Source of the DNA: Nocardioides marmorisolisilvae
Lineage (GTDB): Bacteria; Actinomycetota; Actinomycetes; Propionibacteriales; Nocardioidaceae
DNA: 64,000 nt
NCBI RefSeq assembly: GCF_031656915.1
Contig: NZ_CP134227.1
Location: forward strand, 2,418,001 to 2,482,000
Direction: 5' to 3'
Under the pieces are notes generated by a model, which saw nothing but the letters and a program-made list of their open reading frames with translations, ran no database searches and was not told the DNA's origin. The position numbers and the translations under genes were made by a program. Shown here piece after piece: positions 1-64,000 of the stretch. Positions within the stretch are counted from its first letter, which is position 1. The number at the start of each line of letters is the position of its first letter.

Positions 1-70
1 CCAGTTGGATGCCGGTAAGTCCGAAGAACCAGCCGGTGCGGTCCTTCATGTATTCGCCGTAGACCGTCAT
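1..70 (-). CDS. N-terminus of SCO6880-like conjugation protein (partial)
   Basis: Only the first 23 residues are in the window (ATG at 70, reading leftward off the edge). They read MTVYGEYMKDRTGWFFGLTG and onward, which resembles the start of the SCO6880-type membrane proteins that follow the TrbL-like gene in actinobacterial conjugative elements. The gene lies 37 bp downstream of the TrbL-like gene on the same strand, and the intervening bases carry a GAGGTGAT-like ribosome binding site about 6 nt before the ATG. The family call rests on a short match plus position and is therefore modest. Confidence 0.5.
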   Translation of the reverse strand, partial: MTVYGEYMKDRTGWFFGLTGIQL

Positions 71-107
71 CGTCGATCACCTCTCATGTCCCCCGCTCCA
101 AAGCAGC

Positions 108-1574
108 TCACAGCGCCGCTGCAGCGCCGGCAGCGCCCGCTGCTCCCCTGGCAGACCCAGCCCCGGCCGATGATCCCGCCGCTGCTGCGCCGCCGGCATC
201 GCCTGCGCCCGCGGAGCCGGCACCGAGGCCTCGTCCCCCCGATGGCACCGGCACCGGCACCGGTCCAGGCGGCAGTGCGGGCGGTGGTCCCAGCGACCCC
301 GGAGGTGCCTCGTCGGGGCCTTGGGAGCCCTCGTCGTACGGCTCGGGCCGATCAGAATCTTGGGAGGCGGCGGTGCCACCGGTGCGATGCCTCGACGGGG
401 TGGCGGTGCTGGCGTAGCTCGGGTAGTAGGGGTGGGAGTGTCCAACGCCTGAGGTGCTCAAGATGTCACTGCCCACCGCGACCGATCCCGCTGCCATCCG
501 GGCCACCCCGGCGAGCAGGCCACCTGCCGCGGCGAACCGGCTGCTGGTAGCGGTGTCCGCGGTTGCCTCGCCCGAGGATCGACCGGCGCCGTCGTCCTGG
601 GTGGCTGCTGGACCGGCAGTGTCGCCTCGGGAGAGCAGCCCCGAGATGCCTCCGTGGGCGGCCAGGGAGGTGCGCATGGCCGCGCCGCTGGAGGTGCCGG
701 GCTCGACGAAGGCGAGCAGCCGGAACAGCACCAAGGGGCAGATCGCGCCGATCAGGATCAGCAGGCTGCTCACCACCGCCATCCCGACCGCAGCAGTAGT
801 GTCGTGACCCGCGCCAGCGGTGATTCCTTCGGAGATCCGCTCCCCCACCCCGAGCACCAGCGCCGCCAAAGGAGCGACCAGTAGCGCAGCGAGGAACCAG
901 CGCAGGCTGCGCCAGAACCACGTTCGACCCAGCTCCGCCATCAGGCCCCCGGCCGCGATCGGGGAGGTGGCGACCAGCAGCAGCAGCGCGGCCTCGCGGA
1001 CCAGCATGATCAGCAGGTAGGCGATCGCGGCCGGCCAGATCAGCAGCCACGAGCAGATCCCCAGCACCGTGGCCGTGGTGGTGTCGGTGATCTGTCGTGG
1101 CCACCCAGCCCCGGGGTTGAACCCGGAGAAGCCATGAATGCCCAGTAGGCCCTCGAGCAGACCGTGGGTGAGCCCGGAGGCGGCCGTGACCAGGGCGCCG
1201 GCGACCCCGACGTACCCCAGCCATACCGCGCCGAACTGGGCCAGTCCAACCAGCACCCGCGCGATCGACTGGCCATCGCGCTTGAACGCAGCAACCCCCA
1301 CCTGGAAAAACGCCATCACCAGCGCCACCGACAGGCCGATGCCGAAGGTGTACGGGTACACCGCGCCCATCGGCCCGGCGGCGGACAGGTCAGGAGTGGT
1401 GAACGCATCGATGACCTTGAACGCGAGCTTGAGGATCCACAGGCCCGAGGACCAGGCGGCGACCATGGCCGCGGTCAAGGTCTGGCCCACCGCTTCGGTC
1501 GCGGCGCTGCCGAGCCAGTGCAGCGGGTTCACGTCATTCCAGCCGAACAGCGGCGCCAGGAGTCGGCTACTCAT
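108..1574 (-). CDS. TrbL/VirB6-like conjugal transfer membrane protein
   Basis: This 488-residue protein is probably the polytopic inner-membrane channel component of the type IV secretion (conjugation) apparatus. The first ~300 residues hold at least five hydrophobic segments, for example YPYTFGIGLSVALVMAFFQV, LLIWPAAIAYLLIMLV and VGMAVVSSLLILIGAICPLV, in the spacing seen in TrbL/VirB6 proteins. The last ~150 residues are low-complexity, rich in Ala, Gly, Pro and Ser, and probably lie in the cytoplasm or wall. The ATG at 1574 lies 8 nt inside the end of the upstream gene, so translation is probably coupled. The family call is by topology and gene context, since VirB6 proteins share little sequence. 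Confidence 0.7.
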   Translation of the reverse strand: MSSRLLAPLFGWNDVNPLHWLGSAATEAVGQTLTAAMVAAWSSGLWILKLAFKVIDAFTTPDLSAAGPMGAVYPYTFGIGLSVALVMAFFQVGVAAFKRDGQSIARVLVGLAQFGAVWLGYVGVAGALVTAASGLTHGLLEGLLGIHGFSGFNPGAGWPRQITDTTTATVLGICSWLLIWPAAIAYLLIMLVREAALLLLVATSPIAAGGLMAELGRTWFWRSLRWFLAALLVAPLAALVLGVGERISEGITAGAGHDTTAAVGMAVVSSLLILIGAICPLVLFRLLAFVEPGTSSGAAMRTSLAAHGGISGLLSRGDTAGPAATQDDGAGRSSGEATADTATSSRFAAAGGLLAGVARMAAGSVAVGSDILSTSGVGHSHPYYPSYASTATPSRHRTGGTAASQDSDRPEPYDEGSQGPDEAPPGSLGPPPALPPGPVPVPVPSGGRGLGAGSAGAGDAGGAAAAGSSAGAGSARGAAGAAGAAAAL

Positions 1575-2403
1575 AGCTCAGCTGCGCGTATCCCGCGGCA
1601 CGGGCAGCCTCGGTGCCGGGCCATATCGACGGCGGTTGGGCGGGCTCGGCTCCAGGCCCGATCAACCATCGCGCATCGGTGGCCGACCAGACCATCCGCT
1701 GACAGTCCGCGGCGGCGGTCCGCGCCGTACGGGACGCGGTGGCGGTGACTACGAAGTCGACACATCCCACGACGTAGTTGTCGCCGATCGTGCCCTTGAT
1801 CAGTCCCATCGCCGGACTCGCCGATACGGCCAGGTCGGTCGAGCCGGTGGCCGGTAGGCCTGCAGTACCCAGCATGTCGGCGATCGCCTTGACCCCCGAC
1901 CATGACTGCGCCGTGGGTCCGCCCGGTTGGGCCCAGGCAGAGATCACCCGCTGGGCAACGGGGACCGAGGCTGACTGCAACGCGGCCTGGTCGATGGCGA
2001 CCAGTTGTGCAAGCGCGCCGCCCGGCGTGTGCGGAAAGCCGGTGGACACTCCGACCGGGCCGAGCCGCTTCGGCGCCGGAAGATGCAGGACTGCGAATTT
2101 GGCAGTGATCAGCGGACCGGGTCGGGCTGCGTCTGGATCCGTCGCCGGCATCGGCCGCTCGGCGATCCGGTCCCGAGCATCGCCCCCGCTGCTGGCCACG
2201 CCTGCGTGGTCGCGACCGGCTGTGCCCGGATGGGCGGGGTGCAGCATGTAGTAGATCCCCAGGCCCATGCCGGCCAGGGCGAGCAGGGATGCGACCACGA
2301 GCCCGCCGAGGAGGAGCAGTAGCCGGCCGCGTCCCCACGATGAGCCGGCAGTCTCCGATCGCCGGCGTTGAGGTCCGTCCTTGCGGTTCTGGTGGCTGTG
2401 CAT
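1567..2403 (-). CDS. single-span membrane protein of the transfer operon, VirB8-like by position
   Basis: A 278-residue protein with a basic cytoplasmic N-terminus (~30 residues), one strongly hydrophobic segment at about residues 30-55 (LLLLLGGLVVASLLALAGMG) and a long extracytoplasmic domain. The outer domain has two cysteines about 20 residues apart (VVGCVDFVV and ADCQRM), which could form a disulfide. This topology matches VirB8/TcpC-type bitopic scaffold proteins of type IV secretion systems, but I see no diagnostic motif, so the role is inferred. The ATG at 2403 shares one base with the stop of the upstream gene (TGATG), and the 3' end overlaps the TrbL-like gene by 8 nt. Both point to a coupled operon. 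Confidence 0.55.
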   Translation of the reverse strand: MHSHQNRKDGPQRRRSETAGSSWGRGRLLLLLGGLVVASLLALAGMGLGIYYMLHPAHPGTAGRDHAGVASSGGDARDRIAERPMPATDPDAARPGPLITAKFAVLHLPAPKRLGPVGVSTGFPHTPGGALAQLVAIDQAALQSASVPVAQRVISAWAQPGGPTAQSWSGVKAIADMLGTAGLPATGSTDLAVSASPAMGLIKGTIGDNYVVGCVDFVVTATASRTARTAAADCQRMVWSATDARWLIGPGAEPAQPPSIWPGTEAARAAGYAQLSYE

Positions 2404-2684
2404 CAGCAGCCGGCTCCGGTGATTCCGGTGACGATCGCGTAGACGGCAACGAACATGACCGCGCACAGCACAGTGATCGCGAGTCCCATTGCACCGAGTC
2501 GGGATCCGTGTGGGTGTGCGAACACTCGCGCCAGGATGATCGTTCCGATGGAGACGAAGCCGCCGATCACGATCAGGGACAGGGTGCCCCATTTGACCCA
2601 GCCGAGGATCTGGTCGTCCCAGTGCCCCATCCCGGGCGGCGCCTTCGGGCACACGTTGGACATCAACACGATCAGGTGACTCAT
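2403..2684 (-). CDS. small two-span membrane protein, possible VirB2/TrbC-like subunit
   Basis: A 93-residue protein with two hydrophobic segments, TLSLIVIGGFVSIGTIILA and AMGLAITVLCAVMFVAVYAI, separated by a short polar loop containing HPHGSR. Small two-span proteins just upstream of VirB8/VirB6-like genes are often T4SS pilin-like (VirB2/TrbC) subunits. That is an inference from size, topology and position, because sequence alone does not prove it. Two adjacent ATG codons are available (2687 and 2684). The second is preferred because AAGGAG lies 5 nt ahead of it. The first would overlap the upstream stop as ATGA. Confidence 0.55.
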   Translation of the reverse strand: MSHLIVLMSNVCPKAPPGMGHWDDQILGWVKWGTLSLIVIGGFVSIGTIILARVFAHPHGSRLGAMGLAITVLCAVMFVAVYAIVTGITGAGC

Positions 2685-3550
2685 CATCGCTCCTTCATCG
2701 AGGGGTTCGTCCGTGTCGACTCGGCGGGCTCGGCCGCGAGCAGATCTGCCAGCCGGGCACCAGCGGCGAGTACTGACCTGGGCAGCGGTGTGCTGTCGAT
2801 GCCGCTGATGGCGAGCCGTCGATCGCCGGACACGAGCACCATCTGTCCGGCGGCGGCGAGCCGCCTGGCGCGCGGACCCATCGATGCGTGCACGGGTCCT
2901 TGCCAGCGGCGCGATCCGAGCGGTGCGATGGCCGCGAGCACCGCCGTGGTCGGTAGCTGCTCCAGGGCGAGTTCGGCGCGGCGTACGCCGGGCACGGTGG
3001 CCCGACACACCATCACCACACTCGCGCTGCTCGCGTCCAGGCCATCGGCGTCCGCGGTACTGCTCGCGGCATCGATCACCCGCCGCGCGGGTGGCCCGCA
3101 GGGGGCTGTTGGTGTCGCGAGCGGTTCTTCTGGATGAGCCCGGCGAATCGTAAGGTTGCCGCGGGTGCCGGCACTCCAGCCGGACCGGTCGGTGCCGAGC
3201 TCACGGTCCGCGGCGCAGATCAGGCCAGATCGCTGCGTGGGCGCCAGGTCGATCAGTTCGACAGGTGGCCCCTCACGCTGCGCCAGGGCCTCGGCGATGG
3301 CCAGCGCGATGGTGCTGGTCCCAGCGCCCGGCTCCGCACCGACGACGGTGACCTGCTGGCCGTCGGCGGCGCTTCGGAGCGCGGCCGGCTCGGGGCCGTT
3401 CGCTGACGAGGTCTGCGCGGCCGGGATCGGCCGGGGCGGCGACCACGTCGCCGGAGCACTGTCGTCCGCCAGTGTCGCGAGCAGCTCGGCCACGGTTAGC
3501 GGCGAGGGGCGCGCCATGCCGGCGCTGTTGTCAGTGGCGACCAGTGTCAT
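2684..3550 (-). CDS. P-loop NTPase-like protein (ParA/MinD-type fold) of the transfer operon
   Basis: A 288-residue soluble protein. A Walker A-like loop, VVGAEPGAGTSTIALAIAEAL, lies at about residues 70-90 and is followed by LIDLAP, in the style of CpaE/ParA-like proteins with a deviant P-loop (G-x-G-T-S-T). The C-terminal half contains VVMVCRATVPGVRRAELALEQ and a segment resembling switch regions, but no clear DxxG motif is seen. Similar proteins occur in actinobacterial conjugative operons, where they may position or energise the transfer machinery; the specific role is unknown. The gene overlaps its upstream neighbour by 4 nt (ATGA). Confidence 0.55.
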   Translation of the reverse strand: MTLVATDNSAGMARPSPLTVAELLATLADDSAPATWSPPRPIPAAQTSSANGPEPAALRSAADGQQVTVVGAEPGAGTSTIALAIAEALAQREGPPVELIDLAPTQRSGLICAADRELGTDRSGWSAGTRGNLTIRRAHPEEPLATPTAPCGPPARRVIDAASSTADADGLDASSASVVMVCRATVPGVRRAELALEQLPTTAVLAAIAPLGSRRWQGPVHASMGPRARRLAAAGQMVLVSGDRRLAISGIDSTPLPRSVLAAGARLADLLAAEPAESTRTNPSMKER

Positions 3551-3840
3551 CGGCGGTCTTCCCTACTGCCGACCTTCAGCCCGAGCCGCAGCAGCTCGGG
3601 GTCGATCGTGGCGAGGATCCGGCGCGCCTTGGCGGCGCGGCGTAGCCGATCAGACAGCGCGTCCAGGTCTGCCAGCGTGGACTCGACGTCGCCGCGCCGC
3701 ATGGTCTCGATGAGGTCGGCAACCCAGTGCCGATCGCTGGCGTCGAGCAGCCGATAGGGCGTCGCGGGCCGGTCCGCTCGAGGGTCCTGATTGTTCGTCA
3801 CGACCCCAAAGGCAGCAGCGCTGAGGTGGTGTGGACACAT
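3547..3840 (-). CDS. hypothetical charged protein of the transfer operon
   Basis: A short, charged, probably helical soluble protein of about 97 residues that I do not recognise. The C-terminal two thirds (LLDASDRHWVADLIETMRRG through DALSDRLRRAAKARRILATI) looks like two amphipathic helices and could be a protein-protein adaptor. The ATG at 3840 immediately follows the stop of the sigma-like gene (2-nt gap). A GTG start about 14 codons further in (reading VTNNQDPRAD) is a reasonable alternative, as no strong ribosome binding site marks either. The 3' end overlaps the P-loop gene by 4 nt, so it belongs to the same transcription unit. Confidence 0.5.
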   Translation of the reverse strand: MCPHHLSAAAFGVVTNNQDPRADRPATPYRLLDASDRHWVADLIETMRRGDVESTLADLDALSDRLRRAAKARRILATIDPELLRLGLKVGSREDRR

Positions 3841-3841
3841 C

Positions 3842-4624
3842 TCAGGCGGCCTCGTGCAGATAGCGCGGTACGGCGTCGCGCAGCCGGGCGAGGATGCGGT
3901 CACGTTCCCGGGAGATGGTCTTCGGGCAGACCCCGCGCCGCTCGGCCAGTTGGCGGGTCACCGCCTGGGGGCACACACCCTTGCGCATGGCCGGTCGCTG
4001 CTGGTCCTCGAAACTCTCCGCAGCCGCGAGCAGCTCGACGAGGAACTCCATCTCTGCGCGGCCAATGACCCGACTCCTCCGCGCCCAGCCCAGCAGATCG
4101 GCCAGCTCGATGGCCGCATCTGCGACACCCGGGGTCGAAAGAACCGGGCGGACGAACTCGTCCCAGCCATCCTGGTCCCGGAAATGGAGCTCTCGGATCG
4201 AGCGCTGCGGGCACAGCAACTTGACCGCCTGCGCTCGGGTATCTCGCAGGATGTTCGCGGCATAGGCGCGTCGGCGACGCTGCCAGGGAAACGTACGGAT
4301 CCGTATCCACAAGCAGGACAGCACCGTCGCATCGCTGTCCTGACACGTGTCCGCCAGACCATGCATCAGGCATCGAGCTCCAGCCTCGAGCTGATGCACC
4401 ACCGCATACGCCGCCAACTCGTCGTCGCCACCGTCATAGGCAGCGAGCCGGACAAGCGCGCCCAACGGGCCATCGGCATCCGCACCCCTCAGGCTGTGGA
4501 CCTCCGCGAGGCCGTCGTACGGCGCGAGCTCAGGCTCGGCGCTGACCCAGCGCTCCCACACCGGTCCGGACACTCGTTCGACCAGTTCGTCGGGACAGAT
4601 CCCCAGCCACACTTCGTTGCGCAC
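3842..4624 (-). CDS. sigma-factor-like HTH regulator
   Basis: A 260-residue protein whose last ~60 residues, QAVTRQLAERRGVCPKTISR followed by ERDRILARLRD, form a helix-turn-helix typical of sigma-70 region 4 or related regulators. A middle basic block (IRIRTFPWQRRRRAYAANIL) could contact nucleic acid. It is the first gene of the leftward transfer operon and would be a natural regulator of it. The GTG start at 4624 was chosen because GAAGGGAG lies 6 nt upstream; a longer reading frame continues to 4849 but runs through the repeat-rich regulatory region. It may be a true alternative sigma factor or an HTH protein that merely resembles one. Confidence 0.55.
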   Translation of the reverse strand: MRNEVWLGICPDELVERVSGPVWERWVSAEPELAPYDGLAEVHSLRGADADGPLGALVRLAAYDGGDDELAAYAVVHQLEAGARCLMHGLADTCQDSDATVLSCLWIRIRTFPWQRRRRAYAANILRDTRAQAVKLLCPQRSIRELHFRDQDGWDEFVRPVLSTPGVADAAIELADLLGWARRSRVIGRAEMEFLVELLAAAESFEDQQRPAMRKGVCPQAVTRQLAERRGVCPKTISRERDRILARLRDAVPRYLHEAA

Positions 4625-4676
4625 AGTCGTGCTCCCTTCGGTGAACTTTGCGAAGGGCTCACGCTCGGCTGGCGGC

Positions 4677-4741
4677 CTCACCACATGGCTCACCACACGG
4701 CTGACCACCGGCCCCGGCGGCAGGGGTAGATGTGTGGTGAG
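4677..4741. repeat. iterated 12-bp motif in divergent promoter region
   Basis: Three head-to-tail copies of a CTCACCACAYGG-type motif (4677-4688, 4689-4700, and a degenerate 11-bp copy at 4701-4711) are followed by an inverted copy, GTGTGGTGAG, at 4732-4741. They sit between the divergently transcribed sigma-like regulator (leftward from 4624) and the toxin-antitoxin pair (rightward from 4811). Tandem plus inverted copies at one-helical-turn spacing are typical of an operator bound cooperatively by a regulator. Which protein binds is not known. Confidence 0.6.
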
Positions 4742-4772
4742 GTGCCGCTGGGCCATCGAGGGGCGCGAAATC

Positions 4773-4810
4773 TTGACGGAATGTTGACGGGTAATGGGTA
4801 TGCTGGGGTC
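4773..4810 (+). promoter_or_regulatory. promoter/operator of the toxin-antitoxin pair
   Basis: TTGACGG occurs twice, at 4773 and 4784, exactly 11 bp apart (one helical turn). A TATGCT box at 4799-4804 ends 6 nt before the ATG at 4811, so the transcript is probably leaderless. The upstream TTGACG is 20 bp from the TATGCT box, which is long for a -35/-10 spacer. One or both TTGACGG copies may therefore be an antitoxin-binding site rather than the -35 element. Confidence 0.5.
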
Positions 4811-5149
4811 ATGTCCAGCGCATTCGCCGAGGAGGCCATCCGGATCCACCGCACCGCAGCGCTCTCGGACTCGCTGATCGCCGAAGCGGTCGGCGCCAAG
4901 CCGAGCACGGTGCGCGACTGGTTCAACGGGCGCAGTTCACCGACCGGGCCGCGGGCCCGTCGACTGGCCGAGCTCGTCGAGATCACCGATCGCCTGGCCC
5001 GGGTGATGCAGGCCCGCTACATCCCGCTCTGGCTGGTCAAACCGGTCGAGGCGCTCGATGACTACGCTCCGGTGGAGCTGATCGCCCGTGGCCAGGCACG
5101 TGAGGTGGCTCGGCTGATCAGCGCCCTGGAGTCACCCGGCGCCGCCTGA
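4811..5149 (+). CDS. Xre/MbcA-type antitoxin
   Basis: A 112-residue antitoxin. Residues ~20-45 form a helix-turn-helix (DSLIAEAVGAKPSTVRDWFN). The C-terminal part, WLVKPVEALDDYAPVELIAR followed by GQAREVARLI, matches the toxin-binding domain of the Xre/MbcA/ParS antitoxins, which cap RES-domain toxins. The partner gene starts 16 bp downstream. These antitoxins normally repress their own promoter, and the direct repeats just upstream fit that. The start at 4811 is preferred over an upstream ATG at 4730 because of the promoter position and because the conserved domain begins only after 4811. Confidence 0.8.
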   Translation: MSSAFAEEAIRIHRTAALSDSLIAEAVGAKPSTVRDWFNGRSSPTGPRARRLAELVEITDRLARVMQARYIPLWLVKPVEALDDYAPVELIARGQAREVARLISALESPGAA

Positions 5150-5165
5150 GCGCCACCACGCCACC

Positions 5166-5693
5166 GTGCCCTTGGACGTCGACCCGATCCGGATCGAAGG
5201 CAGTTGGGTGCGCCATGTCCCCGCCGGGCTGGACCCCAACGGCCGCCCTGATCCTCCACCGGACAACCGCTGGCAACGCGGCGACGTCGTCGACGCGCTG
5301 TACCTGGCCGACAGCCCCGCGTGCGCGTGGGCGGAGTGGTACCGACATCTGGCCGAGGCAGCACTTCCTCCGAACTTCGCGCTCCCCCGCGACCTGTGGA
5401 CCTACCGGATCCGCAACCTAGAGGTAGCCGACCTCTCCGACGCAGCCCGGCTTGCCCGGGTCGGACTGGCCACCCCCCTCCCCGGCCGCCGGAACTGGCG
5501 CCAGTTCCAACACGTCGGCGAGCAGCTGTACACCGAAGGGTGGCGCGGCCTGGTGGCGCCCAGTGCGGCCCGGCCACGCAGCATGGTCCTCGTCATCTTC
5601 CTCACCGACCATGCCGTCGCCGATGAGGTCACCCCAGTGCGTCACCTGCGCATAGCCGAGCCGCCAGCACCGCCCACCGGCATGCGCACCTGA
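5166..5693 (+). CDS. RES-domain toxin (NAD+-consuming family)
   Basis: A 175-residue RES-domain protein, the toxin of a type II toxin-antitoxin pair. RES toxins of the MbcT/ParT type consume NAD+ or modify proteins with ADP-ribose and are held inactive by their Xre-type partner. The family landmarks are visible: R35-W36 after the first strand, YLADSPACAWAEW with Y46 and E57, and WRGLVAPSAARP with S133, that is the conserved Arg, Glu and Ser that name the domain. The GTG start is 16 bp after the antitoxin stop. As cargo of an ICE, it probably stabilises the element; a role in phage defence is possible but not shown. Confidence 0.8.
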   Translation: MPLDVDPIRIEGSWVRHVPAGLDPNGRPDPPPDNRWQRGDVVDALYLADSPACAWAEWYRHLAEAALPPNFALPRDLWTYRIRNLEVADLSDAARLARVGLATPLPGRRNWRQFQHVGEQLYTEGWRGLVAPSAARPRSMVLVIFLTDHAVADEVTPVRHLRIAEPPAPPTGMRT

Positions 5694-5792
5694 GCCAGCC
5701 GTCGGCTGGCGCCGAATCGTCCAGCGAGCGCCTGAGGTCGCCGGCGTACCCGTGGTGGGTCGCCCCCCGAGGTGGTCGCCACAGCCGGCGCC

Positions 5793-6566
5793 CTATGAGG
5801 AGTGGACCAGGGCTTCTCGGATCGCGCCGAGGTGTCGCTGTGTGTACTCGGCGTGATGAAGCCAGACCTGACCGTGACCCTCGCCCCATAGGCGTGCCCA
5901 GGGTTGGGCTCGGGTGGCGTGCCCGTTGCGGAGCAGGTTGTACATGCTCATGATGCGAGGAACGAGGAGATCGGCCAGTTGGTCGCGCTCGCTCTGGTCC
6001 AGACGGTAGCCCTCGGCGAGCGCCGCTATCCGTCGACAGGCGGAAGCGGTCGGGACGTGCGGCTCCAGGCCGCAAAATCCGTGCGCCGCATAGGCCAGGT
6101 CCCACAGCCGCGAGCCAGGGCCGGCGTTGTCCCAGTCGATAAAGACCCACCGCCTCCTACCGAGAACGAGATTCCACGGCGCGAGGTCGTGATGGATGAC
6201 CAAGTCCTCCGCGTCCGGGGGGATGACGACGTTCCACTCGGCGTCGGCCGGAGGAGTGAACTCCGCGGACGCGTCATGGAAGTCACGGATCAAGGCCCCG
6301 ACCCGTCGGGCCGCCTCGAGGTGGTCATCTGCCGCGAAGGGCATTTGGATCTCTCCGTCGACGTACTCCAAGACATGGCGCCCGAGGTCATCGAAGCCGA
6401 GAGTGCGCGGCGCTGCTGTGTACCCGACATCATTGAGGTGGTGTAGCAGCGCGTGGACCGAGCGCGACCAAGGCCCGGCAGGACGGCGGACCGTGTCTCC
6501 GACCCGCACCACTGCTGTGCCCACGTTGCCACCAGCGAGCTTCTCCTCTTCAAAGCTGCGCTCCAC
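5793..6566 (-). CDS. APH-family phosphotransferase
   Basis: A 257-residue kinase-like protein of the aminoglycoside/choline phosphotransferase superfamily. The catalytic loop VIHHDLAPWNLVLG (about residues 140-155) and the following metal-binding strand WVFIDWDNAGPGSRLWDLAY are intact, so it is probably active. The N-terminus (GGNVGTAVVRVGDTVRRPAG) is the short ATP-binding lobe. Members phosphorylate aminoglycosides, macrolides, homoserine or other small alcohols, and the substrate cannot be read from sequence. The GTG at 6566 gives full length. It stands alone between the toxin gene and marR as ICE cargo, so a resistance role is conceivable but unproven. Confidence 0.75.
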   Translation of the reverse strand: MERSFEEEKLAGGNVGTAVVRVGDTVRRPAGPWSRSVHALLHHLNDVGYTAAPRTLGFDDLGRHVLEYVDGEIQMPFAADDHLEAARRVGALIRDFHDASAEFTPPADAEWNVVIPPDAEDLVIHHDLAPWNLVLGRRRWVFIDWDNAGPGSRLWDLAYAAHGFCGLEPHVPTASACRRIAALAEGYRLDQSERDQLADLLVPRIMSMYNLLRNGHATRAQPWARLWGEGHGQVWLHHAEYTQRHLGAIREALVHSS

Positions 6567-6705
6567 GGTGGGCAGCGTGCCACATCACCCGACCCGCAGG
6601 TGGTGATGAGCCTGTGCCGCCGAGCGAATCCAAGAACGATGCTCGATTGAATTGATCATCCGGCAGCGGGCTCTGGAGCCGTCGGGGCGGCGCTCGGCGG
6701 CGCCG

Positions 6706-7143
6706 TCACCGCGGACGGACTGTCTTGGGGTGTTCGGGGAAGAGGATCTCGAGGGCGATGCGCACCTCGGCCCAGCGGTCGGCGCCGATCCTGGCGGAGA
6801 AGTCGGCCTCCATGGCGGCCATACGCCGGCGGGCTACCGCGAGACCCTCGAGACCGCGCTCGGTGTAGCGGACGACCACACCCCGACCGTCGACCGGGTC
6901 CGGTTCGCGGCGGACCACTCCGCGCCGTTCCAGATCATCGACGACCTTGGTGATCGCCTGACGGGTGACTCCCGCGGCGGCAGCCATCTCGCTGGGACGG
7001 GCTCCGAGCTCGCCGAGGTTGCGCAGCACGACGTGGTGCCCGGGATTGAGCTCGCTGAAGCCGGCGCGAGTCGCCGCCGCGGCCACCTCGGCGTCGACAG
7101 CGGCATGCGCATCGCGCAAGAGGACCTGCAGGCTCTTCGGCAT
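6706..7143 (-). CDS. MarR-family transcriptional regulator
   Basis: A 145-residue winged-helix regulator. LNPGHHVVLRNLGELGARPS, then EMAAAAGVTRQAITKVVDDL and ERRGVVRREPDPVDGRGVVV, give the MarR recognition helix and wing. It is divergent from two small genes starting at 7253, with a palindrome between them, so it probably represses itself and that pair until a small ligand is bound. The ATG at 7143 was chosen over GTG 7146 because a TAGCGT box (7150-7155) ends 6 nt upstream, as in leaderless genes. The ligand is unknown. Confidence 0.8.
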   Translation of the reverse strand: MPKSLQVLLRDAHAAVDAEVAAAATRAGFSELNPGHHVVLRNLGELGARPSEMAAAAGVTRQAITKVVDDLERRGVVRREPDPVDGRGVVVRYTERGLEGLAVARRRMAAMEADFSARIGADRWAEVRIALEILFPEHPKTVRPR

Positions 7144-7149
7144 CACACC

Positions 7150-7183
7150 ACGCTACAAATAGTTCACCATGGTTGACAATATT
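7150..7183. promoter_or_regulatory. marR operator and overlapping promoters
   Basis: The core ACCATGGT (centre 7169/7170) is flanked by imperfect arms within 7158-7183, giving about 8 of 11 paired positions. On the minus strand it lies between TTGTCA (7174-7179) and TAGCGT (7150-7155), 18 bp apart, which look like the marR -35 and -10. On the plus strand TTGACA (7173-7178) overlaps the same site and is 17 bp from a weak GATGCT box. A MarR dimer bound here would block both promoters. Confidence 0.55.
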
Positions 7184-7252
7184 GCCACGCGGGTGGATGC
7201 TCAGAAAATCGATCTCGGATGACAGCGGCAACGCCGCGGGAAGTAGTACCCG

Positions 7253-7522
7253 ATGCCTACAGTGCTGGCCTTCCACGAAGTCGAGAACGTCGACCAATGG
7301 CTCACCTCGCCCAAGCGGACCGAGCTCTTCGGGAAGTACGACGTCACCCAGATCCGCACCTTCACCGACCCCAACGGCTCCAACCGCGTCGGGCTGATCC
7401 TGGAGGTGCCCGACCTCGCAGTGGTGCCGAAGGTCCTCGCGGATGAGGAGATGCCCGCAGCGATGCAGCATGACGGCGTCCGGCCCGAGACACTGCTGAT
7501 CCTGCAAGAGATCTCGCGCTGA
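7253..7522 (+). CDS. hypothetical small protein, MarR-linked
   Basis: An 89-residue soluble protein beginning MPTVLAFHEVENVDQWL. The pattern of short strands and helices (AFHEVENVDQWLTSPKR, NRVGLILEVPDLAVVPKVLA, ETLLILQEI) suggests a ferredoxin-like alpha+beta fold of the kind found in small monooxygenase-like or ligand-binding proteins, but no catalytic residues are recognisable. It overlaps the next gene by one base (TGATG) and is divergent from marR, so the two-gene operon is probably under MarR control. Function unknown. Confidence 0.6.
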   Translation: MPTVLAFHEVENVDQWLTSPKRTELFGKYDVTQIRTFTDPNGSNRVGLILEVPDLAVVPKVLADEEMPAAMQHDGVRPETLLILQEISR

Positions 7523-7812
7523 TGACCCGCGTGGTCGTCAACCACCTGCGGCTCGCGGCACCGCTGACGGAGTCGGTCATCGGTGCTGCCGGCGAGGTCT
7601 GTGAACAGATCCTCGCCGCAGGCGCACGATCCGTCAGCGTCGTGCAAGTCGACGACGGCCACGCGATCCTCGTCCTGAGCTTCCCTGACAAGGAGACCGA
7701 GGAGCGGGTCTCCACCGACATCGGCGGACCCTGGATGCGAGAGCACCTGCTCCCGCTGCTCTCCGGACCGCCCGAGCGCAGTTCAGGGGTGCTGGTCGCC
7801 GGGACGCCATAG
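7522..7812 (+). CDS. hypothetical small protein, second gene of the MarR-linked pair
   Basis: A 96-residue protein (MTRVVVNHLRLAAPLTESVI) that I cannot assign. It has an alternating strand-helix-strand pattern, with SVSVVQVDDGHAILVLSFPD as the most strand-like part. It could pair with the preceding gene product as a heterodimeric alpha/beta-barrel, but that is only a guess from size and coupling. The ATG shares a base with the upstream stop, so the two are co-translated. No signal peptide or membrane segment is seen. Confidence 0.5.
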   Translation: MTRVVVNHLRLAAPLTESVIGAAGEVCEQILAAGARSVSVVQVDDGHAILVLSFPDKETEERVSTDIGGPWMREHLLPLLSGPPERSSGVLVAGTP

Positions 7813-8147
7813 AGATCCGCACTTGCCTTGAGTCGCGACCGCCTTGACTCGAACGGGAGACGACCATCAAAAGTGGTGTCCGGCAAGCTCGCTGCCACCG
7901 GTGACGACCCGAACCGGATCGACGTGGGCGAGACGTCCGTCGAGGAGCACCACGCACTGCCGACGCCGGAACGCCGATGCGCAGATTCTGGTGCGATCCG
8001 CCAAGAAAACCCATGGTTTGGGGGCCCGATATGGCCATGAAGTGCCAAACTGAGGACGTCGCGACCACCCCGCCGAGGTTGGTCGTGGCCGATCAATCTG
8101 ATCCACCTGTGCTGGCTCTCCACCAACGACCTCGAGGAGTGTTCCGG
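7813..8147. other. 335-bp gene-free stretch
   Basis: No convincing gene, RNA or repeat was found. Short open frames on both strands lack ribosome binding sites and family resemblance. The last 15 bases hold GAGGAG (8134-8139), the ribosome binding site of the DUF981 gene. Confidence 0.5.
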
Positions 8148-8897
8148 ATGGATTTCATGCCCCTGAACAACACCATAGTCGGGCTGGCCGCGGGAATCGG
8201 ACTGATCGGGATCGCCCGAATCGTCTGGAAGTTGCAGGTGTCCCCCTCGGTCCCAGATGAGACCTGGGTCGAGGGATTCTCCGCGGAGGGCTGGGCACTC
8301 GTTTTCGCCCCGGCCGGATTCATCCTCACGGCGATGGGCCTGGCGATCACCATCGGCTGGCCCTACCGCATCCCGGCCGTGTTCGACGCGAACATCCTGT
8401 TCGGGGAGCCCGCGCTCGGGTTCGGTGCGCTGCTGCTCGCCGCCGCGTTCTATCTGTGGAAGGAACGTGGCATCGTCAGCCGAGCCAGGCTTTGGCGCAC
8501 CCTAACGCCTGTCTCTCTGTACATCTTCGCTCTCGGATTGATGATGGGTGCGTGCGCTATCTCCTGGTGGCGCTATGAGCTCGGCGCCGCACCGCCGACA
8601 GAACCGATCAGCGGCACGATCGTGGGCGGTCACCCGCTGATCGAGTCCATCCCGCTGTTTGTCCTGTACGGCCTGGTCGCACTCGGCGCCCTCCTGTTTC
8701 CCCTGCTGACGGCCGGACGGGCCAGTGGTCGCAACGCCGGATGGTTGACCCCACAAAGGCAAGCCACCATCGGGACGATCATCTATTGGACCTGGCTGAT
8801 CGCCGGCGTGGTCTTCATGTTGTTCAGCGCCCTGAACTACTACACACACATCGGGTCCCTGCAAAACGACAACATGCACACGCACTACAAGTGGTAG
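8148..8897 (+). CDS. DUF981 family integral membrane protein
   Basis: A 249-residue polytopic membrane protein of unknown function. The N-terminus, DFMPLNNTIVGLAAGIGLIG, matches the DUF981 pattern, in which a conserved N-T pair begins the first membrane helix. About six or seven hydrophobic helices follow, among them WALVFAPAGFILTAMGLAIT, LGFGALLLAAAFYLW and TIIYWTWLIAGVVFMLFSAL. The C-terminus is His-rich (NDNMHTHYKW). The ATG at 8148 has GAGGAG 8 nt upstream. The reading frame extends further up to 7977, but without a ribosome binding site. It stands alone in the ICE cargo zone. Confidence 0.65.
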   Translation: MDFMPLNNTIVGLAAGIGLIGIARIVWKLQVSPSVPDETWVEGFSAEGWALVFAPAGFILTAMGLAITIGWPYRIPAVFDANILFGEPALGFGALLLAAAFYLWKERGIVSRARLWRTLTPVSLYIFALGLMMGACAISWWRYELGAAPPTEPISGTIVGGHPLIESIPLFVLYGLVALGALLFPLLTAGRASGRNAGWLTPQRQATIGTIIYWTWLIAGVVFMLFSALNYYTHIGSLQNDNMHTHYKW

Positions 8898-9066
8898 ATC
8901 CACCCGCGGGCCGCCGTCCTAGCTCCGCGGATCACCAACAACGCAAGGGTGTGCACATCCACACTCAGAGCGCGAGCGGTCGCATCGCCCGCCAAAGTTC
9001 AAAACGGAGCGCGCAACCACCTCGACGCTCCGGCGAGGAGCCCCGTGAGGGGTCATCGTTCCGCCT

Positions 9067-9336
9067 TCAGGCGTCGGGTGCGGAATCCCAGTCGACCAGT
9101 TGACTCTTGATGGACAGCAACTGCCGCGGCTTTCCGGTGGAGTCGCCGAAGTGCCGGTAGGGGAACCCCACCGCGGCGATGCCAGCCCGCGCGAACCGTT
9201 CGGCGAACGCGTCGAGCCGCATCTCCCGGGTGGCGACCAGGCCGTGGCCGAGGATGACGACGGGCGGGCGTACGACGCCGCCCGGCAGAACAGCCACGCG
9301 GCGCAGGTGGCGGCAGGTGAGTGGCTGATTTGTCAT
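9067..9336 (-). pseudogene. truncated alpha/beta hydrolase (N-terminal fragment)
   Basis: An 89-residue open frame matching only the N-terminal quarter of an alpha/beta hydrolase of the dienelactone-hydrolase/acyl-transferase type. It contains the HG oxyanion turn (PVVILGHGLVATREMRLDAF) and the next strand (AAVGFPYRHFGDSTGKPRQL), and ends at QLVDWDSAPDA and a stop. Full-length members run to about 300 residues and carry the nucleophile G-x-S-x-G after the DW motif. That region and the rest of the triad are absent here. This looks like a remnant cut by deletion or insertion in the cargo zone, although a short expressed product cannot be excluded. Confidence 0.55.
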
Positions 9337-9631
9337 CTCTGGGACCGTGAGGCCCTCGCATTCAACGAGGAGTCGATCAGTCTTGCCGATCCGCTGACAC
9401 GTACGGCGTGACGCGATCTGCTGCTCAAGGCGTTGGCGTCGGTCCCCGGGCCAACGTGATCGGACTCGGGTGCGGCACGGCCCTTCGCACGCGCCTGGTC
9501 ACGCACTGATGCCTTGGGTGAGCGAAGTCGACGGCGTTGAGCCAAACGTCGGACGGCGATCGCCTGCGCGCAGTACGGTGCCTGCGGGGCGGGAACCGGT
9601 TTGGTGTGCGGACCAACGGAAGGTTGTCCTG

Positions 9632-10417
<786 letters not shown>

Positions 10418-10481
10418 GCGCCGTCTAGCCACGCGTTGACCAGAGGCGTGCCCACACGGCTACGGTGAGCGCAGATGCGGC

Positions 10482-13400
10482 TTACCGTCCCATCCCCAGG
10501 ACTGTGGCCGTTCGCGGGGATGGCGGTGGTGGAGGCGCGTCGTCGTCGCTGCGGTTGAGCACTTCGCGGCTCAGATAGATCTCGGCCTCGACTGAATGAC
10601 CGCCCGCGCGGAGAGTAGCGGCGAGGTCGAGTCGGGGCTTGTCCTCGTACGGCGCGGCTGCGATGGCGATCTGACTCGCCCACGCAGCCAACTCAATGTC
10701 TCGGCTTTCAAGACCGTGGGTAGCGACGATGTGAGCGACGTCGACGATGCCCGCGGTCAGGTACTGATCAACCGGAGTCTGCGCGAGCCATCCATAGCCG
10801 CCGGGGCGCTGCTGGTCGAACGGCACGCCACCAACGAGCTCCAAGGCGGCCCTTAGATCGTCGATACCCTCGGCACCGCGCGCTTGGCCGCGGGTCCGAA
10901 GCCGTTTGAAGAGACCTGCGTCGCAGAGCATCTTGTCGATCCGGTACAGCGGCACGCCTCGTGCCTTGGCGTGCGAGGACAGCGTCGCTTCCGGAAGGTA
11001 TGGCGCACCCGTGTCGGGATCGGTGCCCAGCCACCGGCGCAGGGTGTTCATTCGGCTGTGCATCGTGTTGTTCTGGACGCCGAAGGCTTCTGCGACCTGT
11101 TCGGTGGTGGCGCCGTCGTCATGAAGGGCCAGGTACGCGACCAGCTCGATGTAGTACGCGGGCCGGCGCGCTAGATCCACGGTTCGTTCGCCGCTGGCCT
11201 GGACCTCGAGTGGGCCAAGGACACGCAGCCTGGGTCGGTGCGTCGATTCGCTGTGCCACAGGTCGAGGTCTTCGTCGAGGGTGGGATCCAGCCTGCTGAT
11301 GCGTTCGGCCGTCGCATCGTCGACCTGCGGTGCAAGCACCTCGACGTCATCAGCGGTGGTTGCAGCCGCTTGGACGTAGCGCTGGGTGGGAGCCATCAGC
11401 AGTGAGTGCTCGGGCGTATCCGCGTTCCGCGGGCTGGTGTGTTCTGGGAGTAGGGCGCCGGCGGCGTCGCTGATACCGACGGTCGCGGTGGAGCTCGAGT
11501 CCGCGGGCATTGCGGTATCGGTGCCTGGGTCGGCATCGGTGCCGGGTGTTGCATCTGGGGTGCGGGCGGGATCGGTGAGCAGGGCAGCCAGGGTTCGGCC
11601 CTGCTCGGCCGTGAGTTGGTTCGCGCTCAGGTCGGTGCCGTCGAGCAGCAGATGTCCGTGAGCGTCCAGCTCGATGGTCCGTGCCCCCGCGATCAGCTCG
11701 GCGCCGCCGGCCAGGACCAGCGCGGCGGCCGAGCGGCTCGGGCTCAGGCACAGCTCGTCGAGCAGGCCCGCGATCGCTGCCTGGTCCGGGGTGACGGCGG
11801 TGATCCGGATCTGAGGGGTCCACGCTTCTGCGCCGCGGCCGTCGAGGCGGGCTTGCAGCACGCTGGCACCGGTCATGGTGAGTGCCTCGCGCATCCGTCG
11901 TACCGCCTTGCCGAGGGATTCCAGGTCGGGGCCCTGCTCGGGGTGCAGTCGCGAAGGGTTCAGGGCGGGTAGCTCGGGCGCGAATCCACTGATCGCGATG
12001 TCGACGTCATCGGACCACTTGTTGAGCGCCAGCTCGGCGGCGATGAATCGGGCGAGGTTCTCACACCGCTCAGCGTCGCCTCCCAGGTGCAGGACTCCGG
12101 CGCATTCCAGGTCCAGCAACCAGGTGGCGCCGAAGGCATCGATGCCGACGGCGACAAGTGCCGGGTAGGGAGCGGTCGCGTCGGTCTCCTGCAATCTGAC
12201 GCTGCGGTCCAGTGACCATCTCCGATTGCCGTCGACGCTGCTCCACGGGGCGGGCGGCGGTGCCGTCGCGGGTTGATCGAGGATCAGATCGATCCGGTCG
12301 TCGGCGAGCCGCACCGCTCGTAACTCGGGAAGCTGGCCTCCTGTGCGGGCGATGTCGCTCGCGAGGTTTCGCAGGGCGAGGTCCAGGTCATGGGCCGCAG
12401 CCGCTCCGGCGGCACCGATGGAGCGGACCACGGACTCCGCGGGGACCAGGTCGTGCCGCGTCGGGGCGATGGCGCTCCCTGACCGGCGGCCGCGGAACCG
12501 CCGACGTCGTTCGGCCATGAACGCAGCCAGCACCCCGCCGGCGAGCAGCATGCCGCCACCGGCCAGGGCAGCCACCAAGCCGCTGTCATCGCTCGGTCGC
12601 GGGGCCTGGCGGGCCGCCGCATCGCGGGATGACTGCTGGCCGCCCTCGGTGGGCCGGTTCGACCGGTGAGCGCTGGGCGCGCCCGACCGCTGTGGAACGC
12701 GCTGGTTCGGTAGGGCGGCCGGCACCGGGGCGGACGGCGCTGAGTTGTCGTCGACGCGTGTGCGCCGGTCCGGGGCTTCGTCGTACCGAGGACGGACGGG
12801 GGCATTCGGCGTGGTGGTCGGCCCGCGGTGTGCGTATGCCCGTCCGTCTGGTGGCGTGGGAAAGGACGTGGGCTCGACGGGGATGCGCAGGTGCTGGCCC
12901 GGGTAGATCAGGTCCGGGTCGCTGATCCGCCCCCGGTTTGCGTCGTAGAGACGCGGCCACTCCTCGCCGTCGCCGTAGGCGGACTCGGCGATCCCCGACA
13001 GCGTGTCGCCGGCTTCCACGACAGTCCATCCGGAGCCGCTGGATGCGGCAGCCCTGCCGGTTGCGGCCCGTCCAGGGATGCGCAGCGGCCAGCCTGGCTG
13101 GAGATCCCCGGCTGGGTCGAATCGTCGACCATCAGGCATGACCCGGTGCTGGTTGAGGTCAGCGATCTCGCGCCAGCGCTCCCCGGCTCCGAGGTTGCGC
13201 TCGGCGATTGCCCACAGGCTGTCGCCCTTGCGGACCTCGACGAGTCGGCTCACCGATGGGGTCTGGTGCGACCGCCTTGCGACGGGCTGCACGCCGACAT
13301 CGGCGGAGTCCGGTCCCTGCTGCCCTGGCGCCGTTGGCTCGATGGCGGTTGTCGCCGCTGTCGCTGCACCATGCGCGGGCGGAACTGTGGTGCTGGCCAC

Positions 13401-13760
13401 GGTCGCCGTAACGCCGACGGCTACCACGGCCTGGATCAGCAGCCGGGCGAGGCTTTGTTGGCTGGCGAAGGTGCCGGGGACGGTGGCCATCCACTGTGCG
13501 GAACGACCGGCCGCGATACGAACCTCGGCGAGTGCCTCGACACACAGGCAGAGCATCGTCTGGGCCCAGAAGAGCCATACCACAACGGCAAGCAGGCCGA
13601 GCAGCGCATCGTTGGTCACCGGATCGGACCAGCTCCAGTCGGTTCCTGGCAGCGGGTTGCCGATGGTCTCGATCAGCAGTGCGGGCACGCCGAGGCCGAT
13701 CGCGACGATGATCACGAGGGCGACGACTGCCTTCAACCATGGTGCCAGGCGTTGGGTCAT
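10482..13760 (-). CDS. membrane protein with LysM domains and a C-terminal SARP/BTAD-type regulator
   Basis: A 1092-residue chimera and the last gene of the Tad-type operon. Three N-terminal hydrophobic segments lie near residues 10-30, 52-75 and 107-122. They are followed by two LysM peptidoglycan-binding domains at about 173-232 (VRKGDSLWAIAERNLG) and 243-300 (VVEAGDTLSGIAESAYG), a Pro-rich linker, another membrane segment near 392-413 (LVAALAGGGMLLAGGVLAAF), a long unassigned region, and from ~843 a winged helix (LRVLGPLEVQASGERTVDLA) plus a BTAD-like helical repeat domain ending near 1080. The layout suggests a wall sensor linked to a cytoplasmic regulator. It overlaps the upstream gene by 4 nt. 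Similar proteins accompany Tad loci in actinobacteria; DNA binding is inferred, not shown. Confidence 0.75.
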   Translation of the reverse strand: MTQRLAPWLKAVVALVIIVAIGLGVPALLIETIGNPLPGTDWSWSDPVTNDALLGLLAVVVWLFWAQTMLCLCVEALAEVRIAAGRSAQWMATVPGTFASQQSLARLLIQAVVAVGVTATVASTTVPPAHGAATAATTAIEPTAPGQQGPDSADVGVQPVARRSHQTPSVSRLVEVRKGDSLWAIAERNLGAGERWREIADLNQHRVMPDGRRFDPAGDLQPGWPLRIPGRAATGRAAASSGSGWTVVEAGDTLSGIAESAYGDGEEWPRLYDANRGRISDPDLIYPGQHLRIPVEPTSFPTPPDGRAYAHRGPTTTPNAPVRPRYDEAPDRRTRVDDNSAPSAPVPAALPNQRVPQRSGAPSAHRSNRPTEGGQQSSRDAAARQAPRPSDDSGLVAALAGGGMLLAGGVLAAFMAERRRRFRGRRSGSAIAPTRHDLVPAESVVRSIGAAGAAAAHDLDLALRNLASDIARTGGQLPELRAVRLADDRIDLILDQPATAPPPAPWSSVDGNRRWSLDRSVRLQETDATAPYPALVAVGIDAFGATWLLDLECAGVLHLGGDAERCENLARFIAAELALNKWSDDVDIAISGFAPELPALNPSRLHPEQGPDLESLGKAVRRMREALTMTGASVLQARLDGRGAEAWTPQIRITAVTPDQAAIAGLLDELCLSPSRSAAALVLAGGAELIAGARTIELDAHGHLLLDGTDLSANQLTAEQGRTLAALLTDPARTPDATPGTDADPGTDTAMPADSSSTATVGISDAAGALLPEHTSPRNADTPEHSLLMAPTQRYVQAAATTADDVEVLAPQVDDATAERISRLDPTLDEDLDLWHSESTHRPRLRVLGPLEVQASGERTVDLARRPAYYIELVAYLALHDDGATTEQVAEAFGVQNNTMHSRMNTLRRWLGTDPDTGAPYLPEATLSSHAKARGVPLYRIDKMLCDAGLFKRLRTRGQARGAEGIDDLRAALELVGGVPFDQQRPGGYGWLAQTPVDQYLTAGIVDVAHIVATHGLESRDIELAAWASQIAIAAAPYEDKPRLDLAATLRAGGHSVEAEIYLSREVLNRSDDDAPPPPPSPRTATVLGMGR

Positions 13761-14167
13761 GGGGTGTCTTCCGTGATCGCAGTGGCGGTAGCGCTCTCGT
13801 GGATGGGAAGCGATCCGATGCCGATCACGCTCAGGATCCCGGTGCGCAAGGTCCCGTTGACCGTGACCCTCACGGTGGCTCCATGAACGCTCACGGTTCC
13901 GTGCATCCCGGCCGCGCGGAGGTAGTCGGAGCCGCGTTGTCGCGCCTGCGCCGCGGCGACGTAGTCATGACCGGACCGCACGGATGCACCAGACAGTGCA
14001 TCGGCGGCGGTCCGAGCGGCCTGGCCGGCTGCGCGGGCCGAGGCCAGACATGCGTCGACGAGTCGGCCGCCGTCGACGACGAGGCCCAGCAGCACGGTGA
14101 AGGCGCCCGCGATGATCAGCAGAGCCCATATCGATGCGCTTCCCTGGTCGGGTCTCTGGGCGTTCAT
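13757..14167 (-). CDS. TadG/Rv3654c-like pilus-assembly protein
   Basis: A 136-residue protein with a short polar leader, then SASIWALLIIAGAFTVLLGL and VVDGGRLVDACLASARAAGQ. This is the single hydrophobic helix plus small-residue-rich amphipathic helix typical of TadG-like proteins of Flp pilus loci. The rest is a small extracytoplasmic domain (HGTVSVHGATVRVTVNGTLR). It is coupled to both neighbours by 4-nt overlaps, upstream to a TadE-like gene and downstream to the LysM/BTAD gene. Probably a minor pilus or wall-associated component; its exact role in actinobacterial Tad systems is not established. Confidence 0.65.
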   Translation of the reverse strand: MNAQRPDQGSASIWALLIIAGAFTVLLGLVVDGGRLVDACLASARAAGQAARTAADALSGASVRSGHDYVAAAQARQRGSDYLRAAGMHGTVSVHGATVRVTVNGTLRTGILSVIGIGSLPIHESATATAITEDTP

Positions 14168-14613
14168 CGCAGTGTCCGGTGCTGTTCGATTGGGACCACT
14201 GCGGATGCGGTGAAGTCGCGGTGGCCGGGTAGTCCGAATCCGGTGATGTCGGAGAGGTCGGCGGTGCAGGTGACCAGAGCTTGGATGTGGCCGCCGGGCC
14301 TGAAGGCGTGGGTGTCGATGCGCACCGTCAGGTGGGCGCAGGAACGCCCGTGTTCGGCGAAGCTGCGGCGTGCGGCCGCTTCGCCGGCGGCGGATGCGGC
14401 ACTTGAGTCCTGGGTGAGTGAGGCAGCCCGGGCTGCGGCGTAGGCCGCCGCATTGGACTGTCCCCGGGCATCGACATAGCGGGCGCCCGCCGCAATCACC
14501 AGGATCGCTGCGACCAGGATCGGGGTGAGCAGGACCAACTCGATCGACATCGAGCCGTTCTCGCTACGCCGACCCTTCCGCCCCTCGGCAGTGCAGCCGA
14601 TCACTGGGCTCAT
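14164..14613 (-). CDS. TadE-like pseudopilin
   Basis: A 149-residue protein with the TadE-type N-terminus, GSMSIELVLLTPILVAAILV, in which a Glu five residues into the hydrophobic helix recalls prepilin-like cleavage sites (S-IE). The helix is followed by ARYVDARGQSNAAAYAAARA and an extracytoplasmic domain with two Cys (RSCAHL and LVTCTAD). The ATG at 14613 overlaps the upstream stop by 4 nt. A shorter product starting at the internal Met before SIEL is possible. Expected to be processed by a prepilin peptidase and to act with the Flp-like pilin. No such peptidase gene lies in this window. Confidence 0.65.
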   Translation of the reverse strand: MSPVIGCTAEGRKGRRSENGSMSIELVLLTPILVAAILVIAAGARYVDARGQSNAAAYAAARAASLTQDSSAASAAGEAAARRSFAEHGRSCAHLTVRIDTHAFRPGGHIQALVTCTADLSDITGFGLPGHRDFTASAVVPIEQHRTLR

Positions 14614-15038
14614 GGTTGGCCGCCCTGTGGTTGGGCGGCTGGGACGAAATGTTCGACCGGTCCTTCGAGATGGACGCGCACGCGCACGGGCAGGAACGGG
14701 ATGAACTCCTGGGTCCGGCCCGTGATCGTGATCGACGCCCTGTCCGGGCTGCGCGTCACCGATACACCGGTGTTGTCGATACCCGGGCCAAGGTGGGTCA
14801 GGTAGTCACGAGTCACGGCCCGGGCGCGGCTGGCTGATCCGTCGTACGCACTGGCTGCCGCAAGACCCTGCTCGGCGGCCGCGGTGGCGATGTGCTGGGC
14901 ATAGCTGCGCAGGGCGTACTGGAGCATCAGCAAAAGGACCAGGATCAGCATGCCGATGACCAGCATGAACTCGATCGCCACCGCCCCGCTCTGGTCACGG
15001 GCCGTGTGGTGTCGCATCGTGGGTGTGCGCATCGGCAT
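14610..15038 (-). CDS. TadE-like pseudopilin
   Basis: A 142-residue TadE-family protein with the motif DQSGAVAIEFMLVIGMLILV: the G-A-V-A-I-E-F signature, with Glu at position five after the processing site, followed by a hydrophobic helix. Then comes YALRSYAQHIATAAAEQGLA, the amphipathic helix usual in the family, and a ~70-residue outer domain. It lies 4 bp downstream of the Flp-like pilin gene and overlaps the next TadE-like gene by 4 nt. Likely a minor pilin of the Tad-type apparatus. Confidence 0.7.
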   Translation of the reverse strand: MPMRTPTMRHHTARDQSGAVAIEFMLVIGMLILVLLLMLQYALRSYAQHIATAAAEQGLAAASAYDGSASRARAVTRDYLTHLGPGIDNTGVSVTRSPDRASITITGRTQEFIPFLPVRVRVHLEGPVEHFVPAAQPQGGQP

Positions 15039-15042
15039 GGAG

Positions 15043-15246
15043 TCAGGGAGAGCCGAGCTTCTGGGTCTCTCCGGTGACGTAGGACTTGACCGCGGTCACC
15101 GCGATGGTGGCGATGGCGATCACGCCGAGCGCAACCAGCAGCCACTCCAGGGCCGTGAATCCTGCTTCGTTGCGGCCGGCGTGGCGGGCTGCGATTCTCG
15201 CGCGGAGCCAGCCCACCGCGAGTCGATAGGTGTCAATTGGGTCCAC
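15043..15246 (-). CDS. Flp-like pilin (short prepilin)
   Basis: A 67-residue protein that looks like the major pilin of the Tad apparatus: a short basic leader, then NEAGFTALEWLLVALGVIAI, where the G-F-T-A-L-E motif resembles a prepilin cleavage site with Glu at mature position five, then a single hydrophobic helix and a short polar tail (VKSYVTGETQKLGSP). Size and layout match Flp pilins. The GTG start at 15246 is chosen because AGGGGAG lies 4 nt ahead. A longer reading from 15342 has no such site and would run into the gene above. It lies 55 bp after tadC, the only sizeable gap in the operon, so it may have extra translation or its own promoter. Confidence 0.7.
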   Translation of the reverse strand: MDPIDTYRLAVGWLRARIAARHAGRNEAGFTALEWLLVALGVIAIATIAVTAVKSYVTGETQKLGSP

Positions 15247-15301
15247 GGTTCTCCCCTTTCCGAGATGTCGTTCGCCCCGTGGTTGATGTCGACGTGTGGG
15301 A

Positions 15302-16204
15302 TCAGCCCGAGAACAGCCGGGCGACTGATGGGTAGAGCTCATAGCTGAGGAAGACGAAGACCATGGCGATCAGGGCGAACTTCATCGACTCGGTCGCTCG
15401 GTTGGCGTCTGCCTCCGCATCGGCGACCCGCTGGTCGCGCAGCGTGGTGGCACGGGCGACAAGGGTCGCCCTCACCTTCGCGCCGTCCTCGTTGGCCAGT
15501 TCCAGCGCGCCTTCGAGGTCGCACAGCTCCGGCACCCCGATCCGGGCTCCCAGCCTGCCCAGCGCCACCCATGGAGTGATGCCGGAGAACCTGGCTCCCT
15601 CGATGGCGTCGCGGATCTCGGTGAAACCCCACCCGGTGCCGATCGCCGCCGCAGCGGGCAGTGCCTCGGCGTGACCTCGTCCCGCCTGCAGCGACATCGC
15701 CACCAGGTCCAGGTAGATCGACAAGGTACGGCGGAACTCCGCCCGCCGGCGGCGCGCCTTCTCGATCAGTTCACGATGCGCGACCAACACCATTGCCGCA
15801 GCAAGGCCCAGGCCGATCGCGACTCCGGCCGACAGCGGCAGCCCGACGCCCATGCCGTCGCCAAGGCCGACGATCACGATCGGCCCGAGGAAACCGGCGC
15901 CCACCAGCGCCAGCAGCCTGCTCAGATGCTCCTCGAGCCTGATCCCGGCCGCCGCAAGGTCCTGGCCCAGGTGTGGCAACCGGCTGTCACGCCGGGTGAC
16001 CTGCTCGGCGATGCGCTCGACCAGCCGCTGCGTCCAGGTGGTTGCCGGCGGCGCGGAAAGCTGCTGAACGCGCGAGGCCCGGGCCCGGGCCTGATCCCAG
16101 CGGCCCACCCCCGCGACCAGGTCCGTCCTCGGTGGAACCGCCAGGCGGTAGCCGTGGACCAGGGCGACCGCGATCAGCGCGCCAGCCAGCATGAACCAGA
16201 TCAT
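15302..16204 (-). CDS. tadC: TadC-like pilus assembly membrane protein
   Basis: A 300-residue type II secretion F-domain protein (GspF/TadC). It has an N-terminal membrane helix (MIWFMLAGALIAVALVHGYR), paired central helices (LLALVGAGFLGPIVIVGLGD and VAIGLGLAAAMVLVAHREL), the cytoplasmic F domain (RRTLSIYLDLVAMSLQAGRG, FSGITPWVALGRLG) and a final helix (FALIAMVFVFLSYELYPSVA). TadB and TadC form the inner-membrane platform on which the ATPase acts. The ATG at 16204 shares one base with the stop of tadB (TGATG). Length is usual for the family. Confidence 0.8.
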   Translation of the reverse strand: MIWFMLAGALIAVALVHGYRLAVPPRTDLVAGVGRWDQARARASRVQQLSAPPATTWTQRLVERIAEQVTRRDSRLPHLGQDLAAAGIRLEEHLSRLLALVGAGFLGPIVIVGLGDGMGVGLPLSAGVAIGLGLAAAMVLVAHRELIEKARRRRAEFRRTLSIYLDLVAMSLQAGRGHAEALPAAAAIGTGWGFTEIRDAIEGARFSGITPWVALGRLGARIGVPELCDLEGALELANEDGAKVRATLVARATTLRDQRVADAEADANRATESMKFALIAMVFVFLSYELYPSVARLFSG

Positions 16205-17094
16205 CAGCGGCCTCCGAGCGCGGCGAGACGCGGCTTGTAGGAGGCGATCTCGGTGAACTGGTCGGCATCGGTCAAGAACCGAGGCTGGGTCTCCGAGCGA
16301 GCCAGCGACCGCATCCGCATGAACGCGCCCAGGAACATCAACACCAGCAATGCCAGGACCAACTGGCCTATCGGCGAGGAGTACGGCGCCACCCAGCCGT
16401 GCGCGAAGACCGCCTGTACGGCGGCGAACCCCACCACACAGCCAGCGATGCGCTGAGCTTGGTGCCGCAACGCAGCCCGCTCATGTTCGACCTTGCGACG
16501 CATCTCCAGCTCGGAGCGTTCCGAGGAGGCCAACGCGGTGAGAATCCGCTCCAACCCGCCCGCCCGCTGGCGGGCATTCAACGTCAAGGCCGCCACCACG
16601 AGATCGGCTGCCGGGTCGTCCACATCGTCAGCGAAGTACGCAAGCGCCTCGGGCAGTGGGACACGGCCATCGAGCCGAGCGGTCAGATCACGCAGTGGCC
16701 GATCCAACAGCGATGGCGCAGCCGCCACCGTCGCCGGCAACGCCTGCTCCAGCCCAGCAGCTGCGCTGGCTGTATCGCGCAGCGATTCGGTCCAGATAGC
16801 AAGCGCCTCGATCTTGGCCAGCTGGTGGCGACCCTCGCTCGCGCCACCGAAGAGCTTCGGCCAAATGACCACCAGCACGACCGCGGCCGCCCCCGCTACT
16901 GGCCAACGTGTCACGCCAAGCACCACAAGTCCTACCAGCGGCGCGACCATGACCCGCCGCGGCCAACGGCTCCGGGGTCGAGAGCCGCGCGCCATCATCC
17001 CGGGCAGGAGGCTCTGTCCCAGTGCGAGGCGAGCCAATGCCACCAGACCTGCGCAGACAACCGCGACCGCGGCCGCGAATCCAGCCGCTTGCAT
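16204..17094 (-). CDS. tadB: TadB-like pilus assembly membrane protein
   Basis: A 296-residue F-domain protein paired with TadC. N-terminal helices (FAAAVAVVCAGLVALARLAL, VMVAPLVGLVVLGVTRWPVA) precede the F domain with the usual IEALAIWTESLRDTASAAAG signature, and two C-terminal helices (GCVVGFAAVQAVFAHGWVAP, IGQLVLALLVLMFLGAFMRM) follow. The start is set at the ATG at 17094, one base inside the tadA stop; the frame is open further upstream but there overlaps tadA. The product forms the membrane platform with TadC and is expected to couple ATP hydrolysis to pilin extraction. Confidence 0.8.
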   Translation of the reverse strand: MQAAGFAAAVAVVCAGLVALARLALGQSLLPGMMARGSRPRSRWPRRVMVAPLVGLVVLGVTRWPVAGAAAVVLVVIWPKLFGGASEGRHQLAKIEALAIWTESLRDTASAAAGLEQALPATVAAAPSLLDRPLRDLTARLDGRVPLPEALAYFADDVDDPAADLVVAALTLNARQRAGGLERILTALASSERSELEMRRKVEHERAALRHQAQRIAGCVVGFAAVQAVFAHGWVAPYSSPIGQLVLALLVLMFLGAFMRMRSLARSETQPRFLTDADQFTEIASYKPRLAALGGR

Positions 17095-18443
17095 CACGAC
17101 CACCCCGCTGCCGGCGGTGCCGTCCCGGTGACCGGCCGCCATCCGGCAGCGACCAGGTCCTCGTGGCAGCGCACCTGCACTCCGGTACGGCGGGCCGCCT
17201 GCTGCCCGACATCGAGGCCCCACAACTCGTTGGTTGCCAGGTGCCCCTCGTCGGTGATGCCAGCGACTTCGCGGACCGCCTCCACCACGCGACGCTGCAA
17301 CGCCTCGCCGCTGCTGCTTCCCTGGCGGCGTTGGCGGTGGATGAACACGATGAAGTCCAGACCCGAGGCGACCAGCCGGACCGTCGCCTCCCAAGGCAGC
17401 CGTTCGGGCGCCTGGATCGCATAGGTGGCGATCTTGTGCACCACATCGACCGAAGAGTTCGCGTGGATCGTCGACAGTGATCCGTCGTTGCCTTGGGTCA
17501 TCGCGTTGAGCATGGTGACGACCTCGTCGCCGAGCACCTCCCCCACGATCACCCTCGAGGGGTTCATCCGCAGGGTGTCGCGCACAAGCTCAGCCATCGT
17601 GACCATCCCCGCGCCCTCGCCGTTGGGCAGCCGCTCCTCGAACGCGATCGCATTCGGATGCGCCTCGATGTCCTCGTCGAGGCCCAACTCCAAGGACCGC
17701 TCCACGGTCAAGATCCGCTCCTCGGGATCGATCTCGCTTGCGAGCGCGCGCAGCAGTGTGGTCTTCCCGGCACTGGTTCCTCCCGCGACCATCACGTTCT
17801 TGCGCGCACGCACCGCGGCAGCCAGGAACTCGGCAAGCTCCTCGTCCAGGGTGCCCAAGCCAATCAGATCCTTCAGCCGCACCCGTGTGTGCCGGTGCCG
17901 GCGGATCGAGACCACAGGCTCACGGGTCACCGACTGCACCGCATACAGGCGCGATCCGTCCGGGAGCCTCAGATTCACCCGCACGTTGGCGACATCGAAG
18001 GCGCGTGCAGACAGGCCCTCGTGGGCTGCCAAGGTCTGAATCGTCTCGATCAGCTCTTCATTGGAGGCCGCGACCGGGCGCACCTTCGCGACCGACCCGT
18101 CGGCGTACTCCACGAACACGTTGCGATAGCCATTGATGTCGATGTTCTCGACGCGATCGTCGTCCAGGAGCAGCTGCAAGCCACCGGCCCCGAAAAGCCG
18201 GGCTTCCAAGGCCTCCACCAGATCCTGTCGCGCTTCCCACGTCAGCCCCTCGGCACCCTGCTCCACCAGGGAGGAGTCATAGTCGGAGACCACGCGCTGG
18301 ACTAGAGCCTTGCCGTGTTGACGGGCATCGTCCCCAGACAGCACCGGCGCACCTGCCTCGCGGCGCCTTTGCACGTCTCGTTGCCGCAGCTCTCCGAGCT
18401 GGGCCTGCAGCCGCTTGATCAACAGGTAGTCCAACTCCGCCAT
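17094..18443 (-). CDS. tadA: TadA/CpaF-type secretion ATPase
   Basis: A 449-residue hexameric ATPase that powers pilus assembly. An N-terminal domain rich in charged helices (IKRLQAQLGELRQRDVQRRR) precedes the catalytic core: Walker A VMVAGGTSAGKTTLLRALAS, the Asp box EERILTVERSLELGLDEDIE, Walker B RMNPSRVIVGEVLGDEVVTM, and the His box MTQGNDGSLSTIHANSSVDV. All key residues are present, so it should be active. The ATG at 18443 shares one base with the cpaE stop. CpaF-like ATPases also resemble VirB11, and in this element it could serve the conjugation apparatus as well. Confidence 0.88.
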   Translation of the reverse strand: MAELDYLLIKRLQAQLGELRQRDVQRRREAGAPVLSGDDARQHGKALVQRVVSDYDSSLVEQGAEGLTWEARQDLVEALEARLFGAGGLQLLLDDDRVENIDINGYRNVFVEYADGSVAKVRPVAASNEELIETIQTLAAHEGLSARAFDVANVRVNLRLPDGSRLYAVQSVTREPVVSIRRHRHTRVRLKDLIGLGTLDEELAEFLAAAVRARKNVMVAGGTSAGKTTLLRALASEIDPEERILTVERSLELGLDEDIEAHPNAIAFEERLPNGEGAGMVTMAELVRDTLRMNPSRVIVGEVLGDEVVTMLNAMTQGNDGSLSTIHANSSVDVVHKIATYAIQAPERLPWEATVRLVASGLDFIVFIHRQRRQGSSSGEALQRRVVEAVREVAGITDEGHLATNELWGLDVGQQAARRTGVQVRCHEDLVAAGWRPVTGTAPPAAGWS

Positions 18444-19249
18444 CACGCCTTCTCCCCAACCCTGGCCGGGGCGGTACGCCGGCTGGGCTCGATCCGACTG
18501 CCCAGCTCGTGCCACAGCTCACGCGACGAGCGAAGCAGCGGGCTGCGTGCCAACCGTCCGGTTGGGTCCTCACCCGCCTCCAGCCGTTCCACCGCACCTT
18601 GATCCCAGGCCACGAATCCGCAGCCGACCACCAGAGGCCCGGCAGGCGACTCGGAGAGAATCCGAGCCACATCCGCTGCGTCGGCCACCCCATGCCTGGC
18701 GGCGGTCACCAGGACCGGGAACAGCCGGGGCGCCGCGCCCCTGCTGGCTGCCAGGGCTGGCACCAATCGGCTCGCCCGTTCGCGCAGTCGAATCACCGAG
18801 GCGGTGTCGGTCCTCGCCACCAGCAGCACAACGTCGGCCCGGGCAGCCACAGGAAGCATCGGCGATGCCGCATGCAGACGCCCCACGTCGACCAGAACCT
18901 GCCCAGATGAAGCTGCCAACGCGCGCCCCAGGGGCTCGAAGTCCATCAGGGTGCCGGCCTGCTCAGCCACAAGCGGACCCGGCACCACCGAAACACGGTT
19001 GTTGACCTCGTGGGCATACCGCTCGACCAGATCCGGCGCCTGCACCGTGCGCGCCGCCGAGGACAACGTCAGCACCGTAGGCGCTTCAGGAAACGCCGTA
19101 CCCGCCCTTGTGCGCAGACGCAACGCAAGGTCACCACCGAACAGGTCTGCCTCGACGAGCACACTCCCAGAGGTGCGCGCCGACGCCAGCGCAAGGGCGG
19201 TCGTGGTCGTTCCCGGGGAGCCCTTGTCCGAACACAGTGCCACCAGCAT
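18443..19249 (-). CDS. CpaE/TadZ-like localisation ATPase
   Basis: A 268-residue ParA/MinD-like protein. The N-terminus, LVALCSDKGSPGTTTTALAL, carries a deviant Walker A (K-G-S-P-G-T-T-T), followed by VLVEADLFGGDLALRL with the switch Asp. Then come QVLVDVGRLHAASPMLPVAA and VVLLVARTDTASVIRLRERA. TadZ/CpaE proteins place the Tad machine on the membrane, often at a pole. The gene is coupled by one-base overlaps to cpaB above and tadA below. No receiver domain is present, as is common in the shorter actinobacterial versions. Confidence 0.75.
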   Translation of the reverse strand: MLVALCSDKGSPGTTTTALALASARTSGSVLVEADLFGGDLALRLRTRAGTAFPEAPTVLTLSSAARTVQAPDLVERYAHEVNNRVSVVPGPLVAEQAGTLMDFEPLGRALAASSGQVLVDVGRLHAASPMLPVAARADVVLLVARTDTASVIRLRERASRLVPALAASRGAAPRLFPVLVTAARHGVADAADVARILSESPAGPLVVGCGFVAWDQGAVERLEAGEDPTGRLARSPLLRSSRELWHELGSRIEPSRRTAPARVGEKA

Positions 19250-19947
19250 CAGCGATCGCCCCCCAACGGCGCCTGCACCACCGCAACCCGACCTGCTGCC
19301 GCGAACGCGGCGACACGGTCCGCCTCCGCCCGCGACACCACCAGGGTCAGCCGGGATCCACCGGACTCGAGCCGCGTCATCGATCGCACCGTTGCCGACC
19401 CGGCTAACACTGCCGGGTTCTGGAGCGTCTGGGGATTGCTCGCGTCCCCGGAGGGCGGGACTGCCAGCACCTCGACTACGTCGCCCGGCGACATGCCCGC
19501 TGGTGAACGCGACGCATCCACAGCCACGCCCACCACCCGCTGCGACGGTCCAGGGACCGGCTGGTCCGTGACCATCTCGGGGGTCAACAGCTCCCCGGGC
19601 ACCAGCCCGACCGCCGTCGTGTGGCCGACCAGCCGACCGACATCGCCCACCGCAACCGCATCCTTCACGCCCGCGACCTCCACCGTCCTCAGATCACTGC
19701 GCTGCAGAACCGATCCGGCTGGCACGGCCGTGCGCACCTGCCAGACCTCCACACGGTCGCTCTTCTGCTGCCACAGCCAGCCGGCAAGCAGGGCAGCAAG
19801 GACGACCACCATCACCGTGCCCGCCCACTGGCCATACCTGCGTGGCACCCGCGGCAGGTCGTGGCCTCGGCCGCCCAGTCCCACCCGCTCCCCATCAACC
19901 GGTGCAGTGAGCCCCGTGGGTGGTGCTGTGTGCTTGCTCGTCGTCAT
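19249..19947 (-). CDS. CpaB/RcpC-like SAF-domain protein
   Basis: A 232-residue protein with a Pro-rich cytoplasmic start, one membrane helix (WAGTVMVVVLAALLAGWLW) and a SAF domain: VWQVRTAVPAGSVLQRSDLR and GHTTAVGLVPGELLTPEMVT. The C-terminus is an RcpC-like domain (SPAGMSPGDVVEVLAVPPSG; RLTLVVSRAEADRVAAFAAA). CpaB proteins link the pilus machine to the cell envelope. It overlaps its upstream neighbour by 4 nt. In Gram-positive bacteria there is no secretin partner, so a role in wall anchoring is inferred. Confidence 0.75.
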   Translation of the reverse strand: MTTSKHTAPPTGLTAPVDGERVGLGGRGHDLPRVPRRYGQWAGTVMVVVLAALLAGWLWQQKSDRVEVWQVRTAVPAGSVLQRSDLRTVEVAGVKDAVAVGDVGRLVGHTTAVGLVPGELLTPEMVTDQPVPGPSQRVVGVAVDASRSPAGMSPGDVVEVLAVPPSGDASNPQTLQNPAVLAGSATVRSMTRLESGGSRLTLVVSRAEADRVAAFAAAGRVAVVQAPLGGDR

Positions 19948-20864
19948 TGGACCAGCACTGTCTGTCGCTGCAGGACCCGCAGGCGACCCGAGCCGGCGGG
20001 TGCCTCAATCACCCCGAGAGTGCCCTCGCGGCGAGCGCATCTGCCCCGGCACGTCCAATCCACCTGGTAGCCGATTCGCGCGGTCACATGGAACATGCGA
20101 CCAGGCTGGCCGTCCGACGTGACCGAGTAGGCGTAGCTGCACGTGGTCTGTGCCGCATCCGACATGCCGTCATGCCACGCCCGGCCGGGCCCCTCGCACG
20201 TCCGCACCTGCGGGCCCATGTCCCACAGCACCTTTGTCGGCCGGGCCGTCACCGACACCGACGTGCCGCCCACCGAGACCGTCTTCCTCAACGTGGCCCA
20301 CTGCGGCTTTGGCAGCCATAGCCAGTTCTGGACACCCACGTAGGTGGGGTCCGGATTGGCGGGCGCGATCTGGACGTACGCAGTGCGCAGCGGCATCACC
20401 GCCAGCGCATGCTTTGCCAGGGCGCCAGGATCGATTTCGGCTGCCGGGGCTCCCCCCGGTGGGATCCAGAAGACGACGACCGGGCTCGTGTCGTCGGCCA
20501 GTCCGCACATCCAGAGGGATCCGTCCGTGTGGCCGTGCCAGTAAGGATTGCTCTTGGGCAGATCCTTCACTGGGTGGATCCAACATTGGTGCCCCGCACT
20601 CCAGGTGCCCAGATCAGTCACGCACGGGATCACTGATCCATCGCGCCGGTGGCACGGGGCAGCATCCCCCGTGGGGGCCGCATGCGGGGTGTCGTTGCTC
20701 GATGGCCTTCCGGGCGCCGACACAGGAATGCAGATGGCGCCGCCTCCAGGCTGTGCCGATGGCACTTCCCCGGTCGGACAGCCATCGGCCGACGCCCGGA
20801 ACGGGGCAAGGGCGAAGGATGCCACGACGAGAGCGGGCACGACTATCGCAAGATGCCTCAGCAT
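19944..20864 (-). CDS. exported protein with WLW...WDMG domain, Tad-operon associated
   Basis: A 306-residue exported protein. A signal peptide (LRHLAIVVPALVVASFALAP, cleavage near ASA-DG) is followed by a Cys-rich region and then VGVQNWLWLPKPQWATLRKT and VTARPTKVLWDMGPQVRTCE, a combination common in uncharacterised proteins near actinobacterial Tad-type and conjugation loci, and suggestive of an Ig/PKD-like fold. The many Cys (at least nine) point to disulfides outside the cell. The ATG at 20864 lies 7 nt inside the preceding gene. Perhaps an adhesin or pilus-associated wall protein; function unknown. Confidence 0.6.
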   Translation of the reverse strand: MLRHLAIVVPALVVASFALAPFRASADGCPTGEVPSAQPGGGAICIPVSAPGRPSSNDTPHAAPTGDAAPCHRRDGSVIPCVTDLGTWSAGHQCWIHPVKDLPKSNPYWHGHTDGSLWMCGLADDTSPVVVFWIPPGGAPAAEIDPGALAKHALAVMPLRTAYVQIAPANPDPTYVGVQNWLWLPKPQWATLRKTVSVGGTSVSVTARPTKVLWDMGPQVRTCEGPGRAWHDGMSDAAQTTCSYAYSVTSDGQPGRMFHVTARIGYQVDWTCRGRCARREGTLGVIEAPAGSGRLRVLQRQTVLVQ

Positions 20865-21445
20865 GTCGTCCCCAGACGTTCGCGAAACACCCGCCACCAA
20901 CTCTCGGGCGGCGTGCGCACCATGACCACCTTCACCAGGTGCGGCGTTGCGGTCGGTTGGGGGACGGGGGTGCCGTGCTGGATGACCTTCACGCCCCGGG
21001 CGACTCCACACACGCGGAGCGTGATCGCGCCGCTGCCGTCAGGCGCAACCCCGACCTTCCCGGGGCGGATGCTGATCGTGCGGCTGCGACCAACCACGCG
21101 AAGGTGCGCCTGTTGACGCTGGTCCAGCCTCGCCCAATAGCTGCGCCAGTCTGCCGTGTACTTCTTGTAGAACGTTCGTGCTCTCGAAGTGGCCTTCCCT
21201 TTGGCGAGGAGGACCTCCTGCGTGCGGCTGAACGACTCATAGCTGTCGACCGCCGCCGCGTACGCCTTTCGCTCCCGTGCCGAATAACCGGCGAGGTAGG
21301 CAGGACTGGATGTCGTCGGCGACGGCGTACCCGCAGCGCTCGGCATCGACGGCTGTCTGGACGTCGCGGAGTCAGGATCGCCTACCCCGCACGAGACACA
21401 CGTCGCCACCATGAATGCCACCACGACAACGGTCCTGCGTCGCAT
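20858..21445 (-). CDS. putative exported lipoprotein, first gene of the Tad-type operon
   Basis: A 195-residue protein starting with MRRRTVVVVAFMVATCVSCG, a basic stub plus hydrophobic segment ending in Cys at positions 16 and 19, compatible with a lipoprotein signal though the lipobox is not canonical. A Ser/Pro/Thr-rich spacer follows, then a folded domain (YSARERKAYAAAVDSYESFS; TADWRSYWARLDQRQQAHLR; ESWWRVFRERLGTTC). This resembles small exported proteins with an NTF2-like helical hairpin that carry ExxY/SYE-type motifs. The ATG at 21445 is fixed by GGAGGAG about 6 nt upstream. It opens the operon that ends with the LysM/BTAD gene. Confidence 0.6.
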   Translation of the reverse strand: MRRRTVVVVAFMVATCVSCGVGDPDSATSRQPSMPSAAGTPSPTTSSPAYLAGYSARERKAYAAAVDSYESFSRTQEVLLAKGKATSRARTFYKKYTADWRSYWARLDQRQQAHLRVVGRSRTISIRPGKVGVAPDGSGAITLRVCGVARGVKVIQHGTPVPQPTATPHLVKVVMVRTPPESWWRVFRERLGTTC

Positions 21446-21990
21446 CGCACGCTCCTCCGAGATAGGCGCATGGTGCTTTCGCCACCATACGAGCAGTCCG
21501 GGCCCGCTGGGAACACCAGCGGGATTCGGCACCATCACGCCTCCTCTCGACTCCACACCAGCCACAGGCATTTCAACCAGCCATACGTGGACACCAAGAT
21601 TCAGAAGATCGCGCTGCGTGCGGGACCGCAACTTGTGCCCGGGAATCTGTGGACAACCGCTCAGGATCCGGGCCTGTCGATGCCTGCGCGGGGAGCACCG
21701 ATCGCTCGCGACGCGCTCGAGTTGCGGACTCGGTGCCGCCGACACTGGGGATAGATCGCTGTCGCTTGATGGGCGCCATCAACATCACCCCGAACACCCA
21801 CGTGGCCGCTGCGGTGCGCGACCACAGCGGCTGTTTGCAGCCCCCTCTCCACAGGAACACCGGCCGCATACGTCTGGTGTCGCCGGTCATCGGCATGCTC
21901 CGACCATGCCCGAGTCAGTCCACAAGGTCGCCGGTGAAATGCCTGTGAGGACGACGGCACGGGCGCCCGGCTCGTGGCACGAAAGGTGAG
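21446..21990. promoter_or_regulatory. 545-bp divergent control region between Tad operon and xis-int
   Basis: No gene is supported here. Two perfect inverted repeats stand out: CCCGCTGG-gaaca-CCAGCGGG at 21503-21523, about 58 bp upstream of the first Tad-operon gene, and GGCATG-N7-CATGCC at 21892-21910, about 80 bp upstream of the excisionase. They are candidate operators or leader hairpins for the two divergent units. No tRNA, IS or repeat array is visible. Confidence 0.45.
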
Positions 21991-22194
21991 GTGATCAACG
22001 TGACTGTCCAGGACCGTGAACAGCTCTCGGTAACCGATGTCTGCAGCGAACTCGGCATCGCGCGCTCGACCTTCTATGACTGGAGGGCGGCAAGGAAGGC
22101 GCCGCGCTGCATCAAGCTGCCCAACGGCAATATCCGAATCCGGCGCGGCGAGCTGGAGCGCTGGCTCGAGGCACACGAGGAGGACATCCCGTGA
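21991..22194 (+). CDS. xis: excisionase-like HTH protein
   Basis: A 67-residue MerR/excisionase-type protein: LSVTDVCSELGIARSTFYDW, a winged-helix DNA-binding motif, followed by the wing KLPNGNIRIRRGELERWLEA. It overlaps the integrase start by 4 nt (GTGA), the usual xis-int arrangement in actinobacterial elements, and should direct excision versus integration. The start is GTG at 21991 (AAAGG 4-5 nt upstream); a GTG at 22000 with AGGTGA upstream is equally plausible and would remove three residues. Confidence 0.8.
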   Translation: MINVTVQDREQLSVTDVCSELGIARSTFYDWRAARKAPRCIKLPNGNIRIRRGELERWLEAHEEDIP

Positions 22195-23699
22195 GCGACG
22201 GCGAGTGGACAGGTGACGTCCGATTCCGTGGCATCCGTCGATACAAGGGCGCGCGCGGTATTACCTATACCGTGCGTTGGACCGTTCGAGGTAAGGACAT
22301 CCAGCAGACATTTGCTTCGGCCAAACTCGCCGAGGGCTTCCGATCCAGTCTCGTTGTAGCCGCCCGACAAGGCGAGAAGTTCAGCAGGCGAAACGGGCTG
22401 CCGCAGTCGATGAGTACGGCTAGCGTCACGATCAACTGGCTCGAACATGCCATCGAGTTCATCGCGATGAAATGGCCCGATGCGGCCCCGAAGTACCGCA
22501 AGAGCCTTGCGGGCTCGCTGACCCTGATCACGATGCCGATGCTTCAGGGCGCACCGACCACGCGGCCCAGCGACAGCGACTTGCGCGAAGCTCTATACGG
22601 CTGGGCATTCAACGGTGTCGCGCAACGTCGACCTCCTCCCGACGAGGTGGCCAAGGCAGTCGAGTGGATGCAGGGCCACTCAAGGCCGGTCGAGGACCTC
22701 TCCGACCCCGACGTCCTACGCTCCGTCCTCGACGCGATCTCGAGGAACCTGGACGGCACCAGGGCGGCTAAGTCGACCATGGCCCGACGACACTCCGCGC
22801 TGCACAACTGTTTGGACTACGCCGTCGAGCGCGGCCGCCTCCGCACGAATCCGCTGACGGGTATACGCAGGAAGCGCCAACCACCGCCAGCAGGAGTGGA
22901 CCGGCGGCGGGTCGTCAACCCAACCCAGGCACGCGCGCTCCTCGCGGCCGTCGAAGCGGACTCACCAGAGCTGGAGGCATTCTTCGCGGTCCTCTACTAC
23001 GCCGGCCTCCGCCCAGCAGAAGCCCTCAACCTACGACGCCGGGACTGCACGCTCCCCGAGCAGGGTTGGGGCCAACTGCTGCTCAGCGGCTCCTATCAGC
23101 GAGGCGGAGCCTCCTGGACCGACTCCGGCTCAGTCCATGAGGAGCGCCAGCTCAAGCATCGCGACCGCGCCGACACTCGGGAGGTGCCCGCACATCCCGA
23201 GCTGGTCGCGATCCTTCGCCGGCACATGGCGACGTTCCAGCTCGGGCAGAACGGCCGACTGTTCGTCGCTCGGACGGGCAGGGCCGGGCGCCCTCTGCCG
23301 TCACCCTTCCAACAGCCGGTGTCGATGAACACCGTCTATCGCGCCTGGGCCCGAGCGCGCCGCTCGGCGCTGACCAGCGAAGAGTTCGAATCGCTTCTCG
23401 CGGGCCGCCCATACGACCTGCGCCATGCTTGTCTCTCCACCTGGCTCAATGCCGGCGTGCCGGCCGTCCAGGTCGCGGCATGGGCCGGCCACAGCGTCGC
23501 CGTCCTGCTCAACGTGTATGCCAAGTGCCTCGACGGAGCCGAGGAGACCGCACGCCGACGAATCGAGACAGCCATGACAGGCCCCCAGCCAGGGCCGCAA
23601 CCGGGCCTGTCCACCAAAACTTCCCCCGCTATTCCCCCGAGACAGCCGAAAAACGCCGATCCTGGCCGGAAGCGGCCGGACAGCGAAAAGGGCCCCTGA
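22191..23699 (+). CDS. int: tyrosine recombinase (ICE integrase)
   Basis: A 502-residue tyrosine integrase. After an N-terminal arm-binding region and a core-binding SAM-like domain (~110-230), the catalytic domain shows all key residues: Arg in YYAGLRPAEALNLRRRD, the second box YDLRHACLSTWLNAGV, the His/Trp box VAAWAGHSVAVLLNVY, and the Tyr nucleophile in VYAKCLDG. It is therefore probably active. The gene ends 41 bp before the 3' end of tRNA-Tyr, the likely target. Its last ~40 residues (PQPGPQPGLSTKTSPAIPPR) are Pro-rich and overlap the left arm of a terminator hairpin. Confidence 0.9.
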   Translation: MSDGEWTGDVRFRGIRRYKGARGITYTVRWTVRGKDIQQTFASAKLAEGFRSSLVVAARQGEKFSRRNGLPQSMSTASVTINWLEHAIEFIAMKWPDAAPKYRKSLAGSLTLITMPMLQGAPTTRPSDSDLREALYGWAFNGVAQRRPPPDEVAKAVEWMQGHSRPVEDLSDPDVLRSVLDAISRNLDGTRAAKSTMARRHSALHNCLDYAVERGRLRTNPLTGIRRKRQPPPAGVDRRRVVNPTQARALLAAVEADSPELEAFFAVLYYAGLRPAEALNLRRRDCTLPEQGWGQLLLSGSYQRGGASWTDSGSVHEERQLKHRDRADTREVPAHPELVAILRRHMATFQLGQNGRLFVARTGRAGRPLPSPFQQPVSMNTVYRAWARARRSALTSEEFESLLAGRPYDLRHACLSTWLNAGVPAVQVAAWAGHSVAVLLNVYAKCLDGAEETARRRIETAMTGPQPGPQPGLSTKTSPAIPPRQPKNADPGRKRPDSEKGP

Positions 23700-23735
23700 C
23701 CCCGGCATAACCGCAGGTCAGAAGCCCTTTTCCGC
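23683..23735. terminator. bidirectional hairpin between int and tRNA-Tyr
   Basis: Left arm 23683-23701 and right arm 23716-23735 pair almost perfectly around a 14-nt loop; each arm carries four A or T residues at its outer part (AAAAGGGC / GCCCTTTT), followed by CCTGACC / GGTCAG. It can end transcription of int (rightward) and of tRNA-Tyr (leftward). The left arm lies inside the last codons of int. Confidence 0.7.
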
Positions 23736-23790
23736 TTCGGTGGCAGGTGCAGGATTCGAACCTGCGTAGGCTATGCCGGCTGATTTACAG
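23736..23790. other. probable attachment site (att) at the 3' half of tRNA-Tyr
   Basis: Tyrosine integrases of this type usually recombine in the anticodon-to-3' part of a tRNA gene. The integrase gene ends next to the tRNA 3' end and the ICE genes lie on that side, so one att junction should fall within this interval. The matching repeat should be at the left end of the element, which is outside the window, so exact borders cannot be set. Confidence 0.55.
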
Positions 23791-23822
23791 TCAGCTCCCT
23801 TTGGCCGCTCGGGCAACCTGCC
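23741..23822 (-). tRNA. tRNA-Tyr (anticodon GUA)
   Basis: On the minus strand, the acceptor stem GGCAGGT (5' end at 23822) pairs with ACCTGCC (23742-23748), with A as discriminator at 23741. The anticodon stem-loop CTGACTGTAAATCAG gives anticodon GUA. GGTTCGAATCC forms the T arm, and there is an extra variable arm as expected for the type II tRNA-Tyr. The CCA end is only partly encoded (CC then G). The gene is intact, so integration restored its 3' end. Confidence 0.95.
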
Positions 23823-23917
23823 ATCGTGTCACTGCCGGATAGTCTGGCCCGGCAGCGCAGCCGAGAATAGCGCAGCACCGGAGCCAGAATTAAATCGAGA
23901 GGTGGAGGGTAGGCACC

Positions 23918-24409
23918 GTGGCCGACTCGTCGTTCGACATCGTCAGCAAGATCGACCGTCAGGAGGTCGACAACGCGCTCTCCCAGGCGGCGCGCGAGAT
24001 CTCCCAGCGCTACGACTTCAAGGGCACCGGCGCGGAGATCAAGTGGTCAGGTGAGAAGGGGATCGAGATCTCCGCGAACGCCGACGACCGCGCCACCGCG
24101 GTCCTCGACGTCTTCAAGGAGAAGCTGGTCAAGCGGCAGCAGTCGTTGAAGATCCTCGACGCCTCCGAGCCCCGCCAGTCCGGCCGGGAGTCGAAGATCA
24201 GCATCACGCTGAAGGAGGGCATCAGCGCCGACGATGCCAAGAAGATCGGCAAGCTCATCCGCGACGAGGGGCCCAAGGGCGTCAAGGCCCAGGTCCAGGG
24301 CGACGAGCTGCGGGTGTCGAGCAAGAAGCGCGACGACCTCCAGGCCGTGATCGCCTTGGTCAAAGCACAGGACTACGACTTCGCCGTCCAGTTCACCAAC
24401 TACCGCTGA
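23918..24409 (+). CDS. yajQ: YajQ family nucleotide-binding protein
   Basis: A 163-residue protein of the YajQ/DUF520 family: [40 protein letters not shown], and the repeat of the fold in [20 protein letters not shown] and [11 protein letters not shown]. Members bind nucleotides, including cyclic di-GMP in some bacteria, and RNA. The GTG at 23918 has GGAGGG about 9 nt upstream. It is the first chromosomal gene right of the ICE and lies divergent from tRNA-Tyr. Length and motifs are complete. The biological role in actinobacteria is poorly known. Confidence 0.92.
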
Positions 24410-24446
24410 AAGGAGGCGTTTGCGAAGGTCAGAGGCCTAGTGGCTG

Positions 24447-25100
24447 CTACGAGTCCGCAGGACTTTTGGGTTTCTCGTAGAGGACGATCGACATCAGGCC
24501 CGCGGCAGCACTGCGGATGCGGTCCTCGGCCTTGGGCCACAGATGGCTGTCGGCGTTGAGCGTGATCGACCGCGAAGAGTGCCCCAGAGTGTGCTGAACG
24601 GTGACGACATCGCAGCCGGCAGCGATCAGTCCTGAGGCATAGAAGTGGCGCAGGTCGTGAAGGATGAACTCGTCCATGCCGACCTGCTTGCGGACCCGCC
24701 GCCACTGGTGGCCGGCGCTGTTGCGGTTGTAGACGTAGGCCCCCAGCGAGAACAGGTAGCCATCGTCGCCGTCTGGCCTGACTTGGTCGAGGTGTTGCGA
24801 CAACATCGTCACGAGGTCGTCCGGAAGGTAGATGACACGGCCGGACTCGTACTTCGGTGAGGTCTCGGCGGTCCTGCTGTCGACCTGTCCCTGGATCTGT
24901 CGCTCGACCGTCAGCGACCATCAGAGCCTGCGCCACCTGCTCGGCGGTCGGGATCCGCATCTTGGTCTCGGCTCTGGGCACCTTCGGCGGCGCGATCGCA
25001 GCAGTCGGGTCAAGGCGGATCAACCGCGCGTTGGCGTTGCTTGTGCCCTCGCGATGGTCGACGTGGTCCAGCAGCGCCCGATCAACCCGGTCAAGCTGAA
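24447..25100 (-). pseudogene. decayed tyrosine recombinase (second integrase)
   Basis: The C-terminal 120 codons (24447-24812) still read as an integrase: LHDLRHFYASGLIAAGCDVV and HTLGHSSRSITLNADSHLWP. Continuing upstream, SLTVERQIQGQVDSRTAETS and SPKYESGRVIYLPDDLVTML are in frame, but the catalytic-domain start (ETKMRIPTAEQVAQALMVA) joins directly to SLTVERQIQ. About 60 residues, including the first Arg box, have been lost. The nucleophile position, TLDxYSHL in the family, reads NADSHL here, with GAC where TAC is expected (24549-24551). Further upstream the frame is disrupted. It is non-functional and marks an older insertion at the same tRNA locus. Confidence 0.8.
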
Positions 25101-25256
25101 CACCAACGGCGTCCGGCGCGCCTCCCACAAGGCGCCGATGATCAGGTCGGCGGTGTCGGTTTGGGCGCGACACCACCGGCGACGGCACCCAGCGCAGCAA
25201 CCTCCCGGCAGGCTCAGCGGGTGGTGGCAGTGGTTGACGGCATAGAGCCAGCTGGC

Positions 25257-26660
25257 TCACCCGCGCTGTGCCTCCGTGGCCTGCCTGGGCAACCAGACCC
25301 GGAGAACGGTTTCGCCCGGGGGCTGTTCGATGCTGATCTCGCCGCCGTGCCGGCCGACGATGATGCGCCGGGAGATGTCGAGGCCGAGACCGGTTCCCTG
25401 CCCCACCCCCTTGGTGGTGAAGAAGGGCTCGAACGCCCGCTCCCGCGACCCCGCATCGCTCCAGTTGCCCGTGTTCGCGACCGCCACCACGACGCCGTCG
25501 CGCTCGGGCCGGATGGACAGTCGCAGGGTGCCCGCGCCGTCCATCGCATCAAGCGCGTTGGTGATCAGGTTCGTCCACACCTGGTTGAGCTCGGCGGGAA
25601 TCGCCGCGATCGGCGGGGTGTCGGGGGCGTAGTCGCGGACGACAGTGACGCCGGACGGCATGCGGTGACGCAGCACGACCAGAGTGCTCTCGAGACCCTC
25701 GGAGATCACTGTCTGCTGCACCGAAGCACGGTCCATCTGGGAGTAGCTCTTGATCGCGCCCACCAGTTCGGAGATGCGGCGGGTGGACTCCTTCACCTCC
25801 GCCAGCAGGTTGCTGACGCTCAGCGTGCTCGTGACCCAGGCCAGTCCGGCGGCCGGCGAGCCGTCGAGGACCTGCGCCACGCGATCGCACCAGGACGTGT
25901 CGATACCGGCCGCCGCCAGCGTCCCGGCGATCTGCCAGCCGTCGACGACGCCGTGGTCGTCGAGCCAGCTCGCGAGCTCATCCTCCCGGTCGGCAAGCGC
26001 AACCGGGCTCAGCGGGTCTCCGGACGTGGCCACGAGCTCACGCCGCAGGGCGTCGAGCGCACCGAACTGGCTTGCCGTGACGTCATTCGTGGCCAGGTCG
26101 GTCAACGTGTCCAGCAACCGTCCGCTCGCGCCATTGAGTGCATCGACCGCACGTGCGGCTGCCGCGGCAGGGTTGTTCAGCTCGTGGGCGAGGCCCGCGG
26201 ACAGGGTGCCCAGTGCCACCAGGGCGTCGCGTTGTCGCGCGGCAGACTCGACAGTGCGCGCAGTCCGGAACACCCCCTCGATGAGGTGGCTGCCGAAGGG
26301 GTCCAGCGCGCCGGTCCACTCCTTGAGGTCCGTGGAAGACACGCGCAGCGCGCGGCCGTTGGTGGAGGCGCGGCCGTTCGCCAGGTAGACAGCGTGCTCG
26401 TCCCAGGCAGTGAAGCCACCGGCCCACTGTCCCGGCTGGGCCATGGTGCCGACCCGGGTCTCCTCGTGGCCGGCAAGACGGACCAGGTCCACGTGACCCT
26501 CGAGCACGACCCACCAGGAATCCGCCCCGCCGCCTTGCGCCCACAACTCGTCCCCGGCCTCGAAGACGACCTCGTCGCCGCGGGCGAGGAGGTCTTGGAG
26601 CTCTTCCTCAGTGACCTTCTCGAACAGCGCGAGGCTGCGCAGCTCCGCTGTCGTGATCAC
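25257..26660 (-). CDS. sensor histidine kinase with N-terminal cyclic-nucleotide-binding domain
   Basis: A 467-residue kinase. Residues ~5-120 form a cNMP-binding-like beta-roll (ALFEKVTEEELQDLLARGDE; GDELWAQGGGADSWWVVLEG). Then come the H box LGTLSAGLAHELNNPAAAAA with the phosphoacceptor His near residue 160, and an HATPase domain with N box IPAELNQVWTNLITNALDAM and glycine-rich boxes (GVGQGTGLGLDISRRIIVGR). There is no membrane segment, so it is cytosolic. The GTG at 26660 overlaps the stop of the upstream gene, a response regulator fused to a thioredoxin-reductase-like domain, by 4 nt. The two form a two-component pair. The ligand, cAMP or another effector, is unknown. Confidence 0.85.
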   Translation of the reverse strand: MITTAELRSLALFEKVTEEELQDLLARGDEVVFEAGDELWAQGGGADSWWVVLEGHVDLVRLAGHEETRVGTMAQPGQWAGGFTAWDEHAVYLANGRASTNGRALRVSSTDLKEWTGALDPFGSHLIEGVFRTARTVESAARQRDALVALGTLSAGLAHELNNPAAAAARAVDALNGASGRLLDTLTDLATNDVTASQFGALDALRRELVATSGDPLSPVALADREDELASWLDDHGVVDGWQIAGTLAAAGIDTSWCDRVAQVLDGSPAAGLAWVTSTLSVSNLLAEVKESTRRISELVGAIKSYSQMDRASVQQTVISEGLESTLVVLRHRMPSGVTVVRDYAPDTPPIAAIPAELNQVWTNLITNALDAMDGAGTLRLSIRPERDGVVVAVANTGNWSDAGSRERAFEPFFTTKGVGQGTGLGLDISRRIIVGRHGGEISIEQPPGETVLRVWLPRQATEAQRG

Positions 26661-28309
26661 ATCGCCGCCAGGTAACGGTGGACGAGATAGACCGTCATGG
26701 CACCTTCACCGACTGCCGAAGCGACCCGCTTCATGGAGTCGAGCCGGACGTCGCCGGCGGCGAAGACCCCCGGCAGGCTGGACTCGAGGGCGTACGGCGT
26801 ACGGGCCAGCGGCCACGCCTTCGTGCCGGAGGTGAGCAGGTCGTTGCCCGTGACGATGAAGCCGTGCTCATCACGGACGACGTCGTCGCCGAGCCAGTCC
26901 GTACGCGGTTGCGCGCCGATGTAGACGAAGAGCCAGTTCGTGGCCGCCTCCCCGGGAGACTCGTCACCCGTCGCGATCGAGATCGCCTCCAAGTGCTCGT
27001 CGCCGTGAGCGGCGACGACCGACGAACCCAGCCGTACCTCGATGTTGTCCGTCGCCTGTATCTGGGCGACGAGGTACATCGACATCGAGTCCTCGAGCCG
27101 CCTCCCGCGAACCAGGATGACGACGCGCTTGGCATAGCGGGCGAAGTTCAGCGCGGCCTGACCTGCAGAGTTCGCGGCGCCGACGATGTAGACGTCGTCA
27201 CCCTGGCACTGGGCCGCCTCGCTCGCCGAGGAGCCGTAGAAGACGCCACGACCGGCAAGCTCCTCCAGACCGGGGCCTTGCAGCCGGCGATAGGAGACCC
27301 CACTGGAGATCAGCACGGCGCGGGCTTCAATGTCATCGGAGCGGTCGAAGCGCACAGCTCGGACCGGACCACGGGCCTCGATGCCGACGACGTCGCGGGC
27401 CAACAGCATCTCCGCGCCGAACCGACTGGCCTGGGCAGTCGCGCGGTGGGCCAGATCGGCGCCGGACAGGCCCTTGGGGAAGCCGAGGTAGTTCTGGATC
27501 GACGCGCTCTGGCCGGCCTGCCCGCCGGGCGCCTCCTTCTCCACGACCACCGCCCGCAGCCCCTCCGAGGCGGCGTACACGGCTGCGGCGAGGCCCGCCG
27601 GTCCGGCACCGACGATGCACAGGTCGTAGAGCGTCTGCTCCGCGCGAGTACGCAGCCCGAGAGCCTCAGCGAGCGACAGGATGCTCGGCGCGCGCAACGG
27701 CTCGGCGTCCGGAACGATCACGAGCGGAAGGTCTGCCACACCGGCACCCGCGAGATCGACGAGCCGACGCGCCTCGTCGTCACGCTCGAGCTCGAGCCAC
27801 TGGTACGGCACGTAGTTGCGAGAGAGGAACGTCTTCAACTCGTGGCTGGCCTGAGACCAGCGATGGCCCACCACCCGCACGTCGCCGGCGTCGTCCGGGT
27901 GGCCCTGCTTCCAGTCACCCAGCAGGTCGTCGATGACGGGGAAGAGCTTCTCCTCCGGAGGGTCCCAGGGCTTCTGCAGGTAGTAGTCGAGCCCGACCTC
28001 GTTGATCGCCGCGATCGCAGCGTCGGTGTCGGCGTAGGCCGTGAGCAGCAGGAACTTGGCGTCGGGCGCATGCTCACGGGCCCGGCCCAGCATCTGCACG
28101 CCCGACATGCCCGGCATCCGCTGATCGGAGAGCACCAGTGCCACCGGCCGGGCCCGCAATGCGAGCTCGGCAAGCACCTCGAGGGCTTGCGCGCCGGAGG
28201 AGGCGCGCATGACCCGGTACTCACCGGCGTAGCGCGACCGGAGATCACGCGAGATGGACGCAAGCACCTGCGGGTCGTCATCGACGGCCAGCATCGTTGG
28301 CTTGCTCAT
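26657..28309 (-). CDS. response regulator fused to a thioredoxin-reductase-like flavoprotein
   Basis: A 550-residue fusion. Residues 1-130 are a receiver domain (VDDDPQVLASISRDLRSR; phosphoacceptor D62 in VLSDQRMPGMSG; Lys in YYLQKPWDPP). A thioredoxin-like linker follows (~150-225, LKTFLSRNYVPYQWLELERD). The rest is an FAD/NAD(P)H oxidoreductase: FAD site DLCIVGAGPAGLAAAVYAAS, NAD(P) site DVYIVGAANSAGQAALNFAR, and the final FAD motif LPGVFAAGDVRLDSMKRVAS. The C-x-x-C of true thioredoxin reductases is replaced by YGSSASEAAQC, so it is not a conventional one. AAGGGG lies 5 nt before the ATG. It is coupled to the kinase gene. Confidence 0.85.
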   Translation of the reverse strand: MSKPTMLAVDDDPQVLASISRDLRSRYAGEYRVMRASSGAQALEVLAELALRARPVALVLSDQRMPGMSGVQMLGRAREHAPDAKFLLLTAYADTDAAIAAINEVGLDYYLQKPWDPPEEKLFPVIDDLLGDWKQGHPDDAGDVRVVGHRWSQASHELKTFLSRNYVPYQWLELERDDEARRLVDLAGAGVADLPLVIVPDAEPLRAPSILSLAEALGLRTRAEQTLYDLCIVGAGPAGLAAAVYAASEGLRAVVVEKEAPGGQAGQSASIQNYLGFPKGLSGADLAHRATAQASRFGAEMLLARDVVGIEARGPVRAVRFDRSDDIEARAVLISSGVSYRRLQGPGLEELAGRGVFYGSSASEAAQCQGDDVYIVGAANSAGQAALNFARYAKRVVILVRGRRLEDSMSMYLVAQIQATDNIEVRLGSSVVAAHGDEHLEAISIATGDESPGEAATNWLFVYIGAQPRTDWLGDDVVRDEHGFIVTGNDLLTSGTKAWPLARTPYALESSLPGVFAAGDVRLDSMKRVASAVGEGAMTVYLVHRYLAAM

Positions 28310-28411
28310 TGCTGCCCCTTAGTCACCCGTGGTTAACGTCCACCTCGAGCGAGGGGAACGTAACATGGCTATTGGCCCACTTATCGCGTTTCCGCCCAAG
28401 ACATCCCTGGG
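28310..28411. promoter_or_regulatory. presumed upstream region of the flavoprotein-kinase operon
   Basis: About 100 bp without a gene precede the fused response regulator (leftward start 28309). The palindrome ACCGAC-AG-GTCGGT at 28419-28432, just beyond, might be a regulatory site or the terminator stem of the upstream small frame. No convincing -10/-35 pair was identified. Confidence 0.3.
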
Positions 28412-28639
28412 CTACCGAACCGACAGGTCGGTCTCCTTGGTGCGCAGGCGGCCCACGTGTGCCGATGCATAGACCCGGACGCTCTGAGCGACGAGCGATT
28501 CGAACAGCGCTCCCAGCCAGGTGCCGGTCGAGGCCGCCACACGCTCACCGGCCCCCTGCAGCAGCCCAGCCTTGCCGATCCCGACCCCGACCGTGCGGCC
28601 AGCGCCGGATCGACGAGTGACGCCGGTGCCCTTCAGCAA
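28412..28639 (-). CDS. hypothetical 75-residue protein downstream of the SGNH hydrolase
   Basis: A possible small gene starting with TTG immediately after the SGNH hydrolase stop and ending at the ACCGACAGGTCGGT palindrome. Third codon positions are about 80% G+C and second positions are lower, as in real genes of this genome. The C-terminal half (LGALFESLVAQSVRVYASAH) looks like a helix. There is no clear ribosome binding site and no recognised family, so it may be a chance frame. Confidence 0.3.
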   Translation of the reverse strand: MLKGTGVTRRSGAGRTVGVGIGKAGLLQGAGERVAASTGTWLGALFESLVAQSVRVYASAHVGRLRTKETDLSVR

Positions 28640-30118
28640 CTACTGCTGAGCGCCGCCCGATCCGCCCGAAGGCCTCACCGGCGTCGGCGTCGGGGTGGGT
28701 GTCTGCGTCGCCGACTCGGGCAGCACATGCAGGTGCAGCGCATCCTCGACGGCGAGGGCGATGGCGAGCTGGCCACTCGGCGTGGGATGGAACGGCGCAT
28801 CGGCGTGCAGCCCCTGGACGTACGGCTGGGCAGAACACACTCCGTGGCCAGCGAAGTTCGGCGTCGCGACATGGAAGCCGGCGGCTTCGGCGCCCTTCTT
28901 CAGAATCGTGTTCAGCGCGCCGAGTTGATCCTCCAGCGAGCCGCGCTTCGCTTCGGTGAGCCCGTGCGGGACCAGGCAGCTGATGTCGTCCGGGAACGGG
29001 TCGTAGTACTGGTTGACGACCACGGTCGGATGGTTGTCGAGGAGCTGCAGCTGGGAGAACAAGTGCAGCAGGTCCCGGCTGAAGTTCGCCAGCTGCTGCT
29101 GCAGGAACGCCCGCTGCGCGGAATTGGCGCAGTCGCGGCTGACCGCGCAGAGGCCGAGCAGAACATCCCAGTGCACATCGTCCGCACCCACGTTCACGAC
29201 GATCAGGTCGGCCTTCGCGACCGCAGGATTGCGCAACTGGGGAGGTATCCGATGTCCGGCGGCGTGTTGGGGCCCGAGCAGGCCCGCGCGGATGGAGGCT
29301 CCGGAGCAGGCCAGGTTGACGACCTGCCATCCGCTGCTGACACCCAGGGCCGCGGGGAACGCGTCCCTGCTGCGGTTGCAGATCCGGTCCTGCTCGGTCG
29401 CATGCGGCACCAGCGCGTTCCCCTTGCCGGCCGCGACCGAGTCGCCGACCACCACGACCCGATTGATCGTGGTGCGCGCAGTGGAGATGTGCCGGTTCAG
29501 CGACGGAGGCGGCGCTCCGCCGACGAGCTCCTCGAGGGAGTCGACGGTGCGCAGCCGGGACGGCACCGTATATGCCGTCACCATGGTCGCACCGAGGTCG
29601 AAGGCCAGTGCCAGCGCCAGACCCACCGCCATCAGCGAGGCGGTGGCCTTCGGCGATCGTCGAAGCCAGCCGGCCATCGCGCCGAACAGAGCGAGGGCGA
29701 TGAGCCCGGTCACGACGGTCTGCCAGAAGAAGTAGTCCTTCCATCCGCTGACGAGCGCGTGCTCGAGCTCGTGCCCTGCCGGTCCCAAGCCGCTGCTCAC
29801 GAACTGGTCGAGCTGGTCGGTCAGGGAGATGCGGGTCAGCACAAGCTTGGGTCGCACCGGACCGACGAAGTCCACGGTGGTGGGGATCTGCTGCCCGAAC
29901 AGGCTCAGCTCGCCCGGACCGGAGAGCGTCCACGACGGACTCGCCGCGCCGACCTCGATGGTCTGTCCCCCGGCCGTGACCGACTGCGTCGGCGTGACCA
30001 CGAGGGCGAGCGCGCCGGAGCCCAATGCGACGAGGACCATGACCACGGCGAGGACGACTCCGCGCGACCGGCGGGCGCGCGGCCGCCGGAGCGCGGTGGT
30101 TTCGGGCTGTGCCTCCAT
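28640..30118 (-). CDS. membrane-anchored SGNH/GDSL hydrolase
   Basis: A 492-residue protein with an N-terminal membrane helix (GVVLAVVMVLVALGSGALAL), a 70-90-residue outer loop, and further helices (FFWQTVVTGLIALALFGAMA; SLMAVGLALALAFDLGATMV). The C-terminal ~280 residues form an SGNH hydrolase: block I VVVVGDSVAAGKGN with the nucleophile Ser, block II VNLACSGASI, block III VNVGADDVHW, and block V DAPFHPTPSG with the catalytic Asp and His. These esterases usually act on lipids or on acyl groups of wall polymers; the substrate is unknown. It is divergent from the FUSC gene. The Pro/Thr-rich tail (TPTPTPTPVRPSG) is unusual. Confidence 0.8.
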   Translation of the reverse strand: MEAQPETTALRRPRARRSRGVVLAVVMVLVALGSGALALVVTPTQSVTAGGQTIEVGAASPSWTLSGPGELSLFGQQIPTTVDFVGPVRPKLVLTRISLTDQLDQFVSSGLGPAGHELEHALVSGWKDYFFWQTVVTGLIALALFGAMAGWLRRSPKATASLMAVGLALALAFDLGATMVTAYTVPSRLRTVDSLEELVGGAPPPSLNRHISTARTTINRVVVVGDSVAAGKGNALVPHATEQDRICNRSRDAFPAALGVSSGWQVVNLACSGASIRAGLLGPQHAAGHRIPPQLRNPAVAKADLIVVNVGADDVHWDVLLGLCAVSRDCANSAQRAFLQQQLANFSRDLLHLFSQLQLLDNHPTVVVNQYYDPFPDDISCLVPHGLTEAKRGSLEDQLGALNTILKKGAEAAGFHVATPNFAGHGVCSAQPYVQGLHADAPFHPTPSGQLAIALAVEDALHLHVLPESATQTPTPTPTPVRPSGGSGGAQQ

Positions 30119-30355
30119 CGACCGCCAATTCCCAAGGTGGTGACCCGGCTGACCGGCACCGGGCGCGAGAGTCCACTCGCTATCGAAGCATTATCGGTGG
30201 TACGGCGCTCGGACCCGCCGGTGCGGCTGCTCGCCGCGGCTACGCTCTCCAGTCATGGCTCGACCGACGCGCCCAGGTCAGGAACCAGCTCCGTCGTGGA
30301 CTGAGAGGCGCCTGCTGGACGCCAACCACCACCGCGCAGCCGCTGACCCGATCGG

Positions 30356-32539
30356 ATGACCACGACAGACGGCGACGGGAGTCTGCTCGCCCGCGGTCGG
30401 GTGCGGATGGGTCTCGAGGCACAGGATGCCTGGGACCGGTTCGTCGCCTCGGATCCCGGCCAGGCGAGGCTGCACAAGGGCCTGCGCGCCGTGGTGGCGG
30501 TCGGCACCACGATCGTGGTCCAGCTCGGGGTCGCTGGCGCGCTCGGCGTGAGCGGACAGACCCGCGCGCTGCACCTCATGCTGGGCTCGCTCATCGCGAT
30601 GAACATGTCCACGGTGATCCGTCCGGGCACCCGCCGCCAGACGGCCACCAGCGCGGTGTGGGCGCCGGTGGCAGCCGCCCTCGGCGCCACCCTCGCCACG
30701 GTGACGGCTGCGCGTCCATGGCTTGCTCTGTCGCTCTTCGTGCTGGTCTGCTTCGCCGCCGTGTGGGTACGCCGGTACGGCGCGCGCTGGTTCGCCGGCG
30801 GCTTCATCGTGTGGCAGGCGTACTTCTTCACGCTCTACCTGCATCCCCCCATCTCGGCACTGCCCGGTCTGCTGGTGGCCGCGGTAGCCAGTACGACGTG
30901 GGTCACGCTGCTGCTGGTGACGGTGCTGCACCAGGACCCTGGAAGGCGACTGCGTCGTACGGTCACCGCCCTGCGGGCCCGGGCCCGGTCGGTGGTGTCC
31001 CACTGCCTCGACGTGCTCCGCGACCCTGGCGACGAGCGGCGGCTGCGCAACCTCCGTGCCCAGCTGGTGAAGCTCTCCGAGGTGACACTGCTCTTCGACG
31101 GCCAGCTCAGCGACGTCCACGCGCTGCCGTCAGGCACCTCCGCGGCCCGGTTGCGGCGCTGGATCGTCGAGGTCGAGATCAGCAGTGAGGAGCTGGCCAG
31201 TGCGGCCGTCGAGCTGGCCGCCCTTCCCGAGCCGGTCCCGCCGGCCACGCTCCGGCTGGTCGAGGAGGTGCTCGAGCTGCTCGGCTGGGGCGAGCTCGAC
31301 ACGACCAGGTCACGGCTCGCCGCACTCCGGCAGTCCCCGCATGACCGGATCGCGACCGTACGGCGGCTGGCCAATGCCGCGGACACCCTGCTCGGCTCGG
31401 TCGCGGACTGGATGTCCGGACACCTCGGGGCAGGTGCGGCCGATGAGACCGGGGCCCGGGAGTTCGAGCCCGTCCTCGCTCTCGCCGGCGACACGCTCCC
31501 CGGCACCGCCGTACCGGCAGGCGACGGTGAGCAGACATCGTCCTGGTCGCCGGCGTCCTGGGCCCCGACCACCCGCCAGGCCGTCCAGGCCGGTACGGCG
31601 GCAGCACTAGCGATCATCGCCGGGGAACTGATCTCCCACGAGCGCTACTACTGGGCGGTGATCGCCGCGTTCGTCGCCTTCACCGGCACCGCCACCGTCG
31701 GCGAGACCGTGCGCAAGAGCATGGCCCGGATCGGCGGCACCCTCGCCGGCCTGGTGGTCGCCGTATGGGTGGCCCAGCTGACCCTCGGGCATAGCGCGGT
31801 GACCCTGACCGTCCTGCTCGCGTGCATCTTCCTCGCCTTCTACTTCCAGGCGATCTCCTACGCGGCGATGATCTTCTTCATCACGCTGATGCTGGGCGAG
31901 CTCTACGGCATCCTGCACCGGTTCAGCGACAGCGTGCTCCTGGTCCGCCTCGCCGAGACTGCAGCCGGGGCAGCGGCCGGGATCCTGGTCTCCCTGTTCG
32001 TATTGCCTACGTCGACGCGCGGCACCCTGATCGAGGCTCGCCGCGGGCTGCTGGATCGACTGGCCGTGCTCGCCGACCAGTGTGCGCTGCGTCTGCGTGG
32101 CGACGAGTCCGAGCCGGGACTGCTGACCGAGGCGATCAGACTCGACGAGGCCGCCCGCCAGCTGGTGCGCAACGCGGACTCGATGATGAGCGTGCGCGGC
32201 ATCGATGCGGACCGCAGCGGTCGTCGCTACCGCGTCCAGGTGCTGGGCGTCTGTGCCAGCACGGCCCGCAGCATGGTGCCCGCGGTGCTCTCGGCCCCTC
32301 CGGACCCCCCGGTCGAGCTCGCCCGGGCCTGCGAGGCGATCGCCACCGAGGCACGGCGGCTCGCCGACATCCCGGACCTGCGTGACCAGCCCCCCAGCCC
32401 CGACGGCGAGGCGGGGGTCGCCACCCGCGTATCCGAGCTCGTGGACGCAGCGGTCGATCCGCCGCTCGTGCTGGCCCGACGGATCCGCCGGCTCGCCGAC
32501 TCCCTGGCACTGCTCACCCCCCGCGGACGTGGTCGCTGA
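30356..32539 (+). CDS. FUSC-family membrane protein (putative exporter)
   Basis: A 727-residue protein with two membrane clusters and a large cytosolic middle. The first cluster (~45-195) includes LRAVVAVGTTIVVQLGVAGA and LALSLFVLVCFAAVWVRRYG. The second (~415-560) includes QAVQAGTAAALAIIAGELIS, YYWAVIAAFVAFTGTATVGE and AAGAAAGILVSLFVLP. The motif YYWAVIAAFVAF followed by VGETVRKSMARIGGTLAGLV is the FUSC (fusaric acid/aromatic acid exporter-like) signature. Helical cytosolic regions follow. The substrate is unknown; family members export aromatic acids. It lies 36 bp upstream of an MFS exporter on the same strand, probably an operon. Confidence 0.8.
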   Translation: MTTTDGDGSLLARGRVRMGLEAQDAWDRFVASDPGQARLHKGLRAVVAVGTTIVVQLGVAGALGVSGQTRALHLMLGSLIAMNMSTVIRPGTRRQTATSAVWAPVAAALGATLATVTAARPWLALSLFVLVCFAAVWVRRYGARWFAGGFIVWQAYFFTLYLHPPISALPGLLVAAVASTTWVTLLLVTVLHQDPGRRLRRTVTALRARARSVVSHCLDVLRDPGDERRLRNLRAQLVKLSEVTLLFDGQLSDVHALPSGTSAARLRRWIVEVEISSEELASAAVELAALPEPVPPATLRLVEEVLELLGWGELDTTRSRLAALRQSPHDRIATVRRLANAADTLLGSVADWMSGHLGAGAADETGAREFEPVLALAGDTLPGTAVPAGDGEQTSSWSPASWAPTTRQAVQAGTAAALAIIAGELISHERYYWAVIAAFVAFTGTATVGETVRKSMARIGGTLAGLVVAVWVAQLTLGHSAVTLTVLLACIFLAFYFQAISYAAMIFFITLMLGELYGILHRFSDSVLLVRLAETAAGAAAGILVSLFVLPTSTRGTLIEARRGLLDRLAVLADQCALRLRGDESEPGLLTEAIRLDEAARQLVRNADSMMSVRGIDADRSGRRYRVQVLGVCASTARSMVPAVLSAPPDPPVELARACEAIATEARRLADIPDLRDQPPSPDGEAGVATRVSELVDAAVDPPLVLARRIRRLADSLALLTPRGRGR

Positions 32540-32574
32540 CTCCGTCGTCCGCGACGCTGTGCTTTCCTGAACGG

Positions 32575-34005
32575 GTGGGCGGACTGCGGCAGGACCATCG
32601 CACTCCGGTCCTTCTCGCGCTGATCCTCGCGATGGCCCTGGTCGCGATGGACACCACGATCGTGGCCACCGCGATCCCCCAGGTCGTCGACGACCTCGGC
32701 GGCTTCAGCCAGGTCGGCTGGGTGTTCTCGGTCTACCTGCTCGCCCAGACCGTCACCATCCCGATCTACGGCAAGCTGGCCGACCTGTTCGGCCGCAAGC
32801 CGGTGCTGGTCCTCGGCGTGGTCGTGTTCCTGGTCGGGTCGCTGCTGTCGGCCCTCTCCTGGGACATGGCCGCGCTGATCATCTTCCGCGCGCTCCAGGG
32901 CCTCGGCGCAGGATCGATCGGCGCGACGGTCAACACCGTGGCGGGCGACCTCTACAGCGTGGAGGAGCGCGGCCGGATCCAGGGCTACCTGTCCAGCGTG
33001 TGGGGGATCTCCGCCGTGGTTGCACCCGCCCTGGGCGGCGTGTTCGCGCAGTACGTCTCCTGGCGCTGGATCTTCTTGGTCAACCTGCCGATCGGCGTGC
33101 TGGCACTGCTGCTGATCGTCCGTGGTCTGCACGAGCAGGTCGAGCGCCGCCGACACCGCATCGACTTCGCCGGCGCCGGACTCCTGCTGGTCGCTGCCGG
33201 GATGCTGATCCTCGGCCTCCTGCAGGGCGGTACGGCGTGGGCCTGGCTCTCCTGGCAGAGCATCGTCGTGTTCGCCGTCGCCCTGGTGGCCGCCGTCGCC
33301 GTGGTGCCGGTCGAGAGTCGTGCGGCCGAGCCGGTGCAGCCGTTGTGGCTGTGGACGCGCCGCGTGACCGGGGGGTCGTACGGCGCCACCCTGACCGCAG
33401 CCCTGATGGTGATCGGCCTGTCGGTCTACCTGCCCAACTGGGCACAGACCGTGCTCGGCCTCAGCCCGGTCGCGGCCGGGTTCGTGCTCGCGGTGATGAG
33501 CATGACCTGGCCGGTCGCGTCGGCGTACTCATCGCGGTTGTACCTGCGGATCGGCTTCCGCGACACCGCGCTGGTCGGCGCCGCCTTCTCCGTGGTCGCG
33601 GGCGTCGTGTTCTGGCGGCTGGGCCAGGGCGCACCGGTGTGGCAGCCGGTGCTGGGCAGCGCACTGATGGGCGTGGGGATGGGGTTGATGCTCTCCCCAC
33701 TGATCGTGGGGCTGCAGAACACCGTCGGCTGGTCCCAGCGAGGCGTCGTCACCGGCGGCGCGATGTTCTCTCGGTTCCTGGGTCAGAGCATCGGCGCGGC
33801 GGTCTTCGGCGCGGTGACCAACACCGTGCTGCGCGACCACGCCCACGAGTCCCATGTCGCTGCGATGCACGCGTCGGCCCATGCCGTGTTCACCGGCGTC
33901 CTGCTGGCGAGCATCGTCACCGCGGCGATCCTGGTCGTGCTGGTGCCGCGTCGGTTCCCCGCCTTCGAGCGAGAGCCCGCGACCGTCACGCCACCGGCAC
34001 ACTGA
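32575..34005 (+). CDS. MFS drug transporter (DHA2/EmrB-QacA type)
   Basis: A 476-residue proton-coupled antiporter with about 14 membrane helices. [20 protein letters not shown] is the conserved D-T-T-I-V-A-T-A motif of helix 1 in DHA2 exporters. [20 protein letters not shown] is motif A, and [20 protein letters not shown] plus GIVAPALGG-like [20 protein letters not shown] is motif C (antiporter). It follows the FUSC gene closely and converges with cysA; the two coding ends overlap by 20 nt. The GTG at 32575 gives a normal N-terminus. The substrate is undetermined; multidrug efflux is usual for the family. Confidence 0.87.
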
Positions 34006-35035
34006 CCGGATCCGGCGCCGCTGCGACCGTCTGACCGCGCTCCATCATCGGCACCGTGGTCGCTCCGTGCGTCGGAGCGAGCCAGACCGCCGAGCCCTCC
34101 ACCAGGCTCAGATGGCGCTGGGTCGCCCGGGTGACCGTCACCAGCAGCGGCTGCTCTTGCGGGTCGTCGAGCAGCGTGACCGTGAGCCGCGCCTCGAACC
34201 CCACCCGAAGGATCCGATCGACCCGGCCGCGCATCGACCCCGCCGTCCGGCTGTGGGTGAACACCTCGATGTCGTGCGGGCGCACCAGCTCGTCACCGAG
34301 TCGGGTCGTCGGCCCCAGGAACGACATCACGAAGTCGTTCGCCGGCTCGTCGTACAGCTCGTCGGGGGTGCCCACCTGCTCGATGCGACCTTCGTTGATC
34401 ACCACGATCTGATCGGCGACCTCGAGCGCCTCCTCCTGGTCGTGGGTGACGAAGACGGTCGTCACCGGCACCTGGTCGTGCAGCCGGCGCAGCCAGTCCC
34501 GCAGCTCCTTGCGCACCTTCGCGTCCAGCGCACCGAACGGCTCGTCCAGCAGCAGCACCGACGGCTCGACCGCGAGAGCGCGGGCGAGCGCCATCCGCTG
34601 CCGCTGGCCACCGGACAGCTGGGCGGGCATCCGGTCGGCGAACTGCGTCAGGTGCACCAGCTCGAGCAGCTCCGCGACCTTGCGACGCACCTCCGCCCTG
34701 TCACGACGACGGATCTCCAGGCCGAACGCGACGTTCTTCGCCACGCTCATGTGCTTGAACGCGGCGTAGTGCTGGAAGACGAACCCGACGTTGCGCTTCT
34801 GCGGCGGCAGGTGGGTCGCCTCGACGCCCTCGATCTCGACCGTCCCGGCATCCGCAGTCTCCAGCCCGGCGATGATCCGGAGCAACGTGGACTTGCCGCC
34901 ACCCGACGGGCCCAACAGCGCCGTCAGCTGGCCGGTGGGCAGGTCGACATGGACGTCGTCGAGGGCGACGAACGGCGGCTGCCCCGATCCGGTGGACGGG
35001 AAGCGACGGGTGACACCGGAAACCTTGATGCTCAT
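33986..35035 (-). CDS. cysA: sulfate/thiosulfate ABC transporter ATPase
   Basis: A 349-residue ABC ATPase. Walker A is [20 protein letters not shown], the Q loop [20 protein letters not shown], the signature [20 protein letters not shown], Walker [21 protein letters not shown], and the H loop [20 protein letters not shown]. The Y/H-A-A-F-K-H-M after the Q loop is characteristic of CysA. The last ~110 residues are a TOBE-like regulatory domain ([20 protein letters not shown]). The ATG at 35035 overlaps the cysW stop by 4 nt. It drives sulfate uptake with CysT, CysW and the binding protein encoded just upstream. Confidence 0.92.
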
Positions 35036-35853
35036 GAAGACTCCTTGGGACGCAGGATCGAGACCACGACGAGGCAGGCCATCGCCGCGAGGGCAAGCAC
35101 CGCGGCGATCGCGTACGCCGAGGTCTGCTGGAAGTTCTGGTAGGTGGCCTCGACCGCCAACGTGGCGGTCTGGGACTGGCCGATGATGTTGCCCGACACG
35201 ATCTTGACCGCGCCGAACTCGCCCAGCGAGCGGGCGATGGCGAGGACGACGCCGTAGACGACGGCCCACTTGATGCCCGGCAGAGTGATCCGACGGAAGG
35301 TCTGGACGGCGTTGGCCCCCAGGCTGCGGGCAGCCTGCTCCTGGTCGTCGCCGATCTCCTCGAGCACCGGCACCACCTCCCGGATGACGAGGGGCAGTGC
35401 CACGAAGACGGTGGCCATCACCATGCCCGGTGTGGAGAAGATGACCTGGTAGCCCCAGGCTTCCAACGTCGGGCCGAACCAGCCGCTGCGCCCGTTGTAG
35501 ACCAGCACGAGTGCCAGCCCGACGACGACCGGCGAGATCGACAGCGGCACGTCGATCAACACCGAGAGCAGCCGCTTCCCGGGGAAGTCGTAGCGGACCA
35601 GCAGCAGCGAGATGGTGACCCCGAAGACGAGGTTGATCACCACCGCCCACACCGTGATCGTCAGAGTGAGCGCGAGGGCGTGACTCACGGCCGGGTCGTC
35701 GAACGCCTTCAGGAATCCTCCGATGCCGTCGGCCAGGGCGTTCCTGAAGACCAGCGCCGTCGGCCAGGCGACGAGCATGAAGACGTAGCTGACGGTCAGC
35801 ACCCGCAGGCCCCAGCGCACCGCGACGGGTTCGCGCAACTGGTCAGTCGCCAT
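35032..35853 (-). CDS. cysW: sulfate ABC transporter permease CysW
   Basis: A 273-residue permease with six membrane helices and the BPD-transport EAA loop [20 protein letters not shown] and [40 protein letters not shown] resembles the C-terminal part of CysW, and [20 protein letters not shown] is typical of the pair. It overlaps cysT by 11 nt upstream and cysA by 4 nt downstream, so the operon order is sbp-cysT-cysW-cysA. It forms the membrane channel with CysT. Confidence 0.9.
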
Positions 35854-36697
35854 GACGAAGCCTCCGTCGTGAGATGAGGTCGAGTGCGACGATGACCGTC
35901 AGCGAGACCACCAGCAGGATCGCTGCGACGGACGCGGCTGCGGCCTGGTCACCGTTCTCGATGAAGGACAGGATCCGCACGGAGGCGACCTCGGTGCGGT
36001 TCGGCAGGTTGCCCGAGAGCAGCACGAGGGAGCCGTACTCACCGATCGCCCGCGCGAAGGAGAGGGCGGCGCCCGCAGTGATCGCCGGGACCAGCGAGGG
36101 CAGCACGATCCGCCGGAACGTGGTCCAGCGGCCGGCGCCCAGCGAGGCGGCGGCTTCCTCGGCGTCGCGCTCGAGGGTCTCGAGCACCGGCTGGACGGTC
36201 CGCACCACGAAGGGCAGCGTCACGAAGGCCAGCGCCAGGAACACGGCGATGCGCGTGTTCGCGATGTCGATCCCGATCGGTGTGCCTGGGCCGTAGAGCG
36301 CGAGCAGGACCAGTCCGGCCACGATCGTGGGCAAGGCGAACGGCACGTCGATCACCAGGTCGACCACGCGTCTTCCCCAGAACCGGTCGCGCACCAGCAC
36401 CCAAGCGAGTGCGGTGCCCATCGCGACGTTGAGCGCGGTGACGCCCAGGGACTGGAGGACGGTCAGCCTGATCGCGGCGGCGGTCTGGGAGCTGGTGACC
36501 ACGCTCCAGAACGCGGCCCACCCCCCGTCGCCGGCGGACACCAGCACGGCGGCGAGCGGGATCAGCACCAACAGGCTGAACCAGCCGACGGAGATGCCCA
36601 GGGCGAGCGTGGAGCCGGTGCCGAGGCTGCGGTGCCCGCGGGTACGACGCCGGCGCGCCGTACCCGCGACCGAGCGCGAAGCGGTGAGCGTGCTCAT
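35843..36697 (-). CDS. cysT: sulfate ABC transporter permease CysT
   Basis: A 284-residue permease. After a basic N-terminus (RRRRTRGHRSLG) come six helices, starting LALGISVGWFSLLVLIPLAA, and the EAA loop TLERDAEEAAASLGAGRWTT with FRRIVLPSLVPAITAGAALS. SFARAIGEYGSLVLLSGNLP is the family signature for CysT. It lies 4 bp after the binding-protein gene and overlaps cysW by 11 nt. Confidence 0.9.
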   Translation of the reverse strand: MSTLTASRSVAGTARRRRTRGHRSLGTGSTLALGISVGWFSLLVLIPLAAVLVSAGDGGWAAFWSVVTSSQTAAAIRLTVLQSLGVTALNVAMGTALAWVLVRDRFWGRRVVDLVIDVPFALPTIVAGLVLLALYGPGTPIGIDIANTRIAVFLALAFVTLPFVVRTVQPVLETLERDAEEAAASLGAGRWTTFRRIVLPSLVPAITAGAALSFARAIGEYGSLVLLSGNLPNRTEVASVRILSFIENGDQAAAASVAAILLVVSLTVIVALDLISRRRLRHGD

Positions 36698-36701
36698 CGG
36701 G

Positions 36702-37736
36702 TCAGGACTTCCCTGCCGCCGCGAGGAGCTTGGTGACGATCCCGTGCGTCGGGTCGAAGAACCTCGGGTCGGCGACCTTCCAGCCGCCGAAGTCCTTGTC
36801 GATCGTCAGCAAGGTCTGCGGCTGCGGGAAGGGGTTGCTCGGGTCGTTCGCACCCTCCACCGGCACGCGGATGCTGCTGATCAGCGGCCGGAAGCCCTGC
36901 TTCGCGTAGTCGGTCTGGCCCTGTTTGCTGAGCTGGAAGGCCAGGAAGCTCTTCGCGGCCGGGCTGGCGTTCTCGGTCAATGCCCCGGCGTTCTGGATGA
37001 GCAGGGTCTGCGCAGGCACGACGTAGTCGAAGTCCGCACCCGCCTGGCGCGCCTCGATCGCCTCGTCCTCGTAGGAGAGCAGCACGTCGCCGGTGCCGCC
37101 CTGGAAGGCGGTCGTCGCGTCATGTCCGCTGCCGGGCAGCGCCACGGTGTGTGCGATCAGCTGCTTCAGGTAGGTCGTCGCCTGCGCGGGGCTCCTGCCC
37201 TGGGCGATCTGTGACCCGTAGGCGGCCAGGATGTTCCACTTGGCCGAGCCCGACGAGCCGGGGTTCGGGGTCACGACCCTCACCCCGGGCCGGACCAGGT
37301 CGTTCCACCCGGTGATGTGATCGGGGTTGCCCTTGCGCACGACCATCACCACCACCGACTGCGTGATGACGCCGTGCTCGGGTCCGTCGGCCCAGTCCTT
37401 GGCGACCACGCCTCCGTCGACGAGCTTGGCCACGTCGGGCTCGAGCGAGAGGTGCACCTCGTCGACCTTCTGACCGGCCAGGACGGCACGGGACTCGTCG
37501 CCGGAGGCGCCGTACGACTGCCTGAAGGCGACCCCCTTGCCGGCGGCGGTCTTCTGGAAGTCGGCGATCACCTGCTTGTTGGCGGTCTGCAGCACCGAGA
37601 AGCCGGCGATGCCGACCGACCGGGCGCCCGTGCCGGCACCCGAGGCGGTGGCGCAACCGGCCGCCACCGCCACGGCGCCCACGATCGCGACCGCGGTGCC
37701 GGCACGACGTACCCAGCGACTGTTCAGCTTCTCCAT
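36702..37736 (-). CDS. sbp: sulfate-binding lipoprotein of the ABC transporter
   Basis: A 344-residue substrate-binding lipoprotein. The signal (GTAVAIVGAVAVAAGC) ends at Cys28 in a lipobox-like VAAGC, so it should be membrane-anchored. The mature part has SVGIAGFSVLQTANKQVIAD, RQSYGASGDESRAVLAGQKV and VNPNPGSSGSAKW-like VTPNPGSSGSAKWNILAAYG, the sulfate-binding loop, followed by GTGDVLLSYEDEAIEARQAG. These match Sbp/CysP. The ATG at 37736 is fixed by AAGGGGAG 4 nt upstream. It is the first gene of the sulfate operon. Confidence 0.9.
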   Translation of the reverse strand: MEKLNSRWVRRAGTAVAIVGAVAVAAGCATASGAGTGARSVGIAGFSVLQTANKQVIADFQKTAAGKGVAFRQSYGASGDESRAVLAGQKVDEVHLSLEPDVAKLVDGGVVAKDWADGPEHGVITQSVVVMVVRKGNPDHITGWNDLVRPGVRVVTPNPGSSGSAKWNILAAYGSQIAQGRSPAQATTYLKQLIAHTVALPGSGHDATTAFQGGTGDVLLSYEDEAIEARQAGADFDYVVPAQTLLIQNAGALTENASPAAKSFLAFQLSKQGQTDYAKQGFRPLISSIRVPVEGANDPSNPFPQPQTLLTIDKDFGGWKVADPRFFDPTHGIVTKLLAAAGKS

Positions 37737-37797
37737 CAAGCTCCCCTTCCGAGGATCAACGGCCCGGGCATGCTGCCCTCGGACCAACCTAAGTAAT

Positions 37798-37857
37798 AGT
37801 AGCAAGTTAGTCGGATTACGTAGAGAACGCTACTTTACGCAGGTGACGCTGGTCACC
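37798..37857. promoter_or_regulatory. divergent control region of sbp-cysTWA and korAB with two palindromes
   Basis: AGTAGC (37798-37803) and GCTACT (37829-37834) form an inverted repeat with a 25-nt spacer, extended by GTAA on the outside. It lies about 60-95 bp upstream of sbp and fits an operator of a sulfur-responsive regulator. A perfect palindrome, GGTGACGCTGGTCACC at 37842-37857, contains GTGA-N6-TCAC, the CRP/GlxR-type core, and lies 114 bp before korA. Confidence 0.5.
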
Positions 37858-37970
37858 ACGGCGCATTGATCGCTGAGACGGCGTGTCGCGACTGGGCCAG
37901 CGCACTATCGTGGAATGGCGGTGTGGCACTGGGGAGGACGAGTGCGAGCCGGAGCGAAAGAAGGAGTGGC

Positions 37971-39938
37971 GTGGCGAAGCGGGTCGAGCAGCTCGATCGG
38001 GTGATCATCCGGTTCGCGGGTGACTCTGGTGATGGGATGCAGTTGACGGGTGATCGGTTCACCCAGGAGTCGGCGGCGTTCGGCAATGACTTGTCGACGT
38101 TTCCGAACTTTCCTGCCGAGATCCGTGCTCCGCAGGGCACGTTGCCGGGGGTGAGCTCGTTCCAGGTCCATTTCGCCGACCACGACATCTTGACCGCCGG
38201 TGATGCTCCGGATGTGTTGGTGGCGATGAACCCGGCGGCGTTGCGGGCGAATCTGGCCGACATGGCGCCGGGCACGGCGATCATCGTGGACTCTCATGAC
38301 TTCACCTCGCGGAACCTGGCCAAGGCGGGCTATGAGGCGAACCCGTTGGAGCAGGAGGGTGCGGAGGGGTTGGCCCAGCGGTACAACCTCTCGGTGCTGG
38401 ACCTGACCGGGATGACGGTCGAGGCGGTCAAGGAGTTCGGGCTCTCCCGCAAGGACGCGGCGCGGGCGAAGAACATGTTCGCGTTGGGGATGTTGTCGTG
38501 GATGTATGGGCGTCCGACCGAGACCACGATCGCGTTCTTGGAGAAGCGGTTCGCCAAGGCTCCTGACATCCGCGACGCCAACGTGACCGCGTTCCGGGCT
38601 GGATGGAACTTCGGGGAGACCACCGAGGCGTTCGCGGTGCAGTACGAGGTCAAGCCGGCGCCGATGCCGCCGGGGACCTACCGCAACATCTCGGGGAACC
38701 TGGCCCTGGCCTACGGGGTGGTCGCTGCGGGCGTGGCCTCCGGGCTGCCGATCTTCTTGGGCACCTATCCGATCACCCCGGCCTCGGACATCCTGCACGA
38801 GCTGAGCAAGCACAAGGGCTTCGGGATCACCACCTTCCAGGCCGAGGACGAGATCGCCGGGATCGGCGCCGCCCTGGGTGCCTCCTTCGCCGGCTCGCTG
38901 GGAGTGACCACCACCTCGGGGCCCGGGATCGCGCTGAAGTCCGAGACCATCGGGCTCGCGGTGATGACCGAGCTGCCCCTGGTCGTCATCGACGTCCAGC
39001 GCGGGGGGCCCTCGACCGGGCTGCCCACCAAGACCGAGCAGGCCGACCTGCTGCAGGCGATGTTCGGCCGCAACGGCGAGGCCCCGGTCCCGATCGTGGC
39101 GCCGTGCTCACCGGGCGACTGCTTCGACGCCGCGCTGGAGGCCGCCCGGATCGCGGTCACCTACCGCACCCCGGTGCTCCTGCTCTCCGATGGCTACCTG
39201 GCCAACGGCTCCGAGCCCTGGCGGGTCCCCGAGATGGCCGACCTGCCGGTCATCGACCCCGCGTTCGCCACCGGACCCAACCACGCCAGCGCGAAGGCGA
39301 CCGACGGGCAGCCCGACGAGTTCTGGCCCTACCTGCGCGACGAGCAGACCCTGGCCCGACCGTGGGCGATCCCCGGCACCCCCGGCATCGAGCACCGCAT
39401 CGGCGGTCTGGAGAAGGAAGGCATCAAGGGCGGATCGGGCAACATCTCCTACGACCCGGCCAACCACGACTTCATGGTCCGCACCCGCGCCGCCAAGGTC
39501 GAGCGGATCGCGGAGTCCCTGCCCCCACTGGTCGTCGACGACCCCTCCGGGAGCGCCCGGGTGCTGGTCCTGGGCTGGGGCTCGACCTACGGCCCGATCG
39601 GCGCCGCAGTACGCCGGGTCCGCGCCGCCGGCCACGACGTCGCCCAGGTCCACCTGCGTCACCTCAACCCCTTCCCGGCCGACCTCGGCGAGATCCTCAA
39701 GGGCTACGACAAGGTCCTGGTCCCGGAGATGAACCTGGGCCAGCTCTCCATGCTGCTGCGCGCCAAGTACCTCGTCGACGTCGTCGGCTACAACCAGGTC
39801 AACGGCCTGCCCCTGAAGTCCGCCGAGCTCGCCGAGGCCATCACCAACCTGATCGACACCACCGACCCGACCCACCCGCCACGACCCGGGGGCAACCACA
39901 CCCCCCAGGACACCCCCGAGAAGGTGACCGTGCGATGA
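37971..39938 (+). CDS. korA: 2-oxoacid:ferredoxin oxidoreductase, fused gamma/alpha subunit
   Basis: A 655-residue protein combining a gamma domain (~1-190; VIIRFAGDSGDGMQLTGDRF, ending near FGLSRKDAARAKNMFALGML) with the alpha domain (FLGTYPITPASDILHELSKH; GIGAALGASFAGSLGVTTTS), as in mycobacterial KorA. With KorB it decarboxylates 2-oxoglutarate (or a related 2-oxoacid) to acyl-CoA with reduction of ferredoxin. The GTG at 37971 is chosen because AAGGAG lies 4-5 nt upstream; the frame is open back to 37866. korB starts in an ATGA overlap. The first third uses G- and T-ending codons, unlike the C-ending codons later on. Confidence 0.9.
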   Translation: MAKRVEQLDRVIIRFAGDSGDGMQLTGDRFTQESAAFGNDLSTFPNFPAEIRAPQGTLPGVSSFQVHFADHDILTAGDAPDVLVAMNPAALRANLADMAPGTAIIVDSHDFTSRNLAKAGYEANPLEQEGAEGLAQRYNLSVLDLTGMTVEAVKEFGLSRKDAARAKNMFALGMLSWMYGRPTETTIAFLEKRFAKAPDIRDANVTAFRAGWNFGETTEAFAVQYEVKPAPMPPGTYRNISGNLALAYGVVAAGVASGLPIFLGTYPITPASDILHELSKHKGFGITTFQAEDEIAGIGAALGASFAGSLGVTTTSGPGIALKSETIGLAVMTELPLVVIDVQRGGPSTGLPTKTEQADLLQAMFGRNGEAPVPIVAPCSPGDCFDAALEAARIAVTYRTPVLLLSDGYLANGSEPWRVPEMADLPVIDPAFATGPNHASAKATDGQPDEFWPYLRDEQTLARPWAIPGTPGIEHRIGGLEKEGIKGGSGNISYDPANHDFMVRTRAAKVERIAESLPPLVVDDPSGSARVLVLGWGSTYGPIGAAVRRVRAAGHDVAQVHLRHLNPFPADLGEILKGYDKVLVPEMNLGQLSMLLRAKYLVDVVGYNQVNGLPLKSAELAEAITNLIDTTDPTHPPRPGGNHTPQDTPEKVTVR

Positions 39939-41044
39939 CCCAGTCCGTCGAGCTGCCCTTCCCCGGCCTGCGCGAGGTCCCCGCACTGGGCCCCGAGGAC
40001 GCCAAGCAGACCCGCAAGGAGTTCACCTCCGACCAGGAGGTCCGCTGGTGCCCCGGCTGCGGCGACTACGCCGTCCTCGCCGCGGTCCAGGGATTCCTGC
40101 CCGAGCTGGGCCTCAAACGCGAGAACATCGTGTTCATCTCCGGCATCGGCTGCTCGAGCCGGTTCCCCTACTACCTCGACACCTTCGGGATGCACTCCAT
40201 CCACGGCCGTGCCCCGGCCATCGCCACCGGCATCGCCACCAGCCGCGCCGACCTCTCGGTCTGGGTCGTCACCGGCGACGGCGACGCCCTGTCCATCGGC
40301 GGCAACCACCTCATCCACGCCATGCGCCGCAACGTCAACCTCAAGATCCTGCTGTTCAACAACCGGATCTACGGCCTCACCAAGGGCCAGTACTCCCCCA
40401 CCTCCGAGACCGGCAAGGTCACCAAGTCCACCCCCGTCGGCTCGGTCGACCACCCCTTCAACCCGGTCTCCCTGGCCCTGGGCGCCGAAGCCTCCTTCGT
40501 GGCCCGCACCATCGACTCCGACCGCAAGCACCTCACCTCGGTGCTCACCGCCGCCGCCGCCCACCGCGGCACCGCCCTGGTCGAGATCTACCAGAACTGC
40601 CCCATCTTCAACGACGGCGCCTTCGACGCCCTCAAGACCAGCCCCCGCTCGGGCAGCACCGACCCCGACGACACCGACCCCACCCACGCCGTCATCCCGC
40701 TCGTCCACGGCGAACCCATCCGCTTCGGCACCGACAACCAGTACGGCGTGATCCGCAAGCCCAACGGCGCCGTCGACGTCGTCGAGATCAACCCCAGCAA
40801 CCAGGCCGACATCCTCGTCCACGACGCCCACGAGCCCGACCCCACCACCGCGTTCGCGCTCTCCCGCCTCACCGACGCCGGCGTCCTGCACCGCTCCCCC
40901 ATCGGCATCTTCCGCGACATCGACCGCCCCACCTACGACGACCAAGCCCGCAACCAGATCACCACCGCCGCCCAAGCCATCGACGACCCCACCACCGCCC
41001 TCGCCGGCCTCATCAACGCCGGCGACACCTGGACCGTCATCTGA
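39935..41044 (+). CDS. korB: 2-oxoacid:ferredoxin oxidoreductase, beta subunit
   Basis: A 369-residue thiamine-diphosphate-binding subunit. Cluster Cys in VRWCPGCGDYAVLAA and FISGIGCSSRFPYYL, plus the ThDP/Mg motif VVTGDGDALSIGGNHLIHAM with NLKILLFNNRIYGLTKGQYS, are all in place. The 3' part (AVIPLVHGEPIRFGTDNQYG) matches the family. The start overlaps the korA stop (ATGA). Third positions are nearly all C, giving a strong C skew that also opens a 453-codon frame on the opposite strand. The partner ferredoxin is not in this window. Confidence 0.92.
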   Translation: MTQSVELPFPGLREVPALGPEDAKQTRKEFTSDQEVRWCPGCGDYAVLAAVQGFLPELGLKRENIVFISGIGCSSRFPYYLDTFGMHSIHGRAPAIATGIATSRADLSVWVVTGDGDALSIGGNHLIHAMRRNVNLKILLFNNRIYGLTKGQYSPTSETGKVTKSTPVGSVDHPFNPVSLALGAEASFVARTIDSDRKHLTSVLTAAAAHRGTALVEIYQNCPIFNDGAFDALKTSPRSGSTDPDDTDPTHAVIPLVHGEPIRFGTDNQYGVIRKPNGAVDVVEINPSNQADILVHDAHEPDPTTAFALSRLTDAGVLHRSPIGIFRDIDRPTYDDQARNQITTAAQAIDDPTTALAGLINAGDTWTVI

Positions 41045-41072
41045 TCCTGGGAACGACGAAGCGCCGTCATCC

Positions 41073-41088
41073 CGGGCACGAGTGCCCG
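41073..41088 (+). terminator. hairpin after korB (possible terminator)
   Basis: CGGGCAC-ga-GTGCCCG forms a short perfect stem 28 bp after the korB stop. No T-run follows, so if it terminates transcription it does so weakly or with Rho. Confidence 0.3.
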
Positions 41089-41229
41089 CGCCGTGAGCGC
41101 CGCGCGCAGTCTGCTCAAGCGCAGGTGATGCGCCCCTGAGGTCGTGCACCGAAGAACGGGTAAAGCCTCAGGGCCAGCATTTCCGGCCCTCCGCGTCTCC
41201 GCTGCCGGCGGCTCGGCTAGCGTTTGCTC

Positions 41230-42138
41230 GTGACGGAGCAGCGGCGTGGGTTCGTGCTGGGCGTCGCGGCGTACCTGATCTGGGGCCTCTTCCCGCTCTA
41301 CTGGCCGCTCCTCGAGCCGGCAGGCGCGCTGGAGATCCTCGCCCACCGGGTGCTCTGGTCCGTGGTGACCGTGCTGGTCCTGCTGATCGCGTTGCGCCGT
41401 AGCAAGCAGCTGCGAGCGATCATCGCGGACCGACGGCGACGGAGCCTGCTGCTGGTCGCGGCGGTCGTGATCGCGGTGAACTGGGGCACCTACATCTGGG
41501 GCGTCAACAACCACCGGGTCGTGGAGACCTCACTGGGCTACTTCATCAACCCGCTGGTGACCGTGCTGATGGGCGTGCTCATCCTCCACGAGCGGCTCCG
41601 CCGCTGGCAGTGGGCCGCGATCGGGATCGCCGGCGTCGCGGTCGTCGGGTTGACGGTCGAGTACGGCCACCCGCCCTGGATCGCCCTGGTGCTCGCCCTG
41701 TCCTTCGGCACGTATGGGCTGGCCAAGAAGCAGGCGGGCGTCGAGGCCGTCGAGAGCCTGGCCTTCGAGACCTTGGTGCTGGTCCCGGTCGCGGCCGCCT
41801 ACCTCGCCTGGCTGGGCGCGCACGGCGACGGGCACTTCACCTCGGACGGGGTGGGCCACGCGGTGATGCTGGCCACCAGCGGCGTCGTCACGGCGGTCCC
41901 GCTGCTCTGCTTCGGCGCCGCCGCCATCCGCATCCCGATGACCACGATCGGCCTGCTGCAGTACCTCACCCCCGTCCTGCAGTTCGTGATCGGGGTGGCG
42001 TTGCTGCACGAGCAGATGACGCCGATGCGCTGGGTCGGCTTCGTGCTGGTGTGGCTGGCCCTGTCTGTCTTCACCGTCGAGGCGCTCCGGCACCACCGCC
42101 GCCAGTTGGCGCTGTCAGCGGAGGCTGTCGCGCTCTGA
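41230..42138 (+). CDS. rarD: EamA-family transporter RarD
   Basis: A 302-residue membrane protein with ten predicted helices in two EamA repeats: FVLGVAAYLIWGLFPLYWPL at the start, LLVAAVVIAVNWGTYIWGVN, and IRIPMTTIGLLQYLTPVLQF in the second half. NHRVVETSLGYFINPLVTVL matches the RarD consensus. The substrate is unclear (chloramphenicol resistance was reported for relatives). The GTG at 41230 is preferred over TTG 41224 because TAGCGT (41218-41223) ends 6 nt before it, the leaderless spacing repeated in this genome. Confidence 0.85.
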   Translation: MTEQRRGFVLGVAAYLIWGLFPLYWPLLEPAGALEILAHRVLWSVVTVLVLLIALRRSKQLRAIIADRRRRSLLLVAAVVIAVNWGTYIWGVNNHRVVETSLGYFINPLVTVLMGVLILHERLRRWQWAAIGIAGVAVVGLTVEYGHPPWIALVLALSFGTYGLAKKQAGVEAVESLAFETLVLVPVAAAYLAWLGAHGDGHFTSDGVGHAVMLATSGVVTAVPLLCFGAAAIRIPMTTIGLLQYLTPVLQFVIGVALLHEQMTPMRWVGFVLVWLALSVFTVEALRHHRRQLALSAEAVAL

Positions 42139-42191
42139 GGCCGCGCGCGCCGACGATCTGCCCGCCGTGGAGTCGGGTCCATACTGGCCAG

Positions 42192-43745
42192 ATGACTGAT
42201 TCTCGGCAGCCATTGGCAGGAAGCGACCGCACCGCGGTCGGGACGATCATCGAGCCGGTCCCCGGCGACGAGCGGGCCCAGGTGACGCTGGTCCTCCGAC
42301 GCCGCTCGGAAGGAGACCCGCCGGCCTACCACGCTGGAGGCGATGCGGCGCCGCTGAGCTCCTCGGTACTGGGCGAGCAGTACGGCGCCGAGCCGACCGA
42401 TGTCGAGCGGGTGACGTCCTACCTCGAGGGTCGAGGGGCCCGCGTCGTCGACGCGCACGCCGCGTCGCGACGTCTCCGGGTCGAGGCCGACGTACAGACC
42501 CTCTCCGAGCTGTTCGGTACGGCGCTGCACCGGATCACCCGTAACGACGGACGGGTGCAGACGCGGATGAGGTCCGGCGCGCTCACGGTGCCGCCCGAGC
42601 TCGCCGATGCCGTCGTCGCTGTGCTCGGCCTCGACGACCGCCCCCAGGCACTGACCCGCTCGGTGTTCGCCGACCCCCGGGCACAGCAGGCGAGCTACAC
42701 ACCGCTGGACCTCGCACGCATCTACGGCATGCCGGACGGCGACGGCAGCGGCCAGACCGTGGCGATCATCGAGCTCGGTGGCGGCTTCGGACAGTCCGAC
42801 CTGGACACCTACTTCGGTGGCCTCGGCCTTGCCACCCCGACGGTCACGGCGGTGGGGGTCGACGGCGCGACGAACCAGCCGGGCCAGGACCCGAACGGCG
42901 CGGACGGCGAGGTGCTGCTGGACATCGAGGTGGTCGGAGCGCTCGCGCCCAAGGCCGACCTGCTCGTCTACTTCGCGCCGAACAGCGACTCCGGCTTCGT
43001 CGACGCGATCTCCCAGGCCGCGCACGCGAGCCCGACGCCCGCCGCGATCAGCATCAGCTGGGGCCAGAGCGAGGACCAGTGGACCGCCCAGGCGCGCACC
43101 GCAATGGACGGCGCGATCGCGGACGCAGTGGCGATGGGCGTCACCGTCACCGTGGCCGCTGGCGACAACGGCAGCAGCGATGCAGGCGCAGGTGTGCATG
43201 CGGACTTCCCGGCTTCCAGCCCGCACGCCCTCGGCTGCGGCGGCACCACGCTGCACAGCTCCGGCGGCACCACCACCGAGACCGTCTGGGACGACGGCGG
43301 GCAGGGCGGCGCAACCGGTGGCGGGGTCAGCGACGTGTTCCCGGTGCCGGACTGGCAGTCCGGGGTGGGCGTGCCGGACCGCTCAGGCACCCAGAAGAGC
43401 GGCCGAGGCGTGCCCGACGTGGCCGGCGACGCAGACCCCCAGACCGGCTACCAGGTGTACGTCGACGGCAAGGCTGCGGTGATCGGCGGCACCAGCGCGG
43501 TGGCACCACTGTGGGCGGGACTGGTCGCTCGACTCGCCCAGGCCCGCGGCAAGCCGCTCGGGTTGCTCCAGCCGGTGCTGTACGCCGGCCTCGGCGCCGG
43601 CCAGCCGGCCACGGGTCTGCGGGACATCACCAGCGGCAACAACGGCGCCTACACAGCCGGACCGGGATGGGACGCCTGCACCGGGCTCGGGGTCCCGGAC
43701 GCGGACATCGCCGGGGTACTCACCGGGGTCGTCACGGGGGGTTGA
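42192..43745 (+). CDS. sedolisin (S53) family serine-carboxyl protease
   Basis: A 517-residue protease with an N-terminal activation domain (~1-150; SSVLGEQYGAEPTDVERVTS, FGTALHRITRNDGRVQTRMR) and a catalytic domain. The Glu/Asp pair sits in ADGEVLLDIEVVGALAPKAD (near residues 240 and 244), the oxyanion Asp in TVTVAAGDNGSSDAG and the nucleophile Ser in VIGGTSAVAPLWAGL (near 435). No signal peptide is seen; CATACT 6 nt before the ATG suggests a leaderless transcript. Related kumamolisins are exported, so how this one leaves the cell, or whether it does, is unclear. Confidence 0.85.
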   Translation: MTDSRQPLAGSDRTAVGTIIEPVPGDERAQVTLVLRRRSEGDPPAYHAGGDAAPLSSSVLGEQYGAEPTDVERVTSYLEGRGARVVDAHAASRRLRVEADVQTLSELFGTALHRITRNDGRVQTRMRSGALTVPPELADAVVAVLGLDDRPQALTRSVFADPRAQQASYTPLDLARIYGMPDGDGSGQTVAIIELGGGFGQSDLDTYFGGLGLATPTVTAVGVDGATNQPGQDPNGADGEVLLDIEVVGALAPKADLLVYFAPNSDSGFVDAISQAAHASPTPAAISISWGQSEDQWTAQARTAMDGAIADAVAMGVTVTVAAGDNGSSDAGAGVHADFPASSPHALGCGGTTLHSSGGTTTETVWDDGGQGGATGGGVSDVFPVPDWQSGVGVPDRSGTQKSGRGVPDVAGDADPQTGYQVYVDGKAAVIGGTSAVAPLWAGLVARLAQARGKPLGLLQPVLYAGLGAGQPATGLRDITSGNNGAYTAGPGWDACTGLGVPDADIAGVLTGVVTGG

Positions 43746-43748
43746 GCG

Positions 43749-44753
43749 TCAGGCGGTGCGCTCGGCGACCACGTCGGCGAAGCCCTCGAGCGCCTCGCGC
43801 ACCGGGCCGTCCGGCAGCACCTTGAGCAGCTTCTTCGCATCCGCCGTCAGGCCGAGGACGTAGCGGCGCGCCTCGGCCAGCGCCTGGTGGTCGCGGAGCA
43901 GCCCGAGCGCCTCGGCGTGCCGGGCGGTGTCGCTCAGGTCACCGTCGAGGAGTTCGTGCAGCCGTGCGTCCCCGGGGTCGGTCGACTTCCGCGCGATCAG
44001 CACCGGCAGCGTGGGGACGCCCTCGCGGAGATCGGTGCCGGGAGTCTTGCCGGACTCCGCCGACTCCGAGGCGATGTCGAGGATGTCGTCGGAGAGCTGG
44101 AAGGCCACACCGACCTTCTCGCCGTACTCGGTGAGCGCCTCCTCGACCTCGAGAGGAGCGCCGGCGAAGCGCGCGCCGTAGCGCGCGGAGGTCGCGATCA
44201 GGGATCCGGTCTTGCCGGCCACCACGCGCAGGTAGTGCTGGAGTGGGTCGTCGTCCGGTCCCGGGCCCAGGGTCTCCAGGATCTGGCCCTCGACGAGCCG
44301 GGTGAAGGTGCGCGCCTGGATCCGGACCGCCTCGGCGCCCAGCTCGGCGGTGAGCTCGGAGGACTTCGAGAAGAGGAAGTCGCCGGTCAGGATCGCGACG
44401 TGGTTGTCCCAACGCGCGTTGGCGGACTCGGCGCCCCTCCGCAGGTCGGCCTCGTCCATGACGTCGTCGTGGTAGAGCGAGGCGAGGTGGGTGAGCTCCA
44501 CGACGCAGGCCGAGGTGACCACCCCGTCGGCGTCGGGGTTGCCGGTCTCGGCCGCCAGCAGGACCAGGAGCGGGCGGAACCGCTTGCCGCCCGCAGTGAG
44601 CAGGTGGCGGGCGGCCTCGGTGACGAAGCCCGCCTCACTCTGCACGTGCCCGAGGAGCTCGGTCTCCACCTGCTCGAGGCGTGACCGGAGCCGCTCCTCG
44701 AGCGCGGTGTCAACGATCGGCAGCGCGAGCGAGGAGTCCTTCACGGTGTTCAC
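43749..44753 (-). CDS. polyprenyl diphosphate synthase (menaquinone side chain)
   Basis: A 334-residue trans-prenyltransferase. The first Asp-rich motif is LASLYHDDVMDEADLRRGAE, the second AFQLSDDILDIASESAESGK, and GGKRFRPLLVLLAAETG is the substrate-entry region. Bulky residues before the first motif fit a long product (heptaprenyl to nonaprenyl). The GTG at 44753 overlaps the nuoN stop as GTGA, so it is translationally coupled to the NADH dehydrogenase operon. It probably makes the isoprenoid tail of menaquinone. It ends 3 bp from the protease gene, which converges with it. Confidence 0.87.
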   Translation of the reverse strand: MNTVKDSSLALPIVDTALEERLRSRLEQVETELLGHVQSEAGFVTEAARHLLTAGGKRFRPLLVLLAAETGNPDADGVVTSACVVELTHLASLYHDDVMDEADLRRGAESANARWDNHVAILTGDFLFSKSSELTAELGAEAVRIQARTFTRLVEGQILETLGPGPDDDPLQHYLRVVAGKTGSLIATSARYGARFAGAPLEVEEALTEYGEKVGVAFQLSDDILDIASESAESGKTPGTDLREGVPTLPVLIARKSTDPGDARLHELLDGDLSDTARHAEALGLLRDHQALAEARRYVLGLTADAKKLLKVLPDGPVREALEGFADVVAERTA

Positions 44754-46375
44754 CTGATGAATACTCCCACTCGACCAAGCAGGTCGAGAAGGGGACCTGG
44801 GACGATTCCGAGGACCAGTGTGCCGGCCACACCGACCGACACGACCAGGGAGGTGAGCGCGCTCGGCACGGCCACGCTCGGGGCCTCGCCGACCGGGTCG
44901 ACGAAGAACATCAGCACGATGACCTTGATGTAGAACGCCAGCGCGATCGCCGAGGCGAACACCGCGATGATCACCAGCGGCCAGGCGCCCGCGGACATCG
45001 CCGAGCTGAAGACCGCCCACTTCCCGGTGAACCCGCTGGTCAGCGGGATGCCGGCCATCGCCAGCAACAGGAACGCCATCAGCCCCGCCACCAGCGGCGA
45101 CTCCTTGCCCAAGCCCGTCCAGCGGCTCAGCGCAGTCGCCTCGCCGGACCCGTCCCGGACCACGGTCACCAACGCGAATGCTGCGATCGTCATCAGGCCG
45201 TAGGTCGTCAGGTAGAACAGCACGGCCTGCACCGGCGCGATCTGGCCCGGCTGCAGGTCGCCCAGCGACCGGGCGCCGAGGAAGCCGACCAGCACGAACC
45301 CGGCGTGCGCGATGGAGGAGTAGGCCAGCAGCCGCTTGATGTCGGTCTGGCTCAGCGCCAGCACCGAGCCGATCACCATGGTGAGGATCGCGATCACCCA
45401 CATCATCGGTGTCCAGTCCCAGCGGGCTCCACCGAAGGCGACGTAGAAGAGCCGCAGCAGCGCGCCGAACGCCGCGACCTTGGTGGCCACCGCCATGAAG
45501 CCGGTGACCGCCGTGGGAGCGCCCTGGTAGACGTCGGGGGTCCAGGCGTGGAACGGCACCGCAGCGACCTTGAAGAGCAGGCCGACCGCCATCAGGCCGA
45601 GGCCGCCGAGCAACAGCGCGTGCGCACCGCTCCTGCCGGAGACGGCCTGCGCGATGCCGGACAGGTGCATGCTGCCGGCGTACCCGTAGACCAGCGCGAT
45701 GCCGTAGACGAAGAAGCCGGAGCTGAACGCGCCCAGCATGAAGTACTTGAGCGCGGCCTCCTGGCTGAGCAGCCGGCGCCGGCGAGCCAGGCCGCAGAGC
45801 AGGTACAGCGGCAGGGAAAGCACCTCGAGGCCGACGAACATGGTGAGGAGGTCGTTCGCGGCCGGGAACATCAGCATGCCCGACGCGGAGAACAGCAGCA
45901 ACGGGAAGACCTCGGTGTGCTCGAGCCCCTTGGTGGAGGCCTCACGCTCCGCCTCGGTGCCGGGCAACGCCGCAGCCTGGCCGGCGAACGCGGTCACGCC
46001 GCTCTCGAGTCGACGCTCGGCGAACAGCAGCACCGACAACAGCGTGAGCACCAGGACCAGGACCCAGCAGACCAGGGTGGGACCGTCGAGCGCGAACGCA
46101 CCCTCAGCGACGATCTTGCCCAGCCCGGGATGGGCGGAGCCGGGATGCAGCTCGACGAACACCAGGACGGCCGCGACCAGCGCCGCGACCGTGCCCGCCA
46201 CGGCGAGGACCGCCTGGACGGCGTACCGCCGTGCGCGCGGGACGCTCGCCTCGACCAGGACCCCGACGACCGCGACGCCGAGCAGGATCAACACCGGCGA
46301 GAGCTGGCCGTACTCGATGTGCGGCGTCGAGAAGCTGGCCACCATCGGCGTGACGGCGTTCGCTGCCCCGATCAC
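44750..46375 (-). CDS. nuoN: NADH-quinone oxidoreductase subunit N
   Basis: A 541-residue antiporter-like proton channel subunit of complex I with about 14 membrane helices. Key landmarks: SLPLYLLCGLARRRRLLSQE, ALKYFMLGAFSSGFFVYGIA, AAVPFHAWTPDVYQGAPTAV and LLAYSSIAHAGFVLVGFLG. Charged Lys in the antiporter helices are kept. It is the last nuo gene and overlaps nuoM by 4 nt and the prenyl synthase start by 4 nt. The start ATG at 46375 gives a normal length. Confidence 0.93.
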   Translation of the reverse strand: MIGAANAVTPMVASFSTPHIEYGQLSPVLILLGVAVVGVLVEASVPRARRYAVQAVLAVAGTVAALVAAVLVFVELHPGSAHPGLGKIVAEGAFALDGPTLVCWVLVLVLTLLSVLLFAERRLESGVTAFAGQAAALPGTEAEREASTKGLEHTEVFPLLLFSASGMLMFPAANDLLTMFVGLEVLSLPLYLLCGLARRRRLLSQEAALKYFMLGAFSSGFFVYGIALVYGYAGSMHLSGIAQAVSGRSGAHALLLGGLGLMAVGLLFKVAAVPFHAWTPDVYQGAPTAVTGFMAVATKVAAFGALLRLFYVAFGGARWDWTPMMWVIAILTMVIGSVLALSQTDIKRLLAYSSIAHAGFVLVGFLGARSLGDLQPGQIAPVQAVLFYLTTYGLMTIAAFALVTVVRDGSGEATALSRWTGLGKESPLVAGLMAFLLLAMAGIPLTSGFTGKWAVFSSAMSAGAWPLVIIAVFASAIALAFYIKVIVLMFFVDPVGEAPSVAVPSALTSLVVSVGVAGTLVLGIVPGPLLDLLGRVGVFIR

Positions 46376-47946
46376 TGGGCGCTCCCCTCGGTGGTGGCCT
46401 GCGGCACGGTCGGTGCCGGGTCGGTGCGGCCGACCTGGCTCATGGTGTGGTCGACGGACGGGTTCAGTACCGCCGTCAGGGGCTTCGGGAAGAAGCCGAG
46501 CACGACGAGGAGCGCGACGACCGGAGCCACCGCGACCACCTCACGGACGTTCAGGTCGCGCATCCCAGCGGCCTCCGGATGGGTCGGCCCGGTCATCGTG
46601 CGTTGGTAGAGGATCAGCGCGTACATCGCCGCGAGCACGATGCCGGTGACCGCGAAGGCCGCCGCCCAGGCGGAGTGCACGAAGGCGCCGATGATCACCA
46701 ACAGCTCGGGCACGAACGGCGAGAGACCGGGCAGTGAGAGCAGTGACAGGTTGGCCACAAGGAAGAACCCGGCGAGCACCGGCGCGACCTTCTCGATGCC
46801 TCCCATGTCGCTGATCAGGGCGGATCCGCGTCTGGTGGCCAGGAAGCCCCCGGTGAGGAACACCGCGGCCGTCGAGAGCCCGTGAGCGAACATGTAGAGA
46901 TTCGCGCCGACCAGGCCCTGGCTGTTCATCACGAAGATCCCCAGCACGATGAACCCGAAGTGCGAGACCGAGGTGTAGGCGATCAGCCGCGGGATGTTGT
47001 TGCTGCCGATCGCCATCAGGGCGCCGTAGATGATGCTGATGATCGCCAGCACGATCACCACCGGCGTTGCCCACTTGGCGGCGCCGGGGAACAGCTCGAG
47101 GCCGAACCGGATCATGCCGAAGCTGCCGATCTTGTCGAGCACGCTGACCAGCAGCGTGTTCGTGCCCGGGGTCGCCTGCTCGCAGGCGTCGGGCAGCCAA
47201 GTGTGCACCGGGAAGATCGGCGCCTTGACTGCGAACGCGATGAAGAAGCCGACGAACAGCCAACGGCTCACGTCCTGGCCGAGGTCCATCCGGGTCAGGT
47301 CGGAGAGCAGGTACGTCGGGTGGCCGGCGACCTTCGCGGACTCGACGTACACGCCGATCACGGCGGCGAGCATGATCAGCCCGCCGGTCAGGGAGTAGAG
47401 CAGGAACTTCACCGCGGCGCGGGCGCGGCCGAAGCCGCCGAAGCCGCCGATCAGGAAGTAGACCGGGATCAGCACCGCCTCGAAGAGGACGTAGAACAAG
47501 AACACGTCCGTCGCGATGAAGCAGCCGATCGCCAGCCCCTCCAGAGCGAGCAGCCAGGCGAAGAACGAGCGGGTGCCCCAGCGCGGCTCGGGCCTCAGCC
47601 CGGCGCCGAAGCCCGCGCCACCGACTCGGTCCCCGTCGTGCCACGACGCCAGGATGACGACGGGCGTGAGGATCGTGGTGAGCAGAACCAGCGTGAGCCC
47701 GAGTCCGTCGACGCCGAGGGCGTAGTGCGCCCCGAAGCTCCGGATCCACTCATGGCTCTCCTGGAACTGCATGCCGCCGTGCGGATCGAACCGGACCGCG
47801 ATCACGATCGAGAACGCGAGCACCACCAGGGACAGCGCCAGCGCAAGCTGCTTGGACAGCAGCGGGCGCGCGGGGACGGCGGCCACCACGATCGCGAACA
47901 CGATCGGTGCGAACAGCAGCAGGGTGAGCCAGGGGAAGCCGTTCAT
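46372..47946 (-). CDS. nuoM: NADH-quinone oxidoreductase subunit M
   Basis: A 524-residue antiporter-like membrane subunit of complex I. YALGVDGLGLTLVLLTTILT, LFYVLFEAVLIPVYFLIGGF, AVKAPIFPVHTWLPDACEQA and RLIAYTSVSHFGFIVLGIFV are the standard NuoM blocks, including the conserved Glu and Lys of the proton channel. It begins at ATG 47946, sharing one base with the nuoL stop, and overlaps nuoN by 4 nt. Confidence 0.93.
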   Translation of the reverse strand: MNGFPWLTLLLFAPIVFAIVVAAVPARPLLSKQLALALSLVVLAFSIVIAVRFDPHGGMQFQESHEWIRSFGAHYALGVDGLGLTLVLLTTILTPVVILASWHDGDRVGGAGFGAGLRPEPRWGTRSFFAWLLALEGLAIGCFIATDVFLFYVLFEAVLIPVYFLIGGFGGFGRARAAVKFLLYSLTGGLIMLAAVIGVYVESAKVAGHPTYLLSDLTRMDLGQDVSRWLFVGFFIAFAVKAPIFPVHTWLPDACEQATPGTNTLLVSVLDKIGSFGMIRFGLELFPGAAKWATPVVIVLAIISIIYGALMAIGSNNIPRLIAYTSVSHFGFIVLGIFVMNSQGLVGANLYMFAHGLSTAAVFLTGGFLATRRGSALISDMGGIEKVAPVLAGFFLVANLSLLSLPGLSPFVPELLVIIGAFVHSAWAAAFAVTGIVLAAMYALILYQRTMTGPTHPEAAGMRDLNVREVVAVAPVVALLVVLGFFPKPLTAVLNPSVDHTMSQVGRTDPAPTVPQATTEGSAQ

Positions 47947-49880
47947 CAGAGGTTCACCACCATCAGGGCCACCAGCACCAGGGCGGCACCGGCGAGCAGG
48001 GAGAGCGCGTAGGAGCGGACGTAGCCGTTCTGGACGAGCCGCCCACGGGCCGACAGCCCGCCGAAGCTGGCCGTGCTGCCCATCGCGGCGCCGTCGACGA
48101 CCCCGCGGTCGAAGGCGGTCAAGCCGCGGACGAGCTGGTACCCCGGCTTGACCACCAGCTCCTCGTTCGCGGCGTCGCCGTACAACTCGGCGCGTGCGAT
48201 CCGAGTGAGGACGGAGACCTTGAGGGGTGCGACCCGAGGCACCTCACGACGACCGACGAAGTACCAAGCGGCCAGGACGCCGCTGGCCACGACGACCACG
48301 GCGAGCAGGCTCAGCACCCATGGTGACAGGGAGGTGCCGACGTGCGACTCGGTGCCGACCACCGGGGCCAGCCAGGTCACGATCCAGTCGTTGATCAGCA
48401 GGGCACCGCCGAGGACCGACAGGGCAGCGAGCACGATCAGCGGGATCGTCATCACCTTCGGCGACTCATGGGGGTGTACGTCGGGCTCCCAGCGCTTCTC
48501 CCCGAAGAACGTCATCAGCATCAGCCGGGTCATGTAGAAGCCGGTCACCCCGGCACCGAGGAGGGCGCACAGCCCGACGATCCAGTTCTGGTCGAGCGCG
48601 GTCTCGATGATCTTGTCCTTGGACCAGAACCCGGAGAAGCCGGGGAAGCCGATGATCGCCAGGTAGCCCATCGCGAAGGTCAGGAAGGTCACCGGCATCG
48701 CCTTGCGGAGCGCGCCGTAGTGCCGCATGTCGACGTCGTCCTCGGTGCCGTGCATCACCGAGCCGGCGCCGAGGAACATGTTGGCCTTGAAGAAGCCGTG
48801 GGTCAGCAGGTGGAAGATCGCGAAGGCGTAGCCGGCCACGCCAAGCCCGGAGGCCAGGATCATGTAGCCGATCTGGCTCATCGTCGACCCTGCGAGGACC
48901 TTCTTGATGTCGTCCTTCGCGCAACCGATGATCGCACCCATCAGCAGCGTGATGGTGCCGACGAGGATGACGCCGGTGCGGGCGTCCGCGGTGATGCTGA
49001 AGATGAAGTTCGACCGGGTGATCAGGTAGACGCCGGCGGTCACCATGGTTGCCGCGTGGATCAGCGCCGACACCGGGGTCGGGCCCTCCATCGCGTCGAG
49101 GAGCCAGCTCTGCAGCGGGAACTGCGCCGACTTGCCGCAGGCACCGAGCAGCAGCAGCAGGCCGATCGCTGTCAGGGTGCCGGCGGACGCGTTGTGGGCA
49201 TGCGCGGAGACGACCGAGAAGCTCGAGGAGCCGAAGGTCGCGAAGATCAGCGCGATGCCCAGTGACAGGCCGATGTCACCGACCCGGTTGACCACGAACG
49301 CCTTCTTCGCGGCGAACGCGGCGGAGTGCTTGTGCTGCCAGAAGCCGATGAGCAGGTACGACGCCAGGCCGACGCCCTCCCAGCCCAGGAACAGGGCGAC
49401 GTAGTCGGAGGCCAGCACCAGCAGCAGCATCGAGGCCACGAACAGGTTCAGGTAGGCGAAGAAGCGTCGGCGCCGCGGGTCGTGAGCCATGTAGCCCACC
49501 GAGTAGAGGTGGATGATGCCGCCGACGCCGGTGATCAGCAGCAGGAACAGCGCCGACAGCTGGTCGTAGAGCAGGTTCAGCTCGACGTGATACTTCCCCG
49601 CGGTGAACCACGTCCACAGGTGCTGCTGCACCTGGCGGTCACCGGCGTCGCGGCCGATCAGCGCGACGAACACGACCACGCTGAGCACGAACGACACCGC
49701 CACGGTGCCGGTGCCGAGCAGGTGACCGAAGCGGTCGGTACGGCGGCCGCCGATCAGGAGCACGACCGCGCCGAACGCCGGCAGCGCCAGGATCAGCCAC
49801 AGCAGCGAGAACGCGCCCGTGGCCGCGCTCGGGTCCACGATCGGCGCGACCGCGTGCAGGGGTACGAAGGTGTTCGTCAT
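47946..49880 (-). CDS. nuoL: NADH-quinone oxidoreductase subunit L
   Basis: A 644-residue subunit, the largest antiporter-like protein of complex I, with the long lateral helix at its C-terminus. Landmarks: [60 protein letters not shown] and [20 protein letters not shown]. The start is set at ATG 49880 ([12 protein letters not shown]), although the frame is open further up through nuoK. It lies 11 bp after nuoK. Confidence 0.93.
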
Positions 49881-49891
49881 CAACGCGCCTC

Positions 49892-50191
49892 TCAGTACTT
49901 CAGCAGGCTGGCGTCGTCGACCGAGGCCGAGCGTCGGGTGCGGAAGATGGTCATGATGATCGCCAGGCCGACCACGACCTCGGCTGCGGCGACGACCATC
50001 ACGAAGAACGCGGCGATCTGGCCGTCGAGGTTGCCGTTGCCGCGGGAGAACGTGATCAGGGCGAGGTTTCCGGCATTGAGCATCAGCTCGATGCACATGA
50101 ACACGACGATCGCGTTGCGGCGGACGAGCACGCCGACGGCGCCGATCGTGAACAAGATCGCGGACAACACGATGAACGGGGTGACGCTCAT
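49892..50191 (-). CDS. nuoK: NADH-quinone oxidoreductase subunit K
   Basis: A 99-residue three-helix subunit of the proton channel. [40 protein letters not shown] with the essential Glu in helix 2, and [20 protein letters not shown] with the second Glu, are present. It overlaps nuoJ by 4 nt (ATGA). Confidence 0.94.
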
Positions 50192-50937
50192 TCGGGGTCC
50201 TCCTCGGTCAGCCGGGCCACGTCCGTGGCGAGCTCGGGAGCGTTCTTGACGGTGCCGCGCGCGGCGAGGACACGCGAGATCGAGGCGTGCGCGGTGCTCC
50301 CGTCGGGTAGCAGCGCGGGCGTGTCCACGGCGTTGTGCCGAGCGAACACCCCGGGCGGCGGCAGCGGACCCGGGTGCAGCCCGTGCTCGGCGTAGTCCCG
50401 CATCCGCTGCGCGGCCAGCGAGGCCTGCGTCGGCTTCGGGGTGAGCCGCTCACGGTGGGCGAGGACCATCGCGCCGATCGCGGCGGTGATCAGCAGCGCT
50501 GAGGTCGCCTCGAACGCGAAGACGTACTTGGTGAACAGCACCTGCGCGATGCCCTGCACGTTGCCGTTCTCGTTGGCGGCCTGCAGACCGGTGACCACCC
50601 CGAACGAGACCTGGGCCACGCCCAGCACCAGCAGCGCGCCGAAGCCGAGGCCGAAGATGATCGCCCAGAGTCGCTGCCCGCGGATCGTCTCGACCAGCGA
50701 GTCCGAGGAGTCGACGCCCACGAGCATCAGCACGAAGAGGAACAACATCAAGATCGCGCCGGTGTAGACGATGATCTGCACCGCGAACAGGAAGGGCGCG
50801 TCCTGCACGGCGTACAGCACCGCGAGCGAGATCATCACGACGGCGAGCAGCAGGGCGGCGTGCACGGCCTTGCGGGCGAACAGCATCGACAGCGCGGCCA
50901 GCACCATCACGGGGGCGAGGATCCAGAAGGCGATCAT
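50188..50937 (-). CDS. nuoJ: NADH-quinone oxidoreductase subunit J
   Basis: A 249-residue subunit with five helices: [80 protein letters not shown] and [38 protein letters not shown] carries the conserved Tyr-Gly region. The cytoplasmic tail is longer than in E. coli (~80 residues), as often in actinobacteria. It overlaps nuoI and nuoK by 4 nt each. Confidence 0.92.
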
Positions 50938-51476
50938 GCGTCCCCCTCCGGACCGGAGGCCGGCCGCACCGCACCTCGGTAGTAGTCGCCCTCGTCGTCG
51001 CCGAGACGCATCGGGTGCGGCGGCTGCTCCATGCCGGGGAGGAGCGGGGCGAGCAGGTCGGACTTCTCGTAGATCAGTGACTCACGGCTGCTGTCGGCCA
51101 GCTCGTACTCGTTGGTCATCGTCAGCGCGCGGGTCGGGCAGGCCTCGATGCACAGGCCGCACAGGATGCAGCGCAGGTAGTTGATCTGGTAGACGCGGCC
51201 GTAGCGCTCGCCCGGCGAGAACCGTTCGTCGTCGGTGTTGGAGGCGCCCTCGACGTAGATCGCGTCCGCCGGGCACGCCCAGGCACACAGCTCGCAGCCG
51301 ATGCACTTCTCCAACCCGTCCGGCCAGCGGGTGAGCTGGTGCCGGCCGTGGAACCGTGGCGCGGTGGGCTTCTTCTCGAAGGGGTACTGCTCGGTGACCA
51401 CCCGGCGGAACATCGTCCGGAAGGTCACCCCGAACCCGGCGACCGGGTCCCAGAACTGTTCCTTGAGGGATGCCAT
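50934..51476 (-). CDS. nuoI: NADH-quinone oxidoreductase subunit I
   Basis: A 180-residue ferredoxin-like subunit carrying two 4Fe-4S clusters (N6a/N6b): [20 protein letters not shown] and [20 protein letters not shown], each with the full Cys set. It carries electrons towards NuoB and quinone. The ATG at 51476 shares a base with the nuoH stop and the end overlaps nuoJ by 4 nt. The tail is acidic ([10 protein letters not shown]). Confidence 0.94.
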
Positions 51477-52777
51477 TACTGCTCCTCCCCCTCAGCGGTG
51501 GCAGAGACACGTGCGGACCCGGCGGCGACCGCCGTACCGGGCATCGGCGGGACCGGATAGCCGCCGGCGAACGCATCGAACGGCTTGGCCTCGGCGTCGG
51601 CCCGGGCCTCGGCCGCGAGTCTCTCGCGTCCGCGCGAGGCCCGGTCGTCGACGAAGCCGAGCACGAGCACCAGTGCGGCGAGCACCACGATCGCGGCGTA
51701 CAGGTAGTTCTTGTTGAACGAGCCGTGCAGGCTGGCCGCGCGGATGCCGGCCACGGCGATGATCCAGACCAGTGCGATCGGGATGAGCCGCTTCCAGCCG
51801 AACGCCATGAACTGGTCGTAGCGCAGCCGGGGCAGCGTCCCGCGGAGCCAGATGAACACGAAGATGAACGCCAGCACCTTGCCCATGAACCAGAGCACGG
51901 GCCAGTAGCCGTGGTTGGCGCCGGCCCAGACCGTGTCGATCCAGAACGGGGCGTGCCAACCGCCGAGGAACAGCGTGGTGGCCAGCGCGGAGACGGTGGC
52001 CATGTTGACGTACTCGGCGAGGAAGAACAGGGCGAACTTCAGCGAGGAGTACTCGGTGTGGAAGCCCCCGACCAGCTCGCCCTCCGCCTCCGGGAGGTCG
52101 AACGGCGCGCGGTTCGTCTCGCCGACCATCGAGATCACGTAGATGACGAACGACGGCAGCAGGATGATCCCGAACCAGGTCTTGTCCTGAGCGGCCACGA
52201 TCTCCGAGGTGGACATCGAGCCGGCGTAGAGGAAGACCGCCACGAAGGACAGCCCCATGGCGACCTCGTAGGAGATCATCTGGGCACTCGAGCGCAGGCC
52301 GCCCAGCAGCGAGTACGTCGAGCCCGACGACCAGCCGCCGAGCACGATCCCGTAGATGCCGATGGAGGCGATCGCGAGGACGAAGATCACCGCGACCGGC
52401 ATGTCGGTCAACTGCAACGGGGTGCGGTGGCCGAAGAAGTTCACCTCGGGCCCGAACGGGATCACCGCCCAGGTCACGAATGCTGGGACCGTCGCCAGCA
52501 CCGGCGCAAGCAAGAAGACGACCTTGTCGGCCGCCTTCGGGATGATGTCCTCCTTCAGCGCGAGCTTCACGCCGTCCGCGAGGCTCTGCAGCAGGCCGAA
52601 GGGTCCGTTGACGTTGGGCCCGATGCGGTGCTGCATCCGGGCGACGACGCGGCGCTCGAACCAGATGTTGAACAAGGTCAGCAGGACCAGCACCAGGAAG
52701 ATCAGCACAGCCTTGACGATGATGACCCAGACGGGGTCGGTGCCGAACCCGCTCAGGTTGGTGTCGAGGAGACTCAC
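51476..52777 (-). CDS. nuoH: NADH-quinone oxidoreductase subunit H
   Basis: A 433-residue membrane subunit that forms part of the quinone pocket. [60 protein letters not shown] and [20 protein letters not shown] are the family signatures. The C-terminus has an extra ~60-residue polar extension ([20 protein letters not shown]) not found in E. coli. It overlaps nuoG by 4 nt. Confidence 0.93.
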
Positions 52778-55200
52778 TGCTCGGCTCCCTTCGCGATGGT
52801 GGCTCCGCCGGAGCTGACCGACACAGCGCTGCCGGCGGAACCGACCAGGTGGCGTACGGCGGCGCCGGGTGCGCTCGCCGGCGCCCAGACGACCCCGTCG
52901 ACGATGTCGTCGCTGACGGCCGCCGGGTAGGTCACCTCACCGAGAGGTCCGCTCAGCGTCACCGGGTCGCCCTCGGCGACACCGAGCCCGGCTAGTGTGG
53001 CGGCGCCCATCAGCACGACCGGCCGGCGAGCGGTGGCCCGCAGGTAGTCCTCGCCATCTTGCATCCGACCGTCATCGATGAGCTGCTTCCACGACGACAG
53101 CACCAAGGTGGTCCTGGTCACGGGCGCGGGTTCGGCGGTAGGCGGCTGAGGCCGGGCACCGTCCCAGGGGCCCACAGACGCCATCTCGCCCTGCACGTGG
53201 GCCGTGGTGCGGAAGCCGAGTGGGACGCCCATCTCCTCGGCGATGCCCGCGAGCACCCGCAGATCCGGCAACGCCGCGGGCTTGTCGAGGACCTGCGCGA
53301 AGCTGCGCACCCGCCCCTCCCAGTTGACGAAGCTGCCGGCGCGCTCGGTCGCCGCCGCGACCGGCAGTACGACGTCGGCCGCACGGGTCACCTCGGATGC
53401 ACGTAGCTCCAGCGACACCACGAAGGCCTTGTCCAGCGCGGCCACGGCCCGGTGATGGTCCGGCAGGTCGCCGGGATCGACACCCGCGACGACCAGTGCG
53501 GTGAGCTCGCCGGTCGCGGCGGCCTCGATGATCCCTGCGCCGTCGCGGCCCTCCGCGTCGGGCAGCGACTCGACACCCCAGGCAGCGGCCAGGTCGACAC
53601 GTGCCGCCGGGTCCGCGACCGGGCGGCCACCGGGCAGCAGGTTGGGAAGCGCGCCCACCTCGAGAGCACCACGGTCGCCGGCGCGACGAGGCACCCACGC
53701 CAGCCGGGCGCCGGTGCTGCCGGCCAGCGCGGCGACCGCGCTCAGCAGGCCGGGCACCTCGACGGCACGCTCACCCACGAGCAGGACGCTGGAGCTGTCC
53801 AGGGCGAGGTCGGTGCGGCTCGCCAGCCCCCGGACCACGTCGACCTCTGCGCCCGGCGCGGCGGACAGCAGGGTGCCGCCCATCTTGCGCAGGCCCGCGG
53901 TGGTGTGCGACCCGACGGACCAGATCGGCGTCCGGTGCTTCAGGTGGGTCTTGCGCAGGCGAAGGAAGATCGTCCCGGCCTCGTCCTCGGGCTCGAGCGC
54001 GACGAGCACCACGGAGCCGGCAGACTCCAGGTCGGCGTACGTCACGTCCTGGCGCAGCACCACGCTGGACGCCAGGAACGAGGCCTCCTCGGCACTGTGC
54101 GCGCGGGCCCGGAAGTCGATGTCGTTGGTGCCCAGGACGACCCGGGCGAACTTGGAGTAGGCGTAGGCGTCCTCGGCGGTCAGCCGGCCGCCGGTCAGGA
54201 CGCCGACGCGCCCCTGCGCTGCCGCGAGACCCCGGGCCGCGACCACGAACGCCTCGGGCCAGGACGCCGGCCGCAGCTCGCCGTCGTCGCCACGCACCAG
54301 CGGGTGGGTGAGCCGGTCCGGCTGCCGGGCGTAGGTGAAGGCGAAGCGGTCCTTGTCGGTGATCCACTCCTCGTTGACCTGGGGGTCGTCGCCGGAGAGC
54401 CGACGCATCACCTTGCCACGTCGGTGGTCGACACGGATGGCGGACCCACAGCCGTCGAGCTCGGCCACCGAGGGGGTGGAGACGAGGTCGAAGGGCCGCG
54501 ACCGGAAGCGGTAGTCGGCCGAGGTGAGGGCGCCGACCGGGCAGATCTGGATGGTGTTCCCGGAGAAGTAGCTCTCGAAGGGCTGCTTCTCGTAGATGCC
54601 GACCTGCTGCAGGGCACCCCGCTCGATCAGCTCGATGAACGGGTCACCGGCGATCTGGGAGGAGAACCGGGTGCACCGGGCGCACAGCACGCAGCGCTCC
54701 CGGTCCAGGAGCACCTGGGCCGAGATGTTGATCGGCTTGGGGTAGACCCGCTTGGACTCGACGTACCGGGACTCGGCGGTGCCGTTGCTCATCGACTGGT
54801 TCTGAAGCGGGCACTCGCCGCCCTTGTCGCAGACGGGGCAGTCCAGGGGGTGGTTGATCAGGAGGAACTCCATGATCCCCTCCTGGGCCTTCTTCGCGAC
54901 CGGGGAGGTGGCCTGGGTGTTGATCACCATGCCGGGCGCGACCGGGATCGTGCAGGAGGCCTGCGGCTTGGGCATCGGCCGGCCGTTGCCGGCGTCGGGT
55001 ACGTCGACCAGGCACTGCCGGCACGCCCCGACCGGGTCCAGCAGCGGGTGGTCGCAGAACCTCGGGATCTGGACGCCGATCATCTCTGCCGCACGGATGA
55101 CCAGCGTGTCCGGCGGGACGCTGACCTCGATGCCGTCGATGGTGACGGTGACCAGGTTGCTCTGCTCGACCTCGCCGGCCGAGTCGGACGTGACCGTCAT
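52774..55200 (-). CDS. nuoG: NADH-quinone oxidoreductase subunit G
   Basis: An 808-residue Fe-S subunit. A 2Fe-2S domain ([20 protein letters not shown]), the His-Cys3 4Fe-4S site ([20 protein letters not shown]) and a second 4Fe-4S ferredoxin site ([40 protein letters not shown]) are complete. The following molybdopterin-oxidoreductase-like region reads [20 protein letters not shown], with one Cys where N7-containing homologues have a cluster motif, so an N7 cluster is unlikely. It overlaps nuoF and nuoH by 4 nt. Confidence 0.92.
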
Positions 55201-56507
55201 GCCGACGCTCCTTCGGTCTCGAAGAGGGTCGATCGCGCCGGGTCGAATGGACAGCCGCCCTGCTCGAGATGGGCGAGGTACTCGTCACGGAAGTACTGGA
55301 TCGACGAGCTGATCGGGCTGGTGGCACCGTCGCCGAGCGCGCAGAACGCCCGGCCGAGGATGTTGTCGCACTGGTCGAGCAGCAGGTCCAGGTCGCTCTC
55401 GCTGCCATGGCCCTGCTCGAGGCGCTCCAGGGTCTGCGCGAGCCACCAGGTGCCCTCGCGGCAGGGCGTGCACTTGCCGCACGACTCGTGCTTGTAGAAC
55501 TCCGTCCAGCGCAGTACGGCGCGGACCACGCAGGTGGTCTCGTCGAAGATCTGCAACGCCCGGGTGCCCAGCATCGAGCCGGCCGCGCCGACGCCCTCGA
55601 AGTCGAGGGGCACGTCGAGGTGCTCGGCGGTGAGGATCGGGGTGCTGGACCCGCCGGGGGTCCAGAACTTCAGCTCGTGGCCCTCGCGGACACCGCCGGC
55701 CAGGTCGATCAGCTCGCGCAGGGTGATGCCCAACGGCGCTTCGTACTGACCCGGCCTCGCCACGTGGCCGGACAGGGAGAAGATGCCGAACCCCTTGGAC
55801 TTCTCGGTGCCCATCGAGGCGAACCATTCTGCGCCGTTGCCGATGATGCTCGGCACCGACGAGATCGACTCGACGTTGTTGATCACCGTCGGGCTGGCAT
55901 AGAGACCGGCCACGGCCGGGAACGGCGGACGCAATCGGGGCTGGCCGCGTCGTCCCTCCAGCGAGTCGAGCAGCGCGGTCTCCTCGCCACAGATGTAGGC
56001 GCCCGCTCCGGCGTGCACGACGAGGTCGAGGTCGTAGCCCGAGCCGTGGATGTCTGCGCCCAGGTGGCCCGCGGCGTACGCCTCCCGGACCGCGGCCTGG
56101 AGCCGGCGTACGACGTGCAGCACCTCGCCGCGCACGTAGATGAAGGCCCGGTTGGCACGGATCGCGAACGAGCTGATGATCACGCCCTCGACCAACGTGT
56201 GCGGGCTGGCCATCATCAGCGGGATGTCCTTGCAGGTGCCCGGCTCGGACTCGTCGGCGTTGACCACGAGGTACTTCGGCCGGGGGTTGTCCTGCGGGAT
56301 GAAGGACCACTTCATGCCGGTCGGGAAGCCCGCACCTCCACGGCCACGAAGGTTGGAGTCCTTGACGGCCGCGATGATGTCGTCGGGTGCCATGCCCAAC
56401 GCCTTCCGCATCGCGGCGTAGCCACCGCGCTCCTCGTAGGCGGCCAGCGTCCAGGAGCGCTCGGTGCCCCAGTTGTCGGTGAGCACCGGGGTCAGGGGGT
56501 CAGTCAC
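55197..56507 (-). CDS. nuoF: NADH-quinone oxidoreductase subunit F
   Basis: A 436-residue subunit that binds NADH, FMN and cluster N3. [20 protein letters not shown] is the FMN loop, [12 protein letters not shown] the NADH site, and [20 protein letters not shown] the 4Fe-4S ligands. The GTG at 56507 ([14 protein letters not shown]) is preferred over ATG 56546, which would overlap nuoE by 47 nt rather than 8. It ends in a 4-nt overlap with nuoG. Confidence 0.92.
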
Positions 56508-57150
56508 GATCGGTCTCAGCCTTCGGAGCGGTCCAGTTGTTCTCACGGGCGACCTCGAGGCCGACCAGCGAGGCCGGGCCTGCCGAGGGGCCCTCGTCGG
56601 CCAGGTCGTCGGGGAAGCCGGCGAGCACCCGCTCGGCCTCGCGCCAGGTGCAGATACGGGGGCCGCGGGTCGAGGTGACCGGCTTGCCCGCGCGCAGGTC
56701 GTCCACGACTGCGACGGCCGACTCGGGAGTCTGGTTGTCCATGAACTCCCAGTTCACCATCATCACCGGCGCGTAGTCGCAGGCGGCGTTGCACTCGACG
56801 TGCTCGAGGGTCACCTTGCCGTCGGGCGTGGTCTCGTCGTTGCCGACGTCCAGGTGGTCCTTGAGTCGCTCGAAGATCGCGTCGCCGCCCATGATCGCGC
56901 AGAGCGTGTTGGTGCAGACGCCGACGTGGTAATCGCCGACCGGCTTGCGCTTGTACATGGTGTAGAAGGTGGCGACACCGCTGACCTCGGCGGCGCTGAT
57001 CCCGAGGATCTCCGCGCACGCCTCGATGCCGTCGGCGGTGACCCGACCCTCGTTGGACTGCACCAGGTGCAGCATCGGCAGCAGTCCCGAGCGCGCCTCC
57101 GGGTAGCGGCCGGCGATCTCACGCAGCTCGGCCTCGTAGGGAACCGACAC
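56500..57150 (-). CDS. nuoE: NADH-quinone oxidoreductase subunit E
   Basis: A 216-residue 2Fe-2S (N1a) subunit with the thioredoxin-like fold. VGVCTNTLCAIMGGDAIFER and HVECNAACDYAPVMMVNWEF carry the four cluster Cys. The N-terminal helical domain (REIAGRYPEARSGLLPMLHL) is normal; the C-terminus (~40 residues with PSAGPASLVGLEVAR) is longer than usual. The GTG start at 57150 lies 86 bp after nuoD, the largest gap inside the operon apart from those around nuoB. Confidence 0.92.
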   Translation of the reverse strand: MSVPYEAELREIAGRYPEARSGLLPMLHLVQSNEGRVTADGIEACAEILGISAAEVSGVATFYTMYKRKPVGDYHVGVCTNTLCAIMGGDAIFERLKDHLDVGNDETTPDGKVTLEHVECNAACDYAPVMMVNWEFMDNQTPESAVAVVDDLRAGKPVTSTRGPRICTWREAERVLAGFPDDLADEGPSAGPASLVGLEVARENNWTAPKAETDRD

Positions 57151-57236
57151 CTAGACCACCGTCCTTGCGCAACCGCTCGCGACCACAGGACGCGACTGCC
57201 GTCGGCCGCGGCCAAGGACCGCTCCTAGCTGCGCGC

Positions 57237-58601
57237 TCATCTGTCCACACCGCCCATCACCGGGTCGATCGAGGCGATCGCCACGATCACGTCGGCCACC
57301 ATGCCGCCCTCGCTCATCACGCTGGTGGCCTGCAGGTTGGTGAACGAGGGGTCCCGGAAGTGGGCGCGGTAGGGCCGGGTGCCGCCGTCGGAGACGACGT
57401 GCGCGGCCAGCTCGCCGCGAGGCGACTCGATCGGCACGTAGGCCTGCCCCGCGGGCACCCGGAAGCCCTCGGTGACCAGCTTGAAGTGATGGATCAGCGC
57501 CTCCATCGACTCACCCATGATGTGCCGGATGTGGTCGAGGCTGTTGCCCATCCCGTCGCTGCCGATCGCCAGCTGCGCCGGCCACGCGATCTTCTTGTCC
57601 GCGACCACGACCGGAGCGCCCTCGAGCCCGGCGAGCCGCTCGACGCACTGCTCGACGATCCGCAGCGACTCCCACATCTCGTTGAGTCGGATCCGGAACC
57701 GGCCGTAGGCGTCGCAGCTGTCCCAGGTCTGCACGTCGAACTCGTAGTCCTCGTAGCCGCAGTACGGCTGGGTCTTGCGCAGGTCCCACGGGTAGCCGGT
57801 CGCGCGAAGCACCGGGCCGGTCAGGCCGAGCGCCAGGCAACCGGACAGCTCGAGGTGCCCGACGTCGACCAGCCGAGCCTTGAAGATCGGGTTGGCGTTG
57901 CACAGGTCGGCGTACTCGGGAAGCCGCTTCTTCATCAGGACCACGAAGTCGCGGATCTGGTCCAGCGCGCCGGCCGGCATGTCCTGGGCGACGCCGCCGG
58001 GGCGGATGAACGCGTGGTTCATCCGCAGGCCGGTGATCAGCTCGAAGAGGTCGAGGACCAGCTCGCGCTCGCGGAAGCCGATCGTCATCACGGTCAGCGC
58101 GCCGATCTCCATCCCTCCGGTGGCGATCGCGACCAGGTGGCTCGAGATGCGGTTGAGCTCCATGAGCATCACCCGCATGACCTGAGCCTTCTCGGGGATG
58201 TCGTCGGTGATGTCGAGCAGTCGCTCCACGCTGAACACGTAGGCCGCCTCGTTGAACAGCGGGCTCAGGTAGTCCATCCGGGTGCAGAACGTGACGCCCT
58301 GCGTCCAGGTGCGGAACTCCATGTTCTTCTCGATGCCGGTGTGCAGGTAGCCGATGCCGCACCGGGCCTCGGTGACCGTCTCGCCCTCGAGCTCGAGGAT
58401 CAGCCGCAGCACGCCGTGGGTCGACGGGTGCTGCGGCCCCATGTTCACCACGACCTTGTTGTCGTGGTCCTCGGAGATGCCGGCCACGACCGAGTCCCAG
58501 TCCTGGCCGGTGACGGTGAAGACGCGGCCCTGGGTGGTCTCGCTGTGCGGGGCGTAGGCGTCGTGGTCGGCGCCGGTCGCTGAGCTTGTCGAACTGCTCA
58601 T
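57237..58601 (-). CDS. nuoD: NADH-quinone oxidoreductase subunit D
   Basis: A 454-residue 49-kDa-type subunit at the quinone site. [20 protein letters not shown] (the conserved His-Pro-Ser-Thr-His), [20 protein letters not shown], and the C-terminal [11 protein letters not shown] are intact. It has no Fe-S cluster. The ATG at 58601 shares one base with the nuoC stop. Length is in the range of actinobacterial NuoD. Confidence 0.94.
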
Positions 58602-59377
58602 CAGTTGTATGCCCTCCGCTCGTCGGGCGGCGGAACGGTCCCGCCCTTGTACTCCACGGGGATGCCCCCAAGGGGGTAGTCCTTGCGCTGGGGGTGGCCC
58701 GGCCAGTCGTCGGGCATCTCGATCCGAGTCAGCGCGGGGTGGCCGTCGAAGACGATTCCGAAGAAGTCGAAGGTCTCCCGCTCGTGCCAGTCGGCCGTCG
58801 GGTAGGTCGACACCACGCTCGGGATGTGCGGGTCCTCGTCGGGACAGGTCACCTCGAGGCGGATCCGCCGGTTGTGGGTCATCGACAGCAGGTGGTAGAC
58901 GGCGTGCAGCTCGCGACCCTTGTCGTGCGGGTAGTGCACACCACTGACGCCGGAGCAGAACTCGAAGCGGAGCGCCTCCTCGTCGCGGAGCAGCTTGACC
59001 AGGGTGACGAGGTCCTCGCGGCGGCAGAAGAAGGTGATCTCGCCGCGGTGGACGACGACCTTCTCGAACGGGTCCTCGATGCCGGCGTCGCGCGCGGCCG
59101 CGACCAGTGCCTGGGCCACCTCGTCACGCCACTCGCCGTACGGCGGCCGGGTGGACCCGGGCATCGCGACCGCGCGGTCCAGGCCGCCGTAGCCCGAGGT
59201 GTCACCGCTGCCGCGGACACCGAACATGCCGCGCCGCTGGTCGATGACCTCACCGCTGGTGGGCCGGACGGAGTCGAGGCTGGCGTCCTGGTGCCCGGTG
59301 ACGACCTCGTGCTCCGCGGGTGACTGGACGGCCTTGTCGGCCTCGTCCGACGGCCTCTTCGACGTGTCGTCGCTCAT
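58601..59377 (-). CDS. nuoC: NADH-quinone oxidoreductase subunit C
   Basis: A 258-residue 30-kDa-type subunit. The core [33 protein letters not shown] and [20 protein letters not shown], with [20 protein letters not shown] and [18 protein letters not shown], is complete. The N-terminal ~70 residues ([20 protein letters not shown]) are an extra, probably disordered, extension. It is followed directly by nuoD and lies 49 bp after nuoB. Confidence 0.92.
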
Positions 59378-59426
59378 GCGGCACCTCCGCCGAGGGGCCG
59401 GCGGCGCGAGCAGGTGCGTGGGGTGC

Positions 59427-59981
59427 TCATCGCATGAGGCCCTTCATCTGCGACGTGGGCAGCGCCGTCAGCGCCGACTCCTCGTGGGCGACGATCTCGT
59501 CGGCCCGGTTGACGCCGAGCTTGGTGTGCTGGACCTGGTCGTGCAGCTTGAGGATGGCGTCGATGAGCATCTCAGGACGCGGCGGGCAGCCGGGGAGGTA
59601 CATGTCGACGGGCACGACGTGGTCCACGCCCTGGACGATGGCGTAGTTGTTGAACATGCCGCCGGAGCTCGCGCAGACGCCCATCGCCAGCACCCACTTC
59701 GGGTCGGGCATCTGGTCGTAGATCTGCCGCAGCACCGGTGCCATCTTCTGGCTGACCCGGCCGGCGACGATCATCAGGTCGGCCTGGCGCGGGCTGGCCC
59801 GGAAGACCTCCATGCCGAAGCGGCCCAGGTCGTAGCGCGGACCGCCGGACGTCATCATCTCGATGGCGCAGCAGGCCAGGCCGAAGGTGGCCGGCCAGAA
59901 CGACGCCTTGCGCATGTAGCCCGCGACGCCCTCGACCGTGGTCAGCAGGACGCCGGAGGGAAGCTTCTCCTCAAGTCCCAT
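59427..59981 (-). CDS. nuoB: NADH-quinone oxidoreductase subunit B
   Basis: A 184-residue subunit with cluster N2. [20 protein letters not shown] holds the adjacent Cys pair, and [20 protein letters not shown] and [20 protein letters not shown] the other two ligands. The ATG at 59981 is preferred over an upstream ATG at 60005 because GGGAGGA lies 5 nt upstream. The protein passes electrons to quinone at the interface with NuoD. Confidence 0.94.
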
Positions 59982-60030
59982 CAGATTCCTCCCGTTGAGA
60001 GCCACCAGGCACGTGCATGCATGGCGGCCG

Positions 60031-60390
60031 TCAGTCCCAGTCCAGGCCGCCGCGTCGCCACACGTACACGTAGGCGACGAAGACGGGAACGATGAACAGC
60101 ACCATCTCGACGAACCCGAAGAGCGCCATCTGGTCGAAGGCGACTGCGATCGGATAGAGGAACACGATCTCGATGTCGAAGACGATGAAGAGCATCGCGA
60201 CGATGTAGTAGCGGATCGGGAACCGGCCCCCGCCGACGGGCTGCGGGGTCGGCTCGATGCCGCACTCGTAGGAGTCGAGCTTGGCGCGGTTGTAGCGCTT
60301 GGGCCCGACGTGGGCGCTCATCAGCACCGAGAAGACCGCAAATCCTGCGGCCAGGATCAGCAATGCCAGCACTGGCGCGTACAGGTGCAC
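60031..60390 (-). CDS. nuoA: NADH-quinone oxidoreductase subunit A
   Basis: A 119-residue membrane subunit with three helices: [40 protein letters not shown] and [40 protein letters not shown] and [10 protein letters not shown] are the conserved blocks, including the Cys loop at the quinone entrance. The GTG at 60390 has GAGGAGGAG 5 nt upstream. It is the first gene of the 14-gene operon, and a promoter/CRP-like site lies just ahead. Confidence 0.93.
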
Positions 60391-60421
60391 CGCACTCCTC
60401 CTCGCTGCGACTTCGTGAGCA

Positions 60422-60459
60422 TGTGAACGACTTCACTAACTCTCGACCGACCCAGCATA
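60422..60459 (-). promoter_or_regulatory. nuo promoter with CRP-like site in the leader
   Basis: On the minus strand TATGCT (60454-60459) is a candidate -10 box. TGTGA-N6-TCACT at 60422-60437 matches the CRP/GlxR pattern and falls about 10-25 nt downstream of the expected start of transcription, where a bound regulator would hinder transcription of nuo. No strong -35 is visible. The menG coding end lies 91 bp upstream of the box. Confidence 0.45.
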
Positions 60460-60549
60460 GAGGCCTGCGTCACACCGCGCGAACCGCCCCCCGAACAGCC
60501 GGTTTCAGGCGTGGATCGAGCGATTTAGCGCATCAACCTGTTGTCGAAA

Positions 60550-61242
60550 TCACGGCTTTCGGGCGCGGTGCAGCGCGACGATCCCGCCGGTCAGGTTGCG
60601 CCACTCGACGTCCGACCAGCCCGCGGTCTGGAGCCGGGCGGCGAGCCCCGCCTGGTCGGGCCACGCCCGGATCGACTCGGCCAGGTAGACGTAGGCGTCC
60701 GGGCTCGACGACACCGCACGGGCGATCGAGGGCAGCGCCTTCATCAGGTACTCGAGGTAGACGGTGCGGAACGGCGTCCACGTGGGCGAGGAGAACTCGC
60801 AGACCACGACCCGGCCGCCGGGGCGGGTGACGCGGAGCAGCTCGCGCAGGCCGGCGTCCGGGTCGACGATGTTGCGCAGGCCGAACGAGATCGTCACCGC
60901 GTCGAAGGTGTCGTCGGCGAACGGCAGCCGGGTGCCGTCGCCGGCGGTGAACGGCAGGTGCGGTCGCATCCTCTTGCCGACGCGCAGCATGCCCTCGGAG
61001 AAGTCGCACGGCACCACGGTCGCGCCGCGGTCGCGGAACGGCTGGGACGACGTACCCGTGCCGGCGGCGAGGTCGAGCACCACCTCGCCCGGCCGCGGGT
61101 CGACCGCGTCGAGGACGATGCGGCGCCAGCGGCGGTCCTGTCCGAGGCTGAGCACGTCGTTGGTCAGGTCGTAGCGACGGGCGACATCGTCGAACATCGC
61201 CCGCACCTCGGCCGGCTGCTTGTCCAGGTCTGCGCGGGTCAC
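60550..61242 (-). CDS. menG: demethylmenaquinone methyltransferase
   Basis: A 230-residue SAM-dependent methyltransferase of the UbiE/MenG family. [20 protein letters not shown] is the conserved N-terminal signature, [20 protein letters not shown] the SAM loop, and [20 protein letters not shown] plus [20 protein letters not shown] the family blocks. It makes menaquinone by methylating demethylmenaquinone. The GTG at 61242 follows TAGGCT by 6 nt (leaderless). It lies 160 bp upstream of nuoA on the same strand. Confidence 0.92.
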
Positions 61243-61359
61243 GGGCGGAGCCTAATGGGCGCCGCCGTCGAGCAACCGATCGGGCGCTCGGCGCGTCAAA
61301 GGGGTACCCGGCCGTGCTTGGCAGATCATGGTGCGGGTGTGACCAAGGGGGTTCGATCG

Positions 61360-62283
61360 ATGAAGGCACGCACCACGACCGGGATGTTCCTCGTCCTGCT
61401 CCTGGCCGTCGCCGGACTGGCGTACGGCGTGGGCCAGGCGGCCGGCCCGTCCGACGCCGCCGGACCGGCCAGCCACCCAACCATGCATCGAACCAACCAC
61501 CCAGCCACCGATCCAGCCACCGACCCGGCGCCGACCACCACGACCGACGGCGCTGCGACCGGTGGCCTCGTGGTCCGGCCCGTCCAGGATGTCGCGCCAC
61601 GGCACGCGCCGCTCCGGGTCCGACCGGAGCTGGTGCCTGGCAGGCGGCTGCTCGGACCGGGTGACCACGGCCCGCAGGTGCGCGCGCTGCAGGCCCGGCT
61701 GCGTCAGATCGCCTGGCTCTCCGGCGACGTCGACGACGTGTACGACGCCACCGTGACCGCAGCGGTACGCGGCTTCCAGGCCAAGCGCGGCATCGCGGTG
61801 ACGGGGTACGTCGACCCGCGCACCCGGCACCGGCTCGACGCGATGACCCACGCACCGACCACCGCCGAGCTGGAGAACCGGCTCACCCCGATGGGCAACA
61901 CCCCGGGCCGCCTCGACCCACGCTGTCGGACCGGCCGGGCGATCTGCATCGACAAGTCCAGTCGCACGCTGCGCTGGGTCGTCGACGGCCAGGTGCTCCG
62001 CACGGTCGACGTACGCTTCGGCGCGTCGTACACCCCGACCCGCGAAGGCCTCTTCCACGTCTATTGGATGGACGCCGACCACGTCTCTCACGAGTACGGC
62101 TCGGCGATGCCGTACTCGATGTTCTTCTCCCGCGGCCAGGCGGTGCACTACTCATCCGACTTCGCCGCCCGCGGATACGCCGGCGCCTCGCACGGTTGTG
62201 TCAACGTCCGCGACCACGAGGGCGTGAAGTGGCTGTTCTCCCACGTCCGCGTGGGGGACAAGGTGGTCATCTACTGGTCCTGA
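61360..62283 (+). CDS. exported L,D-transpeptidase with peptidoglycan-binding domain
   Basis: A 307-residue protein with a membrane/signal segment (GMFLVLLLAVAGLAYGVGQA), a Pro/Thr/His-rich linker, a PG-binding domain (GPGDHGPQVRALQARLRQIA; VRGFQAKRGIAVTGYVDPRT, ~100-165) and a YkuD catalytic domain ending in the His/Cys site GASHGCVNVRDHEGVKWLFS. It should form 3-3 cross-links in peptidoglycan or attach proteins to it. The ATG at 61360 is chosen because AAGGGGG lies 8 nt upstream. It is divergent from menG. Confidence 0.85.
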   Translation: MKARTTTGMFLVLLLAVAGLAYGVGQAAGPSDAAGPASHPTMHRTNHPATDPATDPAPTTTTDGAATGGLVVRPVQDVAPRHAPLRVRPELVPGRRLLGPGDHGPQVRALQARLRQIAWLSGDVDDVYDATVTAAVRGFQAKRGIAVTGYVDPRTRHRLDAMTHAPTTAELENRLTPMGNTPGRLDPRCRTGRAICIDKSSRTLRWVVDGQVLRTVDVRFGASYTPTREGLFHVYWMDADHVSHEYGSAMPYSMFFSRGQAVHYSSDFAARGYAGASHGCVNVRDHEGVKWLFSHVRVGDKVVIYWS

Positions 62284-62316
62284 GCTGTTCGGTGGGGTGG
62301 TCTAGGCTTCTTGGAC

Positions 62317-63558
62317 GTGACCAGCGACGCGACGACCGTTCCGCGACTGGTCGCTCGAACCGTCGAGATCGACGACCCAGGCCCCCTGGTCGAGCTGCTC
62401 CCCGCCGATGAGCCGATGACCTGGCTGCGCCAGGGCGGAGGCCTGGTCGCCTGGGGCGTGGCCGCGCGGTTCGACAGCGCCGGCGTCGACCGGTTCGCCG
62501 ATGCCTCCGCCTGGTGGCGGGAGGTGGTCCGCGTCGCGGCGGTCGCCGACGAGGTCACGGTGCCGGGCACCGGCCTGATCACGCTCGGCAGCTTCGCCTT
62601 CGCCGACTCCCCGGGAGACTCGGTCCTCATCGTGCCGTCGGTCGTCGTCGGCAAGCGCGGTGAGCGCAGCTGGATGACCACGATCGGCACCAGTCCCGAG
62701 GCGCTGCCGGACCTCAGCCCCCACGGCGTCCCCGAGGCGCCCAGCAACCTGATGTTCGCCGACGGCGCCCTCAGCGGCGCGGAGTGGGAGGGAGTGGTGT
62801 GGGAGGCGGTCCTGCACCTCAACGCCGGCGAGCTGGACAAGGTGGTGCTGGCCCGTGACCTGGTCGCCACCGCAGACGCTCCCATCGACGTGCGCTGGCC
62901 GCTGCGCCGCCTCGCCGCGCAGTACGAGATGTGCTGGACCTTCCACGTCGACGGGCTCTTCGGGGCGACCCCGGAGATGCTGGTCCGCAGAGAGAAGGGC
63001 CTGGTCACCTCTCGGGTGCTGGCCGGCACCATCCGCCGAACCGGCGACGACGAGCACGACCTGCGCCTGGCGGCCACCCTGGCCCGATCGTCGAAGGACC
63101 TCGAGGAGCACGAGTACGCCGTACGCTCGGTCGCGGACGCGCTGGCGCCGTACTGCTCGTCGATGAACGTGCCGGAGACGCCGTTCGTGCTGCACCTGCC
63201 CAACGTGATGCACCTGGCCACCGACGTCGCCGGGGTGGCGCACGACAGCGGCGCCAACGTGCTCGAGCTCGCCGCCGCCCTGCACCCGTCCGCCGCCGTG
63301 GGCGGGACGCCGACTAAGGTCGCGGTCGAGATGATCGCCGAGATCGAGGGCATGGACCGCGGCCGCTATGCCGGACCGGTCGGCTGGATGGACACGCGCG
63401 GAGACGGCGAGTTCGGCATCGCGCTGCGCTCCGGTGAGCTCGACGGCGACCGGGTCCGGCTGTTCGCCGGCTGCGGCATCGTCGCCGGCTCCGACCCCGA
63501 AGCCGAACTGGCCGAGTCCCAGGCCAAGTTCGTCCCGGTGCGCGACTCGCTCTCCTGA
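62317..63558 (+). CDS. menF: isochorismate synthase (menaquinone pathway)
   Basis: A 413-residue chorismate-using enzyme. HLNAGELDKVVLARDLVATA, FGATPEMLVRREKGLVTSRV, LAGTIRRTGDDEHDLRLAAT and LHPSAAVGGTPTKVAVEMIA carry the chorismate- and Mg-binding residues, and YAGPVGWMDTRGDGEFGIAL closes the active site. It converts chorismate to isochorismate, the first step to menaquinone (or to a siderophore; no siderophore genes are seen here). The GTG at 62317 follows TAGGCT by 8 nt. Confidence 0.87.
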   Translation: MTSDATTVPRLVARTVEIDDPGPLVELLPADEPMTWLRQGGGLVAWGVAARFDSAGVDRFADASAWWREVVRVAAVADEVTVPGTGLITLGSFAFADSPGDSVLIVPSVVVGKRGERSWMTTIGTSPEALPDLSPHGVPEAPSNLMFADGALSGAEWEGVVWEAVLHLNAGELDKVVLARDLVATADAPIDVRWPLRRLAAQYEMCWTFHVDGLFGATPEMLVRREKGLVTSRVLAGTIRRTGDDEHDLRLAATLARSSKDLEEHEYAVRSVADALAPYCSSMNVPETPFVLHLPNVMHLATDVAGVAHDSGANVLELAAALHPSAAVGGTPTKVAVEMIAEIEGMDRGRYAGPVGWMDTRGDGEFGIALRSGELDGDRVRLFAGCGIVAGSDPEAELAESQAKFVPVRDSLS

Positions 63559-63694
63559 TCCGCCGAGTGGTCCCAGATTGCGCGCGAGACGTCGCGATTG
63601 ACGCTGTGCTCGGGCGCGCCCTGCCTCCCCCTGCGATCGACACGTGCACGGACCCTCGAGACCTGCGGGTCGCAGGAAGCGGTGACCCGCCCCG

Positions 63695-64000
63695 CTACAG
63701 GTCTGTGCCCGCGGCGAGCCGGGTGTAGGACTGGTGCCGCGCGCCCAGGAACCGTTCCAGGTGCCCGTCGGCGATGCCCAGACCGGCCTCGCTGTAGACC
63801 GCATCGTGGATCGCCAGGTTGCGCGGCGCCCCGACCTCACGCGCGAAGTCGATGCTCTCGCTGATCTTCAGCCACGGCGCGCTGACCGGCAGCAGCAGTA
63901 CGTCGATGTCCTGGCCGGGGACCGTCAGCGCGTCACCCGGGTGGAACACGAGCACCTCGCCGAGGTGCAGCAGGTAGCCGCTGTTGTCGAAGTGCGGCAG
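63695..64000 (-). CDS. metallo-beta-lactamase-fold hydrolase, C-terminal part (cut by window edge)
   Basis: The last 101 residues of a gene that continues beyond the window. LGEVLVFHPGDALTVPGQDI followed by DVLLLPVSAPWLKISESIDF and APRNLAIHDAVYSEAGLGIA fit the UlaG-like MBL-fold hydrolases: a GD turn, a substrate strand and a late His (AIHD). The N-terminal H-x-H-x-D-H metal motif is outside the window. Its function cannot be fixed. It converges with isochorismate synthase. Confidence 0.65.
   Translation of the reverse strand: MPHFDNSGYLLHLGEVLVFHPGDALTVPGQDIDVLLLPVSAPWLKISESIDFAREVGAPRNLAIHDAVYSEAGLGIADGHLERFLGARHQSYTRLAAGTDL

What the first reader, a model, noticed from the sequence alone, without database searches (positions are those of the whole stretch)
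10482..21445. Tad/Flp-type pilus operon carried by a conjugative element
Twelve leftward genes, nearly all linked by 1-8 nt overlaps, encode CpaB, CpaE, TadA, TadB, TadC, a 67-residue Flp-like pilin, two TadE-like and one TadG-like protein, two exported proteins and a LysM/BTAD chimera. They sit between T4SS genes (1-4,624) and the xis-int-tRNA junction, so they belong to the mobile element. Tad pili are normally chromosomal adhesion or uptake systems; here they may act as a mating-pair or surface-attachment apparatus working with the T4SS. No prepilin peptidase is visible in the window, so processing may rely on the host.
Basis: partly seen in the sequence, partly recalled or inferred. Interest (0 to 1): 0.75.

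Follow-up and report, generated by a model that had tools for sequence, protein, structure and literature searches.

The report
Pilus operon built into conjugative element
A soil actinobacterium's large mobile DNA element carries what looks like a full set of genes for a thin surface pilus next to its DNA-transfer machine, an arrangement that recurs in related mobile elements and suggests the pilus helps donor cells grip recipients, although this has not been tested.

Summary
[quoted passage not shown] The ICE carries TrwC relaxase, VirD4, VirB4 and VirB6-like genes. The one prepilin peptidase found in the genome is elsewhere.

The linkage recurs. In 149 family genomes, 37 of 66 VirB4-like matches have a TadA within 45 kb, all 37 on the same strand; about 6 expected. 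At 55% identity or more: 21 of 25. Ten sampled chromosomal Tad loci show no T4SS nearby. Plasmids pNOCA01 and pTC1 have near-identical T4SS proteins (about 94-95% from P2 to VirB4) but Tad proteins only 31-52% identical, changing inside the LysM/BTAD gene.

Best reading: a mating-pair pilus for a Gram-positive T4SS, exchangeable as a cassette. Function is inferred. Against: related T4SSs lack Tad, and a small two-TM protein could be a T4SS pilin.

The parts
10482..13760 (-). LysM / BTAD-like membrane protein (1092 aa, 4 hydrophobic stretches); the seam between the Tad and T4SS modules
   Evidence: LysM Pfam 58.7 bits, 2 stretches; homologue on pKRAD01 annotated 'bacterial transcriptional activator domain'; hydrophobic stretches; identity step in homologues
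13757..14167 (-). TadG-like prepilin-like protein
   Evidence: no Pfam match; G/SASIW at the start of a hydrophobic stretch; profile of 41 loci
14164..14613 (-). TadE-like pseudopilin
   Evidence: Pfam TadE 29.8 bits; motif G/SMSIEL
14610..15038 (-). TadE-like pseudopilin
   Evidence: Pfam TadE 30.8 bits; motif G/AVAIEF
15043..15246 (-). Flp-like major pilin, 67 aa
   Evidence: motif AG/FTALEW followed by a hydrophobic stretch; no Pfam match above cut-off
15302..16204 (-). TadC platform protein
   Evidence: T2SSF 23.4 bits, just under cut-off; synteny
16204..17097 (-). TadB platform protein
   Evidence: T2SSF 15.8 bits on the longer ORF 16204-17394; synteny
17094..18515 (-). TadA ATPase (start GTG 18515 or ATG 18443)
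   Evidence: T2SSE 2e-32; TIGR03819 208 bits, under its cut-off of 373
18443..19249 (-). CpaE/TadZ-like protein
   Evidence: no Pfam or NCBIfam match; position and similarity to two other Tad loci of the genome
19249..19947 (-). CpaB/RcpC
   Evidence: SAF 25.7 bits, RcpC 20.1 bits
19944..20864 (-). exp1: exported protein of unknown fold
   Evidence: profile match 179-399 bits in 41 of 41 loci; low-confidence model, no fold match
20858..21445 (-). exp2: predicted lipoprotein with NTF2-like domain
   Evidence: lipobox-like VSC/G (read by eye); AlphaFold model with pLDDT 90 or more for 145 of 195 residues; NTF2-like matches
108..1574 (-). VirB6/TrbL-like channel protein
   Evidence: TrbL 22.2 bits, under cut-off
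1567..2403 (-). P2: one-TM T4SS-linked protein (possible VirB8 position)
   Evidence: homologues 94% identical between pTC1 and pNOCA01; one hydrophobic stretch; no Pfam match
2403..2687 (-). small two-TM protein with two conserved cysteines; VirB2-like candidate
   Evidence: three sequences aligned
2684..3550 (-). P-loop protein of the module
   Evidence: weak AAA/MipZ matches; synteny in some loci
3547..3903 (-). small protein of the module
   Evidence: position as pTC1 'small1'
3842..4849 (-). conserved module protein (working label 'RelA', name not tested)
   Evidence: synteny in some loci
21991..22194 (+). excisionase-like HTH protein
   Evidence: HTH_17 43.5 bits
22191..23699 (+). tyrosine integrase
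   Evidence: Phage_integrase 40.1 bits
23675..23790 (.). right attachment repeat (116 bp, exact copy at contig 2273462-2273577)
23739..23822 (-). tRNA-Tyr(GTA), integration target

Best explanation
A tRNA-Tyr ICE of about 168 kb in a Nocardioides-like actinobacterium carries a Tad pilus operon as part of its conjugation module. Shown: position inside the element, relaxase, coupling-protein and T4SS genes in it, and recurrent co-oriented Tad-T4SS linkage in other genomes and plasmids. Inferred: prepilins are exported and cut after glycine by the host's single A24 peptidase; TadA/B/C polymerise Flp; CpaB, the NTF2-like lipoprotein exp2 and the LysM protein anchor the fibre in the wall close to the VirB4/VirB6 channel; the fibre grips recipients and brings the walls together so that the TrwC-bound strand passes through the T4SS. 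Because near-identical T4SSs carry very different Tad modules, the Tad part is probably the exchangeable contact face of the machine.
For: Element borders and content. Linkage: 37 of 66 VirB4 matches with TadA within 45 kb, 37 of 37 on the same strand, about 5.7 expected; 21 of 25 at 55% identity or more. In the own genome three Tad loci with the same core genes each have a VirB4 match 19, 29 or 26 kb and a TrwC match 67, 4 or 40 kb away. Ten of ten sampled unlinked chromosomal Tad loci show no T4SS genes within about 20 kb. Plasmids: pNOCA01, pTC1 and 3 of 3 further records with VirB4 at 58% or more that were tested. TadA and VirB4 tree distances correlate (r 0.44, 39 loci, 0 of 2000 permutations as high). 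Cassette exchange. Background: Gram-positive T4SSs are described as lacking VirB2 and VirB5 (PMC12857230; VirB2 also PMC12102498) and the R64 type IV pilus as crucial for its transfer, with a limit I did not see in full (PMC12102498; passages). A single unlinked prepilin peptidase serves Tad in Micrococcus (PMC4322843, passages).
Against: No functional data. 29 of 66 VirB4 matches have no listed TadA within 45 kb. Ten of these were read out (about 40 kb to each side for eight of them; less for G106 and G063) and showed no Tad. Nine of ten sampled plasmids with VirB4 under 48% identity have no TadA match, so this kind of T4SS can do without Tad. exp1 and exp2 are not conjugation-specific: weak relatives sit by Streptosporangiaceae Tad loci with no T4SS match within about 10 kb, and weak exp1 matches occur within the 40 kb read around 7 of the 10 unlinked loci. 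A small two-TM protein (window 2403-2687) may be the T4SS's own pilin. The empty integration site could not be shown.
Confidence: 0.6

Rival explanations
1. Passenger trait: the Tad pilus is cargo that helps the host colonise surfaces or form biofilms, and the element profits only through host fitness.
For: Tad on the Cutibacterium linear plasmid is treated as an adhesion factor (PMC5696575, PMC9119108; passages). Related T4SSs occur without it. Many family genomes have Tad loci with no VirB4 match nearby.
Against: In the paired loci Tad keeps its orientation and lies upstream of the T4SS in ICE-like loci and plasmids, unlike what is expected of free cargo.
Confidence: 0.22
2. TadA, or the Tad platform, is used directly by the T4SS as a VirB11-like motor or pseudopilus piston, with no long external pilus.
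For: TadA is the only T2SSE/VirB11-family match inside the element and matches VirB11 and TrbB models (140 and 125.6 bits, under cut-off).
Against: Pseudopilins and the other Tad genes are kept, not TadA alone, and the Tad block can differ greatly on a nearly unchanged T4SS, which argues against tight fit with the channel.
Confidence: 0.1
3. DNA uptake: the element's Tad pilus serves natural transformation, as in Micrococcus luteus.
For: tad genes are required for transformation in M. luteus (PMC4322843, passages).
Against: Linkage is to DNA-export genes; no competence-protein family was hit among the element genes scanned, though not every gene was scanned.
Confidence: 0.05

Closest known systems
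Tad/Flp (type IVc) pilus loci of actinobacteria, e.g. Micrococcus luteus tad
   Same: Tad genes with Flp and TadE-like pilins; single unlinked prepilin peptidase (PMC4322843, passages; own genome)
   Different: Here on an ICE next to a T4SS, with a LysM/BTAD gene and the exp2-exp1 pair; role in transfer proposed, not shown. M. luteus sequences were not compared here
Cutibacterium acnes linear plasmid tad locus
   Same: tad plus VirB4-like, FtsK-like and TcpC-like genes on one replicon; the authors left open whether the pili are linked to conjugation (PMC5696575, passages)
   Different: Linear plasmid, not a tRNA ICE; its sequence was not compared here
pNOCA01 (Nocardioides sp. JS614) and pTC1 (Paenarthrobacter aurescens TC1)
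   Same: Same order exp2-exp1-CpaB-CpaE-TadA-B-C-Flp-TadE-TadE-TadG-LysM, then T4SS genes
   Different: Plasmids; Tad proteins 31-52% identical to each other while T4SS proteins from P2 to VirB4 are about 94-95%; pNOCA01 has an insertion between tadB and tadC
Thin pilus of IncI plasmids R64/TP114 (type IVb pilus for mating)
   Same: A type IV filament encoded by a conjugative element and important for transfer (R64: PMC12102498 passage; TP114: PMC9045228, listing and start of abstract)
   Different: Enterobacterial plasmid pili, TP114's made of PilS and PilV; ours is a Tad pilus in a monoderm with no tip adhesin identified

Membership tests
Tad/Flp pilus system | TadA-type secretion ATPase | tested here: met
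   T2SSE 2e-32 over cut-off; lies with actinobacterial Tad ATPases in the tree
Tad/Flp pilus system | two single-domain platform proteins TadB and TadC | tested here: inconclusive
   two adjacent T2SSF-like genes, both under the Pfam cut-off, but matching annotated T2SSF genes in plasmids
Tad/Flp pilus system | small Flp prepilin with G/xxxxE site and hydrophobic stretch | tested here: met
   67 aa, AG/FTALEW; W replaces the usual Y; no Pfam Flp_Fap match
Tad/Flp pilus system | TadE/F pseudopilins | tested here: met
   two TadE proteins over cut-off
Tad/Flp pilus system | TadZ/CpaE | tested here: inconclusive
   no Pfam or NCBIfam match; position and similarity to other Tad loci of the genome
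Tad/Flp pilus system | prepilin peptidase available | tested here: met
   one A24 match in the genome, at 323962, outside the element
Tad/Flp pilus system | pili on the cell surface | not testable with these tools
   needs microscopy or pilin shearing
T4SS-type ICE | integrase at a tRNA with flanking direct repeats | tested here: met
   116-bp exact repeat, int next to tRNA-Tyr
T4SS-type ICE | relaxase, VirD4 and VirB4 | tested here: met
   TrwC 303 bits, TraG-D_C 83.5 bits; VirB4 P-loop match weak (16.9 bits, under cut-off) but its neighbour is SCO6880-family at 387.6 bits
T4SS-type ICE | empty site in relatives | tested here: inconclusive
   tRNA-Tyr beside yajQ in 11 of 12 relatives, but their other side does not match our left flank
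T4SS-type ICE | excision and transfer | not testable with these tools
   needs PCR and mating
VirB8/NTF2-like T4SS proteins (for exp2) | NTF2-like fold in an exported, membrane-anchored protein | tested here: met
VirB8/NTF2-like T4SS proteins (for exp2) | specific relation to VirB8 | tested here: inconclusive
   TraM (3wz3) and CagV (6iqt) among Foldseek matches at E 0.009 and 0.017, ranked below other proteins; no VirB8 row among the 50 shown
conjugative type IV pilus (R64-like role) | needed for mating | not testable with these tools
   needs deletion and mating assay

The most novel reading that the evidence does not exclude
A widespread class of actinobacterial conjugation machine is a two-part device: a constant VirB4/VirB6 T4SS and an exchangeable Tad pilus cassette that supplies cell-to-cell contact. 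The LysM/BTAD wall protein is the coupling piece, its N-terminal half going with the pilus and its C-terminal half with the T4SS, and cassette exchange retunes which neighbours are gripped.
Probability: 0.3. Interest if true: 0.82.

Novelty: new variant of a known kind. Interest (0 to 1): 0.62.

Why it matters
How monoderm conjugation machines find and hold recipients is poorly known; two papers say Gram-positive T4SSs lack the VirB2-type pilin (PMC12857230, PMC12102498; passages). A recurrent, co-oriented Tad operon in actinobacterial conjugative elements gives a concrete, deletable candidate for that step. It also bears on the question left open in PMC5696575, whether plasmid-borne Flp pili are linked to conjugation. 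The very different Tad modules on a nearly constant T4SS (pTC1 and pNOCA01) would be a natural experiment on recipient choice.

Tried and rejected
Empty site: searching the genus with the left-flank protein found relatives of 53% identity at most, none lying next to yajQ, and reading 12 relatives beside yajQ showed no match to our left flank. I do not claim an empty site.

exp1 and exp2 as conjugation-specific markers: first thought likely, then rejected, because weak exp1 matches (66-97 bits) and a few very weak exp2 matches lie after the LysM gene in Streptosporangiaceae Tad loci with no T4SS match within about 10 kb, and weak exp1 matches occur around 7 of the 10 unlinked loci, two of these loci at 70-89 bits. 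exp1 fold search gave nothing usable (best E 0.13, mean pLDDT 67). PDB sequence search with the exp2 profile found nothing.

Tad as a general feature of actinobacterial T4SSs: rejected, see nine of ten sampled plasmids without a TadA match (the ten were chosen from 54 listed records with VirB4 under 48%, of 267 records with a match) and the unpaired VirB4 loci. An unsampled one, NZ_CP109080.1, holds both a TadA and a VirB4 match, about 65 kb apart.

'T4SS has no pilin of its own': not claimed, because of the two-TM protein at 2403-2687.

Limits of my counts. The VirB4 tree held paired loci plus nine unpaired ones that I had fetched; the four unpaired matches at 55% or more were not in it, so that all its high-identity rows are Tad-linked is by selection. 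Of these four, two are on contigs of a draft (G092, not read out) and two are pieces of one split gene about 10 kb from the end of the G111 contig. In one search the row G051 was labelled unlinked; one search shows VirB4-N, VirB6 and P2 on its contig, so the label was wrong. Counts for Flp, TadE and TadG are unreliable: several hits are overlong or shared ORFs. The TadA list was cut short by the tool, so pairs are a lower bound. The chance expectation treats genomes as independent. One search flagged many pairs with TadA less alike than VirB4, because of untrimmed TadA ORFs; the trimmed recount is. Checkpoint note 1 says 38 pairs; the scripted count is 37. pKRAD01 and the Kitasatospora plasmid were taken as T4SS-linked from their annotation only. 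On the Ornithinimicrobium plasmid TadA comes in two pieces. One of six listed plasmid records with VirB4 at 58% or more (H45, second Pimelobacter) was not tested.

Papers: ten searches. In their listings and in the passages read I found no description of a conserved Tad-T4SS module across actinobacterial ICEs. The library is open-access only; Mihasan and Brandsch 2016 on Arthrobacter plasmid T4SSs, cited in PMC6305408 (passages), was not looked up.


Full report
What is there. The window lies at 2418001-2482000 of a single-contig genome of 4,228,226 bases. The closest named TadA relatives are in Nocardioides and other Nocardioidaceae, so I call the host Nocardioides-like. Twelve minus-strand genes at 10482-21445 read, in transcription order: exp2, exp1, CpaB, CpaE, TadA, TadB, TadC, Flp, TadE, TadE, TadG-like, LysM/BTAD. 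Pfam curated cut-offs support TadA, both TadE, SAF and LysM. The other names rest on order, prepilin motifs and synteny. TadC, TadB and RcpC match below cut-off; CpaE, TadG-like and Flp have no accepted family match.

The element. An 85-base tRNA-Tyr query found a second, partial copy at 2273526, which extends to an exact 116-bp direct repeat: contig 2273462-2273577 and 2441675-2441790, the latter being window 23675-23790. The distance between copies is 168,213 bp. The integrase and an HTH excisionase-like gene lie at the right copy. Between the repeats are a 2048-aa TrwC relaxase with helicase and primase domains and a VirD4, a VirB4 preceded by an SCO6880-family protein, an M23 peptidase, a TrbL-like VirB6, the Tad operon, and much catabolic cargo. 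So the operon is element-borne. I could not show an empty site: in 11 of 12 relatives tRNA-Tyr also sits near yajQ, but their other flank does not match ours.

Prepilin processing. The only A24 prepilin peptidase found in the genome is at 323962, outside the element. One unlinked peptidase serving tad loci is the situation described for Micrococcus luteus (PMC4322843, passages). On the Kitasatospora plasmid and pKRAD01 an A24 or prepilin peptidase is annotated beside the Tad genes.

Is the linkage more than one genome's accident? In the own genome two further Tad loci with the same core genes, at 1.20 and 1.09 Mb, lie 29 and 26 kb from VirB4-like matches and 4 and 40 kb from TrwC matches. In 149 genomes drawn from the family, TadA relatives of some kind are nearly universal (146 of 149), so presence alone says nothing; position does. 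Of 66 VirB4-like matches in 46 genomes, 37 have a listed TadA within 45 kb on the same contig, 37 of 37 on the same strand, 36 of 37 with the nearest TadA upstream. The odd one has another TadA upstream, at 298501 of its contig. About 5.7 pairs are expected if VirB4 were placed at random (rough, since related genomes are not independent and the TadA list was cut). At 55% identity or more it is 21 of 25; the four misses are on two contigs of one draft and in two pieces of one split gene near a contig end. Conversely, of 61 listed TadA matches at 48% identity or more, 48 have no VirB4 match nearby. Ten of these, in single-contig genomes, were read out and all ten show no T4SS genes within about 20 kb: ordinary chromosomal Tad loci. 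Another of the 48 (G051) proved to be T4SS-linked when read.

Where the linkage fails. Ten VirB4 loci without listed TadA were read out. None had Tad within about 20 kb, and nine were read further (eight to about 40 kb on each side) with none there either. Some of them are close in the VirB4 tree to linked ones. On plasmids, TadA was found on 3 of 3 tested records with VirB4 at 58% or more (besides pNOCA01 and pTC1) but on only 1 of 10 sampled with VirB4 under 48%. So Tad is tied to part of this T4SS family, not to all of it.

Module anatomy. Across 41 loci (36 from the family search, the window's own, four plasmids) the core genes keep their order as far as detected. exp1 was found in 41 of 41 and exp2 in 40 of 41, a few exp2 scores being weak. 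exp1 usually lies directly before CpaB; in the seven-locus group that includes our 1.09-Mb locus, and on the Kitasatospora plasmid, it lies downstream instead. exp2 is a predicted lipoprotein; its model is confident for the folded part and NTF2-like, a fold shared by VirB8 proteins and by many unrelated ones. exp1 has no confident fold. Weak relatives occur beside some Streptosporangiaceae Tad loci and around several unlinked family loci, so they are Tad accessories rather than conjugation markers.

Constant T4SS, changing pilus. pTC1 and pNOCA01 proteins from P2 to VirB4 are 93.8-94.9% identical and the two-TM protein 99.1%. RelA-like, small1 and ATPase-like are 78-88%, LysM 58.5%, and exp2 to TadG 31-52%; Flp was not detected. 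Along the LysM/BTAD protein (an ORF somewhat longer than annotated) the identity changes from 24-49% over the first 500 residues to 67-84% over the next 600. A third locus, G140, shows the same contrast. Elsewhere Tad and T4SS move together: tree distances of TadA and VirB4 correlate (r 0.44 over 39 loci, 0 of 2000 permutations as high), and among 180 pairs of loci with VirB4 at 70% or more the median TadA deficit is 6 points. Only 15 of the 180 differ by 30 points or more, among them all three pairs of pTC1, pNOCA01 and G140. This fits a unit kept together, with occasional replacement of one Tad by another. Fast divergence under selection is not excluded, but the outliers and the step inside one gene favour exchange.

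How it most likely works. Shown: genes, borders, linkage, exchange pattern. Inferred from known Tad and T4SS biology: Flp and pseudopilins are cut by the host peptidase and polymerised by TadA/B/C; the fibre leaves through the wall with CpaB, exp2 and the LysM protein as anchors; it holds recipients while the VirD4/VirB4/VirB6 channel passes the TrwC-bound strand. Two papers state that Gram-positive T4SSs lack VirB2-type pilins, and one that the R64 type IV pilus is crucial for its transfer (PMC12857230, PMC12102498; passages). A caution: the module has its own small two-TM protein (window 2403-2687) that could be VirB2-like, though Pfam does not say so.

Against what is known. Tad loci on plasmids are known (PMC6668835, passages). 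tad together with conjugation genes on the Cutibacterium acnes linear plasmid was described with the remark that a functional link is unclear (PMC5696575, passages), and a tad-bearing C. acnes linear plasmid is reported transferable (PMC9119108, passages). A 2011 survey counted 17 putative T4SS-type ICEs in actinobacteria; 'tada' does not occur in its main text, its one 'pilus' passage concerns Gram-negative bacteria, and its one 'tad' place was not shown to me (PMC3218068). I therefore call this a new variant of a known kind: the parts that I did not find described are the linkage in ICEs, its breadth and order, and the exchange of the pilus part on a constant T4SS.

Noticed in passing
contig 2273462-2441790 (mostly left of the window): The ICE looks like a 168-kb catabolic island: molybdopterin dehydrogenases, Rieske oxygenase, luciferase-like monooxygenase, AtuA-like protein, thiolase, AMP-binding enzyme, glutamine synthetase-like gene.
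   Followed up: partly
contig 2365998-2372144 (L011:7998-14144): A 2048-aa ORF with relaxase, helicase, DnaG-type primase and Toprim domains.
   Followed up: no
own genome, 8 places: Eight TrwC relaxase matches; three lie 4-67 kb from Tad loci with VirB4, the others suggest further mobile or mobilisable elements.
   Followed up: partly
window 12477-12572: ARAGORN calls a tRNA-Pro inside the LysM gene; probably spurious.
   Followed up: no
window 2403-2687: Two-TM protein with conserved cysteines next to P2, its homologues 99% identical between pTC1 and pNOCA01; VirB2-like candidate.
   Followed up: partly
window 5793-6566: ORF with an APH phosphotransferase-family match between the T4SS genes and the Tad operon.
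   Followed up: no
window 7977-8897: ORF with a DUF981 match between T4SS and Tad genes.
   Followed up: no
L061 22330-25590 (pNOCA01): Three genes on the other strand, one an integrase, interrupt the Tad operon between tadB and tadC.
   Followed up: no
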